Positions 1 to 64,000 of a stretch of DNA of 64,000 bases are shown here, piece by piece. The stretch's first letter is position 1, and each line of letters starts with the position of its first letter. The stretch comes from Diphasiastrum complanatum (lineage: Eukaryota; Streptophyta; Lycopodiopsida; Lycopodiales; Lycopodiaceae). Where the stretch lies: contig CM055092.1 of the NCBI GenBank assembly GCA_029204225.1, forward strand, positions 65,446,923 to 65,510,922. The letters run 5' to 3'. Under the pieces are notes generated by a model. The model worked only from the letters and a program-made list of their open reading frames with translations, was not told the DNA's origin and did no database searches. The position numbers were made by a program, and so were the translations under genes.

Positions 1-545
1 AATCTGATTAATATGTGATGGAAATTGAGTCTCCATGATAAGATGTGGACCGTGGATTGGAGATCAACCATTGGATGAACTTGATGTGGACTCTAAGGGC
101 ACTGAAGGGCCATGTACACCGTCAATTTCATTAAAACGTTTCAAGTTGAAAGGGACCCTGAAGTTCAAATGCGTTTGAAAAAAGAGTTTTACTTCAAAGT
201 GAAGAAACAGTGTGTTTTCTTTAAGAGCCTTTAACTTTTGGTCTAAAGTTTCGTTTAAGGCCGTCCAAAAGCCAAAATCCTCCAAATTAAGGGCAGAAAA
301 GGACTGTACCCTGCAAGTACAATACCTGAAAACATAGGGATTTTCGCAGAGAAAGTGTTCGGAGTGCGCCAAAAGTCTTTTCACCATTCCAGTGGGCAAG
401 TAGTTGGGAGTTGGTGACGAAGGGTATTTCGGAGGACGACACCGTCATCCAGTGGTACCCCACAAAAATTAGTTTGTGTATATATATATTATATATATAT
501 TTAAAGTGTCTTGAAAAATATTTTACAAGCATTGAATGTTATTTA
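1..545. mobile_element. Rearranged Ty1/copia fragment (leader joined to LTR piece)
   Basis: Bases 1-449 are closely similar to 15,190-15,636, which lies in the untranslated leader of the copia element starting at 14,158. From about 450 on, the sequence matches the TATA-box part of that element's LTR (around 14,320-14,360, GTGGTAYCCCACAAAAATTAG). An internal deletion therefore appears to have joined the leader directly to a 3' LTR and removed all coding sequence. Open frames on the minus strand here recur in the second copy only because the DNA is repeated; they resemble no known protein. Confidence 0.6.
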
Positions 546-3500
546 CGCTAGTCTTTGTATATATACAAAGTAGGTAACCGCCCTTGGTGTTGGTAGGTAG
601 ATCTACTCAAACACTGGAGAAGCTATGAAGTTCAACCTAGAAGATGACATGGTGAAAAAACCCTAGGATGGCAACACTGGTAGGTGCAAATGCTCAAAAC
701 TGGAGCTACTATGTGTGGTTAGGTGACTTTCTTTTTCTTACTATGTACTAAAACATACTCAGCTAAATTTGAACACGAACTCACCTTAACTCGAACCTAG
801 TTTGAGTTCCTATCTTCAATAAACTCATCTCGATAAGCCTTGACTCGACTTAACAAGACTCAAGTTTGAACTCGAACCCGAACTCGGCCTAGATTCGAGT
901 ACTCAAATTATGTCTATCCAATAAAGCATATGCCAGAATAAAATGTGGGTATTATTCAACATAATCAATCACAATTTGGCAAGTGTTTTGAAACGTGAAA
1001 ACTCGAACTTAGAAGTTTGTTGCTCTACCCAACCAAGAAGGTTTTGACACGACAAAAATTGACAATAGTCGTAAAATTATGGCTTCCCATGTGTTTAGGT
1101 TTTATGGGTGACTTTCTTTTTCTTACAATGTACTAAAACATTATGTGAGTACAATTTGAAATTGAAGAGCCTCAACTCGAACCAGATTCGAGTTGAGAAT
1201 ACTTCACTTTGACCTTAATTTATTGCAAATATCAGATCTTCCTCAATTTAACTCATTTACATGTGTACTATGTAATAAAACATACTTCTCGAGCTCGTTC
1301 TTGAGCTCACCTCAACTCGAACCTGGTTCGAGATCTTGTCTTAATAAACTCAACATGACAAGGCTTGAGTGACTCAACAAAACTGCATCTCAAAATAGGA
1401 ATTGAACTCAAACTTGATCTCCACTTGAACAAAATTCGAGTCCTCAACTTCAGATTGCTATGAGTTATTGTCTTTCTTCACACCCAACTCGAGCCTGGCT
1501 CGAGTTAGCAAGACTTCAGTTGGCAAGAACTCGAACTCAACTCACCTCCACTTTAATTCGTGTTCAATAAAGTAAACCCTACAAGACTAAAATGAACAAG
1601 AATCTATCAACTCATCTCGAACCTTGAATAATATTTCACTTGAAATTATAATGAATATGAATCAATCTGAACCAAAGCTTGAACTCGAACCAGGTTTGAG
1701 TTGAGAAATCTCAACTTGAATCTAATTTTATGATATCTTGATTTGCATGAACTTGAATTGGAATTGGACTCCAAACTACATCTAAACTTCACCTTGAAAA
1801 AGAAACTTCACCTGAAATTTTAATGAATATGAATCAACCTGAACCAATCTAATTTTGATATAATCTCTGTGGTCAAATGGATTTGCTAGCACACACATAT
1901 GGTAGTAATGTTGGTAGGTAGATCTACTCAAACACTGGAGAAGCTATAATGATACAAAAAATACTCATCAAACAAACTGAGAAGTTCAATTTAGAAGATT
2001 ACATGGTGAAGAAACCCTAGGATGGCAACACTGGTAGGTGCAAATGCTCAAAACTGGAGCTACTATGATATGAAAACTAACCTATAAAGAAAACTCAAAA
2101 GGTAAACGAGATGTACAATAGGTGCATGACCATGTTGAAAACTTCTTTTTCTATCATCAAATTGGGTAAGTGTAGATATCTCAATTCAAATGTGGTTTCT
2201 GAACAAATAAGCTCAAACTATGTAGGTGCAATTTGAAATTGAAAATCCTCAACTCGAACCAGGTTTGAGTTGAGAAACTTTCACTTCGACATTTATTTTA
2301 ATGGCAAAAATTTTATCAAAATAAATTTAAGTCATTAACATGTGTACTATGTGTAAAACATACTCAGCTGAGCTTGAACAAAATGTCACCTTAATCAATC
2401 ATAATTCGGCAAGTGTTGTGAAACTTGACAACTCGAACCTAGAGGGTTGTTGCATAACCCAACTGAGAAGGTTTTGACTCGATGAAATTTGACACTAGTC
2501 ATAAAATATTGTGCCATCCATTATTTGAACATGAACTCAACTTAACTCGAACCCGGTTCGAGTTCCTATCTTCAATAAACTCATCTCGACAAGCCTTGAC
2601 TCGACTTAACTGAACTCGACCTAGATTCAAGTACTCAAATTATGTCAATCCAAAAAAGCATATGCCACAATAAAATGCAGGTATTATTCAACATAATCAA
2701 TCACAATTTGGCTACGAAGTTTGTTGCTCTACCCAACTGAGAAGGTTTTGACACGACAAAAATTGACAATAGTCATAAAATTATGGCTCCCCTTGTGTTT
2801 AGGTTTTATGGGTGACTTTTTTTTTTCTTACAATGTACTAAAACACATATTCGAGTTGAGAATACTTCACTTTGACTTTAATTTATTGCAAATATCAGAT
2901 CTTTATCAATTTAACTCATTTCCATGTGTACTATGCAATAAAGCATACTCGGCTGTACTCGAACTTGTTCTCGAGCTCACCTCAACTCGAACCTGGTTCG
3001 AGTTCTTGTCTCAATAAACTCAACATGACAAGACTTGAGTGACTCAACAAAACTGCATCTCGAAATAGGAATCAAACTCAAACTTGATCTCCACTTGAAC
3101 AAGACTCGAGTCCTCAACTTCAGATTGCTATGAGTTATTGTCTTTCTTCACACCCAACTCAAGCCTGGCTCGAGTTGGCAAGAATCACCTCCACTTTAAT
3201 TTGAGTTCAATATAGTAAACCCTACAAGACTAAATTGAACAAGAATCTATCAACTCAACTTGAACCTTGTTCATCAATAAACCTAGACTTTCATCCCGTT
3301 TAGTCTATAGTTCAGCTATTGTGGGGTCTAGCTTGAACCCAAACCAGGTTCGAGTTGAGAAATCTCAACTTCACTCTAATTTTGTGATATCTTGATCATG
3401 AAGTTGAACTGGAATTGGACTTCAAATGAAATCAAAGCTTCACCTTGAAGAAGAAACTTCACTTGAAATTATATTTAATATAAATCAACCCGAACCAATC

Positions 3501-3960
3501 TATTCCTGATATATTTTCTGTAGTCAAATTAGGTAAGTGTATATTGTTATGAGTTATTGTCTTTCTTCACACCCTACTCTGGCCTGACTCAAGTTGGCAA
3601 GAACTCGAACTCAGCTCAGCTCACCTCAAATCCACCTTAATTCGAGTTCAATAGAGTAAACCCTACAGGACTAAACTGAACGAGAATCTATCATCCACTC
3701 AACTCGAACCTTGTTCATCAATCAACCTAGACTTTCATCCCATTTAATCTATAGTTCAGATATTGTGGGGTGAGCTTGAACTCAAACCAGGTTTGAGTTG
3801 AGAAATCTCAACTTCAATCTAATTTCATGATATACTGATCATGATCTTGAATTGGAATTGAACTAAAAACTAAATCTAAACTTCACATTGAAGAAGAAAC
3901 TTCACCTGAAATTTTAATGAATATGAGTCAACCTTAGACAAATTAGATGACTGTAGATTG
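545..3960. repeat. Complex repeat block rich in CTCGAACC/GGTTCGAG palindromes
   Basis: No credible gene lies in these 3.4 kb. Segments repeat with indels: 585-715 recurs at 1,905-2,065, 1,063-1,600 recurs near 2,766-3,240, and 3,121-3,320 recurs near 3,547-3,760. Within them an 8-bp inverted repeat of the form CTCGAACC-N-GGTTCGAG, exact or degenerate, recurs about every 150-400 bp (for example near 1,188, 1,317, 1,487, 1,688, 2,253, 2,547, 2,987, 3,163, 3,341 and 3,780). The origin is unknown: non-coding interior of a retroelement or a degenerate satellite are both possible. Confidence 0.7.
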
Positions 3961-5830
3961 CTATGAGTTCTTTTTAAATAAGTGTAGATTGCTATAATCA
4001 TGAACTTGAACTGGAATTGGACACCTGATATCTGTTTGGATGGCCTTTTCTGATATTACTAATGCTGGCTCATATGTTTGCGTCTCCTGATCTTGTCCTT
4101 GTATAGGTTCTTCCGCATCAGAGATCTGCATTTGGCTTGATTGGAATCTGGCCTCTTCTAGTTCTTCCTTCAGCTTCTCATAGGCAATCATCTGCGACTG
4201 TAGATATTGCATCTGGAAGGTCTGGATCATCCGCTCCTAGATTCTCTTTCACGCTACTGGATCAATTTGGTACCTGCCATGAAATACGCAGGCACCGAGT
4301 GTGACTTTGGCACTAATTCACCAGAGTATTGCCTCTTTGACCTGTTTTTTGTATATCTGATTGTCTTTCTTTAGCATCTCTACAGAATTTTGTAGTTGGG
4401 CAATGGACTCCTGAGCACTACTGAGTTCATTGTTCAGTTTCACATTGCTACTTTGAAGAGTGGCTCTTGCTCATCTTTCTTCCTGCAAGGAAGCCTGCAG
4501 GGTCTGAAGTTGTTGTTTGAGAAGGATGTTCTCATTTTCGAAAGCGTTGGACTGCTCCTGCATCTCTTCCAACACTTTAAGTGTGGCATCTTGTCTTCCT
4601 TTTGCTTCTTCCAGCTCTGTCTCTTTCCTGCTCAGCTCCGCATTGGCTGATTTGAGCTCCTCATTTGTATAGGCTAGTTGAGTCTTAGTCTCACTCAGCT
4701 CTGCATCTGTTTGGGTGAGGTCTGTTGGGACTCTTTCATACTTGGACCCCAGCTTTTTGGATACCTTTTCCAAGCTAGAGGTGTTGTATAGCTGCCCGAG
4801 TATTCGGCAGTAGTGTTCCAAAAACCTGTTGATATAACTCGACATCGAGGATTGGTTCCTTGACGTCGCTTTCGCTGCCCTGCTGGTCCTCAGAAAGCTG
4901 CTCTACTCCTTGTGGTTCTGGTTCTTGTGGTATTTCAGCCTGATTTTGCTCTTGATCAGCAATGTTCTCTGCCTCTTCTTCCACGTCCTTATTTCCTTCT
5001 GGGCTGGTCAATGGTGTATACTGGGATGATGGCGAAGACATCCTCACCGAGCTTCCTTGACTTGATGATGATGTTGTGGCTGCTGCGGCGGTTGTCTTTG
5101 ATGTCTGCATTTGGGATTCTGCCTCAATTGATGGCGCTAGCCCTGGTAATACTGGTGCAGTCCTGATATCCTCCTGCAATGTCAGCACACCTGCATGCAT
5201 GCATAAGATGCCCATCTGTTGACCCAGTCTGGAGAACTGATTTACTTTTATTAATTTACAGAATTGCTTAAAAGCAATCCGTCCGAAGGCAATCTGCTCT
5301 CCATTTAAGGCTCTCAACAGGTATCCCATATTGGTATTTGAGATTGTGTACTCTTGCTCCGGTAGAAAGATAGAAGCAAGAGTAAATTGAACGAAGCTCT
5401 TGAGATTGGGGTCTCTAATGTAAGAGAGTTTGTATCCCTGTTTCTCAAGATAAGCTCCTTCTTGAAAAACTTCGCTCTCCGCAATGAAATCTGGTTTGGT
5501 AACTGGCATGCTGCCGTCCATAGGCAATCCTAAGGCACGACAATAAAACCCCTCTGTGATTATAATCTCTTGATTGCGGACAATTGTGGAAATATGTCCT
5601 TCCTCTATTTCGCCCAAGTTGCGGATCAACTCATAACAAAGATCAGTAAGAATAATTGATGGATTGAATTGAAGAAGACCTTCAATTCGCGCGCGAACAG
5701 CTAGTGGTTGTAAGATTGGTAGCACTGGCTTTGGGTGTGTCTTGAATACGATCGCCATAGTGCTTGCAAATGTAAACGCGCGATGGCAGACGAGAGCTTG
5801 ATCGCAACAATTTGCAATTTCAGAGAGCAA
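3961..5830 (-). pseudogene. Retroelement-associated third ORF: plant-transposon-protein-like N-terminus plus long coiled coil
   Basis: The main open frame (5,830-4,775) probably starts at the internal methionine of MAIVFKTHP. Its first about 230 residues are globular. The order of short motifs (TIVRNQEIIITE, ALGLP, a PEQ segment, then a GIL.MHAGV segment) recalls the putative plant transposon protein domain found beside Athila/Tat-type gypsy pol genes. A Ser/Thr-rich then acidic Glu/Gln-rich linker follows. After a frameshift near 4,840 the frame 4,845-4,471 gives a strong heptad coiled coil; an in-frame stop near 4,468 is followed by more coiled coil, and 4,230-3,961 gives a last helical piece. 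It lies downstream of the minus-strand integrase, where Athila/Tat elements carry an additional or env-like ORF. I see no membrane segment, so I do not call it an envelope. Broken as read. Confidence 0.5.
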
Positions 5831-6325
5831 GAGTGATGGAAAATGGTAGCGACAACAATTGAAGTGTTTGAGGTTTTAGGCGTATTGATGATATTTCGAC
5901 AGATTGGACTACTATTAAATGAAAACATGTCCTTCATTTTGAAGGTACATACTAAATAATAAAGTGTCTAGTCCAAAAAACAAAAATAAATAAATAAAAA
6001 AATGCAGGAATGCTTCTCTTGGTAAGCTTATTTGTCCCTTCGTTAAAATGTGAAAAATGCAAAGGTGTCAGAAGGTAAAATCCCGAAAAATGTGAAGGTA
6101 AGTGTCACAATTTCCGTATTGGTGAACTCACTAAATACACCATATTCCAATATAGTGTCGGGTTTTTCGCAAAATATAAATGTAGTGAAGGTCTCGGCTT
6201 TTTCGCAATACAAACAATTGTAGCATGCTTTGGCATTTTCGCAAAAAATGTAAACTTCGGTAAGAAAAAAAAAATAAAAAAAATAATAATAATAATGGCC
6301 TTAAAAAACTGATGTATCGGACATT
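5831..6325. other. Spacer between gypsy integrase and the downstream ORF
   Basis: About 0.5 kb of A/T-rich sequence without coding signal. Short degenerate repeats of the type GGNTTTTTCGCAA occur at about 6,163, 6,200 and 6,230 on the plus strand. They may be remnants of a tandem array in the element's pol-to-ORF3 spacer. No promoter or terminator can be assigned. Confidence 0.5.
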
Positions 6326-8071
6326 AGTCATAGTAGCGCTTCACCCTTGAACCATTTACTCGAGTGTCAAGTAAATGTCCTTGGAGATCAGCTAACTGAA
6401 GTGATCCATTATTAAAAACTTCTATAACTTTATACGGTCCCATCCATCTGACATGTAATTTTCCAGAAAACAACATGTGTCTGTTATCATACAGAAGCAC
6501 ATAGTCCCCTTGTTTAATTTTTATTTTCTTAATGGATTGATCAAATTTTTTTTTTTTTTTACTCTGAACTCATTCAGTCTCGATTAATGAAAGACGACGA
6601 TCCTCTTCCAATTGCATCAAAGAAATCATCCGCTCCCGGAGACTATCGTGTTCATCCATTCGCTCTTCATTACTAATGTGAAACGTCGGAACTTCGAATT
6701 CTATTGGTAGTATGGGATGCATTCGATACACAAGATAATATGGAGTCTGCCTAGTTGTAATCTTTTCAGCAGTTCTATATGCCCATAAGACAGATGGTAA
6801 CTTCTGATCCCAATCAGAAAAATGTGTTTCCATTACTTTATTCAAAATTTTAAATAGAATTCCATTTGACCGCTCCGTAAGCCCATTTGCTTTTGGATTA
6901 TATGGAGTGGTTTGGCGATGTGTAATAGAAAATATGACAACATGGCTTCAATGGTCTGATTAAGGAAATGGATTTTCCTATTGCTAACGAGTTCTAAGGG
7001 ACAACCATATCGCATTATAATGTTTTGGAATAAAAACTTTGCTACAGTCTTAGTATCGTTCTTAATTGTGGCTTCGGCCTCTACCATCTTGGTAGCATAG
7101 TCCGTGGCAACGAGTATGTAATGACGACGAGTTTTACATGTGGTCGGTTTGATAGGTCCTACAAAATCTACCCCCCACTTCTCAAAAGGTGCTAAGGGGA
7201 TAATTGGAGTAAGTGGCCAATGTGTTGCAAAGCTGGGTTTCCCCATCCTCTGGCATGCATCACATTTTTTCATGAAAATTTTAACATCTCTATAGACGGT
7301 AGGCCACAAAAATTTAGTATTAAAAAAAAATTTTGCAGTGTTTTTAAGAGCATAATGACCCCCCGAATCTTCTTCATGTAATGCACTTATTACAATGGTC
7401 GTCTCAGTTCGTTCTAAACATCGACGGAGACTATCGTCAGCTCCTAATTTATACAATATATTATTTACAATAGTGTAAGATCCTACCTTAGAAAGAAAAA
7501 CAGTTTTTTGCTGTTTATTAGAATGTTTAGGATATATCTGGTCCTGTAAAAAATTAATAACGTCCCTATAAATTGATGTTTCTGATTGAATACTCATTAT
7601 ATGTTCATCTAGAAATTCATCAAAAATAGGTTCTAATTGGTTTTTTGTTTGGAGGCGGGATATGTAATCAGCATTTTGATGATCCTTGCCTCTTCTTAAT
7701 TCTACTTCATAATGAAACTCATCTAATAATAATACACATCTAGCTATTCTACCCGAAAGATCAGGTTTATTCACTAAATGTTTTAATGCGTAGTGATCTA
7801 CATGAAAAACAAAAGGGTATCCTAAAAGGTAATGTCTAAATTTCTTTACTGAATAAATCATCCCTAATGCTTCTCGCTCTGTAGCGGAATAATTCTTTTC
7901 TGATGCAGCAAGGTGCCTTCCTGCATAGTAAATTGGATAATCTATATTTTGGTCATCTTTCTGACTAAGAACCACACCTATCGCAAACGACGATGTGTCT
8001 ACATATACATGGAACTTTTTAGCCCAATTTGGAGGTCTAACCCTAGTGGCTTCTGCTAATGACTGTTTCAA
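6326..8071 (-). pseudogene. Ty3/gypsy RNase H and integrase (Athila/Tat-like), frameshifted
   Basis: The open frame 8,071-6,842 starts with RNase H: acidic residues are visible at VDTSS (about residue 25), ATERE (about 66), HVDHY (about 92) and NADYIS (about 135). Integrase follows, with an H-H-C-C zinc finger ending in KKCDACQRMGK and the core starting VDFVGP. A frameshift near 6,950 moves the C-terminal core (TTPYNPKANGLTER, with the catalytic Glu) into another frame that continues at 6,845-6,570. The C-terminal beta-barrel (GDYVLLYD, WMGPYKV, VNGSRVKRYY) ends near 6,326 after another break at the T-run around 6,550. The VNG.R.K.Y ending without a chromodomain points to the non-chromovirus branch. 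The expected second catalytic Asp is Asn (SNRKIHF), so this copy should be catalytically dead. Confidence 0.9.
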
Positions 8072-8125
8072 TTTATCAAAAGCTTTCTGATGGTCTTGTG
8101 TCCAACGGTACCCAACAAATTTTTT

Positions 8126-9013
8126 CTAATAACTTGTTAAAGGAGTTACTATTATAGCACAATCTTTAATTATCCTCCGATAGTAACCTACATGACCTAG
8201 AAAACCCCTAAGCTCTCTTAAATTGGTTGGTTCTAATAATTCTAAAATCATTTTTATTTTTTCAATGTCGGCTTGTATACCATCCTTTGAAATTTTATGT
8301 CCTAAAAGGATTCCTTCCCTCATCCCAAAGTAAGACTTAGCTGGATGCAGTTTAAGAGATGTCTCTTGACATCTTCTCAATGTTTTCTCTAATGCATCTA
8401 AATGGTTTTTAGTTGATAAATAGACACAAAAGTCATCCATAAAAATTTCTAAAAACTTTCTTAAATTTTTTTGAAAAATATTCGTCATCATACGTTGGAA
8501 TGTGGCAGGTGCATTACAAAGACCAAAGGGCATTCGCGTATATGTGTACGTCCCCCAATCAGTGGTGAAAGTTGTTTTGGATCTATCTTCCTCTTTCATA
8601 AAACCTTGGTTATAACCTGAGAATCCATCTAAAAAACTATAACGTTCATGACCAGCTACTTGGTCAAGAATGGTATCTATATACGGCAAAGGATGATAAT
8701 CCTTTGCTGTAGCAGCATTTAGTTTCCTAAAATCCTGACAAACTCTAATCTTGCCCGTCTTCTTCTTAGGTACTATAACTATTGGTGATACCCACTCACT
8801 ACTTAGAACATGATATATAATACCCACTCTAAGACATCTATCTAATTCGTCTTTTACTAATAAGGAGTACTTTGGATTCAATCTATATTGACGTTGTCTA
8901 ACAGGTATTGTTCCTTGAATGAGATCTATTCTATGTTCGTCCCAATTAACTAGTATTCCTATTAAATCATCCATTGACCAAGCAAACACATTTTGGTATT
9001 TTTGAAGAAGCAA
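8126..9013 (-). pseudogene. Ty3/gypsy reverse transcriptase domain
   Basis: This open stretch covers nearly a full Ty3-type RT domain. Visible motifs in order are SPIVIVPKK, VCQDFRKLN, SFLDGFSGY (first catalytic Asp, about residue 129), MPFGLCNAPATFQ, the active-site FMDDF at about residues 191-195, and LGHKIS near the thumb. It continues, after a short break at about 8,070-8,125, into RNase H. It is part of the same minus-strand pol as the protease at 9,235-9,660. The RT catalytic residues look intact, unlike the integrase. The first residue given is only where the frame opens, since RT is cleaved from a polyprotein. Confidence 0.93.
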
Positions 9014-9234
9014 TATATACTCTTCACGTTCTTGGTTCGATTGATGTCTATAGATTCAAAGTCTTACTTTTATTAATTTTTATTTCTACATAATATGTTT
9101 TATCTACCATCCCCTCGGTCAGACTTGCTCTGGTTCCACCCAGAACTGTCTTGACTCGGATGTTATCGGTATTTCTTCTTCCTCATCAATCTCATAACAT
9201 TCTATGAAATTGATCCATGATTCAGCATGTCTAG

Positions 9235-9660
9235 CTAACTGCTCACCCATCTCAAAAGGTGATCCCCTATTGGACTGGCTGTGAGAATGCTTGGAAAAAA
9301 TATTTGTTTGGTAGACCAATTTATAATAGCATCTGCTTGATATAACCATGGTCTTCCAAATAATATCAAATAAAGTGGTGTATCTATTGGATCTATGACA
9401 AGAAAATTCATAACAAACGTCTTTGTCTCTATAATTACGTTAATACCTCTTAGCTCACCTATTGGTATACATTTAGTTGCGTCCGCTAAATGGATTTTGT
9501 GATAAGTGATAGGCTGTATCTGGTTCTCTAATCCTAATTCTTTAACCATTATTTTCATTACTAGATTGATACTAGATCCTGAGTCTATTAGTATTCTATT
9601 TATAGTCTGATCTCCTATGATCGCACTAATCTCTGGAACTCCATCAATCTCCTCTATCTA
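9235..9660 (-). pseudogene. Ty3/gypsy aspartic protease region of pol
   Basis: The minus-strand translation shows ILIDSGSSINLV (active-site D-S-G), then the flap-side segment HLADATKCIPIG and the C-terminal FGRPWLYQADAIINW, the usual pattern of a plant Ty3/gypsy pepsin-like retroviral protease. It sits directly upstream of the RT on the same strand. Stops just upstream and in the linker to RT (about 9,014-9,118) mean the polyprotein is no longer continuous. A related protease fragment is at 15,687-16,125. Confidence 0.85.
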
Positions 9661-9894
9661 CATATTCTACTCTATTACTGTATGCAGGTATACTTAGTGT
9701 GACTACCTTCTCCCCTTTCTCAGTCCCTACTGACTGAAGCCATCTTCCTCCGAAGTATAGCTCGAGGAAGATGTAGGTGTCTCGCCTTCGTACTTATCTT
9801 TTTCCCATGATATGGAAGTTCTTTTATGACTTTTTCCTGTCAGTGTCTCCGTCTGGTCTCTGAAGGTAATCTCCTTTTTCTTCCAATGGGTTAT

Positions 9895-10020
9895 AACATC
9901 GGCCTGATAGAGCCATGGTTGTCCTAATACACTTTATATGACGATTGTCTCGTAGTTTTTAACATCGACCTGATAGAGCCATGGTCGTCCTAATACACTT
10001 TTTATGACAATTGTCTCAGA
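9895..10020. repeat. 66-bp tandem duplication of a protease-derived segment
   Basis: Bases 9,895-9,960 and 9,961-10,020 repeat the same segment with a few changes (both contain CCTGATAGAGCCATGG and CCTAATACACTTT). On the minus strand each copy encodes a VLG(R/Q)PWLYQ(V/A)DV motif, the C-terminal strand of a gypsy protease. A second, non-collinear protease end is therefore embedded upstream of the main protease. Confidence 0.7.
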
Positions 10021-10392
10021 TTCAGTGAAGTAAAAAAGATCCGATATATCTGATATTGTCAAAAAGGAATTATTATCTATATTATAAGAAGGCAAAGTGA
10101 TCAAAGATTTATCAGAAGCAGAAAGGGTAGTGGGTGTTCTAGGGCCTATAAACATAGCCCTATTTCGAGCAGGATCAAAATCTGAACAATCATCTAAATT
10201 AACACTCGTATCAATAAAAAAAGTATCTATATCTACAATCTTTGACTTTTCAAACTTTGTACCACTAGAAGAAGCTGCTGCAAAAGTGAAGGGGACAACC
10301 TCAGAATCGTCAAAAATATTTAACAAAAGCAGACTGAAAATCAACAAATCTACATTTTGTATTATGAATTGGGCACTCATCTACAGACTGGA

Positions 10393-10692
10393 AATCATTA
10401 TGTAACTTGGTAAAGACTCTGTCAAGCTTAGCTTTATAGATATGCTTGTCGAGTGCCACTAGGTCCTGATAATGAATCATGTCCTTATTCTGAGATCTGA
10501 ATAACGGAGTACTGAGTAGGGACTTAAATATGAGATATATCTTAGAAAATGTCTCCACACCAGGGCCCTCATTTATAGAAGGTATGATAAACAGGAAAGG
10601 AGAAAAAAGAGATTTCAAATACTCCAACCTATCAGTAATACCAAATTCATGAAAAAAAAGAAAGCAAACTAGAATCAAAATTAGACATTTTA
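10393..10692 (-). pseudogene. Divergent minus-strand ORF upstream of the gypsy protease (gag-like position, unrecognised)
   Basis: An ATG at about 10,692 (MSNFDS) opens a minus-strand frame that runs into a stop within a T-run. In the neighbouring frame the reading continues as HEFGITDRLEYLKSLF to VFTKLHND near 10,395. The same protein-like sequence is encoded by copy 2 (16,127-16,425), where it joins directly to a gypsy protease (DSGSSVNIM). It lies where gag should be and is led by a minus-strand TATA box at 11,001-11,007. I do not recognise a domain and see no zinc knuckle. Conservation of the reading between the two copies suggests it once coded. Confidence 0.45.
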
Positions 10693-10720
10693 AACAAAAA
10701 CAACAGAACAAAAGTTTCAA

Positions 10721-10951
10721 ATATCGCTCTCAGGCGCAAACCGCAGGTCAGGCAAGCACATCAAGGCAACATGCGCTCGAGAGCAATATTACAAGTTGGG
10801 GTATCGGATCCGAGCACAGAAACATAGAGCACAAAAGAAAAGAGATGAAAAGCGCGTTTGAATGCGATACCAGACAAGGCAGTATCAGTTCCAGGCGCAA
10901 AATAGTCAACAGAGGGTAATGAGAGCAAGTGGCACACTTGAAATCGATATC
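10721..10951 (-). promoter_or_regulatory. Minus-side leader array: six alternately inverted 17-20 bp motifs
   Basis: Read on the plus strand, six related motifs lie at 10,721-10,737, 10,773-10,790, 10,801-10,817, 10,852-10,871, 10,882-10,898 and 10,932-10,951. On the minus strand the TATA-proximal one reads GATATCGATTTCAAGTGTGC. The following ones alternate between this orientation and its reverse complement, giving potential hairpins. All lie within about 280 bp downstream of the minus-strand TATA box, so they should be in the 5' leader of the divergent minus transcript. Confidence 0.65.
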
Positions 10952-11000
10952 CGGCCAAGAAATCATAAATCTGCGTGAAAATCCGAGCCGAAAAAGACCT

Positions 11001-11007
11001 ATTTATA
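11001..11007 (-). promoter_or_regulatory. TATA box of the minus-strand divergent transcript
   Basis: The minus strand reads TATAAATAGG here, a near-perfect plant TATA box about 310 bp upstream of the minus ATG at 10,692. In copy 2 the corresponding site (16,721-16,730) has decayed to TGTAAATAGG. Confidence 0.6.
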
Positions 11008-11259
11008 AAAAAAAAAATTGCACATGTGGAGGAGTGGCAAAGGAATACGTGTCGACTTGTGATTCGTCAAAATAAATAGAATGATTGATTTGACATCTGT
11101 CACATGCGAGAATAACATGCGTCGAGGACGGATTCATGCACGTGTCCCAGCCCACGTCACCTCATAATTGGGTCATCATTGTTAGTACGGACATACCACA
11201 CAGACTAATAATCTAACGACATGTGTCTTCGCCGTCTTTTCACACATGCAAAAATTTTG
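11008..11259. promoter_or_regulatory. Core of the divergent promoter with ACGT-core (G-box/ABRE-like) sites
   Basis: Between the two TATA boxes there are no ORFs but repeated ACGT cores: ATACGTGTCGACT near 11,045, GCACGTGTCCCAGCCCACGTC near 11,138-11,158 and ACATGTGTC near 11,220. The second copy (16,745-16,970) keeps them as ACACGTGTC, CCCACGTGG and ACACGTGTC. ACGTGTC is the core bound by plant bZIP/ABRE factors; binding here is inference. Confidence 0.5.
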
Positions 11260-11269
11260 TATATATAAG
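11260..11269 (+). promoter_or_regulatory. TATA box of the plus-strand H3-like transcript
   Basis: TATATATAAG lies about 310 bp upstream of the H3-like ATG at 11,574, mirroring the spacing on the other side. The second copy keeps the same box at 16,972-16,980. Confidence 0.65.
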
Positions 11270-11317
11270 TCCTCGGAATTTTGATTTTTTTTGGCAAATT
11301 TTTTGCTTTTTGCTCCC

Positions 11318-11493
11318 GATATCGCTTTCAAGCGCACTCTTTCACGTTCAAGCTTCCGCCCTCTCACAGTGCGCTCGAGTCCAATACCGCTGGTAGTGCA
11401 ATATTGCTTTCGAGCGCGCATCTGTTTCCATAAAATAATCTGTGTAGATCTTGCACTCGAAACCGATATTCAGTTTGGTATCGATCTCTAGCG
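11318..11493 (+). promoter_or_regulatory. Plus-side leader array: five alternately inverted 17-22 bp motifs
   Basis: Motifs lie at 11,318-11,337 (GATATCGCTTTCAAGCGCAC), 11,369-11,388 (inverted), 11,398-11,419 (direct), 11,453-11,470 (inverted) and 11,477-11,493 (direct, degenerate). They are the same motif family as at 10,721-10,951, starting about 50 bp downstream of the TATA box and alternating in orientation in the same order. They should be transcribed as hairpin-forming leader of the H3-like mRNA. Confidence 0.65.
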
Positions 11494-11573
11494 TCCTTTT
11501 ATCGCAATTTTTTTTGTTTTCAACTACTTTTCTTTTGTTCAAACTTTTCTTTGTTAATCTTCTTCTTCTGAGA

Positions 11574-12111
11574 ATGATGGCCAGGACCAAATCCACTGCC
11601 CGTGCTATAACCACTGTACAGCCATCCCATTCCCATGTTCCCCCTGGTACTGGCCGTAGGCATGGCAGGAAGCAGGTATGGCTGAAGGAGATCAGAAAAC
11701 TCCAAAGATTAACCGAATTGTTGATCCCTAGAGCTCCTTTCGGCCGATCTGTACGGAATGTCATTCTGTCACTTGGGCTGAATGTTCATTTCGCCGTGAT
11801 AGCCATGCAGGCCTTACAGGGTGCTGCAGAAGAATTTTTGTCCCAGTTTTGAAGATACTTGTCTTTTGGCAGTGCATGGTAAGCGTGTCACCATCATGCC
11901 AAAGGATTTCGTCATTCTCAAAAGGCTTCAAGACAAATATTCTGGTCTACATGTTGATAATGCCAGCACCTCCAGAGACCTGCCTCTGGATAGAACCGAC
12001 TTGCCTACTGCCTCTAGGAGGAAGAGAAAGCAGGCTATCCCCAAGAAGGCTGGATCTCGAAGGCCCTTTCTCCTATACGTATCCCGACCAAGAGACCCTG
12101 TGTCTTCTTGA
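11574..12111 (+). pseudogene. Divergent histone H3 / CENH3-like ORF (frameshifted)
   Basis: From 11,574 (a doubled ATG; the second gives MARTKSTARAITT) the frame encodes an H3-type tail with the ARTK start intact and Lys9 replaced by Ala. A basic linker follows, then the histone fold: LKEIRKLQRLTELLIP for the alpha-N region, PFGRSVRNV for alpha-1, MQALQGAAEEFL for alpha-2. At the TTTT run near 11,846-11,849 the frame breaks and continues in the next frame with EDTCLLAVHGKRVTIMPKDF and KRLQDKY (loop 2 and alpha-3), then a Lys/Arg-rich tail. LKEIR, LLIP, F.R.VR and KDF recall plant CENH3, while loop 1 has canonical H3 length. It is either a CENH3-like or a fast-evolving H3 variant. A partial second copy starts at 17,287 with an in-frame indel. 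Confidence 0.8.
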
Positions 12112-12689
12112 GCTCCGAGTCAGATGCAGGAGAATCTGACTCAGATCGAAAATCTTCAACCCTTCCTCCTCCTATTATTCGTCCAACTCCTCAGCAGGTT
12201 TCATCACCAAAAGTGTTGATTACCCAAGAGGAGCTAGACAAAATAATAGAGAAATCTGTAAATATTGTTTCCACTTCTGTTTTTGCTCCTGTACATAACC
12301 TTTTTATGAGAATTCCATACGATCTAGCCTTGGTTTATTTTGATTCTGACCATTATAATCAATACGAGGCCTACCTAGCTAATAAAATTGATCTTCTCAG
12401 CAACTTTTTTGATTTTCTTCTTCCAGATACACGTACAAGTTTTAGATTAGGTCCCAAATTTTGTGCCGAGCTGAAAGATAAAACCTCAAAAATTTCAGAT
12501 GTAATAGTAGAAGCCGGAGTTTCTTTTTTGTAGAATATGATTAGTTTCGATTCCCATGGTATAGTTTTTGTTGTTAGTCCATTTTTCATGGGAGCGGTAA
12601 AGGCGAAAGAAGCCAATTTTGAGAAGGCTGTCTATTTTATCGAATGCAGTCCTGTGGCGAAATTCTATTTGATTCCATATGAAAATAAA
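12108..12689 (+). pseudogene. Unrecognised C-terminal extension of the H3-like ORF
   Basis: Directly after the histone-fold region, in another frame, an open stretch starts with an acidic Ser-rich run (SSESDAGESDSD) and continues with an alpha-helical-looking segment (EELDKIIEKSVNIV, FDSDHYNQYEAYLANK, FDFLLPDTRTSF). A TAG after a T-run at 12,531 interrupts it, and the same frame resumes as MISFDSHGIVFVV to YLIPYENK, ending near 12,689. I do not recognise a family. The frame changes sit at T-rich runs, so sequencing or assembly error is a realistic alternative to decay. Confidence 0.4.
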
Positions 12690-13310
12690 TAAGGATTGCT
12701 CTTTTGTTTTTGTTGCTTTAATATGGATTGTTGCATACTTCATTGCTTTAATAAGGAAGGAATTTTTTGATGAATATGAATTTATTGATATTTGTATTTT
12801 GGTTGTTGCAGTCAGCATTGGAGCCTGAACATTATTCTTGTAAAGATAAATGAGGGAATTTCAAGTTTTCTATGCGTAAAATTAAACTCAGCTGCAAATA
12901 CACATAGAGAATTTGAATCTCTACTTCATGATGTCGTTCGAGAAATATCGACAACGGCAACTTCAATTGGAGAGATAATCATTTGATCTCTCATGGTATA
13001 TTCAATTTATCTCTGATATGCATGTATTCTTTTTTTAATTCAAATGTATCGTCATAGCATAAATAAAATTTCTATAATAATATTATAAATTTTTGTTCTA
13101 TATATGCAGTATGTACAACAAAAAGACGCTTTTAGTTGTGCATAGTTAGTCCTATACAATACAAAGCTATTTTTTGAGTGGAATAATTTACAAGTGGTTG
13201 TAAATATTGAAAAGCTAATATCAAGTTCATTTGTAGTTCCTTTCATTCTAATTCATATTTTTTTACTATCATTGTTTGTAATTTGCTGATTCTCATGTTT
13301 CGTGATGACA
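12690..13310 (+). other. AT-rich stretch, possibly intronic, between unknown ORFs
   Basis: The interval contains a TTGTTGCAG site at about 12,802-12,810 followed by LEPEHYS-like coding, and a GATGACAG site near 13,303-13,310 followed by LEPYTPDDV coding. Both look like 3' splice acceptors preceding related exons. Otherwise it is A/T-rich without clear genes. Confidence 0.35.
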
Positions 13311-13668
13311 GTTCACTCTTGAGCCATATACTCCTGATGATGTATATAGATTTTGGCAAGAGTTGATCAGAACCTATGCCCAGTACGGTGTAAGCGTTGC
13401 ACCCGGAATCGAAGGCCTTCAAAAGGAAGTTGCTCCTACCTTAACAGCCTTTCAGGTTGCTCAGGGTGTAGATCTTATTTTATATGATCAAAAAGGAATA
13501 AAAGTCCTTCCTAATACAGAGGAAGGCAATTTTATAGCAGATATTCCTCTTGTCTTAAAAGGCATTGAGGCCCTTCCCGAAACAGAGGAGAGAGAGATTA
13601 GAGAAGGAGCTGTTGCCTTATCAGTTCCTAATACTGATAAAGAAAATAAAGAAAAATTGATTGAATAG
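13311..13668 (+). CDS. Unrecognised open stretch, possible last exon
   Basis: An open frame of about 118 codons from the possible acceptor at 13,310 to the TAG at 13,666-13,668. It encodes FTLEPYTPDDVYRFWQEL, a helix-rich middle and repeats of a short motif (KVLPNTEEG, EALPETEER, LSVPNTDKE). It has no known domain that I can identify. It may be the 3' exon of the H3-like transcription unit or an unrelated fragment. The L-P-N/E-T-E/D-E triplet repeat is the only clear internal structure. Confidence 0.35.
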
Positions 13669-13897
13669 AGATTTATTTGTAGATAGAGAGACATAAAAAA
13701 AAAAAGATACAATTATTTTACATGTAAACAACCTGTTTATGGGTTTTTTTATTGATATCAATATAGATTCTTACAATCAGGTTGTGTCCATAGTGTAATA
13801 CTAGAATGCAATTTTCTATATTGATAAAAAGACATGATGATTGGCGACAGCCTTTGATTTTATGGCCAGTCCTCTTATAGTATATGCAGAATAGTTT

Positions 13898-14149
13898 TTA
13901 CATTGGCTGGAACGATGAAGAAGTTGAGTTCGATCCTAAACCAGAATTTAGTCCAGTCTGCATGTTAATCTTCTTGTCAGTATAACCTGACTTTGTAGAT
14001 CTCTTGGATCTAAACTTCTGATTTTTCGAATATAGAGTTTGAGGATCCAATCTTGAGCCTAAGGAGGATGCAGATCTTCTGATCTCCTCTTGTAGGAGCA
14101 GTGAAATTACTCTTGATAGAGTGAGGTGCTCTTTGGTCGAAAGTGCCAT
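13898..14149 (-). pseudogene. Ty1/copia gag fragment
   Basis: The minus strand encodes LTLSRVISLLLQEEIRRS followed by a basic Ser-rich segment, matching the C-terminal half of the copia gag (UBN2/Retrotran_gag) domain. The same motif occurs in the minus-strand gag at 32,024-32,398 (ITLSKVIIILLQEETRRS). It is cut at its 5' side by the LTR that begins at 14,158. Confidence 0.7.
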
Positions 14150-14157
14150 GACCTAAT

Positions 14158-14497
14158 TGTTAGAATAAGTAAGCCCGAGTTTCTCTCACAGTTCATGACT
14201 TTCCATGTTCAACAGTGATTTCGAGTTTTTTACTGTCTTTGTGATAGTATGCATGTGTGCCAGTTTGACGGTACACGTAGTGTAAGTTGGGACACGCGTC
14301 CCGTAACGGGGACCGAACTGTCATGCAGTGGTATCCCACAAAAATTAGACTGTGTATATATATCTTTCAGTCTCTTTTGTAAATACAGTTCAGAAGTGTT
14401 TTCTTGGTTTTGTGTGTGATCTCTCTATAATGTTTATCTGATTGATGTCAGATTGCTTGCAAATTAGCTAACTATATTGCCAGTAAGATCTTTGACA
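14158..14497 (+). repeat. Ty1/copia 5' LTR (340 bp)
   Basis: It begins TGTTAGAATAAG and ends TCTTTGACA, directly followed by the primer-binding site TGGTATCAGAGCC (14,498-14,510), complementary to initiator-Met tRNA. A TATA run lies at about 14,353-14,362. The boundaries are chosen from the TG...CA ends and the PBS; no intact 3' partner is in the window. Confidence 0.7.
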
Positions 14498-15925
14498 TGG
14501 TATCAGAGCCTAGGAGTGGCGCACTTCGGTGTTAGCTGGAAGCTGAATTTTGAAAAATTCTGAAGAACCGTTTACGGTTAGTCAAGCAAGCAATCGTTTG
14601 AAGTTGCAGTTGAATTCAAGGATTCAGAATAAGCTATTGGCTTGATCCAGGAGCAAAACGAAAAATTGCTAAATTTTCAAGTTGATTGGAGCAAACAGAG
14701 GGTTGCTGAGAAGAACAACTTGTTTGCATTCAACTGTGCATTAATTGTGAAGCCGAAAATCTCAAGAGAGTTCTTTCAGTAGGGTGACCTTAGTGGTGTA
14801 GGAGACTGCCAGAAAAATCTCAGAAAAGGGTTGAGTAAATCTCAAGAAAGCTCCATGCTTTCTACAGCAAGGATTTTCATGTACAAAACCGCAGATCTTT
14901 CTCCACATAGACTATGTTTCAATGCTGTGAATGCATGGAGAGGGGCGCCCTAGCAGGAAGAATGTACCTACAAATGGTCGTGGGCAGCCATAGAGTAATC
15001 TGAGCGCTGAATCAGCTGGTAGGGAGGCGTGGAGGAAGAACTTGGAGGCAACCATAGCCAAGTTAATGAAGGAAAGGTTGCAGATCATCCGCACAGCCAG
15101 CGCGACACAAGACCTGAGCGTCTAGAAGTGGTTAGTGCACGGAGGAGGAAGAGTCATTGCCCAAGTTCGCTGAGAACCGTCAGATAGAGAATCTGATTAA
15201 TACGTGATGGAAATTGAGTCTTCATGATAAGGTGTGGACCGTGGATTGGAGATCAACCGTTGGATGAATTTGATGTGGACTCTAAAGGCACTGAAGAGCC
15301 ATGCACACCTTCAATTTCATTAAAAATTTTCAAGTTGAAAGGGAACCTGAAGTTCAAATTCGTTTGAAAAAAGAGTTTTACTTCAAAGTGAAGAAACAGT
15401 GTGTTTTCTTCAAGAGTCTTTAACTTTTGGTCTAAAGTTCCATTTAAGGCCGTCCAAAACCCAAAATGCTCCAAATTAAGGGCAAAAAAGGACTGTACCC
15501 TGCAAGTACGGTAGTTGAAAATAGAGAGATTGTCGCAGAGAAAGTGTTTGGAGTGCGCCAAAAGTCTTTTCGCCATTCCAGCGGGCAAGTAGTTGGGAGT
15601 TGGTGACGAAGGGTATTTCGGAAGACGACACCCATTTAGCTTCCGATTTGGCGAAAAAGCGACAGGAGGTCCTGAAACGTTTTTGGTCAGACCTTAAAGT
15701 TGACTTTTAGAAGTCTAAATTGCTTTATAAGCTTGTCATTGGGCCTCATTAAGGCATTGTAGGAGCAATTTTTGGTGAAATGGCAAGATTGGGAGAATCC
15801 GTGCTTGGAGAAGCTGGTAGATTGGACGGGGTATCCAATCACAGCATTTGGAAATTCAAAATGAAAACTATTTTCATGGAAAAGGAGCTGTGGGACATTG
15901 TCACTGGGTTGGAACAACGGCCATA
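14498..15925 (+). mobile_element. Ty1/copia leader and gag start, truncated
   Basis: The PBS is followed by about 1.27 kb of leader, whose part 15,190-15,636 also occurs at 1-449. The gag ORF starts at about 15,780 (MARLGESV) and shows the diagnostic LDGVSNHSIWKFKMK segment before being cut at about 15,925, where an inverted gypsy protease fragment begins. No pol remains. Confidence 0.75.
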
Positions 15926-16125
15926 TTGGTGATCTTCTAGTTGCATCGGCTAACCTTAAATGTCTTAAAGTGGGTGCTATTCTATGATGAATGTCTAATT
16001 CATATGCCATTTCTTCAGTCATTATATTTACACTAGATCCGGAATCTATGGGTACATTATCTGAGATGCAGCCATTAATTACTATCTAAATCTCTGGTTG
16101 GCCTTCATCACCGTAATTAACATCA
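15687..16125 (-). pseudogene. Ty3/gypsy protease fragment (copy 2)
   Basis: The minus-strand translation from about 16,125 to 15,930 shows GDEGQPEI, then IDSGSSVNIM (active-site D-S-G) and LRLADATRRSPIG, like the protease at 9,235-9,660. Its upstream side joins directly to the gag-like ORF of the divergent promoter copy 2. Downstream it is broken at about 15,930 against the plus-strand copia gag. Confidence 0.75.
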
Positions 16126-17355
16126 TTATGTAACTTGGTAAACACTTTGTCAAGCTTAGCTTTATAGATATGCTTGTCGAGTGCCACTAGGTACTAATAA
16201 TGAATCATGTCCTTATTCTGAGATCTGAATAACGGAGTACTGAGCAGGGACTTAAATCTGAGATATATCTCAGAAAATGACTCCACACCAGTGCCCTCAA
16301 TTATAGAAGGTATGATAAATAAGAAAAGAGCAAAAAGAGATTTGAAATACTCCAACCTATCAATGATACCAAATTCATGAAAAAAAAGAAAGCAAACTAG
16401 AATCGAGACATTCTAAACAAAAACAACAGAACTAACGTTTCAAATATCGCTCTTAGGTGCAAACCGCAGGTCAAGCAAGTACATCAAGGCAACATGCGCT
16501 CAAGAGCGATATTACAAGTTGGGGTATCGGATTCGAGTGTAGAAACATAGAGCACAAAAGAAAAGAGATGAAAAGCGTGCTTGAATGCGATACCAGACGA
16601 GGCAGTATCGATTCCAGATGCAAAATAGTTAACGGAGGGTAATGAGAGTAAGTGGCACGCTTGAAATTGATATTCAGCCAAGAAATCGTAAATTTGCATG
16701 AAAATTCGAGCCAAAAAAGACCTATTTACAAAAAAAATTTGCATATGTGGAGGAGTGGCGAAGGAACACGTGTCGACTTGTGATTTGTCAAAATAAATGC
16801 GTCGACATCTGTCACGTGCGAGAATAACATGCATCGAGGACGGATTCGTGCATGTGTCCCAGCCCACGTGGCCTCATAATTTGGTCATCATTGTTAGTAC
16901 GGACATACCAAGCGGACTAATAATCTGACGACACGTGTCTTCGCCGTCTTTTCACGCGTGCAAAAATTTCGTATATATAAGTCCTCAAAATTTTCATTTT
17001 TTTCGTAAAATTTTCGCTTTTTGCTCCCGATATCGCTTTCAAGCACGCTCTTTCACTGTTCAAGCTTCCGCCCTCTCACAGTGCGCTCGAGTCCGATACC
17101 GCTGGTAGTGCAATATCGCTTTCAAGCGCGCATCTCTTTTCATAAAATAATCTGTGTAGATCTTGCACTCGAAACTGATATTCAGTTATGGTATCGATCT
17201 CTAGCGTCCTTTTATCGCAAATTATTTTGTTATCAACCGCTTTTCTTTTGTTCAAACTTTTTTTTGTTAAGCTTCTTCTTCTGAGAATGATAGCCAGGAC
17301 CAAATCCACTGCCCGTGCCATAACCACTTCTCGTGTTCCCCCTGGTGCTGGCCGT
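16125..17355. mobile_element. Second copy of the divergent promoter and H3-like N-terminus
   Basis: It aligns with 10,393-11,653 throughout: the gag-like minus ORF (16,127-16,425), minus leader motifs (about 16,441-16,671), inter-TATA region, plus TATA (16,972), plus leader motifs (about 17,027-17,210) and H3-like start at 17,287. The H3-like frame reads MIARTKSTARAITTSR; relative to copy 1 it carries a 15-nt in-frame length difference. It ends at 17,354, where a copia LTR (TGTGAGAAATTGGC) has inserted. Confidence 0.75.
17287..17355 (+). pseudogene. Truncated H3-like ORF (copy 2)
   Basis: About 23 codons of the H3-like tail with the ARTK start and a PPGAGR linker, identical in plan to 11,574-11,653. 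The rest is missing because the copia LTR at 17,355 interrupts it and the displaced half is not in this window. Confidence 0.7.
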
Positions 17356-18178
17356 GTGAGAAATTGGCAAAAATCTAGCTTGGTATTTTTTATGATAGAA
17401 GTTTGTAAGTGAATCTCACATGTGTGGAGGATCTTCCCACGTGTGGAGAATTGTAAAGTAAATAAAAATGTTTGATATAGGGGTCTCATAGAATTTCATA
17501 GTCAAGCATTTAGGTGTAGAATGTTGATAGGGTCAAATTTGGCATAGATGGCAAATTATCCATTTCCACTTGTAATGCCACTATTGAGCCAAAATAGAGT
17601 AGGAGGCCAAACTTGTGCCAATTAGAGTGTAGACAAGTGTAATGCTTTTGTTTGATGAAGTTTAAGAGGTCCAATAGGATTTAGAGGTGGAACCATGAGT
17701 GGTCCAATAGAATTTGATGTTTGCTTGAAAATGGTCCAATAGAATTTAGAGGTGCATGGATCAATGGTCCAATAGGATTAAGAGGTGGCAAAGTGTGGTC
17801 CAATCATAGTTAAGAATAGTGGTAGCTCGTGGATGTACTAGTATCATTGTACTCCTCATTTGGATCTAATTGATTTTGGTGATTGAGTAGATTTTGAGTG
17901 TAAGTGATTTTCTAGCTTTCTCTCTCTACCCAAGAGCTATTGATGATTTTCTCTCTCTACCCGAGGAGAGTAGCTTGTTTTTACTTAGATTACTTTTGGA
18001 ACACTTCCCTCATGTGTGAGTGAGAGTTGGAAGTGATTGAATGCATGTAGTAGTGTGTTTTTGCCATAGAATCAAAGATAGATCTTGAATCTCAATCTAG
18101 TCTTGATCTTGGTGCATCTACACACCTTAGGAGATCACAAGTACATGTTGTGGACAGTCCACACGTGTGAAATCAACA
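17355..18178 (+). repeat. Ty1/copia 5' LTR (824 bp)
   Basis: It begins TGTGAGAAATTGGCAAAAAT, ends GTGTGAAATCAACA, and is directly followed by the PBS TGGTATCAGAGCCTACC at 18,179. It contains CACATGTG/CACGTGTG sites near 17,418, 17,440 and 18,161. The start resembles those of the LTRs at 18,537/22,404 (read on the minus strand) and 28,686, so these belong to one family group. Confidence 0.85.
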
Positions 18179-18536
18179 TGGTATCAGAGCCTACCTAAGG
18201 TTGCCATGCATTTTGATCCATTTAAGTGAAAACTATTCATCAATCTTGAGCTAGAAATTGTCAAGGTCCATTTTCCTTGCTATCTTGGTCAATTTTGGAT
18301 CAAAAGAGATCAAAAGGACATTGATTGGGTCTGACTTGGTACTGTACGGAATCAAGTGCTCAGACACGTGTGAGGAACATCCGGTTTCAGTTTGGAAGTT
18401 CTCTCTCATGCTTGATCCATTTATCTTGCTTGATAGCTTGTTTTGAAACTATTTTTGTCTAGTTTCGATGCAATCAGTTCCATTCCATTTGGTTGAGCCA
18501 ATCAAAAGTTATAAGCTTTTGAAGAGGGTTAGGTAA

Positions 18537-19237
18537 TGTGAAAGTACTGTACTTTAGGACCATAAATGGATCTACAAAAGATCCACAAGAGTGATTGGAT
18601 GCTTGCTTAACAATCTATCAAAAAACTAGACACAAAAAAGTTGATCTAGATTGGCAATTTGACAAACAACAAGCATTAACAATCAAAAGCATTGATAAAC
18701 ATTGAAATCCGAGCCCACACGTGTGTACTACAGGCTGTAGTACGGCCTTCAACCTGAGAAACAAGTAGAAATTGATTTGGTTTCATTTGGATCACAAAAA
18801 CTCAATGTACATAGTGAACTAGCTTGAGATTGCCAATGAGCTCCAAAAATTTTCTATCTTCTCACTATGGAGAGAGGGAATACATAGCAAATTCGACTTC
18901 CTTCTTGAAGTTAGGTGGATTTCCAGCATGTAATAAGGAAGTTAACTCACTCTCCTTGACCTAAAATGAAACCCTAGTCTATTTCCTAGAGTTATGCTTG
19001 GTAGGTAGCTAGTTGGTCAAATTTTCACCTTAAACTTAGGTGTAGGTCCTATAAAGTAGGGATGACCACCAAATAGACATGACCAACTCTCTTGACTTGA
19101 CCTAACCTACATTAGGATGGGTTTCCCATGTGGCATCATGGCCTCACATGTGTGGGACCCACTTGTGTACACAATTTACACTATTCTACATGGTTTTTGA
19201 TCAAGCTAGATTTGCCAATTTTTGACAATTCTTCACA
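18537..19237 (-). repeat. 3' LTR of the nested copia element
   Basis: On the plus strand it begins TGTGAAAGTACTG and ends TTCTTCACA. It matches 22,404-23,104 nearly base for base. It contains CCACACGTGTGTACTACAGG followed by GTACGG, a motif shared with other LTRs here. Confidence 0.92.
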
Positions 19238-19441
19238 CTCCTCCTCAAATTTAGCTTGATCTATTTACAACTCTCTTGATAGATGAATGAGAGCTTTTAG
19301 AAGTGTCTAAAAAATCCAGCTACAAACAAGGAACTTTTGAGACTCCGATAGAGAATGATGTCCATGAAGGATCTTTCGCCACCTCTTAGAGGATCCCTTA
19401 CAAGATGTTCCATAAATGTGTCATGTAGCACACTCCAAAAA

Positions 19442-21598
19442 CTATACATCATGCCAAGCCATGGATTCCAAGGCATTTTGTGCACTTGAAGATACATCAA
19501 TTAAAATATTAAGTGCATAAATAATGTTGCCAAAGACAACTTGCCTTGCTTGATCCATATGATTGAGCCTTGATGGCTCCATCTTGATACTCAAGATTCT
19601 TCTTGGAGTCCTCGGGTCTTGAGCTTGATCCTCCACTTGACTTGACTCCAAAACATCAATGAATTGAATAAGGTGTTGATCCAAAGGTGCTTCTTCAAGT
19701 TTACAAATCTTCCACTCTTGAAAGATCACATTTCCACCATTGACAAATTCTTTGGTCGAAAACAAGTAGATTCTACAATCTCTACTTGAAGAGCAAAACA
19801 CTACCATTATTCCTATCATTGAAATAGGATAATCTTTGGTCCTTACATTGGAATGATCATGCACAAAGCATGTGAACACAAAGATTTCCAAAGCAAATGA
19901 TGTTTCATCTTTTATGACTCTATTCAAACTATTACAAAAATAGTTATCCAATGAAATTGCTTTATCAACAACAAATGTAGATTTCAAAACAGCCCATTTC
20001 ATTGTCTTGTCATACAAAGTAATAAACACCATGAATCTTAAAGGTAAGAAACAAGTCACCTCATGTCTACTACTACTTTCCAAAAAGTATTCAAAGATAG
20101 TAGACTCTCCAATGCTCACCACCCTTGCAAGATGCACACTTGAATGGACAATTTGCATGCAATTCGATGACTCGGCCATTGTCGTTGAGGACTCCCTTGG
20201 AACTCTCATGCTTTGAGGTTGATCCTCAAGATCTTCCTCCTTTTGATGCTCCTCCTCAATGCAAGCAAGATCACACTTTGCCAAGATCTCCTCTTGAGTG
20301 ATCTCCTCCTTTGCCAAGCTCATTCTTTCAAAAGCAACACTAGCTTCCAACTCAAACAATCTTCCATGCTTAAATCCCTTTGCAATGCAAACATCATTCT
20401 TCAAGATGAAACAAACACCATGCTTAAAGTGGACATCCAAACCACTTTCTAAGAGTAAACCAACACTAAGCATATTCTTGGTGATTGATGGTACATAAAG
20501 GACATTTTCTAGATCCATGCATTTTGAGGATTCTAGACACAAAGAGATGGTGCCAACACCATCTATCCTACACTCTTCATCATTTGCAGTAAAGACAAAC
20601 TTTTTAGCATCATTGAATGAGTGTAAGGTTGAGAAAAAGTCCTTTTCACAAGACATGTGGGAGCTAGCCCCACTGTCAATCCACCAATTGTCTCTTGAAT
20701 TGCTATTGCTTGTTGGTGAGGATGTAGATGCCATCAAGAATACATCTACTTCATCCTCCTCCTCCTCCTTTGCAAGGTTTCCTTGTATGTCCTCCTCCAC
20801 TTGTGCTCTTAGCCTCTTGTAGCATTCAGATGCATAATGCCCCTTCTTTCCACAAAAGAAGCATTTTTGCTTTGACTTGTCCTTTGAGCTTGATGCATCA
20901 TCCTCTTCTTTGGCCTCCTTTGGATGCTTCTTCTTTCCATTGGTCTTCTTTTTGCCCTTGAATGAGAAATTGGCTTTCTCATCACCATCTTGCAATGACA
21001 AGGAACTCATCCTAGATTTTGCATGGAGCATCCTACACTCTTCAGCCACTAATACACTGTGAAATTTTTCTATAGTCGACAAAGTGTCTTGGATGGCAAA
21101 ACTTTGGACCAAATTTGCAAAGTCATCTCCTAGACCATTAAGGACAATTTGTACAAGCTCTCCATCATGAATCTTCTCTCCAATGGAAGCCAACTCCCTA
21201 TTTAGAGACTTGATTCTGAGTACATAATCATGTGCACTCTCCTCACTTCTTCTCATGCTTTGCAAAATTCGATTTCTAAGCATAAGAACTCTAGAAGTGT
21301 TGCTAGACTCATAGATTGATTTTAAAGACTCCCAAGCCTCTTTAGCATTAGTACAAGCTGATACTTCTCTCAACAAATCATTGCTCACATTCATCTTCAC
21401 ACAATGAAGTGCAAGCCTAGATCTCTTCTTGTATCTAGCTAACTCCTGTGCACCTAGAGGTTCATCTTCATCTTCAATCAAGAACTCATAAAGGTCTTGG
21501 AGCACCAATAGTGACTCCATTCTAACCTTCCAAATAGCATAATTTGTAGAATTCAACCTCTCACTAGCTTCTAGAAGGTATGCTCCAGCAGATCCCAT
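19442..21598 (-). CDS. Copia gag-protease ORF with residual integrase C-terminus, one intact frame
   Basis: The start MGSAGAYLLEASERLNS at 21,598 lies eight codons inside the open frame that begins at 21,622 and fits the related gag start at 23,508. Domains (residues counted from 21,622): copia gag about 20-200 (WKVRME near 31), zinc knuckle CFFCGKKGHYASEC about 254-267, aspartic protease WWIDSGASSHM about 313-323 with LYVPSITKNMLSVG after it. Beyond about residue 400 the integrase core is gone, but its C-terminal strand pattern remains (DCRIYLFSTKEF, VIFQEW), then the acidic linker with RTPRRIL and EPSRL that normally precedes RT. The frame stays open over 726 codons across the deletion, which suggests the shortened protein was kept. 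It resembles the TR-GAG type of non-autonomous element. Confidence 0.9.
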   Translation of the reverse strand: MGSAGAYLLEASERLNSTNYAIWKVRMESLLVLQDLYEFLIEDEDEPLGAQELARYKKRSRLALHCVKMNVSNDLLREVSACTNAKEAWESLKSIYESSNTSRVLMLRNRILQSMRRSEESAHDYVLRIKSLNRELASIGEKIHDGELVQIVLNGLGDDFANLVQSFAIQDTLSTIEKFHSVLVAEECRMLHAKSRMSSLSLQDGDEKANFSFKGKKKTNGKKKHPKEAKEEDDASSSKDKSKQKCFFCGKKGHYASECYKRLRAQVEEDIQGNLAKEEEEDEVDVFLMASTSSPTSNSNSRDNWWIDSGASSHMSCEKDFFSTLHSFNDAKKFVFTANDEECRIDGVGTISLCLESSKCMDLENVLYVPSITKNMLSVGLLLESGLDVHFKHGVCFILKNDVCIAKGFKHGRLFELEASVAFERMSLAKEEITQEEILAKCDLACIEEEHQKEEDLEDQPQSMRVPRESSTTMAESSNCMQIVHSSVHLARVVSIGESTIFEYFLESSSRHEVTCFLPLRFMVFITLYDKTMKWAVLKSTFVVDKAISLDNYFCNSLNRVIKDETSFALEIFVFTCFVHDHSNVRTKDYPISMIGIMVVFCSSSRDCRIYLFSTKEFVNGGNVIFQEWKICKLEEAPLDQHLIQFIDVLESSQVEDQAQDPRTPRRILSIKMEPSRLNHMDQARQVVFGNIIYALNILIDVSSSAQNALESMAWHDV

Positions 21599-22390
21599 CT
21601 TACTAGTGACTTCTACAAACAAGAAATAGATTTGATTGACTTGAAACTCACAAAGGTCTCACACTTGCAGTGTTTCACTCAAATTTGATTTCTAATCCAA
21701 CAAATGGACTTATAATCACAGTTCTATCACTCCCTCACAAAGCTGGAATGAAGATAAGATGAAGTGAAAACTACTTTCAAACAAATCTTGCCAAGAAATG
21801 GATTTGATTGTCTCTAGAAACTCACTAAGGTCTCTCTCTTGTAGTTTTTCACTCAAATTAGATTTCTAATCCAACAAATGGACTTATAATCTCAGTTCTA
21901 GCACTCCCTCACAAAGTTGGAATGAAGATAAGATGATGTGAAATCTACTTACAATCAAATCTTGCCAATTTTGGCTATTTTTGGACAAAAAAATGACTTA
22001 ATCTCTTTCTTCTTTCTTGGTGTACTTTCAAGACCTGTTTTTAACCTTAATAGGACTTGAACTCAGCCTAGATTAATTAGATTCCATGAAACAAATTCAA
22101 ATCTAATCAATGACAAATGATCTTGGTAGATTATCCTAGGATCTCCGCCAAAAATTACACCAATAGCTCACAAATTGAATTTTTTTGGATCAAATGAATA
22201 CCATGCATTAAATGCAGGTTCAGAGGTGCCCACACATGTGGACAGTACGGATTTGGACCCCTACCAAGTTTGGGATCAAATCTCCTCACCAAAATCAAGA
22301 TTCTAGCTTGCCCTCTCAATACTAGGTTTTAGCACCAAAACTTGCTAAAAATGGATTTGCATTAGATCAATGGCTTATGCTCTTGTACTT

Positions 22391-22403
22391 GGCTCTGATA
22401 CCA
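22391..22403 (-). other. Primer-binding site of the nested copia element
   Basis: TGGTATCAGAGCC on the minus strand, immediately next to the 5' LTR end, complementary to the 3' end of initiator-Met tRNA. Confidence 0.9.
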
Positions 22404-23104
22404 TGTGAAAGTACTATACTTTAGGACCATAAATGGATCTACAAAAGATCCACAAGAGTGATTGGATGCTTGTTTAACAATCTATCAAAAAACTAGACAC
22501 AAAAAAGTTGATCTAGATTGGCAATTTGACAAACAACAAGCACTAACAATCAAAAGCATTGATAAACATTGAAATCCGAGCCCACACGTGTGTACTACAG
22601 GCTGTAGTACGGCCTTCAACCTGAGAAACAAGTAGAAATTGATTTGGTTTCATTTGGATCACAAAAACTCAATGTACATAGTGAACTAGCTTGAGATTGC
22701 CAATGAGCTCCAAAAAATTTCTATCTTCTCACTATGGAGAGAGGGAATACATAGCAAATTCGACTTCCTTCTTGAAGTTAGGTGGATTTCCAGCATGTAA
22801 TAAGGAAGTTAACTCACTCTCCTTGACCTAAAATGAAACCCTAGTCTATTTCCTAGAGTTATGCTTGGTAGGTAGCTAGTTGGTCAAATTTTCACCTTAA
22901 ACTTAGGTGTAGGTCCTATAAAGTAGGGATGACCACCAAATAGACATGACCAACTCTCTTGACTTGACCTAACCTACATTAGGATGGGTTTCCCATGTGG
23001 CATCATGGCCTCACATGTGTGGGACCCACTTGTGTACACAATTTACACTATTCTACATGGTTTTTGATCAAGCTAGATTTGCCAATTTTTGACAATTCTT
23101 CACA
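22404..23104 (-). repeat. 5' LTR of the nested copia element
   Basis: Partner of 18,537-19,237: equal length (701 bp) with about four substitutions seen by eye (for example GTACTATAC versus GTACTGTAC near the start). Immediately followed on the minus strand by the PBS. Confidence 0.92.
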
Positions 23105-23735
23105 GGTAGGGCATCTAGACCTGGGTGGACACATTTGGTTTGGTCAAGAGATTGCTTGGTTGATCCAAAATCATAGTTGTATGCTTACCAATCTCATCTA
23201 TATGTGATCTAGGCACTGTTTTGAGATCTTAGCCATTTTGTTTCATGCAATATCATTGTATTTGAGTCAAATTCGGTTTCTTAGTGTATTTCACACGTGC
23301 TAAAATTGTTTGATTCTAAGTTTGCCCATACTCTATCATTTGATGTGAAGTAGATCTAGGTTTGGAGAGATTGAGATAGCTAGTGAGAATCATCTCATAG
23401 TTTGTTGCAAGATCTTGCATAAGAGATGGTAGCACACCATTATTGGATCCTATAGTGAGAGAGAAGCAACATTTTTTGTTCATCACTTTTATTTATCTCC
23501 ACTTTACATGACTTCAATGAGTTCGTACTTGTTGCAACCAAGTGAGAGATTGTCTACTTCCAATTATTCAATATGGAAGTTGAGGATGAAGTCCATCTTG
23601 ATACTCCAAAATGTGATGGACATTGTACTTGGGATTGAGGAGGAGACTCAAGTCCTTCAAGAAGTACAAAAATACAAGAAGAGATCTAGGATGGCTCTCC
23701 ACTACATTAAGATAAATGTCTCTAATGAGATATAA

Positions 23736-25824
23736 TCACAATTAGTACAACAAATTTATGTGACATTATGATAGATTTTGAATAACACAAATTCAACTAA
23801 ATTGAGACAATATTCATATTTTGAGACTTCTTACCACCTAAAATGAATGATTTAGGGAGATAAAAAGTGATTGTGTTTCGTTAGATAAGCCTACTTTTTA
23901 AAGACAAATTTAAACTATGCCTACTTTGACTATGATTTGGAAGTCATTTGCCTATAATTTTGGAATTGTAGTTTATTATTGTTTGGAAATTCTAGTAATT
24001 ATTGCCAAGAATTGGACACAAAATTATGCAAACTATATTCATGATTTGAGACATTTTAGACCAAATTCAATCCAAATTAAAAATCCATTTTAATAATAAA
24101 TTTATGTTATGATCTTGTGAGACCAAATTGCACATGATTTAAGGACCTTATGCCACACCTTCCATGAATCATTTTTTTAAAAATATTCGAATTATGCCTT
24201 TCGTTCTTTGGAGAGTCATGTTTTCAAGTATCCATGTCATCCATTGCGGTGTATGGGTAGGGTTGTTGACTGCGACTGACAAGTCCTAGCCTCAAATTCC
24301 AACTATTGCGTAGTGACATCTTAGGAGCTTGCTCCTCACTTGGTGTGCCCAGATGATGTCGCCAAACTGTATATGTTGTATAGGTAGAAGCAGAGTAATG
24401 GAAGAGATCAAAATCCCAGAGGAAGACTCTCTTCCTTCTTTGTTAAAATGGAAGTTTTTTCTTAGGCTTTCTTGATGGCGGTTTCATGAAGCTTAATGGG
24501 TCCTAATTTCTTGTGAATAAAGTGTTAATATCTTCAAATAATATTTTAAATAAATGTATGGATTTATTTCCATTTGATGTGAAAGTGAATAGATGTGAAA
24601 AGATTAATCTATTGTCAACTACTTTGTAGAGTTTGGACACCATTGAACATATTTGAAATATCACTTCAACCTACTTGAACAATGCCAGGGTTGTACGAAG
24701 AGCCTTGTCACCAATGAATTTTTATCAAACTACCATAGATATTTCATCTCAACTGATGTTTAACCACCAAATCTGAGCACTGATCAACTTTGCTGGTCAG
24801 CTAGAAAAAATCCAAGCACCAGTCAAAAAAATAATAACTATGTGACTAGTCAAAATCTTGACATGAAGGCGCAAAGCTATGCCAGGTTCAATTTTTCTAG
24901 CTTACTCGAGAAGTGCTCATGTCTGAACAAATAGCTTTGCTACCGATGAATTTTCAAAAACCATCATAGATTTTTCACAAATGATTTTTGCCATTGTACT
25001 TGAACACCCATCGAATCTGAGAACATGTTTGATAATGCTTCCAAAAGAGATTACTGTCAAAAAATTTCATCAGCCAGCAAAATCAGGTTTGATAGCCATA
25101 GAGCAAAGATGTAGTAAACTCAAACAATGCTCGAGACAAAACATTTTTTTTAGTAGTTATATGAAAAGATGCATACCTTATTTACATCTTATCACAATCT
25201 ATCATGAGCTACAAATCAAGTTTGATAGCCCCTGTTCCCACCACAAGTGTCAGCCTACTAGAGTAGTGCTCAAGCTTAAATACTCCTAGTCAAGCAATGC
25301 TCGAGTCAACGACATATTCTATTACTCCAACAGTGCAAACTACTAGAATACTATTCTAGTATGAACAAAGTTTTTCATAAATGATCTTTTCTAGCCTGTT
25401 TGAGCAATGCTTCAGTTTGAAGATATATGTGCACACATAAATCGTACAAAAAATTGCTCCAACTCGAGAGATATATTTTATGTCTTCTAGAGGAAAATAA
25501 TTCATGAATGCCAATGTGAACAATATCACTTACTTTGATGACCTTTCAAAAATGATCTATCAAACTCGAGCAATGTTCTAGTTAGAACTATTTTTTATAC
25601 TCTATTTGTCACATTAGCCCTAAACCAAAACACTATTAGTGACACCTTATTGCAAGAATAAACTAGATAACCCGAGCTGTGCTCTAGTTAAAAAACATTC
25701 TTTTCAAATCCTTTGGGATAGTCGGGAAAAATTTATTTAACTTATTCAAGCAGAGCTCGTGTTGGAGCCATACCCAGAGGCATTGCTCGAGGTAATCAAA
25801 TATTTTTGTAGTTTCATCACTAAA

Positions 25825-25827
<3 letters not shown>
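23736..25827. other. AT-rich non-coding stretch with diverged repeats
   Basis: No gene-like ORF. The part around 23,930-24,070 is a diverged copy of 26,100-26,370 (both share GGAATTGT, TTGCCAA and TTCATGATYTGAGAC). From about 24,880 a degenerate motif of the type CAATGCTCGAG recurs. The short segment 23,746-23,790 recurs near 37,150-37,195. Confidence 0.5.

Positions 25828-25902
<75 letters not shown>
25828..25902. repeat. (AG)n microsatellite
   Basis: About 75 bp of uninterrupted GA dinucleotides. Confidence 0.97.
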
Positions 25903-25904
<2 letters not shown>

Positions 25905-27113
25905 CATACTCATTGATCTAAAGTAGCGGTGTGCTAATTTTTTTTATTATTATAGAGAATGGTTTGTGTTAGCTTGCAAGCAGAGATCTGCAACAACGGT
26001 TCGCTAGGTTTTTGTTTTTATAAAGAATTTTTTTTAGCCAGACGTCTGATGTAGAGAAAAGCAATGGTGGTCACAAAAAAATGAAATAATTAGAGTCAGT
26101 GACCTGTTTCCTTGAGACTATATTCATGATCTGAGACTTCTTAAGACCAAATATATCTAAGTTAGGAATCTTCTTAAGTAGTTTGAATTTGTTTCATTTA
26201 CTATTAAAATAGCCAAATGTTATCCAAGTTAGATACCTTGGTGGATAAAGTTGTAAACCACTTTATTTTGACTATGTTTCGAGTCTTTATATGCCTATAG
26301 ATTTGGAATTGTGCTTAGTATTTGTTTATAAAATCTAATGACCGTTGCCAATGACCAACATAAATCACAAAGGCCAAAATTTTCACTAGGATCATGATCA
26401 CACCTAATTGAACACCCAAAAATGACAGCTTGCATGGTCTTTCACAAACTACAATGGTCTCATTTGATTAGTCAAGTATATTTTAACATATTTGCATTTT
26501 TATCAAACCCAACAAAAATTAATATTATTCTAACAAAGTATATAAGAGTTTAAGAGTTCGAGTAAGTGCTAACACTCCAGCGCTTGAGCTTTGATTAAGT
26601 GACCTCAGCCTTAATCTTGACTCGTGAACCTCGTCTGCAGATGTGTGTGTGTCTGTCTCTCTAAAGTTTTGCTTGGGGGCCTGGGCAAAATCCCTGTCTC
26701 TCTCTTTGTAATACATCTCACATAGTACTAGTTTTTGTCCCAAAACCTTAAAACTCTATCTCTATGCTATTTAAGACTAGCAAATTTTTACCAACCAAAA
26801 CACAAAACCGAAGAGACATTTTGAGCAGAACATTTTCTCTCTCGCCAGTTTCAAAAAAAAATTACGTTTTAGTAGCTCCATGATGTGCTCAAAATTTTTT
26901 ACCTGAGCTAGTAGCTCCATGATGTGCTCAAATCTCTCTCAGCTCCGCTGAATGAAGTATTTTGCTAGTGACCTATCCAATGAAGATGACAACATGCAAA
27001 TCGCTCCCAAGCAAATGTGTACAACAATCGAGTAACTGAAAATAAAATCAAAGCATAGAGTAAGAACAACTGATTAGCTTAACAAGTGGCTGACAAGAAA
27101 GCATGGATCAACC

Positions 27114-27144
<31 letters not shown>

Positions 27145-27890
27145 CATATTTAGTCTATTCCAAAGTAATTGACAACCGTATCAACTAAAAATAATATACA
27201 TTCTAGTTTAAAAATTCTTATTCAAACATCATGTTTTCCTTAGCTTCTGTGTGAAATTTGTCCACTCCCATTTTTTTTCTATCTTTCTTCTATCTTGTCA
27301 CTGGAATCATTTCTTAATATATATTTGATTTGCTCTTACTCTGCCAATGAGAAGTCATTTGCTAAATTGTTTTTGCCTTCCAGTTTCAAGCCTTACTAAT
27401 ATTCAAGATTGTTTCCAACATTTTTTTGACTGTTTGATGTGTATTTTTCCCTCTCAAAGGAGAATGTGGAATACACCAGAGGAAAAGGACATGATCTGGC
27501 CACATGAAAATAATCTTAATCATGGTCATCAACTTCACATTGTTCTGAAATATAGTGTGACCGAAAACCTGTAAGTAAAGACTTGAAATGTAAGAGGAGT
27601 CCTTATCTTTTTGCTCTTGTGTTGAGAACATTTTTTCTTAGCTTTTTTAATCTGTAGATCCGACAAAGCAAGCGTCCAGGATGAAAAATCGTCTACAAAC
27701 AGTTATGATGTGATGGAAGGCTGCAAAACAATCTGTTCTGAGGTCGAATCAGTGAATCAGATTTTTTTCTGATTACAAAACCTACAGGCACATTGTCTGC
27801 TTTCCCACCCTGCGTGAAAACAGCATTAAACAAGGTTGTAGCTTGCATTTACTTTCTTATGAAGCCCATAAGTAGTCAGTCATCTTCAAA
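25903..27890. other. Non-coding stretch with a short (TC)n run
   Basis: No recognisable gene. A (TC)n run lies at about 27,117-27,145. The phrase GTAGCTCCATGATGTGCTCAAA is repeated at about 26,872 and 26,911. Short open frames here overlap on both strands and show no protein signature. Confidence 0.5.
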
Positions 27891-27894
27891 GGTC

Positions 27895-28465
27895 AGTCAT
27901 CCTCGCTCTCCCTGCTCTTCACACTCCCTCGCTCTCCTTGCTCTTCACACTCCCTCGCTCTCCCTGCTCTTCATTCGCTCTCCCTGCTCTTCACACTCCC
28001 TCACTCTCCCTGCTCTTCACACGCTCTCCCTGCTCTGCTCTTCACAAATGCTGGTCAGTCATCCTCGCTCTCCTTGCTCTTCACATGCATCAACAAATTT
28101 TCCACGCTCTCCCTGCTCATTCAATCTGTTATCATCGAATCTGACCTACATCGTTGCTCTATCATATGAATGATCACCGTCAGATCTCGTTCAACTAATC
28201 CGACCAAGAGGAGGAACACGAAATAGTAAGCCTATGATCATTCATCATTGAGCTACATCAACACAACGCTCTGATCTGAACCTAATCAACAAATTTTCCA
28301 GCTTCACAGTCCCTCGCTCTCCCTGCTGTGCTCTTCACAAATGTTGGTTAGTCATCCTGACTCTCCCTGCTCTTCACAGTCTCTCGCTCTCCCTGCTCTT
28401 CACACACATCAACAAATTTTCCAGCTACTCCCTCACTCTCCCTGCTCTTCACATGCATCAACAAG
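27895..28465. repeat. Pyrimidine-rich minisatellite (CTCGCTCTCCCTGCTCTTCAC units)
   Basis: A unit of about 20-26 bp, CTCTCCCTGCTCTTCACAC and variants, recurs about a dozen times in two clusters (27,895-28,125 and 28,310-28,460). The clusters are separated by unique sequence containing ATCAACAAATTTTCCA, which is itself repeated. The long open frames across it only reflect the repeat. Confidence 0.85.
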
Positions 28466-28685
28466 CCATCACAAATACACAAAGATCGCATTTTTTGTTT
28501 TTGAAAGCCCTATCTCGCTCGCCCTGTCTCGTTTTTTTTTTCCCAAAACCCTATCTCATTTTTCTAAGAGCCCTCTTTGTTTCCAAAGCCCTGGCTCATT
28601 TGTTTTTTTTATAGGCCCTATCTCATTTTTTTTTCAAACCACTTTTTGGGGAGCAAAAGGTAGTCCGATCTGGTTTTCTTTAAAT

Positions 28686-29514
28686 TGTAAAAAATGCAAA
28701 AATAAGCTTGGTAGAGGCCAAAAAACTTGTATATAGATAAACACACGTGTGGAGCCTGTTTCCACCTGTGAAAATAGTGTACTTTTCATGTACCATAATC
28801 ATATAGGTTGTACATATGATTTAATTCAAGTTCTAGTGGCTAAAAAGGCCAAAAACTAGTTTTCTAGACATGACACATGGCATCAATCTATTGATTGCAT
28901 GAGCCACATCCTTTGGTTAGGTGTCATATCACATGTGTAGAGGACAGCTCACACGTGTGGAATAAGCTGAAGTAGGCAAATTTTGACTTCTAGAAGATTT
29001 CCAAGTAGATCTCCATATAGAAAAAAAATGGACCAAAAGTGCTCAAAATAGAAGGTTTTGTCCAAGTGTCAGTTTTGCATGATGAATCATTATATGACAA
29101 AGCACCTTCACACATGTGGGATCAGAGGGATGATCAGTACCACGAGCCCTCACTTATTGTATATATAGAGCCACATTTGGCCATAATCATTGTGAGACAC
29201 CAATCTTGATTTTGGAAGCAATTTTGAGTGATTCTCTCCATTTGTCTACATTTGTTTTGATTGTTTTGAGGTTCTATCAATGTGTACTTGATTTTCAGGT
29301 TGGAGTCCGTACTCAGACAATGTTTCACACGTGTGAAACCAGAAAGTACACTTACCTTCAATTAATGATTGTTCTTGTTAGGATTTTGTGTCTAGAATTG
29401 ATCTAGATTGATCTTAATCTGAAGTAAATTGATAGATCAAGTAATCTGACAACCAATCCCTCTTGAGGATCAGATTAGGATCCACTCTTGGTCCTTTTTG
29501 TACCTTTCTGCACA
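28686..29514 (+). repeat. Ty1/copia 5' LTR (829 bp)
   Basis: It begins TGTAAAAAATGCAAAAATAAGC, akin to the other copia LTR starts here, and ends CTTTCTGCACA directly before the PBS TGGTATCAGAGCCTAG (29,515). It contains several near-palindromes of the form CACACGTGTG (about 28,743, 28,951 and 29,326). No partner LTR is found in the window. Confidence 0.8.
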
Positions 29515-30957
29515 TGGTATCAGAGCCTAGTACAAGAGGTTTTGTTGAAATTGATAGGGTTAATCCAAATCAAAACCAAAATTAGCAGTTTTTTGGAAAC
29601 TAATCAAATTTTGTGTAGTGAGTTGGATTTGATAGATATCCTCAAAATTTTTGGTCCAGATCTTGTTGTGGGCTGTAGGAACCCTTTTAACACGTGTGAG
29701 GCCGTACAGCTCCGGTTTTGGCTGAGAAAATTCAAAAATTTGTACAATTTGACTCACATACCCAATTTGAGTGATTTTAAATGCAAAATCAAGCATTTTC
29801 TATAGTGAATCTAATACCTTGATTAGTTCTTGGATAAGATCAGCCAGAAAATTATAATTGAAGCTTGAAATAGGTGCATTAATTGATCTTCTCTGATTTT
29901 TTGAGTGTATGTTGAAGTTAAGAGAGATTTTGCTAAAAATCATAGATTAAGGAGTGATATGCAAGGTGAGAGGTTGAAATCCATTGTACCGTCACTCTAT
30001 ATTTGTTCAAAATTGATAGGGTCAAGTTTAGAAACATCATTTTGCTAGAAAACATCTTTGGATCTATCCTCCAAGTGAAACCTTTGAGAGTTTCTAGTGC
30101 ATATAGAGCATCTATGCAAATCTTTTGTAGAATTTGACATAGATTGGCTTCAATTGAGAGTTCTAGAAAAGAGATTGAGATCCAAGTCACATTGTTCAAC
30201 CTTACTCAATTTGTTTGAGTGATTGTAAGGTTTTAAAAGAGTCATTAAGGTGTCTATGACAAATGTGTAGAGAGAGATCCAATTTTCTAAGAGTTCTTTC
30301 CTTTGTAGAGGGCAAGATCTAGAAGCTCATTATGTGTTGTCATTGGTGAAGAATTTGTCTTCTCCTATGTGATAAAATCTTTCTAAGTGGCATTAGCTCT
30401 TTGAAGCACAATATCTTAGTGAAAAAAATCACAACTTTTGATTTTGAATTTCATTCCAAGTCTTAAAAGGTAGAGTAATTGGTGGAATCCAATAGGAGTG
30501 ATTGAATTCAATTTGTTGAGCAAAAATTGACATAGTATGTATGAAACTCAAATTAGTTCTATTCAGCTTTCTTTGTGAGAGTGTGAGGGTCAATTTGTGA
30601 TTCCATTTGATGTCTAGAATGAGGAGGAGTCCATATTTGAGTATTCATGCATGGTTGAGATCTTTGTGAATCTCTAGTTGTCTAATTTTTAAGCTATGTG
30701 AAAACTTGGTGTATAGTTTGTTGTCAAATCAAATCAAATTCATTCTAAATCTCAAGTGTGAGATTATTTGGGTCAAGACACAATGTATCATATGAATTTA
30801 GTTTATATGATGACATTTAGATATATTAAAGATTTTACCAATTTGGAGGACTTATCGCTCAATGTACCTTTGGAATCTGAAAGAGTACTCAAAATCAGAA
30901 ATAAACAGATGAGGAATTGTTCTATCTTTGGGTGCTTGTTTAGGTTGGTTGGTTAGA
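29515..30957 (+). mobile_element. Copia leader-like sequence without recognisable coding
   Basis: The sequence after the PBS continues for 1.4 kb with no gag or pol motif that I can see. One ACACGTGTGAGG site near 29,691 continues the LTR-family motif. It may be a long leader of a decayed element. Confidence 0.4.
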
Positions 30958-31380
30958 TTGAGGATAATTATTCATGAGAAAGAGTTAAAAGCATACAAAT
31001 TGGATCTTCCCTAGTTACTCGTTCTGAGGACAGAACTGGTTTAAGGGGGGAAGAATGTTACGTCCATGTCCAGTATGTGGAATTTGGAATAACTCCTGAC
31101 ATGGATAGCCAGTCACTCTAGTGTATATGGTTATTAGTTATGCCTCATTATTCCGGGCTTGGCCAGTATAGTAATTAATAATCATATGAGGTCCCCGATC
31201 GATATTTGGACTATGGAGCACTTGCATGGCGAAACTGGCCCATCTACCTATTGGATTTTCTGATCCTTATAGCCAGGAGCTCCTCCTCTCTTGCATTCAT
31301 TCAGCATGGCATGGGGGTGAAGTGGTTAGGGTATTGACTAGCCATTTCCTGTTGGTTGGGTGTCATCAATTATGCAGTCT
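30958..31380 (+). mobile_element. 3' end of an LTR element: polypurine tract and start of 3' LTR
   Basis: AAGGGGGGAAGAA (31,043-31,055) is a typical polypurine tract, directly followed by TGTTACGTCCATGTCC, a typical LTR start at 31,056. The same LTR start recurs as TGTTATGTCCATGTCC at 51,938. The LTR's other end is not clear; from about 31,385 a LINE remnant is recognisable. Confidence 0.6.
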
Positions 31381-31384
31381 CAGA

Positions 31385-31850
31385 CTTGTATTTCAACAAA
31401 GGTAATTTGTTGGGGACCATTGAGAGGGTGAAGATACATATTAAAGTCACCAGCAAGAATAGAAAGAAGGGAGTTATGAGAACTATCACTCCAGAGGTCA
31501 CCACGAGAGTGGGGAAAATATTGAATATGTAAAAGGCAAATTCACATTTGGAGACAGTACTAACATTAACATGACCACCAGTGAGAGAAAACTGTGAGGC
31601 GAGTTTCTAGTCTTTGAAAACAAGACTCACCAAACCTCCTGGGTATCGGCAATAGGAGTGTAGAAGTAATTAAAGTTTCGAGGAAAAGATTTTGTAAGTA
31701 CGTCAAGGAGAAAACCACTTAGTTTTGTTTATTGAAGACAAACCACAAGGTTAGAATGCTGAAGAGACAGAAGATAGTTAAAGAGAAGAGAGTGACAGAT
31801 AGGGAGATTAAGCCCTCTAATATTCCAGGGCTTCATGCTTATCATCGTCG
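31385..31850 (-). pseudogene. LINE (L1-type) endonuclease remnant
   Basis: The minus strand encodes MKPWNIRGLN near 31,830 followed by LQ-stop-TKLSG near 31,710, the conserved start of the apurinic endonuclease-like domain of plant L1 elements (usually NIRGLN...LQETKL). Further on, in shifted frames, a degenerate GDFNM-like stretch appears near 31,430. It is heavily mutated, with no RT part. Confidence 0.65.
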
Positions 31851-31956
31851 TCTTCTTGGATTTTCTGTTTTGTGTTTGTTGCATGGGCTTGTTGATCCAA
31901 CTATTTCTTCTTGTCGTTGTTGAATTTCAAGATCTGATAGTTCTGGATTTCATGGT

Positions 31957-32710
31957 TCATCCTCTGGCAGTACTTGTAGAATAGTCTCTTCTTGTTTTGA
32001 GTAGGTTGTTGATTCTGGGTCTTCTATGATTGTTTCTGATTGCCGTCAGTTTGGTTGACAACTTTTTTCTTTTGTTGCTTCCTTGTGTTCTTCTTCGAAA
32101 ATAATGTTTGCAAGTCATTGATGGAGGACGAGGATACTCCACTCCTTCTTGTCTCCTCTTGCAACAATATGATTATGACTTTGGACAATGTAATATCTGA
32201 GTGTGTGGAAATCATCATCACCCAGTTTTCATATGAGGATGGTAGGCTGGACAATAAGGTCATTACAACTTCAGAGCCTTCAATCATTGAAGCTATTACC
32301 GCCATATGCTCTAATAGAGTCTTGAACTGATTAATGTGATTCTGAACATAATCAGTTTCTAACATTCTAAGTGAGAATAAGTTTCTCCTCAGATGCACCT
32401 TTTAAGTGACATCCCTCACTTAGTATAATGTGTTCAATATATCCCAAGCCTCTTTCGAAGATTGGGCTAGTTTGATGTGGCCAATCTGTATGTCGGAGAT
32501 GTTAAGGGTAATTAAGGCAAATGCCTTGCCATCCTTGAGCTTCCATGTGGAAATGCCTTGCTCATCGACACTGAAAAGTAGTTCGGTTTCAACGACTATT
32601 TTCTAAAGCTCCTTGGCCACCAGTACTACTCTCATCTTGAATTTCCATAGATGGTAATTCGAACCATCGAGTTTCTCTACCATTAGAATAGACTGTGATT
32701 GCGAATCCAT
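31957..32710 (-). pseudogene. Ty1/copia gag
   Basis: From the ATG at 32,710 the minus strand encodes KLDGSNYHLWKFKM, a stop in place of a codon near 32,610, and SSKEAWDIL. After two further stops (near 32,435 and 32,401) the 32,398-32,024 frame gives LLSSLPSSYENW and LSKVIIILLQEETRRS, the full order of a copia gag domain. It ends in a basic region before any zinc knuckle. It lies just inside the LTR and PBS at 32,851-33,763. Confidence 0.85.
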
Positions 32711-32866
32711 TTGAAAGTTTAGGATGAGTGTCTGTAGATAGTAGATTATATGACTGGAAAAAATTACAACAAATTTTTGCTCTTTATTAAAACAATCATT
32801 CTAATAATGTAAGCTCTAAGTCCACTTCACAAAAATCACAGAGTAGATATTACAACTTTGATACCA
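32711..32866 (-). other. Leader and primer-binding site of the minus-strand copia element
   Basis: TGGTATCAAAGTTG on the minus strand directly follows the LTR end at 32,867; it is a one-base variant of the initiator-Met tRNA PBS seen elsewhere here. About 150 bp of leader separates it from the gag ATG at 32,710. Confidence 0.8.
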
Positions 32867-33763
32867 TGTTGGGATTCGGTGAGGTCTACGTGTCATGACA
32901 CAAGGAAGCGAGTGGAAATCCTCGGTGCATGCAATGATGTCTATCATATTCAGACCAAATTCAATAGTTTGAGGTATGTCCTACTTGATCACAACTTCAA
33001 AAACACTGGATCGATACAATCGATTCCATAGCCATGCACGAATTACATCGATTTCAGCTTTAGCTTTGCGGAAGCATATTAGGTGTGGGAATTAGAGCAA
33101 CAAATCAACATAAGCTATCAGTCATACGAATAATTTAATCTACAAATATGTTCATCTGCTAGCAAGAAATAATCTGAAAATGAATGAAACTGAGCATCAA
33201 TCACAATATACACAACTAGATTACTAGAACGTTGATTATTCAGTCCCGAATAGATACAGTTTGAATGTAGTCAGAGTCGTGTACTTTCTAAAATAATACT
33301 CCGTAGTAACAGAGAAAAAAAACAAAACAATTGCGCTTTACATGTTCAATTGATCGCTACAATGTCTTTAGGAGCTAACCGAGCAACAATAGTTTACAAT
33401 TAAGATTATTAAGGCACTACGTGATGTTGGCAGTCGACTGCCTTCAGACAATATCTAATTCAGTTAGAGATTTTGTCCGAGCGCGATTCAATTTACTTGT
33501 TGATCTGTCAGTAGTCGGATTACGGCCGATTATTCGAGGATGTCGAACTATCGAGGATGACCGAATAATCTAAGATGATCGAATAGATGAAGGTGTTCGA
33601 ACAATCAGGGAAACATTGTCACTGATCTTTTTGTATTTTTGTAGACTATCAGAAAACAAGTGTATTTCTACAGAGAATATGCAAGTGTACAAGTATTTAC
33701 AACAAGTAGTAAATGGATCTAGATTAGCAGAGAGATAGGGATGGAGAGGATATAAATCCAACA
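32867..33763 (-). repeat. Ty1/copia 5' LTR (897 bp) with TGTTGG...CCAACA ends
   Basis: On the plus strand it starts TGTTGGGATT and ends AAATCCAACA, so the ends form an inverted repeat with one indel, and the PBS abuts it. The 3' part of the element is missing; it is cut at about 31,950 next to the LINE remnant. Confidence 0.8.
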
Positions 33764-33808
33764 TAAGTTTATGAATGTCTTATCTTTTCCCTAGTAGACA
33801 TCACCTTA

Positions 33809-34809
33809 GGGCCCTTTTTGAACTCAAAAAGGGCCTCTTCCTTGCCTAAACGTGTTTGCTAATTAGGATTAATTAATTCATTAATTGTCCTACATGGCAG
33901 CTCACCTTGGGTTTATCATGGGTTAACTCACACCTCAATAGGCTTCAGTAAGCCTAGTGTAATAAATCAAGGACACATGATCTTAATGTAGCCAAAAAAA
34001 TTTGAATCCAATGAAGACTTTCACTCTTCAAGGCCTTCAAAAGTTAATATAGTTAACTCAGAATGAGAAAAAAGGGGGCCCAATATTTCTTTGGGACCCC
34101 ATTTTGAGAAACAAATTCAAAAAAAAAATGAGAGGGAGGGGGGCTTGAAAATGACAAGCCCCCCCCCCCCCCCTCAAGTTGTGTACATAGTGCGCACTCC
34201 GAGCCGCTGGCCCGGGTCAGTGCGCAACGCGCCTGCGCACCCTACCTCCCTCACTCTATGTGCCTAGGGGGAGGGAGGGGGGCTTTATGGGGGTGGGTGG
34301 CGGCCTTCGGAGTTCGCACACTAACCCGGGCCAGCGGCCCGAAGTGGAGAGAACATGGAGATGGGGGGGGCGCATGGGTGCATGGCCCACTATGTACACA
34401 ACTTGGGGGGGGCGGAAGGGGGGGTGGGGGGTGGGGGGGGGGCGGGGGCTTGTCATTTTCAAGCCCCCCTCCCTTTCATTTTTTTTTTGAATTTGTTTTT
34501 CAAAATGGGGGCCAAAGAAATATTGGGCCCCCTTTTTTCTCATTCTTGAGCTAAAAAATAGATTATTTGAAGTGCTTGAAAAAATAGTAATTGTACCATT
34601 GCAATACTATCATTGATGTGAGTTGAGGAGGTCCAGTTAGAGGAGGGTTAGTGGGTGAGTTAGAATTTAAAGATCCAATCTACACCATTGGATGTGCCAT
34701 GTCATATGGACCATTCCATCTCAATTGTCACTCTCTTATTGGTACACATGTCATCATTAACACTAATTATAATTAGTGAAGAGGCCCGTTTTGAGTCCAA
34801 AAAGGGCCC
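33809..34809. mobile_element. Foldback/MITE-like element with 32-bp terminal inverted repeats
   Basis: The ends 33,809-33,840 and 34,809-34,778 match as inverted repeats at 30 of 32 bases, starting GGGCCCTTTTTG. Each end is itself nearly palindromic (GGGCCCTTTTTG...CAAAAAGGGCC). Inside lies a second long inverted repeat whose arms start at 34,061 and 34,545 and include runs of up to about 14 C or G. The element is flanked by TA on both sides (TTA before, TAA after), consistent with a TA or TWA target duplication. No transposase is encoded; open frames over the G-rich arms are artefacts of the repeat. Confidence 0.75.
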
Positions 34810-37700
34810 TAATGAAGGGGTGGTAGAAAAGTGATCCAACATCTTCAGATTAAAGGGGCCCAACCACTTGAATCAATTGCCTTTACTCAACTTTTGCTTA
34901 CTAGTAAGAAGTATGTACACATGTGAGAGGGATCTTGAGCCATGAAAGACCCTAGTATGAGCATAGGTGTCTTTTTGTGTCTTATATGTTTGATATGTGG
35001 AATACCTTCCTCAAGAAGAGGAAAGGAGATCTTCACCACCATGTCTCTTATTGGGGGACCAACCATGTCAATCACCTTGACTCACAAAATTGGATGATGA
35101 AGATTGCATTATCCTAGCCATTAACTAATATTTAATCCGAAAATGTTTAGGATGTCAATCTTAGTGGTCACAATTTTGGTGTCTCGAAAATACTTGAGTC
35201 TCATGGATAGTATATGAAAATATTTAGAATTATTGGATGGAATATGAGGATTTGGAGTATGCCTCTTGGATAGAACATCATGAAAATGGCGAGCAATTAA
35301 AAATTTCTCTATAGTTGTAACTTCAAGAAGAATCTTCTAAAGCTCACAGATTACATTTGAATGTGCTCAATCTTTTATATATTATGATTAGATTGCCCCC
35401 TTGTCTCGCCTCTACTAGAGTTGCACTAATATACCTCGCATGTGCTCTCATCATGCCACTATTGAAGTTGTCATGATATGCCTCATAGTGAACCTCATCT
35501 AGTTGTGATGGATTGTGGTGGTAAAGAGTTTTTTAGGCTTCATATGTTATTTCATTTTTCTATTATAATGTTTTTTTATAAAACTCATAAATTATCTTGG
35601 TCATGATTTTTTGCAAAATACTTTTTTTTGTATGATTGTTTCCAAATAATTTGGAAATTGACTCATAAAAAAACACGATTTCATACTAAATTAGGTAATC
35701 TAAATGATATACCAGAAAATTTTTACCTTTTTGTGAATAATCATTTAAATCTCAACTTGTCTATTTGGAGGCCAATAGTAACTTGAGTAGAAGGTCTCAT
35801 TTTCTATGCTAGATACATTCAAATCCATGTATTTGAAGTCTACAGAGACATGCATCTTATCTATTACTAGTTTGTAGTATAGATACAATATTTACCCTTG
35901 AAACTTGTCAAGATTGTATCTACACCTCACATTTTGATCAAGGGCTCACATTAGAAAGGTCAGATGAATGAAAGGCTAAGATAGACTCAGCCTCTAAGTG
36001 TGAGTACTCTTCACTATATTTGAGCCTCTTTTATGCATACTTATCATACATTGAGTAGTGAATATTGGACTTTTTGGGAGCAAGCTTGTAAGTAGTGAAG
36101 ACATTGGCAATCTGCTTATTTGCCTGCATAGTTAGATAGTAGAAACCATTGAGACTTATTTATTGGGGTGATTTGAGGATGCCATGGCCTAATACAAGTG
36201 TTGGAAGTTCATATCCCGTACTCTTCATGTTTGATATTCCATTGATGTGATGTTTATGTATTTTGATCTCTCTTGCTTAGACTAAATATTGATCTTGCCT
36301 GACATTGTCAAGTTTGGGAGTCCAAGTTGCTTATGTTAAGTGCAATCATTTTGGTCATAGATCCTTAAGTTAATCTTTGACAAGTTTTTCACATGATATC
36401 AAAGCTCTATTCATCTTTGAATCAATTTAGGAGGGCGCTACTAATCCAGTAGCCATTTTGTGATGTCTGGTGAAGCTAGTCATCAAGAATCACTATAAGA
36501 CATATTGTTCAAGTTGGAAACACATGAAGCAACTTCTTCTTTATAAGGAAATCTACTCTTTAGAATCAGAAATAGGTTTCAAATCATTCATACATTCATT
36601 TCTAAATTTTCATTTGAGGTATGGAACTTGGCTTTCTACTAGATTTAATTTTTTGAACTAGTCTTAACGTTGTTAAAATTTATTGATATTAAACATCAAA
36701 ATTAGGTATAATATATTGTGTATAGGTTTGGATCAAATGAATCCATTAGGAATTTCAAGAATGATTTTAAGCAATGATTTAGATCTTGTATCAAGATATC
36801 AAGGTCTAGACAAGTTTGATGTGCATCTTCATGATTAGTCCTTAAAGTGTTTTTCTTGAATATGACTTTCTTTGTGTGCAAGTAGAGTTAGATTGCCATC
36901 CTCAAGGTGCAGAAAGATATCATAGATCACATTCAATGCACACTAATGTTACATAAGTTCAAATACTATGAAGCCTTGTGATACTATTTATTTAGCTATC
37001 ATTAGCCAATAGCCCTTGTAACTCAATACTTCAGCATTTAAAAAAGAACAATTTATTGCATCATTTCTTTCACTGTATCACTTGTGTAGAGCTAGCATTC
37101 TTACATCTAGAATATCCAAGAGGTTGAAGTGTTCAAATCTGCAATTACAAAAAATTCACAGTTAGTACAAAAAATTTATGTGATTACATTATGATGGATG
37201 CATTTCTCTTTTTGTAGTGTGCAATATATTATGTGTCTTTACATTTGGCTATCCCTTATATTGTCCATTATGACTGTGTTGCACTATTTTAAACCACATT
37301 GAGCTTCATATCAAAAGTAAAACCTAAACGTATAGGTATTCTAACACTTGGAAGTTTTAATTTGAGATTGAGAAAAGATGAAAATTATCTTCTCTAAAGC
37401 ACAAACTATAGTAAGAAACTTGATTATCTAAAACTAGAATTGGAGGCAATATGGTTGAAATACAATAAGTTCAATAATTGAATATGAGAATTGGATGTTC
37501 TTGCCAGTAATTTTCTATTTCATCTTTGATGCTCACAGGATGTTATCAACCAGCTAATCTGAGATCCATATCCTTCAATCCAACATGTTTCAAGTGTGTA
37601 AAATGGTCTTTGACTCCCGCAAAAAACTACAAGGGAAAACCGAATTGAAGGTCATAGGTATTTGTTCAAATTGCAAGACACAAGAAACATAGTTGAACTT
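34810..37700. other. Long stretch without recognisable genes
   Basis: About 2.9 kb of AT-rich sequence. The only element signal is CACATGATATCAAAGCTC at about 36,391, a plausible degenerate copia PBS after an LTR end. No gag follows that I can read. Downstream of the desaturase stop codon I searched for a further C-terminal exon and found no convincing one. Confidence 0.45.
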
Positions 37701-37812
37701 AATAGTTGATTTAAAGTTGTACATGTAAACGAATCAATTGAAGCATGAAAAATCATACACTTATACACAATTCAATGATTGAGGAATAGTTGTTAGCATT
37801 AAAACCACAATG

Positions 37813-40800
37813 TCATACTGAAGCATGACGTTTGTATGGAATATTGAACTCTTTGCAAGTGGCCTCCACAATGGGTTGAATACTTGGGTAGTGCATGTGA
37901 CACACTCCTGGAAATAGGTGATGTTCAATCTGCATAAAAAATGCAAAACTTATTATCATACTTTTGTATAGTTTCATGCTAGAACTTGCAAACATCAGAT
38001 GCATTCACATGCTAAAAAAAACTAGCATCTCCTTTATGTAATTATAGACCCATAAGTACTTTAAGCTCTTATTTTAATCAAATTCTTCTTTGAAAGTGCT
38101 AATAAATACATAATCTTCTAGCTAGATCAAGATGTACATAGATTTGTAGTTCTGTAAAGATAGTTGAAGAAAGACTACTTCAAAATCAACTTGATTTCAA
38201 CCAATGAGGCAAGTCAAATAGAAATGATGCAAATCATTATCCTAAGCTTACAGGTGAGTTTGTATAGATGCCTCTATGTATTAGTATATAAATGTATGCA
38301 TATATAGAATATGCAAATGCCAACTTTTTCATAACAGGCCTTAAGCCTAAGACAAGTGTAGGCCCTAGATATTTTCAAAAAAGACATACAAGCTTGTATG
38401 GAAAGCTATAAGCCACATGTCAAAGAATGTGAACAATCTATCTTTTGGACAAGTGCCAATTTCAAGGTCTACTTTGTCAAAGTAACATATGCTGTAATTC
38501 ATACTTCTCACATGCCACCTTAATCATTATGTTTCGATGAGTATGTTAAATTTAAGTCAACTCTCCAAATTTGTACCTTTCATGGGTCAAAACCATTTTT
38601 TCATAAAAGAACATAAATACTTTTAATGCACAAAATTTTTAATATCACATAACACAAAAATGGCACAAGTGATATCAAAGATCCAAAACTTACTTGGTAA
38701 ATAAGTCCTCCGGATAGATGCAACCACAAGGTCGAACCTGTGTTGTAGTTTGTTGAGGCACATACCTAGAAAACAATAATATTGTGCATTGTTATGAGAG
38801 AAATGATGAGTCATTGAGAAAGAATGTGGTTTCTTTTCATACTTTATCTACAAATTGCAAGCAATTTTCAAATTGAAAATTGTATAAAACATTTGCTCTC
38901 CAATGAGCCATGTGATCAATATACATTTTAGAGAACAAAGAGTTATACAAACTAAATGAATAGTCAATCATTGTGATCCTATGAATTTTTTCTACTTTTT
39001 AAATAATAATACAATATAAAAGGAGATATGAGTTTTTTCTATAATGAAGTTGAAAATAATGTATGAATTTTTTTTTCCCCCTTGTGGAACCATTTTGTAG
39101 CTTTTCAACACAACATATAAATCTTAAGTATCTCACACAGTCAAGCCTCTCTTAAAGTAGAGTTTTCATGTATGAATAAACTTGGATTTGACTTGAAATT
39201 CAAACTCTACGAAATTGTCCATTTTTCAAATTCTTAAAGTAAATATGTTGATTCACATTAAGTCAAAAATTGGTTCTTTCCATGTTTTGCATTTGTCGAA
39301 TGTAAACACTACATCAACACTATCTAGGGATTTAAAATTCTATATAGTTTTAAATCTTTCTTAAAGACAAAATGTGGGCTTGATTTTGATTCATTCTATC
39401 ATGAAGGGCTCTATATTATGTTCTTTGTTGCATATTTCTTCCCGATTAACATATCTACAATATTTAGCATGTATGGCAATGATTTTGATTTTCTTTGTCT
39501 AGAGTATCAATAGTAATGAGTTGCACATATGGGAACATTGTATGCTTGCATGGGCACAAGTAGAGGTAAAGCAAGGGCTATTTCATCTAGGAGAAACTTG
39601 CCCTGAGATTTTCTTGCCAGGTTACTCTCTCTACACTTGCATCTTAGTCCCTGGCACAGGGGTGATGCTATTGGAGATTGAGTCAGTAGCATCTGTCTGG
39701 TTGGGTGGTTTGGCTCCACAGTCATTCCTTTGTGTGTGTCTTCTTAGCAGGATCTTGGAGTGCTTGCTCCTTACAACTAATAGCCACAATTCACAATATA
39801 CTCTAAGTTTGAGATTCTATTTCTAGATGTTTGGTCTTAGGCAAAAAAATTCTAGGATACTTTTGTGACTTTCAAAGTAGAGGAAGGTTGATATTAAATG
39901 TTTGGAGCCACCATATCTATTTTAATTTCAACTACCATGCATATGAAGATAATATGAAGAATCCATTTCAAATACAATGGAGAAAGAAAATATCTAATCA
40001 AAATCACTTACCTAATGTCATTGATTGAACAAGACAAGCAGTCAAACATTAATATGTAAAAAAAAAGAAATTGATAAGATAATAATATTTGTTGTAGTTT
40101 CAGAAAACATGTTTTATTATGAGTAAAATTAAATAGACAACATAATAATGAAAGCGAATGACATCAAGCAACTGTTATAATCAAAACATGGATCTTGCAT
40201 CAAGCATTTGATTGTATTAAAGAGTGAATATTTTTCTATACAACCTGCATTGCTGCCCAACCATAAGGCACAGTTGGAACTCCTTCATTTAGATCAACCG
40301 TCAAGAAAGTTGTGGATTCCACCACATGACTAATCTCAAATAATATTGCTAGTGTCCATCCACACACCAACTGCACCAAACAGGTAGAATTTGTTATATA
40401 GAAAGATGAACACACAAGTAGTCCTCTTGACAACAAATTCCACCAATGTATTTCACTAAGCATATTCTAATTGGACTAAGAAACATGTGTGTTTTGATTA
40501 TCAACAAACCTGTGATAAGATATATAGCTTCACCATTGTGGAGATTTCGTAGTTGCTATAAAGAAATGGAAGGATGACAATGTAAACAACATAGGAGAGT
40601 TTTGATCTCCAAAAAACCAAAATTTCCAAAGGTGTCATTTTTGCGATAATGCCTCTGCATGAACAACCACACATTACACATGACAAAGAGCACGCATCAG
40701 TGTGACAATCCAAGAAATAAACTTTATATTTGGTACATATCATTTTCGCAATTTTAGCAAATGAGATTGAAATAAGTATATGAATTTGCATATTTTAAGA

Positions 40801-42149
40801 CTTTGTGCAAATTAAGAGATATAATACTCACTGTCCAATTTTTCCTGTGATCAAGGCCTGAAAGTCATCGAACCAAATAGCCTTCAATGTCATTAGACCA
40901 TAAAGTGGCCATAGGTATATGTGCTGCAATGCACAAGTCACAATTAATTCACCTAGAATGTTGAAAGAGTACTTGACTAACTTTTTAATGCTAAAAGGAT
41001 TCATAAGGCCTTCATAGCTCGAATGATGGCATTGGTAACTATATGGGCTATTATTGTAACGCTCAGGACAATAATCATTCTTGCTAGAGAAAAATCCCAT
41101 GACTCACCTGATAGGCATGAAAAGAGTGTCTTGGTTGTTCTAAGTGCACCCTTCTGATATCAACGTCATTTGCTCCTATAAAGGTGTTCAACCTTATGAA
41201 TCCATTCAATCGTATGTACTCACGATGACACTTTGCATCATACATACTCGCATGAATATTGTGCTATTGAATACAATATCAATGCTACTTATTTGATTTG
41301 AAGATCAAAATTTATGTCAACAAGCTTCATTTTAATATGGATTGAGAAAACATACTAATATCTGGGTCGAATTTGTTCACATTTGTATAAGCATGATGTG
41401 CAATAATGTGTTGTTGCCTCCATATATAGCTATCAAACAATAAAATCACAATGAGAAAACAAATTTTCTCAACTTAAAAGTGACTAGATAATTTTTATAT
41501 TTTAAGTATCATGTAAAATTTACCTGCTAGCTCCAATTAAATCTGAAGATATTCCCATCAAATATGAGAACCAAGGCCATGTAGAATATGCTCCTACAAA
41601 GAAGTTCACATCCGAGGTGCTACACAGATCAGCTATTCTAATTTACAAATCTCTTTTGACATCTTAAAAGCTTCCAACTTTAGTGAATGACATGCTTGTA
41701 GTGTTCATTTAACAAATGGAATGCAACCATCATAACCATGTAGTCATTTGCAAAGAAAACGGTAGATTCTGTAAAGGTTTTCTTTATATTAACTTGTTTT
41801 ATGTTCTCCTAAGAGAGCCAAACATCTAAGTCTCTTATTGAATGTTCTTTACATGCACAAAATGAGCATTTTGGCTATGATATTTCTATACTTTATCAAA
41901 TACACATATACATAGGAACTAGTAGTTGTAAAATGTATCCAACAACAAGAAAATTGGACACTCACCATGGTTGCCGTCATGCATTATATTCATCGCGATA
42001 TGAGCTGATATGTATCCAAATGCAATAGCATATATAGAAGAAATGATAGGATTTTGGACTTGGAAAAACATCAAATAGTAGAAGAACAAATACAATGCTA
42101 AGATCACAGCTGACTTGATAAACAAGTGTGAATGCACTCTTGGATTCAC
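37813..42149 (-). pseudogene. Front-end fatty acid desaturase copy A: intact catalytic exons, no cytochrome b5 exons
   Basis: Nine exons join in phase with GT..AG sites on the minus strand (numbered by copy B): 4, 42,149-41,966; 5, 41,593-41,524; 6, 41,429-41,356; 7, 41,175-41,108; 8, 40,923-40,832; 9, 40,654-40,510; 10, 40,370-40,245; 11, 38,765-38,694; 12, 37,929-37,813. Together they encode about 315 residues with histidine box 1 HDGNHG (exons 4/5), box 2 QQHIIAHH (exon 6) and box 3 QIEHH (across exons 11/12, after SGGLIY), plus hydrophobic segments and IAKMTPLE. Such enzymes insert a double bond between an existing one and the carboxyl end of an acyl chain at the ER. The N-terminal cytochrome b5 exons are missing: upstream of 42,195 the sequence jumps to DNA that in copy B lies upstream of exon 1. 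The stop after KRHASV is early for the family; GTATGA there could be a donor to an unseen exon. Probably non-functional. Confidence 0.85.
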
Positions 42150-42511
42150 CTGCATCATTTCCAATTAAAAAATGATCATTAGACTTTTACATTTCATACA
42201 AACATGGCAAAATAACGAGATAACTTTTAGTTGGGGGAATGCTCTCCCATCCTAGGAGGGCACTCCGCCCCGAGCAGGTGGAAGGCCCAAGGAGGGGACT
42301 CTTAGGGACCAAGGAAAGAGAATCTTTGTTTTGGAGAGATAATGCTAGTTTTCGAAGAGAGAATTATATTATAACAACGTTTTGAAATGATGGAGAGAGC
42401 AATCAAGGTGCTTATTCTGCCTCTCAAGATGCCTGTAGAACATATAATCTAAATCTGAGTAGATTTTCATGACTTTGGATGAATTTTGAGCATTACCTAG
42501 CGTGAAGATTT
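39343..42511. repeat. Segmental duplication, copy A side
   Basis: It is nearly collinear with 51,671-54,760 plus 57,435-57,769: desaturase exons 4-10, introns and flanks are shared. Relative to B it lacks the approximately 2.7-kb segment 54,760-57,435 (exons 1-3 and upstream region) and the 228-bp insertion at 51,827-52,054. Confidence 0.85.
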
Positions 42512-42985
42512 ATGTGCTCTAGGTTTTGGTTGGTTTTGATGCCCTTGAGGCTAGACTTAAAGAAAAGGAAGACCCTCGTGTGGGGGCCTTCCTGTATACA
42601 TTCATTTCATACTCAAGAAGGAAATTAGATGTGGTCTAGAAGTAAAATTTTAAAGTTCATTCTCTTATCATTTGTAGTCAATTGACGAAATCGATCTAAA
42701 CTTGCTCCAAACTTGAATATCTCTATGAGCATGTACATGGAAGCCCATTCCTAACATTTTTGGGTGTCTGTGGCATTTTGTTCCGTACGTTGTGGAATGC
42801 AACATGCTCCATATATTACATCAAAACAAGTTTTGAACATCATTCATTTACATTGAGATTTGCCACCAAAAGCATGCCATCATGATCTTGAGTTTCTTAT
42901 GCCGATTTTTGGGCTCTAACATCATCCAAGCAGGTGACTAACACAACTAGTAGCAGTTCTAGGTACTTGTACAATATTGTAGCAA
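42512..42985. other. Short interval without recognisable feature
   Basis: AT-rich sequence between the end of the segmental duplication and the (AG)n-associated repeat block. No gene or element signal is seen. Confidence 0.5.
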
Positions 42986-44020
42986 TTTGTCTCCTATTTT
43001 TTGTTGTAGATCCAATTTTGTAGTATAGAACTATATTCAATTTTATTTTCATTAGGATTTATGAAAACATATCTGCACATCCTAGAAAAAAATCTGTACT
43101 TATATTGATGAATTTGTTGATAATGGGTACATCTATCAACTGGGGTGGGAATCAGTGAACCTCGGAAAATCTGTCTAAGTTTGAAGACAATATACCATCT
43201 GTTATTCCGAGGTCCATTCCGACCTCTGCTCATGCATTTTTTACAATTCATAAACAGATTATATGCTAGATTATTACCTGCTCATAAATGCTAGATTATA
43301 TACCTCTGCTCATAAATGTTTATCTCCTATCTTCTGTTGTAGATGCAAGTTTTGTAATGTAGGAATATATTCAATTTTATTTTACATTAGAATTTATGAA
43401 AATACATGTACACATTTTTAAAACAAACCTCTACATTTTTTGATGAACCTGTTGACAATGGGTGATAATCAGTGGAGGTCGGAACAAACCTCGGAATATT
43501 CTGGATCTGTTAAAGGCTATATACCATCTTTTATTCCGAGGTCCATTTCCACCTCTGCTCTTACATTCAAAAATAGATCTCTGATAAACATTGGCAATTT
43601 GTGCCTGAACAATGCTAGATTATTACCACCTCAACTGATATATCAAGATTACAAAATTTCTGCCCCATTTGATACATCAAAATGAACAAAATGTGACTCA
43701 ACACCACCACAATTTTTAGATTTTTTCACCACATTGAAGCCTTCGTGCTGCCTTCTTGATTGCGTTTGTCCTTGAAATGATGACACTTCTCCACTAGTGT
43801 TTTTATGAACCCGCTGGGGAACTCCATAGTTGGCCTAAGAAAACCCACTCTCAACAATTCGTGGTATACATAATTAATGTTTCAAGCTTACTAGTTCGTG
43901 CTACTCTGATTTGTAGAATCTTAATCTAGTCCTGTTATTTTAATTTACAGGATCATAATTTATGTGTTGTGTATTGGCTATGTTTCATGCTTAGAAATAG
44001 AGAGCGAGGGATATGGAGAG

Positions 44021-44123
<103 letters not shown>

Positions 44124-44212
44124 CGTTTTGTTGATGTAGAATTACATTCAATTTTATTTTCATTAAGATTTATGAAAACAAATCTACACATCCTAGAAAG
44201 AAATCTGTACTT

Positions 44213-44215
<3 letters not shown>

Positions 44216-44303
<88 letters not shown>
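44216..44303. repeat. (AG)n microsatellite
   Basis: About 88 bp of GA repeats, separated from the preceding array by about 96 bp of the common repeat unit. Confidence 0.97.
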
Positions 44304-44305
<2 letters not shown>

Positions 44306-44952
44306 ATGAAAGAGTTAAAGGTAACCAACACTCCCAATTCTAGAAAGGTGTGTAGACCTTGTTTTCTTTCGATAAAGGCGTGGTTCAAATGTCTCTTGTT
44401 GGACGATAAGTTCCACGAGAAAGCTCAAACGCCATTGGGAGGGAGCATGTGGTGACATTCTGGAATAGGATATAACCGTATGGTTCGGGAGTTTTGATTA
44501 GCACTCTATCATGTTCTTTCTTTTTTTTCTCCTTGTGTGTGTTTAGATTTTAGGGTTTAGGGTGTGCGTGTGCGTGTGCATGTGAGATGCAATTTGTGCT
44601 TGAACACTGCTAGATTATGAACAAAATGTGACTCAACCTCACCACATTTTCTATATTCTTTCCCCACATTGAGGCCTTCATGTTGTCTTCTTGATTGCGT
44701 TTGTCATTGAAATGACGACACTTCTCTACCAATGATTTTATGAACCCGCTGGGGAACTCCATAGTTGGCCCAAGAAAAAAAATGATTCCCACTCTCAACA
44801 ATTCGTGGTATACATAATTAATGTTTCAAGCTTACTAGTTTTTACTCTGATTTGTGGGATCTTAATCTAGTCCTGTTATTTTTATTTATAGGATCATAAT
44901 TTATGTGTTGTGTATTTGTTATGTTTCATGCTTAGAAATAGAGAGCGAGGGA

Positions 44953-45066
<114 letters not shown>

Positions 45067-45712
45067 ATGAAATAGTTAAAGGTAACCAACACTCCCAATT
45101 ATAGGAAGGTGTGTAGCCCTTATTTTCTTCCGATAAGGCGTGGTTCAAATGTTTCTTGTTGGACGAAAAGTTCCACGAGAAAGCCCAAACGCCATAGGGA
45201 GGGAGCATGTGGTGACATTCTGTAATAGGATATAACCGTACGGTTCGGATGTTTTGATTAGCACTCTATCATGTTCTTTCTTTTTTTTCTCCTCGTGTGT
45301 CATTAGATTTTAGGGTTTAGGGTGTGTGTGTGCATGTGCGTGTGTGATGCAATGTGTCTGAACACTACTAGATTATGAACAAAATGTGACTCAACATCGC
45401 CACATTTTTTAGATTCTTTCACCACATTGAGGCCGTCATGCTGCTTTCTTGATTACGTTTGTCATTGAAATGACGACACTTCTCCACTAGTGTTTTTATG
45501 AACCCGCTCGGGAACTCCATAATTAGCCCATGAAAAAAAATGATCCCCACTCTCAACAATTCATGGTATACATAATTAATGTTTCAAGCTTACTAGTTTT
45601 TACTCTGATTTGTGGGATCTTAATCGTCCTGTTATTTTTATTTATAGCGTCAGAATTTATGTGTTGTGTATTAGTTATGTTTCATGCTTAGAAATAGAGA
45701 GTGAGGAATATG

Positions 45713-45816
<104 letters not shown>

Positions 45817-47596
45817 CGTTTTGTTGATGTAAAACTACGTTCAATTTTATTTTCATTATGAAAACAGATTTATATACAGATTTATGAAAACAGATCTACA
45901 CATCCTAGAAAGAAATCTGTACTTTTTGTTGATGAATCTATTGATAAGTGGGGTGGGAATCAGTGGAGGTCAGAACAGACCTCGGAATATGTATTTTTGT
46001 TTAATTCAGTATACCATCTGTTATTCCGAGGTGTATACCATCTGTTATTCTGTTACATTTTTTCAAACCATAAACAGATGATATGCTGGATTGTTACCAG
46101 CTCATAGATGCTAGATTATATACATCTTCTCATAAACTTATACATAAATATTTATCACCCATCTTTTGTTGTAGATGCACGTTCTGTAGTGTAGGTCTAC
46201 ATTCAATTTTATTTTCATTAGGATTAACGAAAACAAATCTTAGAAATTTGTACTTTTTGTTGATAAATCTATTGATAAGTGGAGGTCGGAATAGACCTCG
46301 GAATATGTGTTTTTGTTTAATTCAATATACCATCTGTTATTCCGAGGTCGATTCTGACCTCTGCTCATACATTTTTTTCAGATTATAAACACATTATATG
46401 CTAGATTGTTACCAGCTCATAGATGCTAGATTATATACCTCTGCTCATAAACTTTTACATAAATATTTATCTCCCATCTTTTGTTGTAGATGCACGTTTT
46501 GTAGAAAGGGAGAAAGAGAGATCATGAAAGAGTTAAAGGTAACCAACACTCCCAACTATAGGAAGGTTTGTAGCCCTTGTTTTCTTCCGTTAAAGGCATG
46601 GTTCAAATGTTTCTTGTTGGATGATTAGTTCCACAAGAAAGCCCAAAGGCCGTAGGAGGGAGCATGTGGTGACATTCTGGAGTAGGATATAACCGTTCGG
46701 TTTGGGAGTTTAGGTTAGCACTCTACCATGACCTTTTCTTTTTTACTCTCATGTGTGCTTAGATTTTAGGGTTTAGGGTGTGTGCGTGCGTATGTGATGC
46801 TGTTCGTTTATGTTTCATGTTTACTAGTTCATGCTAGCCTGCTTTGTAGGATCTTGATTTATTCATGTGTGTGTGTGTGCATGCGTGGTTCCCGTAGCAT
46901 AGTCCGAGCTTTTATAGGTATTGAGTCAAAGCTACGAGGGCAATACCAACATATAAGTCATTTTTCCATATCCAATTAACCACAAACCATAACCTTAACA
47001 ATATTGGTGAACACACGAATCCATTGAGGATGCAAGGGGGGCTACCTGGCTCCTTGATCAAGTTGTCTCTGCCGATTGGGTGTCTTGCCTAAAAATGGAG
47101 AGACCAAAGAGGCATATGGTGTGCAGGTCGTTGACGTTCTTGAACCTCATGGTTCACCACATCGAAATGAGAAAAGTGTGTCTGCTGCTTCAAACTCAAT
47201 AGCTCTAAAAGGTTGCATGAAGTTCATCTAGATTCAAACAAGTGTCCACTTGTAACCACTTCGAAGTGTAGCAACATCTTTTTCTCTCTTTGATGCTATG
47301 AACCGTCAGACTCAAGGATTGCCATGGGCCTACACACCATGTTCCTCTTTGATCTCTTCATATATAGGATAGACACCCCCTCGTTACGTACAAGTCACTT
47401 GCGGAGCCAGTGGGCCTCCTATTGTTGTCTACTCCTCAATGTGGTTAAATTTGGGTCGTCATTGTTGTTTGAGTAGAAAATGGTCGTGAATATGACAATA
47501 CATGTGTGTTGGTATTGACATTGTAGCTATGAGGCGGTATACATGAAAGTTTTGGCATTTGTTTCACAATACTCTATTTTTTTAAGCCCACGACGG

Positions 47597-47708
<112 letters not shown>

Positions 47709-47790
47709 GGTGATGTTTTTTTCTTACTAAGTTTTAAGCCTCCCATTGGTTGTCTTCAGTATTTATCCCTCTTATTCTGTTGCACCCATT

Positions 47791-48911
47791 ATGTCAGATA
47801 CTGGATCCCCTAGTCAGAGGTCAGGCCATAGTCGCGGGTCATCCCGCCTTTCCTCTATGGGCGAGAGTGAGGTCATTAGCTACCTTAGCCAATTGTCTTC
47901 CTCATAGCAAGATAGGGTCTTACAGCGCTTGGGGGCTCGACGCGAGGCTCGTAGCTCCTCTCGATTGGTTGAGTACGCATCATCAACCGAGGAGATTCAG
48001 TACACTCCTCGTGTAGACCTGTCACATGTTTTCTCTTCTCGTGAGGATCACTCCAACGAGGGTCGCACCCCCACCCATATCACTACTGCCAGTGCTTCCT
48101 CCCGACACTCTCGGGAGAGGAGGAGGAGCCGCCTCGGTGTCTCCTATTGCGGAGGATGTGGTGATGACCCTGACGTGGTCATGAAACTTGCACGTCCACG
48201 TAGCTCATCTCATCGTAGGGAGTCCCTACTTCGAGATACACTGACCCCGGAGGTAGCACGTATGTCACATGATACTGTAGCTCCTACATCTGTCACACCT
48301 CAAATTCCTAGCACTCCCACTTTCACCCCTCACATTTTCCCTCCCTTGCCACTCCGTCATTTCAGCCCACTCCACCCTAGTCCCCCCCTATATATTCTCC
48401 TCTCTAGATGCCCCCCATTGGCTATTCTCCCCTTGGTACCCCACAACATCAGTATTCTCCCATTGACAAGACATCTTTCATACCTGAGGCCACCCCCGTG
48501 GACACTCCCATGGCCACATCTCCCATACCAGAGGGCACCCCCGTAGACACTGCCATGGCCACATCGCCACCAGCTACCATACTGCCATCATATGACATAG
48601 ACAGAGGTGGTCACATCATTGAGAATAACCGTGGTAAGAGAGTCATCACGTGCATGAGAGAGCTCATGTATATCCACTTTTCTAGAGACATCTTTCATGA
48701 CTGGTGCGATGTCAGCGATGACCGCAAGAATCGCGTCATTGACCAAGTGCGTAGTGAGTTCCTTGTCCCATCCCAAGACATGGAATTCGCATGGAAATTG
48801 ATTAGGTGCCGCATGGGAGCTATGATGAGCCACCAAAAATCGAAGATCCAAGATGCAGTGAAAGCCAGAGAGGCAGGCCTTCCTACTGGAGAAAGAGGAC
48901 TGGTAGTGTAG
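47791..48911 (+). pseudogene. En/Spm-type plant transposase-like remnant
   Basis: An ATG at 47,791 opens a Ser/Arg-rich frame (MSDTGSPSQRSGHSRG) interrupted by a TAG near 47,905; the same frame continues to about 48,400. A frameshift then leads to a Pro/Thr-rich linker and a C-terminal domain to the stop at 48,911. Its order RGGHIIENNRG, FHDWCDVSDDRKNRVIDQVRSEF and WKLIRCRMG resembles the plant En/Spm-associated (Ptta/Transposase_24-like) proteins, where a low-complexity head precedes this domain. No zinc or DDE catalytic signature is visible. The assignment is by motif pattern only. Confidence 0.5.
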
Positions 48912-51559
48912 TGCATTTTTTTGGTCAAAATTTCAAAAATTCAGCAACTATAATCATTAATGCTGATTTTCTAGAAGAAAATGTGCTAGATGTATCTCAT
49001 ATGTGCAAAATCTGCTATTATGCCACTTTTTACTGATATACGAATGTGGCTATGTTAAAGAGTAGCTATGAAATTCTATGGCATGTGCAAATGTCATAAT
49101 CAATTTTCAAATGACAGTTATATCAGACAAATTAGAGCTATTTTTATTGCGTTACTATTTTTAATAAGTCTGTTAAATAGCAATAAGCTATTTCTAGCAA
49201 CACTCATCAGTAACTTTGATGGATGATAATATCGACAGTTGCTAAGTAGTTTTATTAAATGGCAATTTTTGCCATATTGTAATGATGAAATGTACTTTAT
49301 ATCATGATTAATAAAAGATGCCCAGGTACCTTTAAGGCACTGACTTAAGTTTCAAAGAAAGGTCCAAAGGCTAAGGGTCCTGCAAACAACGACAAGCAAA
49401 GTTCAGTTCAAGACAAAGACAACAAACTAGCGAAAATACCCTTTTGAAGATTAAGGATGTCCTTGAATAACTACGACCATGACCTTATCATAAAGGTCCA
49501 AAAAGATTTCACAAAATAAAATACGTTGGCAAGTTCAAAATTGTTCAAACAGTAATTAACCACGATCCATCAAAGATTATCGAAGAAAATTTGGAGTTCT
49601 AGCTCAAATCAAGGATTTAGTAACATTGCTTCACAATTGAAGGGGTTCTGGATAAAAATCGATGAATCCTTATCGATTGAGGACACTGCAAAATAAACCA
49701 GTCAAAATAAAATTTTGCAGGTGAAAATGCTTATAAGACATTCAGGTGTCTTGGAAGAAAAGAACTGACGAGGTCAAACAATGGGAATGACCGAAATATA
49801 CTAGGATGATCAATTTCAAAATTATGTTGAGAGGCCAAACGCATATTCATGTGATGGTTTTCAAAATGAAACAAAGAAATGATGTGAAAGGTGCTATAAG
49901 CTTTATTGAAGGTCAGTTTTGAAGAAAATATACTTCTAAAAGTCGTTGGAAGAGGTCCTACCATGGACGCTTTGATAATTCAGAGCCCACATATCCTTAA
50001 TCGACACTTGTCAAATGGACCTGAAACTTTTTATCAAAATGAGTAAAGTCGAAATCCATGAAATGGATTCAATGGAAAGCCAAAAATGGATGGTGTTTGA
50101 AAGTGAGAGGTTGGTAACTGCCTCGTTCTCTCTCTCACGAGGTATTGGAGGGAGAAGCATGGAGGGATTAAGTCTGCAGAGAGAAGAAGAGGAGAGTTTT
50201 TGTTTTTGGTGAAGAGAGTATTCTTGCATTCAATGATCAGAAGATTGCATCCTTGCATTCAATGAGCAGAGCGATCATTCATTTTGAAGAGAGTGCATTC
50301 CTACAATGAGTGGAGAGAACATTACTGCATTCAACCAAGGATTTTGTTTTTGTTTTGAGTGAGCAGAGAAAGGTAAATCCATTGTTGAAGAAGCTGCAGT
50401 CGTGAAGATCCAAAAAAAAATACTATGATTCCTACCTGTGCTGATTCTTGGATACCATAAGAGAAACAAGAAGGTGGTTGCCTTCTGTTGTTGCGCTCTT
50501 CATCCCTCTGCGCACCTACTCTCCCTCTCTACCTGCCGCTCTCTCTCTCTCTCTCTCTCTCTCTCGCTCTCTCTCTCCCCCTCACAGTCAGCCGCTCCCT
50601 TATCTCTCCCACTCTCCCACAATGATCTTTATTCCCCTCTGACTACCTTCATATCTCTCTCTCTCTCTCGGATTTCTCTCACAATTACTCTCTCCCTTCC
50701 TCCAGCGATCTCTCTCCTTCTTCACCCTGCTTGCGCTCTTCATCCATCTGCGCACCTGCTCTCTAGCTATCTGCGCTCCCCATCTGCACTCTCCATCTGC
50801 GGTTCTGTCCACCAACTCCTCTTCTAGTGGTATCCTAGTTCATATGCCATAGAGGATTTAGAAGGTTTAGAAGTCATATCAATGCTCCTAATGTGAAAAA
50901 AATTGGACAAATACGAAAGGGAAATATACATCTTGATAAAAAAGAAGAAGAAAAAAAAATTGAATATTCCACATGGAATTGACCTCGTGAAATCTTATAT
51001 GTGTTTTGATTTTGAATGGACAATCATTATTTAATGATTGTATAGATGAAAAATGAATGATTGTAACTGTTGATCATGATGGTAATAATGTGTGATAATA
51101 ATTATTGTTTGGACTTAGTGATATTTGTGAGATGTGTGAGCAAGATTGAATGTTTTCATAATTGAGTAGTACAACACTTTTAAGGTTTGTAGAAGAAGTA
51201 AGGTATAGTGTTGGACAGAGAGGTGTAGGTGTGAAGCCTAGCCCCACCATCCTAGACTAGTGGGTGCCATCTTGAAGTAGACAAGGAAAGTCACTCAAGA
51301 GGACCGATCCAAGGCAATGTGTTTCCTTTTAAAGGTCTTGCCCTTTATTATAAGGCAAGTACCTAGGAGATATATTCCCGAAAAATGACTTAGGCATCTT
51401 CATGATTTATACTTACCCGGCTCATATCTTCATTTTCGAGTATATCATGCCATATATATGTTGATATTCACTGTTTCTATACAGCACAAATTAGTAATCT
51501 ATGTAGGCCGATATAAAGAGCATAACTTGTTATAGAAAAGTTGGTTTGAGAGTTGTGTT

Positions 51560-51580
<21 letters not shown>
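48912..51580. other. No gene seen; CT-rich duplicated stretch inside
   Basis: Mostly AT-rich without coding signal. At 50,490-50,800 a CT-rich region contains (CT)n runs and two copies of a phrase CGCTCTTCATCC(C/A)TCTGCGCACC (about 50,494 and 50,734), flanking the microsatellite. In the desaturase duplication, exons 11-12 of copy B should lie here, but they are absent. Confidence 0.5.

Positions 51581-51630
<50 letters not shown>
51549..51630. repeat. Compound (GT)n(GA)n microsatellite
   Basis: (GT)n at about 51,551-51,581 passes directly into (GA)n to 51,630. It lies about 40 bp outside the left edge of the copy B duplication. Confidence 0.95.
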
Positions 51631-51635
<5 letters not shown>

Positions 51636-51826
51636 AATCATGTCTACTAATTTACTTTTAAGAAATTTCATAGTTTTATATCTTTCTTAAAGACAAAATG
51701 TGAGGTTGATTTTGATTCCATCTATTATGAAGGGCTCTATATTATGTTCTTTGTTGCATATTTCTTTCCGATTAACATATCTACAATATTTAGCATCTAT
51801 GGCAATGATTTTGATTTTCTTTGTCT

Positions 51827-52054
51827 GGATAAGTAGCTAGTGGTTTAAATATTGATGTTTCAAATCATTACAATACTATCCACTTGCATTACAATGGACT
51901 AGACCTTTCAAAGATAAATTATTTATAACTTTATTGATGTTATGTCCATGTCCTACATATAGGATTCAACATAGTCCTAGACTTGGATACATGGCACTCC
52001 AGCACTCAAAATTATTGGTTACACCTCGTTAGGAAGGCTATGGGCATCGTGTAC
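51827..52054. mobile_element. Insertion with an LTR-like fragment in the copy B duplication
   Basis: About 228 bp are present here and absent from the matching place in copy A (near 39,503). The inserted sequence contains TGTTATGTCCATGTCC at 51,938, the same start as the LTR at 31,056, so it includes a piece of that LTR family. Confidence 0.6.
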
Positions 52055-52815
52055 AGTATCAATAGTAATGACTTGCACGTCACTATATGCATGCATGGGC
52101 ACAAGTAGAGGTAAAGCAAGGGCTATTTCCTCTAGGAGAAACTCACCTTGAGATTTTATTACCAGGTTACTCTCTCTACACTTGCTAGGTTACTCTCTCT
52201 ACACTTGCAGCCTATTCCCTAGCATAGGGGTGATGCTATTGGAGATTGAGTCAATAGCATCTGCTTGGTTGGGTGGTTTGGCTCCACAGTCATTCCTTTG
52301 TGTGTGTCTTCTTATCAGGATCTTGGAGGCGCTTTCTCCTTACAACTAATAGCCACAATTCACAACATATATTGATAATCTAATTTTGAGATTCTATTTC
52401 TAGATGTTTGGTCTTAGGCAAAAAAAATCTAGGATATTTTTATGGCTTTCTAAGTAGACGAAGGTTGATAAATGATTGGAGATAACATATCCATTTTAAT
52501 TTCAACTACCATGCATAGGAAGATAATATGAAGAATCCATTTCAAAGACAATGGAAAAAGATAATATCTAATCAATATCACTTACCTATTGTCATTGATT
52601 GAACAAGAAAAGCAGTCAAAACATTAATATGTAGATTTTTTTTTTTAAGATAATAATATTTGTTGTAGTTTCAGAAAACATGTTTTATTAAGAGTAAAAT
52701 TAAATAGACAACATAATAATGAAAGGGAATGACATCAAGCAACTGTTATAAATAAAACATGAATCTTGCATCAAGCATTTGATTGTATTAAAGAGTAAAT
52801 GTTTTTCTATACAAC

Positions 52816-54707
52816 CTGCATTGCTGCCCAGCCATAAGGCACAGTTGGAACTCCTTTATTTAGATCAACCATCAAGAAAGTTGCGGCTTCCACCACATGA
52901 CTAATCTCAAATAATATTTCAAGTGTCCATCCACACACCAATTGCACCAAACATGTAATATTTGATATATAGAAAGATGAACCCACAAGTAGTTCTCTTG
53001 ACAAAAAATTCCAACAGTGTATTTCACTAAGCATATTCTAATTGGACTAAGAAACATGTGTGTTTTGATTATCAACAAACCTGTGATAAGATATATAGCT
53101 CCATCATTGTGGAGATTTCGTAGTTGCTATAAAGAAATGGAAGGATGACAATGTAAACAACATAGGAGAGTTTTGATCCCCAAAAAACCAAAATTTCCGA
53201 AGGTGTCATTTTTGCGATAATGCCTCTAAATGAAAACCCACACGTAACAACGAGCACGCATCAGTGTGACAATCCAAGAAATAAACTTTATATTTGGTAC
53301 ATATCATTTTCACAATTTTAGCAAATGAGATGGAAATAAGTATATGAATTTGCATATTTTAAGACTTAGTGCAAATTAAGAGATATAATACTCAGTGTTC
53401 AATTTTTCCTGTGATCAAGGCTTGAAAGTCATCGAACCAAATAGCCTTCAATGTCATTAGACCATAAAGTGGCCATAGGTATATGTGCTGCATTGCACAA
53501 TTCACAATTAATTCACCTAGAATGTTGAAAGAGTACTTGCAAAAAAAATTAATGCTAAAAGGATTCATAAGGCTTTCATAGCTCGAATGATGGCATTGGT
53601 AACTATGTGGGCTATTATTGTAACGCTCATGACAATAATCATTCTTGCTAGAGAAAAATCCCATGACTCACCTGATAGGCATGAAAAGAGTGTTTCGGTT
53701 GTTCTAAGTGCACCCTTATGATATCAACGTCATTTGCTGATATAAAGGTGTTCAACCTTATGAATTCATTCAATCGTATGTACTCACGATGACACTTTGC
53801 ATCATACATACTCACATGAATATTGTGCTATTGAATAAAATATCAATGCTACTTATTTGATTTGAAGATCAAAATTTATGTCAACAAGCTTCATTTTAAT
53901 ATGGATTGAGAAAACATACTAATATCTGGGTCAAATTTGTTCACATTCGTGTAAGCATGATGCACAATAATGTGTTGTTGCCTATCAAACAATACAAATC
54001 ACAATGAGAAAACAAATTTTCTCAACTTAAAAGTGAATAGATATTTTATATATTTTAAGTATCATGTAAAATTTACCTGGTAGCTCCCTAAATCTGAAGA
54101 TATTCCCATCAAATATGAGAACCAAGGCCATGTAGAATATGCTCCTGCAAAGAAGTTTACATCCGAGGTGCTACAAAGATCAGCTCTTCTAATTTACAAA
54201 TGTCTTTTGACATCTTAAAAGCTTCCAACTTTAGTCAATGACATGCTTGTAGTGTTCATTTAACAAGTGGAATGCAACCATCGATCATAACCATGTAGTC
54301 ATTTGCAAAGACAACGGTAGATTCTGTAAAGGTTTTCTTTACATTAACTTGTTTTATGTTCTCCTAAGAGAGCCAAACATCCAAGTCTCTTATTGAATGT
54401 TCTTTACATGCACAAAATGAGCATTTTGGCTATGATATTTCTATCCTTTATCAAATACACATATACATAGAAACTAGTAGTTGTAAAATGTATCCAAAAG
54501 CAAGAAAATTGGACACGCACCATGGTTGTCGTCATGCATAATATTCATCGCGATATGCGCTGATATGTATCCAAATGCAATTATAGCATATATAGAAGAA
54601 ATGATAGGATTTTGGACTTGGAAAAACATCACATAGTAGAAGAGCAAATACAATGCTAAGATCACAGCTGACTTGATAAACAAGTGTGAATGCACTCTTG
54701 GATTCAC
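52816..54707 (-). pseudogene. Desaturase copy B: catalytic exons 4-10, damaged and truncated
   Basis: Exons matching copy A: 4, 54,707-54,521 (box 1 HDDNHG; one extra codon); 5, 54,144-54,077 (two bases shorter, frameshift at the DLG position); 6, 53,981-53,920 (12 bases shorter, loses SYIW or equivalent; box 2 QQHIIVHH present); 7, 53,736-53,672; 8, 53,487-53,396; 9, 53,225-53,081; 10, 52,941-52,816. The exon 8 donor is CT instead of GT (53,395-53,394) and the exon 10 acceptor is AA instead of AG (52,943-52,942). Exons 11-12 with the third histidine box QIEHH are absent. It cannot give a functional desaturase. Confidence 0.85.
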
Positions 54708-55226
54708 CTGCATCGTTTTCAATTAAAAAATGATCATTAGATTTTTACATTTCATAAAACATTTATATATTTAGCATAAAGATAAAATGATGTGAAGGCC
54801 TAATGACTTTTCGGAAAGAAAGAATTACTACTAAATTATAGCTTTTATATTGAGTATTTTAAGTGGATTGAAAATAACTCATTTATGAATTTTAGGAAGG
54901 AAAATGCCTTTGATTAGAGGTCGTATATATCTTGTGGGGCGAGTTGAGTAGAGTTGCTTATTGTGGCGAGGTAGGTTTAGGCTCCAACCTCGACGTCCTT
55001 TGACTAATGACATTTCAAAATCTTTTATGATGCAAAATCTAAAGGACATGGCTTGGCAATATTTGTGAATTTGTTTATAAGGACTCGTGCACTAAGTCTT
55101 GTGGTAAAGACAATAAATATAGGTCACAACTGCTGAAATAACAAATCTTAACAATCCACAATTGTAAAAGCCTGGCAACTGATGTAGGAAATATGTTGCA
55201 ATGTGTAAGAAAATACATGAAAGTAC

Positions 55227-56133
55227 CTTGTTCCTATGAAAATAAGCCTCAACGCGCTCTTTCAAAGCCAAATAAGAGGGTTCTTTCACAGTGTCCAAGT
55301 ACTCCACATTGGTCATGCTTAAGTCCTCATCGCTGGCATCTATTTCACCAACACAGTACTGGTCCAACAATTTCCTGATAGTCGTTGGAAGATGTCAAGG
55401 ACTTTAGGACATAAGCACAAAACATCAGTGGACACAATCTATGACTTCATGTACTGTTGAGTTATAGACTTTCTAGGATTCTATACCATCTAGCGTAGAT
55501 TTCTATGTCTATTCTTTGTATGCGTCTCTTTGCATCGGCTATCGTCTTTTTGGTATCTTGTCCTCCAACTCAAAAGGCTTACTGAATTTGAAGGAGATTA
55601 TTGTTTTAGCATTGGACACACAATGCTAATCAGGAAATTGTGTGGAAAATAGCTAACTATCAGTATATTACTTTGTTGGTTTGCTTGCAAATAAGAGCAT
55701 GCTTAGCATGTATATACCAGATAAAGTGGATGATAGGAGTTGAATAAATATGTCGAATCTAGCCCTGCTCGCACGTGAATAAGACTTCCTCCAGGATGCT
55801 TTGGCACCCTGTTAGCAGAGCCCATGGATCAGTCTAGTGCATATGTTCAGCTACCATCCAAGGGCATATATGAAATATGAAGTACGATGCATAATTATCC
55901 CGTTCATGATTAGAAACTGGCCGTAGCTCTCTACGCGAGTTGACCAGAATGCTCATGTGAAGGAGAATGCTGAAATTAATTTCATAAACTAAAGACGCAA
56001 CAGCGCAGAATTCGTACAGGACTTTTGGAAGACAAGATAAGAAGTGGTACCATTTTGTCACATCATACACCTTCCCATCAATTACCAGCCAGCAATGCTG
56101 TGATAAAGTGTGTCTCGGCTTATGAGCTTTCAT
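55227..56133 (-). pseudogene. Desaturase copy B: cytochrome b5 exons 1-3
   Basis: Exon 1 (about 56,133-56,051) encodes HCWLVIDGKVYDVTKW. Exon 2 (55,808-55,718) encodes VPKHPGGSLIHVRAG and NSYHPLYL with the haem-ligand HPGG motif; no open frame longer than this exon marks it. Exon 3 (55,374-55,227) encodes KLLDQYCVGEID and a helix ending AYFHRNK. This is the fused cytochrome b5 domain that feeds electrons to front-end desaturases; HPGGSLI with SYHPLY is the pattern of Delta5/Delta6-type enzymes rather than sphingolipid Delta8 ones. A TGA two codons before the exon 1 ATG means the start is there, or the true N-terminus is in an unseen exon. Exon 2 ends in phase 0 while exon 3 needs two carried bases, so the join is out of frame by the best sites. 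Confidence 0.82.
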
Positions 56134-56459
56134 AGCTCAAATGACTCATGCATGCATGCTGAGCTATAAGCACTGTCGAATTATATTGTCATTAGAATTC
56201 AAGTTGGAGTTGGACGCAATCTAATAAGCAAGGACTAGATTGTACAACTAGATTGTACTGCTAAACAATATGCCATTCTTTGTATCGCGAAAAGCGACGC
56301 GCTGATAAGGATTATTCATTATAGCTAAACTCATTAAGAATATTGGTATGTAGAGAGACTTACCGGAGCTCCAAAACACCGATAGAGATCAACCGTTAAG
56401 AGTTGGATTCTCCAATCAATAGATCCACGAAAGGAAGCCTTGCGTTAATCTTTCTATGG

Positions 56460-56735
56460 CCAAATCTTCATCATACTAACCGCAATTCTGATTAAGTCTG
56501 AACAAATTATTTTTTTACATTTATGATTCGCTGGATTTTATTTGTATGGTCCTTTTTTATTTCTATGATCATGTTTTTTTCTCGAATATTCATCAGACCA
56601 ACGACAATTCTGAGTAAGATCTGAAGTAAGTAGTATTTTAAAATTGTGAATCGCGGAACTTTCTATGCTCTTTCTTTCAAATCTTCATCACACTAACGAC
56701 AATTCTGATTAGGATCTGAACTAAGAAACTTCCCA
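56460..56735. repeat. Three spaced copies of an approximately 45-bp motif upstream of desaturase B
   Basis: TCATCANACYAACGACAATTCTGA-like sequence followed by a TCTGAA segment occurs at about 56,468, 56,588 and 56,690. The spacing is about 120 and 103 bp. Function unknown; it lies 0.3-0.6 kb upstream of exon 1. Confidence 0.65.
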
Positions 56736-56745
56736 CTATGGACTA

Positions 56746-56871
56746 GTAGCGGGCGTGAGCAGGCCCGCTACCGTGTGTAGCAGGCAGCCTTCACGCACCG
56801 AGCCGCCCTGTGGCGAGGTGCGTTGAAGGCTGCCTTTACAGAGTGTAGCAGGTCTGCTCACGGCCCGCTAC
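56746..56871. mobile_element. GC-rich hairpin/MITE-like element
   Basis: GTAGCGGGCGTGAGCAGG at the left end is matched, inverted, by the right end CTGCTCACGGCCCGCTAC. Inner arms GGCAGCCTTCACGCACC and GGTGCGTTGAAGGCTGCC also pair, so the 126-bp unit folds almost entirely. It is far more GC-rich than its surroundings. Confidence 0.7.
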
Positions 56872-57769
56872 AGGGCGTAATTGAAGCTTTGGCCCTTCTG
56901 GCCCTTCACCAAAGCGCTATGGCTCTGAACATCTGTGTTCAGAGCCTATCAAAATGGGACACCTGTCCGCTACAAGCCCAAATATCAATTACGTCATGAA
57001 CAAGTCAGGACGACCATTTTAACATCTCTGACTCTGCGCTGTTATGTGTAACTATAAGTATTAATCAATACTCAATATAATCTATCGCATCGAAGTAATT
57101 ACAAGTCATTCAGACATATTCTGGGATTCGTAATCGCAATTTAGAAAAGGGGTGCTATGCCATTTAGCGTTAAGAGACGGGTCATGACAGCCTTTCATGA
57201 ACATTTTAAATCGTTACATACCATTGGCAGTCATTGCGGACGATTGATAACAATATTTGGAGTAAGGGGATAGGACGGAATGGCCCCTGCATGCATGATG
57301 TGACGTTTTGAATACTAACTTTACTTTTTGACTATTCAGATTTGTGCTTTGCATTATTGTCAAGGACTCAAGAATCTTTCACTTTGCAAACAGCCCACCA
57401 AGGTTTATGACTCCTATGGCTTACATACTAGAAAATCAAAATAACTAGATAACTTTTAGTAGGAGGGAATGCTCTTCAATCCTAGGAGGGCACTCCGGCG
57501 CCCGCCCGAGCAAGTGGAAGGCCCGAGGGGAAAAGGGACTTCCTTTGCTTAATTAGCAGGTGCACAAGTAGGTGCTAGGAGAGAGAATATTTGGAGAGTT
57601 AATGCTAGTTTCCAAGAGACTATATTATAACAACGTTTTGAAATTATGGCGAGAGAAATCCAGGTGCATATTCTGCCTCTAAAGGTGCCTCGTGGAACAT
57701 ATAATCTAAATCTGAGTAGACTTTCATGACTTTGCATGAAGTTTGAATGATTACCTAGCGTGACGATTT

Positions 57770-59460
57770 TGTTGGAAATTAAGCCCACAGTTGCCTCCTT
57801 GGTGAATGACTAATTTCTATTTTATGATTCTTCCTGCATGTTTATTGATCATTCATCTAGGGTTAGGTGAAACCAACTTTGGTTCTACGTCTGCTCGTCT
57901 GATACCTGCAGGAATCACAAACATAGACAGCCAATTTATTTGAAGAATGTTTACAACAGGCTTCCGGCTGATCCGTTTCTTTTACCAAAGCTTTGCTAGC
58001 TTTTAGCCCTCTGCCGCCTGACGGAAATGTTCGCGAGCACGAAAGTCAAAAGACACGCAACAAAAATGTTTGCAACCATCCTGACGAGAAGACACGAACA
58101 CGAAAGATTCACGAAAGAGAATCTTTTTGTGGCACAGCAGGAAAAAGTCAAACGACTCAAAAATAGTTGCGACACCCTTTCTGCCCTCACGCTCCAAAAA
58201 GGACCAGCAAGATCATGCAAATACCCAGAAGTATAGATATCTGATATGATAGCATGACGTCAGCAGATACACTCTAGGTCGTGGCTAATGTGCCACTCTT
58301 GTAATTCATGATTAGTTGTAGATGTTTAATCACTCTAATCTAGGAGTTACATGATGAGACTATATACTTTCTGGATGATACTTGATACTTGACATAATCG
58401 ATGAAGTAGTCTGATGCTACTAAGCAAGAAGATGAAAATATAAAACAGAAATCCGCCTGCGTGCGAGACAGTTCTGCATAGGATCTGTAGATCCACAAGT
58501 CCACTAATAAGCGAGACATTCTGCTCGTGGGAGAACTGCATTTTCTCTCACTCCAACGCACTGCGTGGATTTGCATGCAGTGCTTGAAGAATCATAGAAT
58601 CAATAGATGATCTTGTAGCCATTTGTGCACATATCACTTTTATCATGTCTGATCTTGAATGCAAATTATCTGCTGTTATTCGTGTGTCTGATTCACTCTT
58701 GTTCATTTAATTTCCGCACATTGGTTGAATTCTTGTTGAATGCTACATCAATCTATTGATGTTGATCATCAATGCATGACTGTAGAAAGTATTTCTAGTG
58801 AGTGCGGTGGCTAGATCTACTTACGGGTGTAGTATAGAGATGTAGAGATTCGTCCACTTTTTAAGTTTCTACAATAAGCTTCAACGGAAATATGGAGAGG
58901 AATGAGAGCACTAAGGCTTACCCAACTAGTGCTCGAAACGGAAATAAAGCTAATTAGTAACAACAATAAAAATCCTTGCTAAGGCTTACCCAACTAGCAA
59001 GATGACTAGACTAATCCTAGATTAAGACCCAAAGGGTAATAAAATGATATTCCGACCAATACTAAACAAATAAGCAATAATGAACATGCCACAATAAAAC
59101 CGATGAAAAGGAGGCAAGAGGAGGCCAGAGCACCTTTCCTCAAGCTATGCACCTTCCTAAGGGGAACACAAATGAAATAGAATGATAATTCTTCAAAATA
59201 GAGAGCAAGACAACTTAATCCCAAAATTGTTATTTACAATGCAAATACCTCTCCTTTTATGGCAAGGAGGGTCTTCCATAAGTGTCTACTAACTTATGGG
59301 ACTAATATGTTCCTAGCCTTTCTAGAACTTCTAACTTAGGATTTAGAACTTCAATTTTCTTAACTTAGGACAACTTAAGATAAAATATTTCTAATCTTAA
59401 GTTTCTTAAGTCTAAGTTCTAAATCTAAGTTTAAGCTATTTTATTATTATTTAAGCTTCT
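57770..59460. other. No recognisable gene
   Basis: About 1.7 kb without protein signatures. The phrase GCTAAGGCTTACCCAACTAG is nearly repeated at about 58,913 and 58,979. Short frames overlap on both strands. Confidence 0.45.
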
Positions 59461-59572
59461 ACTCATGGACTTACAAAACACATGCCATGGCTTGAAGTTT
59501 ATTGACAGATACTCATACGTGGTCTTACAAAACACATGCCACAGAGTTTTATTATTTTTTTATTTTCTCTGT

Positions 59573-59730
59573 GTTAGCACAGTTGCTAACACTGACTACA
59601 TTCTGGAGGACTGTAGGAATGATACAACTGGCAGTGACCAGCAATCAAATCTGAACTCCATCCGAATTGATTTGCTTTCGCGATTCTTTCATGACTGCGA
59701 ATCCGACGACTATTATCATCCTTGTCATCA
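59573..59730 (+). repeat. Possible short LTR before a copia PBS
   Basis: The PBS TGGTATCAGAGCCTACC starts at 59,732. A candidate LTR start is TGTTAGCACAGTTGCTAACA at 59,573, itself a perfect 8-bp inverted repeat; if correct the LTR is only about 158 bp. The start is uncertain and a longer LTR is possible. Confidence 0.4.
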
Positions 59731-59842
59731 ATGGTATCAGAGCCTACCTTGTCATAGTCTGACATAGCCAAAGAGCTATCAGATCCAAGAGGCCAAGCAT
59801 TCAGACAAACATCCATCGACAAGTGAACACACTTCAGAAGTA

Positions 59843-60870
59843 ATGGCTTCAATTTGCAACATACAAGGCAAGATCTGTAGAGTTTTAGATTCTTCAGGAT
59901 TTAACTTTCTAGCCTGGAAAGTTAAGACATCACTTATACTTAAGGGTGAAGGACTCTTCCCCTGGGTGGATGGCATAGAAGAAATGCCAACGACATCAAG
60001 CGAAGAGCTACGCAAGTGGAGGGAGAAAAATGACAAGGCAGTAGCCCTACTATCTTCATCCATCGAAGATAGTCTCACACTTGACCTGGCTACACTCTCC
60101 AAAGCTAAGGAGATGTGAGATGCACTACTCATGAGATTTCAAACAAAATCAAGAAGTCAAATCGTGATGATGGAAGATCAGTTGACAAATCTATAGTGGG
60201 ATGGGAAAGACCTCACTTATTTTGTAAGGAAGATGAAGGATCTATTTCTATCACTACATAACACTGGATCAGAGTATACAGTGTCAGTTGAGAAGCAGCT
60301 CGCTTATCTGCTGAGAGCCTTACCCAGATCTTTTCAGACAACAAGAACCCTACTCGCGAAAGATCCTATAATGACCCTCGAAAAGGCAATTGTCGAGATT
60401 TGAGAGGAAGTCAAGGCGAGAGAACACCTTGATCACAAGGATGGTTTTGACCAGGCCCTCTACGACAACAAATAAAAATCCAAGGAGGGAGTCAAATCAA
60501 AGGCATGATCATGATCAGCAAGCAGAAGGGACCAGCAAAGGCAACTGGAAGAGCAAAGGGAGGTCAAAGCAACAAGGTAGAGAAAACAAGACTTGCGTGA
60601 GATGCAGAAGAGATGGGCCCACAGTTGATACATGCTGGCTCGATCCAAAGATTTAGTGTATCCACTGCCACAAGAAGGCTCATGCAGCCATCGATTGCCG
60701 CCTGAACCCAAGAAACAAATCAACACATAACAGACAGGAGAACAACAATAGTTCATCCTATGGTGAGGAGCATGAGAGCTCGAAGACGGGCGAAGAGAGA
60801 CCGAACAGAAATTGTTCGACCATCTACATCTATGAAGACGTGTGTGCAGTGTCAATTTTCAGAGAAAAAG
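59843..60870 (+). pseudogene. Ty1/copia gag pseudogene
   Basis: It starts MASICNIQGKICRVL and shows FNFLAWKVKTSL. After a TGA at 60,116 the same frame resumes (LLMRFQTKS, LAYLLRALPRSF), typical of copia gag. A frameshift near 60,400 leads to a basic region and zinc-knuckle-like cysteines (CVRCRRDG and CIHCHKKAHAAIDC, the latter a full C-x2-C-x4-H-x4-C). It ends around 60,870 where an opposite-strand LTR begins. Confidence 0.75.
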
Positions 60871-60883
60871 GACAAATATTGAT

Positions 60884-61162
60884 TGCACTATCAATCATTA
60901 AGAGTTATTGATTGCTTAATCCAAAGATCTATCAAGTCCTAGGTGTTAGATCTTGATCTAGATGCTTTACACTATGATTTAAGCAAGAGCAATGGATCAA
61001 ATGATCAAAAGCATGGATGGGCGGCCTCACATGTGTGGAGGATGATACCAGTACGGCCTGTTTACAGAGAGTAAAGTACATTAACTTACAAATGCATTTC
61101 ATTCATCAAAACTCAAGACACATGTGAAAATTACAACAAAACTAGAATTTGCCAATGTCACA
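60884..61162 (-). repeat. Partial Ty1/copia 3' LTR
   Basis: On the minus strand it begins TGTGACATTGGCAAATTCTAG, similar to the starts of the LTRs at 19,237 and 17,355. It contains CACATGTGTGGAGG near 61,029 and GTACGG. The downstream end near 60,884 is uncertain and the LTR is probably truncated. Confidence 0.6.
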
Positions 61163-63000
61163 TCAACTTGTTATTGATTTGGTTGATCCCTTTATAGATC
61201 AAGTACATCCACAAGCTGTGAAGTTGAACCTCCTTGGATTGCACCTTCTCCCTCACAAAGTGATGAGCTATCTCAATATGCTTTGTTCTAGCATGGAAGA
61301 TCGGATCGGTAGAAATTTGTTGAGAAGCTTGATTATCGCAATAGATGAAAGGATCTCCTCGGCCTTTAGCACTTGAAGCTCCACCAAAAGTCTTCTTAGC
61401 CATAGGAGTTCTTTGGTAGTTGAAGTCAATGCCTTGTACTCGGCTTCACAAGAGGAAAGAGAAATTGTATCTTGCTTTTTGGAAAGCCAAGATATCACTC
61501 CTCCACAAATAAAAGTGACAAATGCACTTATGGATCTTCTATCCATCTTGTCTCCTGCAAAATCTGAATCCAAAAATGCCCTCAAGTGCAAGTTAGATCC
61601 TTGATAGAGAATGCCAAAAAATCTAGTAAAGAGACATATCTAAGCACTCTCTTGGCACTTTTCCAATGATGCATCAAAGGAACTTGCATATATTGACTTA
61701 ACTTGCTTACACTATAGCTCAAATCTGGTCTTGTGATTGTCAAATAGATTAAGGAGCCCATTAGCCTTCTAAAGAGTGTGATGTCCTCAAAGGATGCTTC
61801 GTCACAATCATTAGTAACTTTACAAGCATGCTCCATAGGGGTGTCAATCCCTTTACAATCTTTCATGTCAAACCTTTCAAGAATGGAAGTAGCATACTTT
61901 GATTGACTTATAAAAGTAAAATCACTACCTCTAGTAACTTCTATTCCAAGTATGAACTTAAGAAGTCCTAGATCTACCATCTTGAATTCAGTAGACAAGG
62001 AAACTTTAACATTTCTTATGCTTTCACCATCATTTCCTATCAATATGATATCATCAACATAAAGTACTAAAATGATGATCTTTCCATCATTACATTTGAT
62101 GTAATCACAAAGCCAAGAGAGTAGAGAAAATCATGCAACCTAGAGTACCAAGCTCTATGTGCTTGCTTCAAGCCATATAGGCTCTTCCTTAAGTGTCAAA
62201 CCTTGTCCTCCTCACCATCCTTGATGAAGCCCTCAGGTTGCAACACGTATATTTCCTCCTCCAAGTAGCCATTCAAGAAAGTGCTTGTCACATCCATTTG
62301 ATAGAGATTCCACTTGAATAAGGTAGCAATACAAATGATCAATCTAATGGTTACAAGTTTTGCTACAGGAGCAAATGTTTCTTCATAATCTATGTCTCTT
62401 AGCAACCAATCTAGCTTTGTATTTACTTATAGATCCATCTTTATTGTACTTTAATCTATAAATCCACTCGCATGCAAGTGGATTCTTTCCATATGGAAGG
62501 TGTACAAGATTCCAAGTTTGATTATCTATCAAAGCATCAAACTCTACTTGCATTGCATCTCTCCAAACTTGTGATCTACTTGCATCTTCATAACATGATG
62601 GCTCTTCAAGCATTGTGGTTAGAAAAGAGTAAGAGGTAGAAGGAGATGTGTCTTCCCTTTGCTTCTCTTTCTCAAAGTATGTGAGCCTTGAAGGCTCGGC
62701 CTTGCTCCTTGTGGATCTTCTCGGCTCCTTTGGCACTTGATTTTGATCTTCCAAAAGATCATTTTCAAGAGGCTCCTCCTCGGGTGTTACAAGATCTTCA
62801 TCACCTAAGAGATTAGATGCATTTGGAGACAACTTGTAACTTTGAGATTCATCAAATAAGACATCCTTGCTAGCTTTTACTTTCTTTGAAATAGGACCAA
62901 ATATCCTATATCCTTTGCTATTTTCACTCTAGCCTACAAATATTCCTTTGAAGGAAGTTGCATCTTCTTTCCTTCTTGTTTCCAAAGGAATGTGGACATA
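61163..63000 (-). pseudogene. Ty1/copia pol: integrase end, reverse transcriptase, RNase H
   Basis: On the minus strand: integrase C-terminus (GIFVG, SENSKGYRIFGP, VLFDES; about 63,000-62,860), acidic linker with RRSTRSKAEPSRL (62,832-62,640), RT start WRDAMQVEFDAL and CEWIYRLKYNKDGSISKYKARLVA. Then ETFAPVAKLVTIRLI and YQMDVTSTFLNGYLEEEIYV (62,405-62,196). The region that should carry YVDD (about 62,045-62,195) is broken by a frameshift. RT thumb VDLGLLKFILGIEV and LMGSLIYLTITRPDLS (62,043-61,600), RNase H DSDFAGDKMDRRS, KKQDTISLSSCEAEY (61,591-61,268) and HIEIAHHFVREKV follow. At least four frame changes; non-functional. Confidence 0.92.
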
Positions 63001-64000
63001 ACATATACATTAGAGGAGTTCTCAATATCAAAAAGACCCTTTGTAAAGATACTTTTATTTTTTTTCTTTAGTTTCGACCGTCACCAGGCAGCATGGACGT
63101 ATCCCATTGGTTTTTTCTTCTTGCCCGACACGTGCTAATCTGCCCGACGTCAATACCTCAAGTTAAATTTATTTGACTATGCTGGTTAGTATAATGAAAT
63201 TTTCTAACTATACTAGTTACAGTTATAGAAATACAGTATATACAGTTACATAAAATATGGTATACGCAGTAACTGCGACTATGTTGGCATTCACATTAGA
63301 TTAAATGTGATACGAAAAATTGAAATTAACTATCATATCAGAGAGATTTTTGGCGCCAAAGCTTTGAAAATATCAATGGCAAGGAGACCCAGATCTACAA
63401 TTGAGTCTATGATTTTTTACAATGAGATGAAGCTGATAACTGGAAGCCAACAAAATATACGAAGAATTCATGGATATTGCTGCATCCATCATCAAAGGGC
63501 AATTTTCGACAAAAGAAAAGAGCAAAAATGACTTACAAATCTTATTGGAAAGCAAAAAATTTGGAGTTTAAGACTATCCCGGGAGGTCAATCGATATCAG
63601 AAGTCTTAGTACAACATGTATATATGCATTCAGAAATCAAAGTACATGCTATCAATCCTCATGATCATCAAAAATGTCATTGTAAGTATATCAAAACATA
63701 TGCACTCTACAGCAATCATAGGTGATTTTCTTTATTGATGCTCTTCAGATTATGATTTAAATGCTTCAACATTGTTTTTTTTTTTCAAATTTATATCCAT
63801 CATGCATAAGTGAATGGGAGCCCGCACAATCACTTGCAGGAATATTAGACGTAATTCACTCTGGCCACAAACAGAGGGAGGTTTTGGCAAGCTTGAAGCA
63901 ATTACATTGCCTAGTTTTCAAAGTGATGAGTGGCCTACTCCTGATAGTATTGTTTCTAAATTCTTGAGATGCAAACTACTCATTGATATTAGAAATGCTT
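63001..64000. other. No recognisable gene
   Basis: The last 1 kb is AT-rich. Open frames at 63,307-63,531 and 63,477-63,725 overlap each other and have no signature I recognise. Confidence 0.4.

Follow-up and report, generated by a model that had tools for sequence, protein, structure and literature searches.

The arrays of alternating 18-bp sites described here lie at a divergent promoter within a dispersed family of elements with common ends. Two genes leave this promoter in opposite directions, and the product of one of them is a histone H3 domain joined to a long C-terminal part. The regular geometry of the sites, the conservation of their motif and spacing, the mirror homology of the two promoters and the selection on the encoded proteins are seen when copies of the element are compared. 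We consider it probable that this divergent promoter is an internal part of a DNA transposon with several genes, terminal inverted repeats and no assigned superfamily, and that the arrays are operators for a sequence-specific protein, likely one encoded by the element. The window, i.e. the whole 64,000-nt stretch of Diphasiastrum complanatum DNA that was analysed, contains two partial copies of the element, A and B (Table 1). The original prediction had not placed the two opposite genes in a repetitive element; their promoter is internal to a multicopy transposon-like element and is not that of two host genes.

Table 1. Features of the element (window coordinates, except for the rows that name locus L041)
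Feature	Position	Strand	Description
Copy A	10013..13845		damaged; minus gene, divergent promoter and H3-fusion gene; both outer parts and ends absent
Minus gene, 5' part	10013..10719	-	no known domain; related frames in L016, L021 and L041 begin MSNFES
Minus leader array, copy A	10720..10951	-	six alternating 18-bp units; gaps 35, 9, 36, 9, 35; unit starts and strands 10934-, 10881+, 10854-, 10800+, 10773-, 10720+
TATA box, minus promoter	11001..11007	-	22/26 minus-type leaders have a TATA-like hexamer 54-60 bp ahead of unit 1
Core between TATA boxes	11008..11259		mirror homology between the halves; weak in copy A, clear in copy B and most of the others
TATA box, plus promoter	11260..11269	+	12/13 plus-type leaders have a TATA-like hexamer 54-60 bp ahead of unit 1
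Plus leader array, copy A	11318..11494	+	five alternating 18-bp units; gaps 35, 11, 35, 6; unit starts and strands 11318+, 11371-, 11400+, 11453-, 11477+
H3-fusion gene, first coding part	11575..12690	+	broken in copy A
H3-fusion gene, likely last exon	13309..13668	+	119 aa; putative splice acceptor (CAG) ahead
Copy B	16122..17355		fragment of the element of copy A; has the divergent promoter with its two arrays and the beginning of each gene
Minus array, copy B	16443..16674	-	gaps in transcript order 35, 9, 36, 9, 35
Plus array, copy B	17029..17207	+	gaps in transcript order 36, 11, 35, 7
L041 third gene	~415 to 3149		runs towards the minus gene; predicted limits
L041 minus gene	~4870 to 3296		opposite strand to the H3-fusion gene; predicted limits
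L041 H3-fusion gene	~5771 to 7940		at least two exons; predicted exon limits

Arrays and mirrored promoters in the window

Copy A carries eleven 18-bp sites in two mirror-image arrays. All six minus-leader and five plus-leader units were found where they had been predicted, and the strands, checked unit by unit, alternate in both leaders from the same starting orientation. Sites that face each other are separated by a gap of 35-36 bp in 5/5 cases, and the remaining gaps are 9, 9, 11 and 6 bp. When 10700-11520 was searched with GATATCGCTTTCAAGCGC, 7 matches with at most 4 mismatches were obtained (mean 0.03 and maximum 1 in 60 dinucleotide shuffles) and 12 with at most 6 mismatches (mean 0.55 in the shuffles). 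In the rest of the window the motif scan finds arrays only in copy B (16443-17207), in agreement with the prediction; the remaining listed matches carry 5 or 6 mismatches. The consensus over the eleven units is approximately RRTATYG-N-WYYC-RAGCGC, in which TAT (positions 3-5) and C (position 12) are invariant and G at positions 7, 15 and 17 varies once. Identity between the motifs averages 0.69, and the long gaps resemble each other weakly (0.20-0.46, ungapped).

Both outward-facing TATA boxes are present, each with its array about 50 bp downstream as predicted, and this register is kept in other copies of the element. Specifically, 34 of 39 leaders, including those of both window cassettes, have a TATA-like hexamer 54-60 bp ahead of the first unit; one of the five leaders that lack it is the minus leader of copy B. 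The idea that one promoter-leader was duplicated in inverted orientation holds, based on the mirror likeness of the core promoters and on units that match in order between the leaders (units m5 and p3 differ at 1/18 bases, m1 and p1 at 3). Mirror likeness of the array-free core promoters is clear in copy B (z 6.4; 0/400 shuffles reach the score) and weak in copy A (z 1.9; 25/400), and unmirrored controls stay at chance level. For the 87-89-nt pieces before the first unit, at most 7/300 shuffles reach the mirror score in 7/9 copies; the two that fail are copy A of the window (94/300) and L041 (28/300). The inverted duplication is thus better visible in other copies than in copy A.

Element family and conservation of the arrays

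The exact motif GATATCGNTTTCAAGCGC occurs 481 times in the genome of 1,744,706,496 bases, and the reversed-pattern control gives 0. A generic dispersed satellite had been set against the original prediction. The motif is dispersed, but the 20 sampled loci are one element family. The sample consists of twenty 10-kb stretches, all taken from contig C1 and together containing 24 of the 481 motif places; 19 of them match the element of the window directly and one (L023) does so through L009. Two of the stretches, L013 and L019, belong to one segmental duplication. Their near-identity was considered as a sign of a recent jump and this was rejected, since their common flank is 100% identical over 501 bp.

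Homology of copy A to other genomic copies starts at 10013 in eight loci and stops at 13835-13845 in eight, and the sampled loci match each other much further than they match the window. Copy B is 89.3% identical to 10394-11657. Comparison of copies revealed the ends of the element. They share CATTAGAGAAA as an inverted repeat, and the sequence that comes next is CTTAGAGCCC at the H3 end and ATATGGGCCC at the opposite end. The exact end pattern CATTAGAGAAAMTWWGRGCCC was found 1,496 times in the genome (control 0). L041 is a complete copy of 8.9 kb with both ends (103-8998) and three gene regions. Movement by a transposase is suggested by these ends and by the dispersal rather than by insertion footprints: in six end pairs (four, plus L020, plus L029/L030) a matching 3-bp flank (AGG) is seen only in L029/L030, and matching target flanks, the usual footprint of insertion, are absent in the other five. 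An A follows the right-hand end in 6/6 end pairs, whichever element end is there, and the left-hand end is preceded by varying bases; this may be chance. Two copies look rearranged. At L029 3901-8834, the H3-side end lies in reversed orientation between two inverted repeats that are 87% identical, which probably reflects an inversion there. In L009 (324-1770 and 1770-3986), the end part of the minus side runs opposite to the remainder of the copy.

A chain search for at least three units at allowed spacings in 21 loci (the 20 stretches and L041) found 47 arrays with 236 units, and 20 of the loci have at least one array. The number of detected arrays per stretch ranges from 0 to 4, and tandem promoter modules underlie the difference. 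A sixth plus-leader unit is present in L012 and L020, in the latter with 4 mismatches. If the spacing filter is removed, the same loci contain 221 units with at most 2 mismatches (reversed control 0). Neighbouring units within 120 bp form 169 pairs, 145 in opposite and 24 in the same orientation. Facing pairs are 53-54 bp apart in 81/87 cases and back-to-back pairs 25-29 bp apart in 58/58. Among the 24 pairs of like orientation, 12 have a distance of 80 bp, a spacing expected where an intervening unit has decayed. In the whole genome there are 379 exact facing pairs with a gap of 33-37 and 0 in the reversed-pattern control.

Across the sampled copies the motif and the spacing are kept and the spacer sequence drifts. 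Outside CpG-like sites, identity is 0.84 in the motif vs 0.69 in the spacer of 26 minus-type leaders and 0.86 vs 0.73 in 13 plus-type leaders. Between copies A and B the motif is unprotected: in the minus leader, motifs differ at 17/108 bases and spacers at 6/124, and in the plus leader at 5/90 and 3/87, respectively. As 80 of the 102 differences between A and B are transitions, 39 of them at CpG, we read the motif differences as probable CpG decay of methylated, silenced copies.

Retrotransposons are found next to the copies in the window. A broken Gypsy-type element at 4471-10017 (minus strand), with a tandemly duplicated protease, reverse transcriptase, RNase H, integrase and a downstream 366-aa frame, adjoins copy A and is separate from it. 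Both cassettes abut protease pieces in matching orientation, which had suggested that the adjoining Gypsy polyprotein might have its 5' part in the minus gene. This was rejected; homology of copy A ends at 10013, so the Gypsy parts are merely neighbours. Cassettes A and B were also considered as a pair of long terminal repeats and rejected as such, since in A the homology to other copies continues through the H3 gene to 13835-13845. An LTR retrotransposon would have long terminal repeats and gag-pol inside the common unit, but here the homology stops ahead of the adjoining Gypsy pol and the ends are short inverted repeats. Elsewhere in the window there are large diverged repeats beyond the Gypsy element (588-3934, with the pair 767-1878 / 2523-3529 at 79%) and a Copia-type element at 18536-23104, related sequence of which is present in L030. 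It is probably recent, as its terminal repeats (18536-19237 / 22403-23104) are 99.4% identical. Two direct copies that are 92-94% identical lie about 12.3-12.6 kb apart (39344-42205 and 51670-54762), and 43682-47707 holds repeated units about 760-935 bp apart with long perfect GA runs.

Genes of the element

The plus gene encodes a protein with a MARTKSTAR-like N terminus, an H3 domain that is about 44% identical to the canonical H3 of the genome and a long C-terminal part. The core histone fold (PF00125) scores above the curated cut-off of 26.4 in the window (40.8 bits, E 3e-10, 11448-11852), in L016 (58.6 bits) and in L041 (81.6 bits, E 7e-23). In copy A the gene is broken by a frame change after about 11850, another between 12018 and 12139 and a stop at 12531-12533. 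Longer open frames exist in L016 (343 aa) and L041 (282 aa), and the frame of the last exon is open also in L016, L026 and L041. Where canonical H3 has LIRKLPF, the fusion protein has LIPRAPF, which we take to be reminiscent of plant CENH3. In the PDB, the frame of the window hits CENP-A best and that of L016 hits H3. AlphaFold prediction of the C-terminal domain without an alignment gave a mean pLDDT of 47.4 and is not drawn on here.

There are other H3-like genes in this genome. A PF00125 search gave 6,325 first-look candidates, 150 of which were scored. None of the six non-canonical hits sampled is of the family of this element: five belong to a second repeated H3-like family and one is L053. 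The second family (L048-L052, at C11:4817000, C156:46900, C17:36125700, C8:36892000 and C5:63208500) has a proline-rich N terminus and the sequence LIPRAPFVRL and is about 46% identical to canonical H3. L053 (C22:33276000-33277100) has an open frame of 337 aa that resembles the 343-aa frame of L016 over nearly its full length (32% identity, E 6e-41), and the architecture of H3 plus C-terminal part is therefore old.

In deep comparisons the dN/dS ratios indicate that the H3-fusion gene is under purifying selection. More specifically, the first coding part compared with L041 gives 0.33-0.35 for L009, L010, L017 and L027 and higher values for nearer copies (0.48-0.67) and for L012 (0.66), with the synonymous rate saturated in L014; all such counts blend the phase of the active element with later decay. 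The last exon is less constrained (0.4-1.25). For the first part of the minus gene, dN/dS is 0.27-0.46 against L009, L010, L011, L012, L022 and L027, and for parts of the minus and third genes it ranges from 0.2 to 1.6, higher values being mostly those of close pairs. In the minus gene lower values appear only in deeper comparisons. Coding constraint of this gene cannot be argued from A vs B alone, where 8, 8 and 5 differences fall on the three codon positions, and that argument was rejected. The proteins of the minus and plus genes were also tried as duplicates of each other and rejected (best BLASTP E 0.04).

The third gene is a candidate transposase by elimination alone. No Pfam family is above cut-off in the tested pieces of the minus and third genes; for the third gene these are four pieces of L041 other than 2853-3149, and six from L016, L021 and L026. 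Weak Pfam hits in its pieces, several of coiled-coil type and bZIP among them in one piece, are all below cut-off, and a PDB search with one piece gave no match. None of the scanned protein pieces of the element has a Pfam DNA-binding domain above cut-off. An NCBIfam scan gave nothing above cut-off, searches of protein collections found no relatives, and scans of viral contigs found none.

Possible functions of the arrays

Alternating arrays inside leaders could act either as DNA or as RNA. The original prediction had left room for both, proposing a shared cis or leader-RNA control of the two opposite genes and similar hairpin series in both leaders. One cis arrangement does serve both genes, and the RNA side of the proposal fared poorly. 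Whole-leader folds barely beat shuffles (z -1.2, -1.8, -1.0, -1.9), and when 3' arms were permuted among copies, 13 of the 15 arm pairs showed no excess pairing, i.e. arms do not pair better within copies than between them. This, together with the conserved motif columns, favours DNA binding over RNA. It is quite unlikely that leader RNA folds into a hairpin series that governs translation, splicing or packaging of both transcripts. Alternating orientation would permit hairpins, and single stems do appear in predicted folds. Two arm pairs of the minus leader, 5-6 (z 4.1) and 2-3 (z 2.0), do pair more than permuted arms, an excess that related sequences can also yield. Complementarity is slightly higher between facing neighbours than in other arm pairs, 15.2 vs 14.7 of 18 in copy A and 14.2 vs 13.2-13.5 of 18 in copy B. 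On the other hand, back-to-back neighbours, which would form the tightest hairpins, fall below other pairs in complementarity (13.8 and 12.8 of 18), and the motif is kept as sequence. No RNA families or tRNA genes were found in the window.

If the sites act as DNA, the protein that binds them could be a host transcription factor exploited for tissue or stress expression, with no element protein involved. Plant transposons often rely on host factors, and the fixed distance of the array from the TATA box would suit such a factor. The site is 18 bp long with information over both halves and forms ladders of up to six, whereas usual single host-factor sites are shorter; we regard a host factor as unlikely. 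The sites could also serve transposition by binding a transposase or an accessory protein, like the subterminal repeats bound by TnpA in CACTA (En/Spm) elements, whose ends begin with CACTA and which make a 3-bp target duplication. The present element resembles these in having terminal inverted repeats and short sites in both orientations. It differs in that its ends read CATTAG (CATTAGAGAAA), a matching 3-bp flank is seen in 1/6 end pairs and Pfam recognises no transposase in the scanned third-gene pieces. Moreover, its arrays are internal, at the divergent promoter (in L041, 4.7 kb of the element lie on one side of them and 3.3 kb on the opposite side), and hold register with the TATA boxes, which makes a role in transposition highly improbable. 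Similarly, there is very little to be said for a neutral tandem repeat that arose by slippage and gene conversion, or for a source of small RNA, either without control function. Tandem promoter modules in several copies and the unprotected motifs between A and B speak for such a repeat, but a neutral repeat would drift equally, and here the motif is conserved, the spacer is not and the length of the spacer is fixed.

Operators for a sequence-specific protein thus remain the reading that we prefer, and certain observations count against it. The scanned protein pieces lack a recognised DNA-binding domain, five of the six end pairs lack matching flanks, two arm pairs of the minus leader exceed permutation and the motif is unprotected between A and B. 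In addition, the arrays lie inside what are probably the transcribed leaders, an unusual position for an enhancer. In the operator model each promoter would consist of a TATA box and a ladder of up to six alternating 18-bp sites that begins about 25 bp past the expected transcription start. A sequence-specific protein that recognises both halves of the site, most probably a product of the element itself, would line the ladder and occupy many sites together on the DNA. A spacing of 53 bp amounts to about 5 turns of DNA and one of 27 bp to about 2.5. Bound ladders near +25 of both transcripts would determine for both promoters how active or how silenced they are. The transcript starts, the binding, the identity of the binder and the outcome, be it anti-silencing or self-regulation, are what we infer from this arrangement.

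The H3-fusion protein, which would be under control of one of the promoters, suggests chromatin as a target and may act on the chromatin of the element itself. A more specific version is that the 18-bp ladders cause the H3-fusion protein to be assembled into, or kept at, the element's own chromatin. The element would then mark its own promoter as active and escape silencing by means of a nucleosome variant. We consider this quite unlikely. Compared with core histone H3, the encoded protein is alike in the histone fold and the N terminus; it differs in its low identity to the canonical form, the long C-terminal fusion and the repetitive element that carries it.

The closest known system is that of the VANDAL Mutator-like transposons of Arabidopsis, in which VANC proteins bind dense family motifs and lift silencing, and the motifs of VANC21 are short (YAGTATTAY) and arrayed in one orientation (PMC5735166, PMC10398659). 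The present element is similar in that a short motif is confined to one transposon family (481 motifs in the genome; the 20 stretches, with 24 of the 481 places, are one family) and is dense in noncoding parts of the element, and in that the copy number of units changes by tandem duplication (here, 0-4 arrays per stretch and tandem modules). The differences are the length of 18 bp, the alternation (145/169 neighbouring pairs are opposite, not in one orientation), the fixed spacing, the TATA register and the two mirrored leaders. No VANC-like protein was recognised here and an H3-fusion gene is present. By analogy, the element may work like the VANC/VANDAL anti-silencing system, a likeness and not a membership.

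Among the titles and abstract openings listed there was no description of a transposon-encoded histone, in a search whose scope excluded subscription journals and repeat databases. The main text of a review on gene capture by plant transposons (PMC13317346) does not contain the word 'histone'.

VANDAL elements are already known for transposon-specific motif arrays that recruit their own anti-silencing protein. In the present case the arrays alternate strictly in orientation and are tied to a pair of mirrored promoters, and the element also has an H3 domain that is kept under selection. Histone gene counts in such genomes need care, and the element offers a testable case for a transposon that would edit its own chromatin with an encoded histone.
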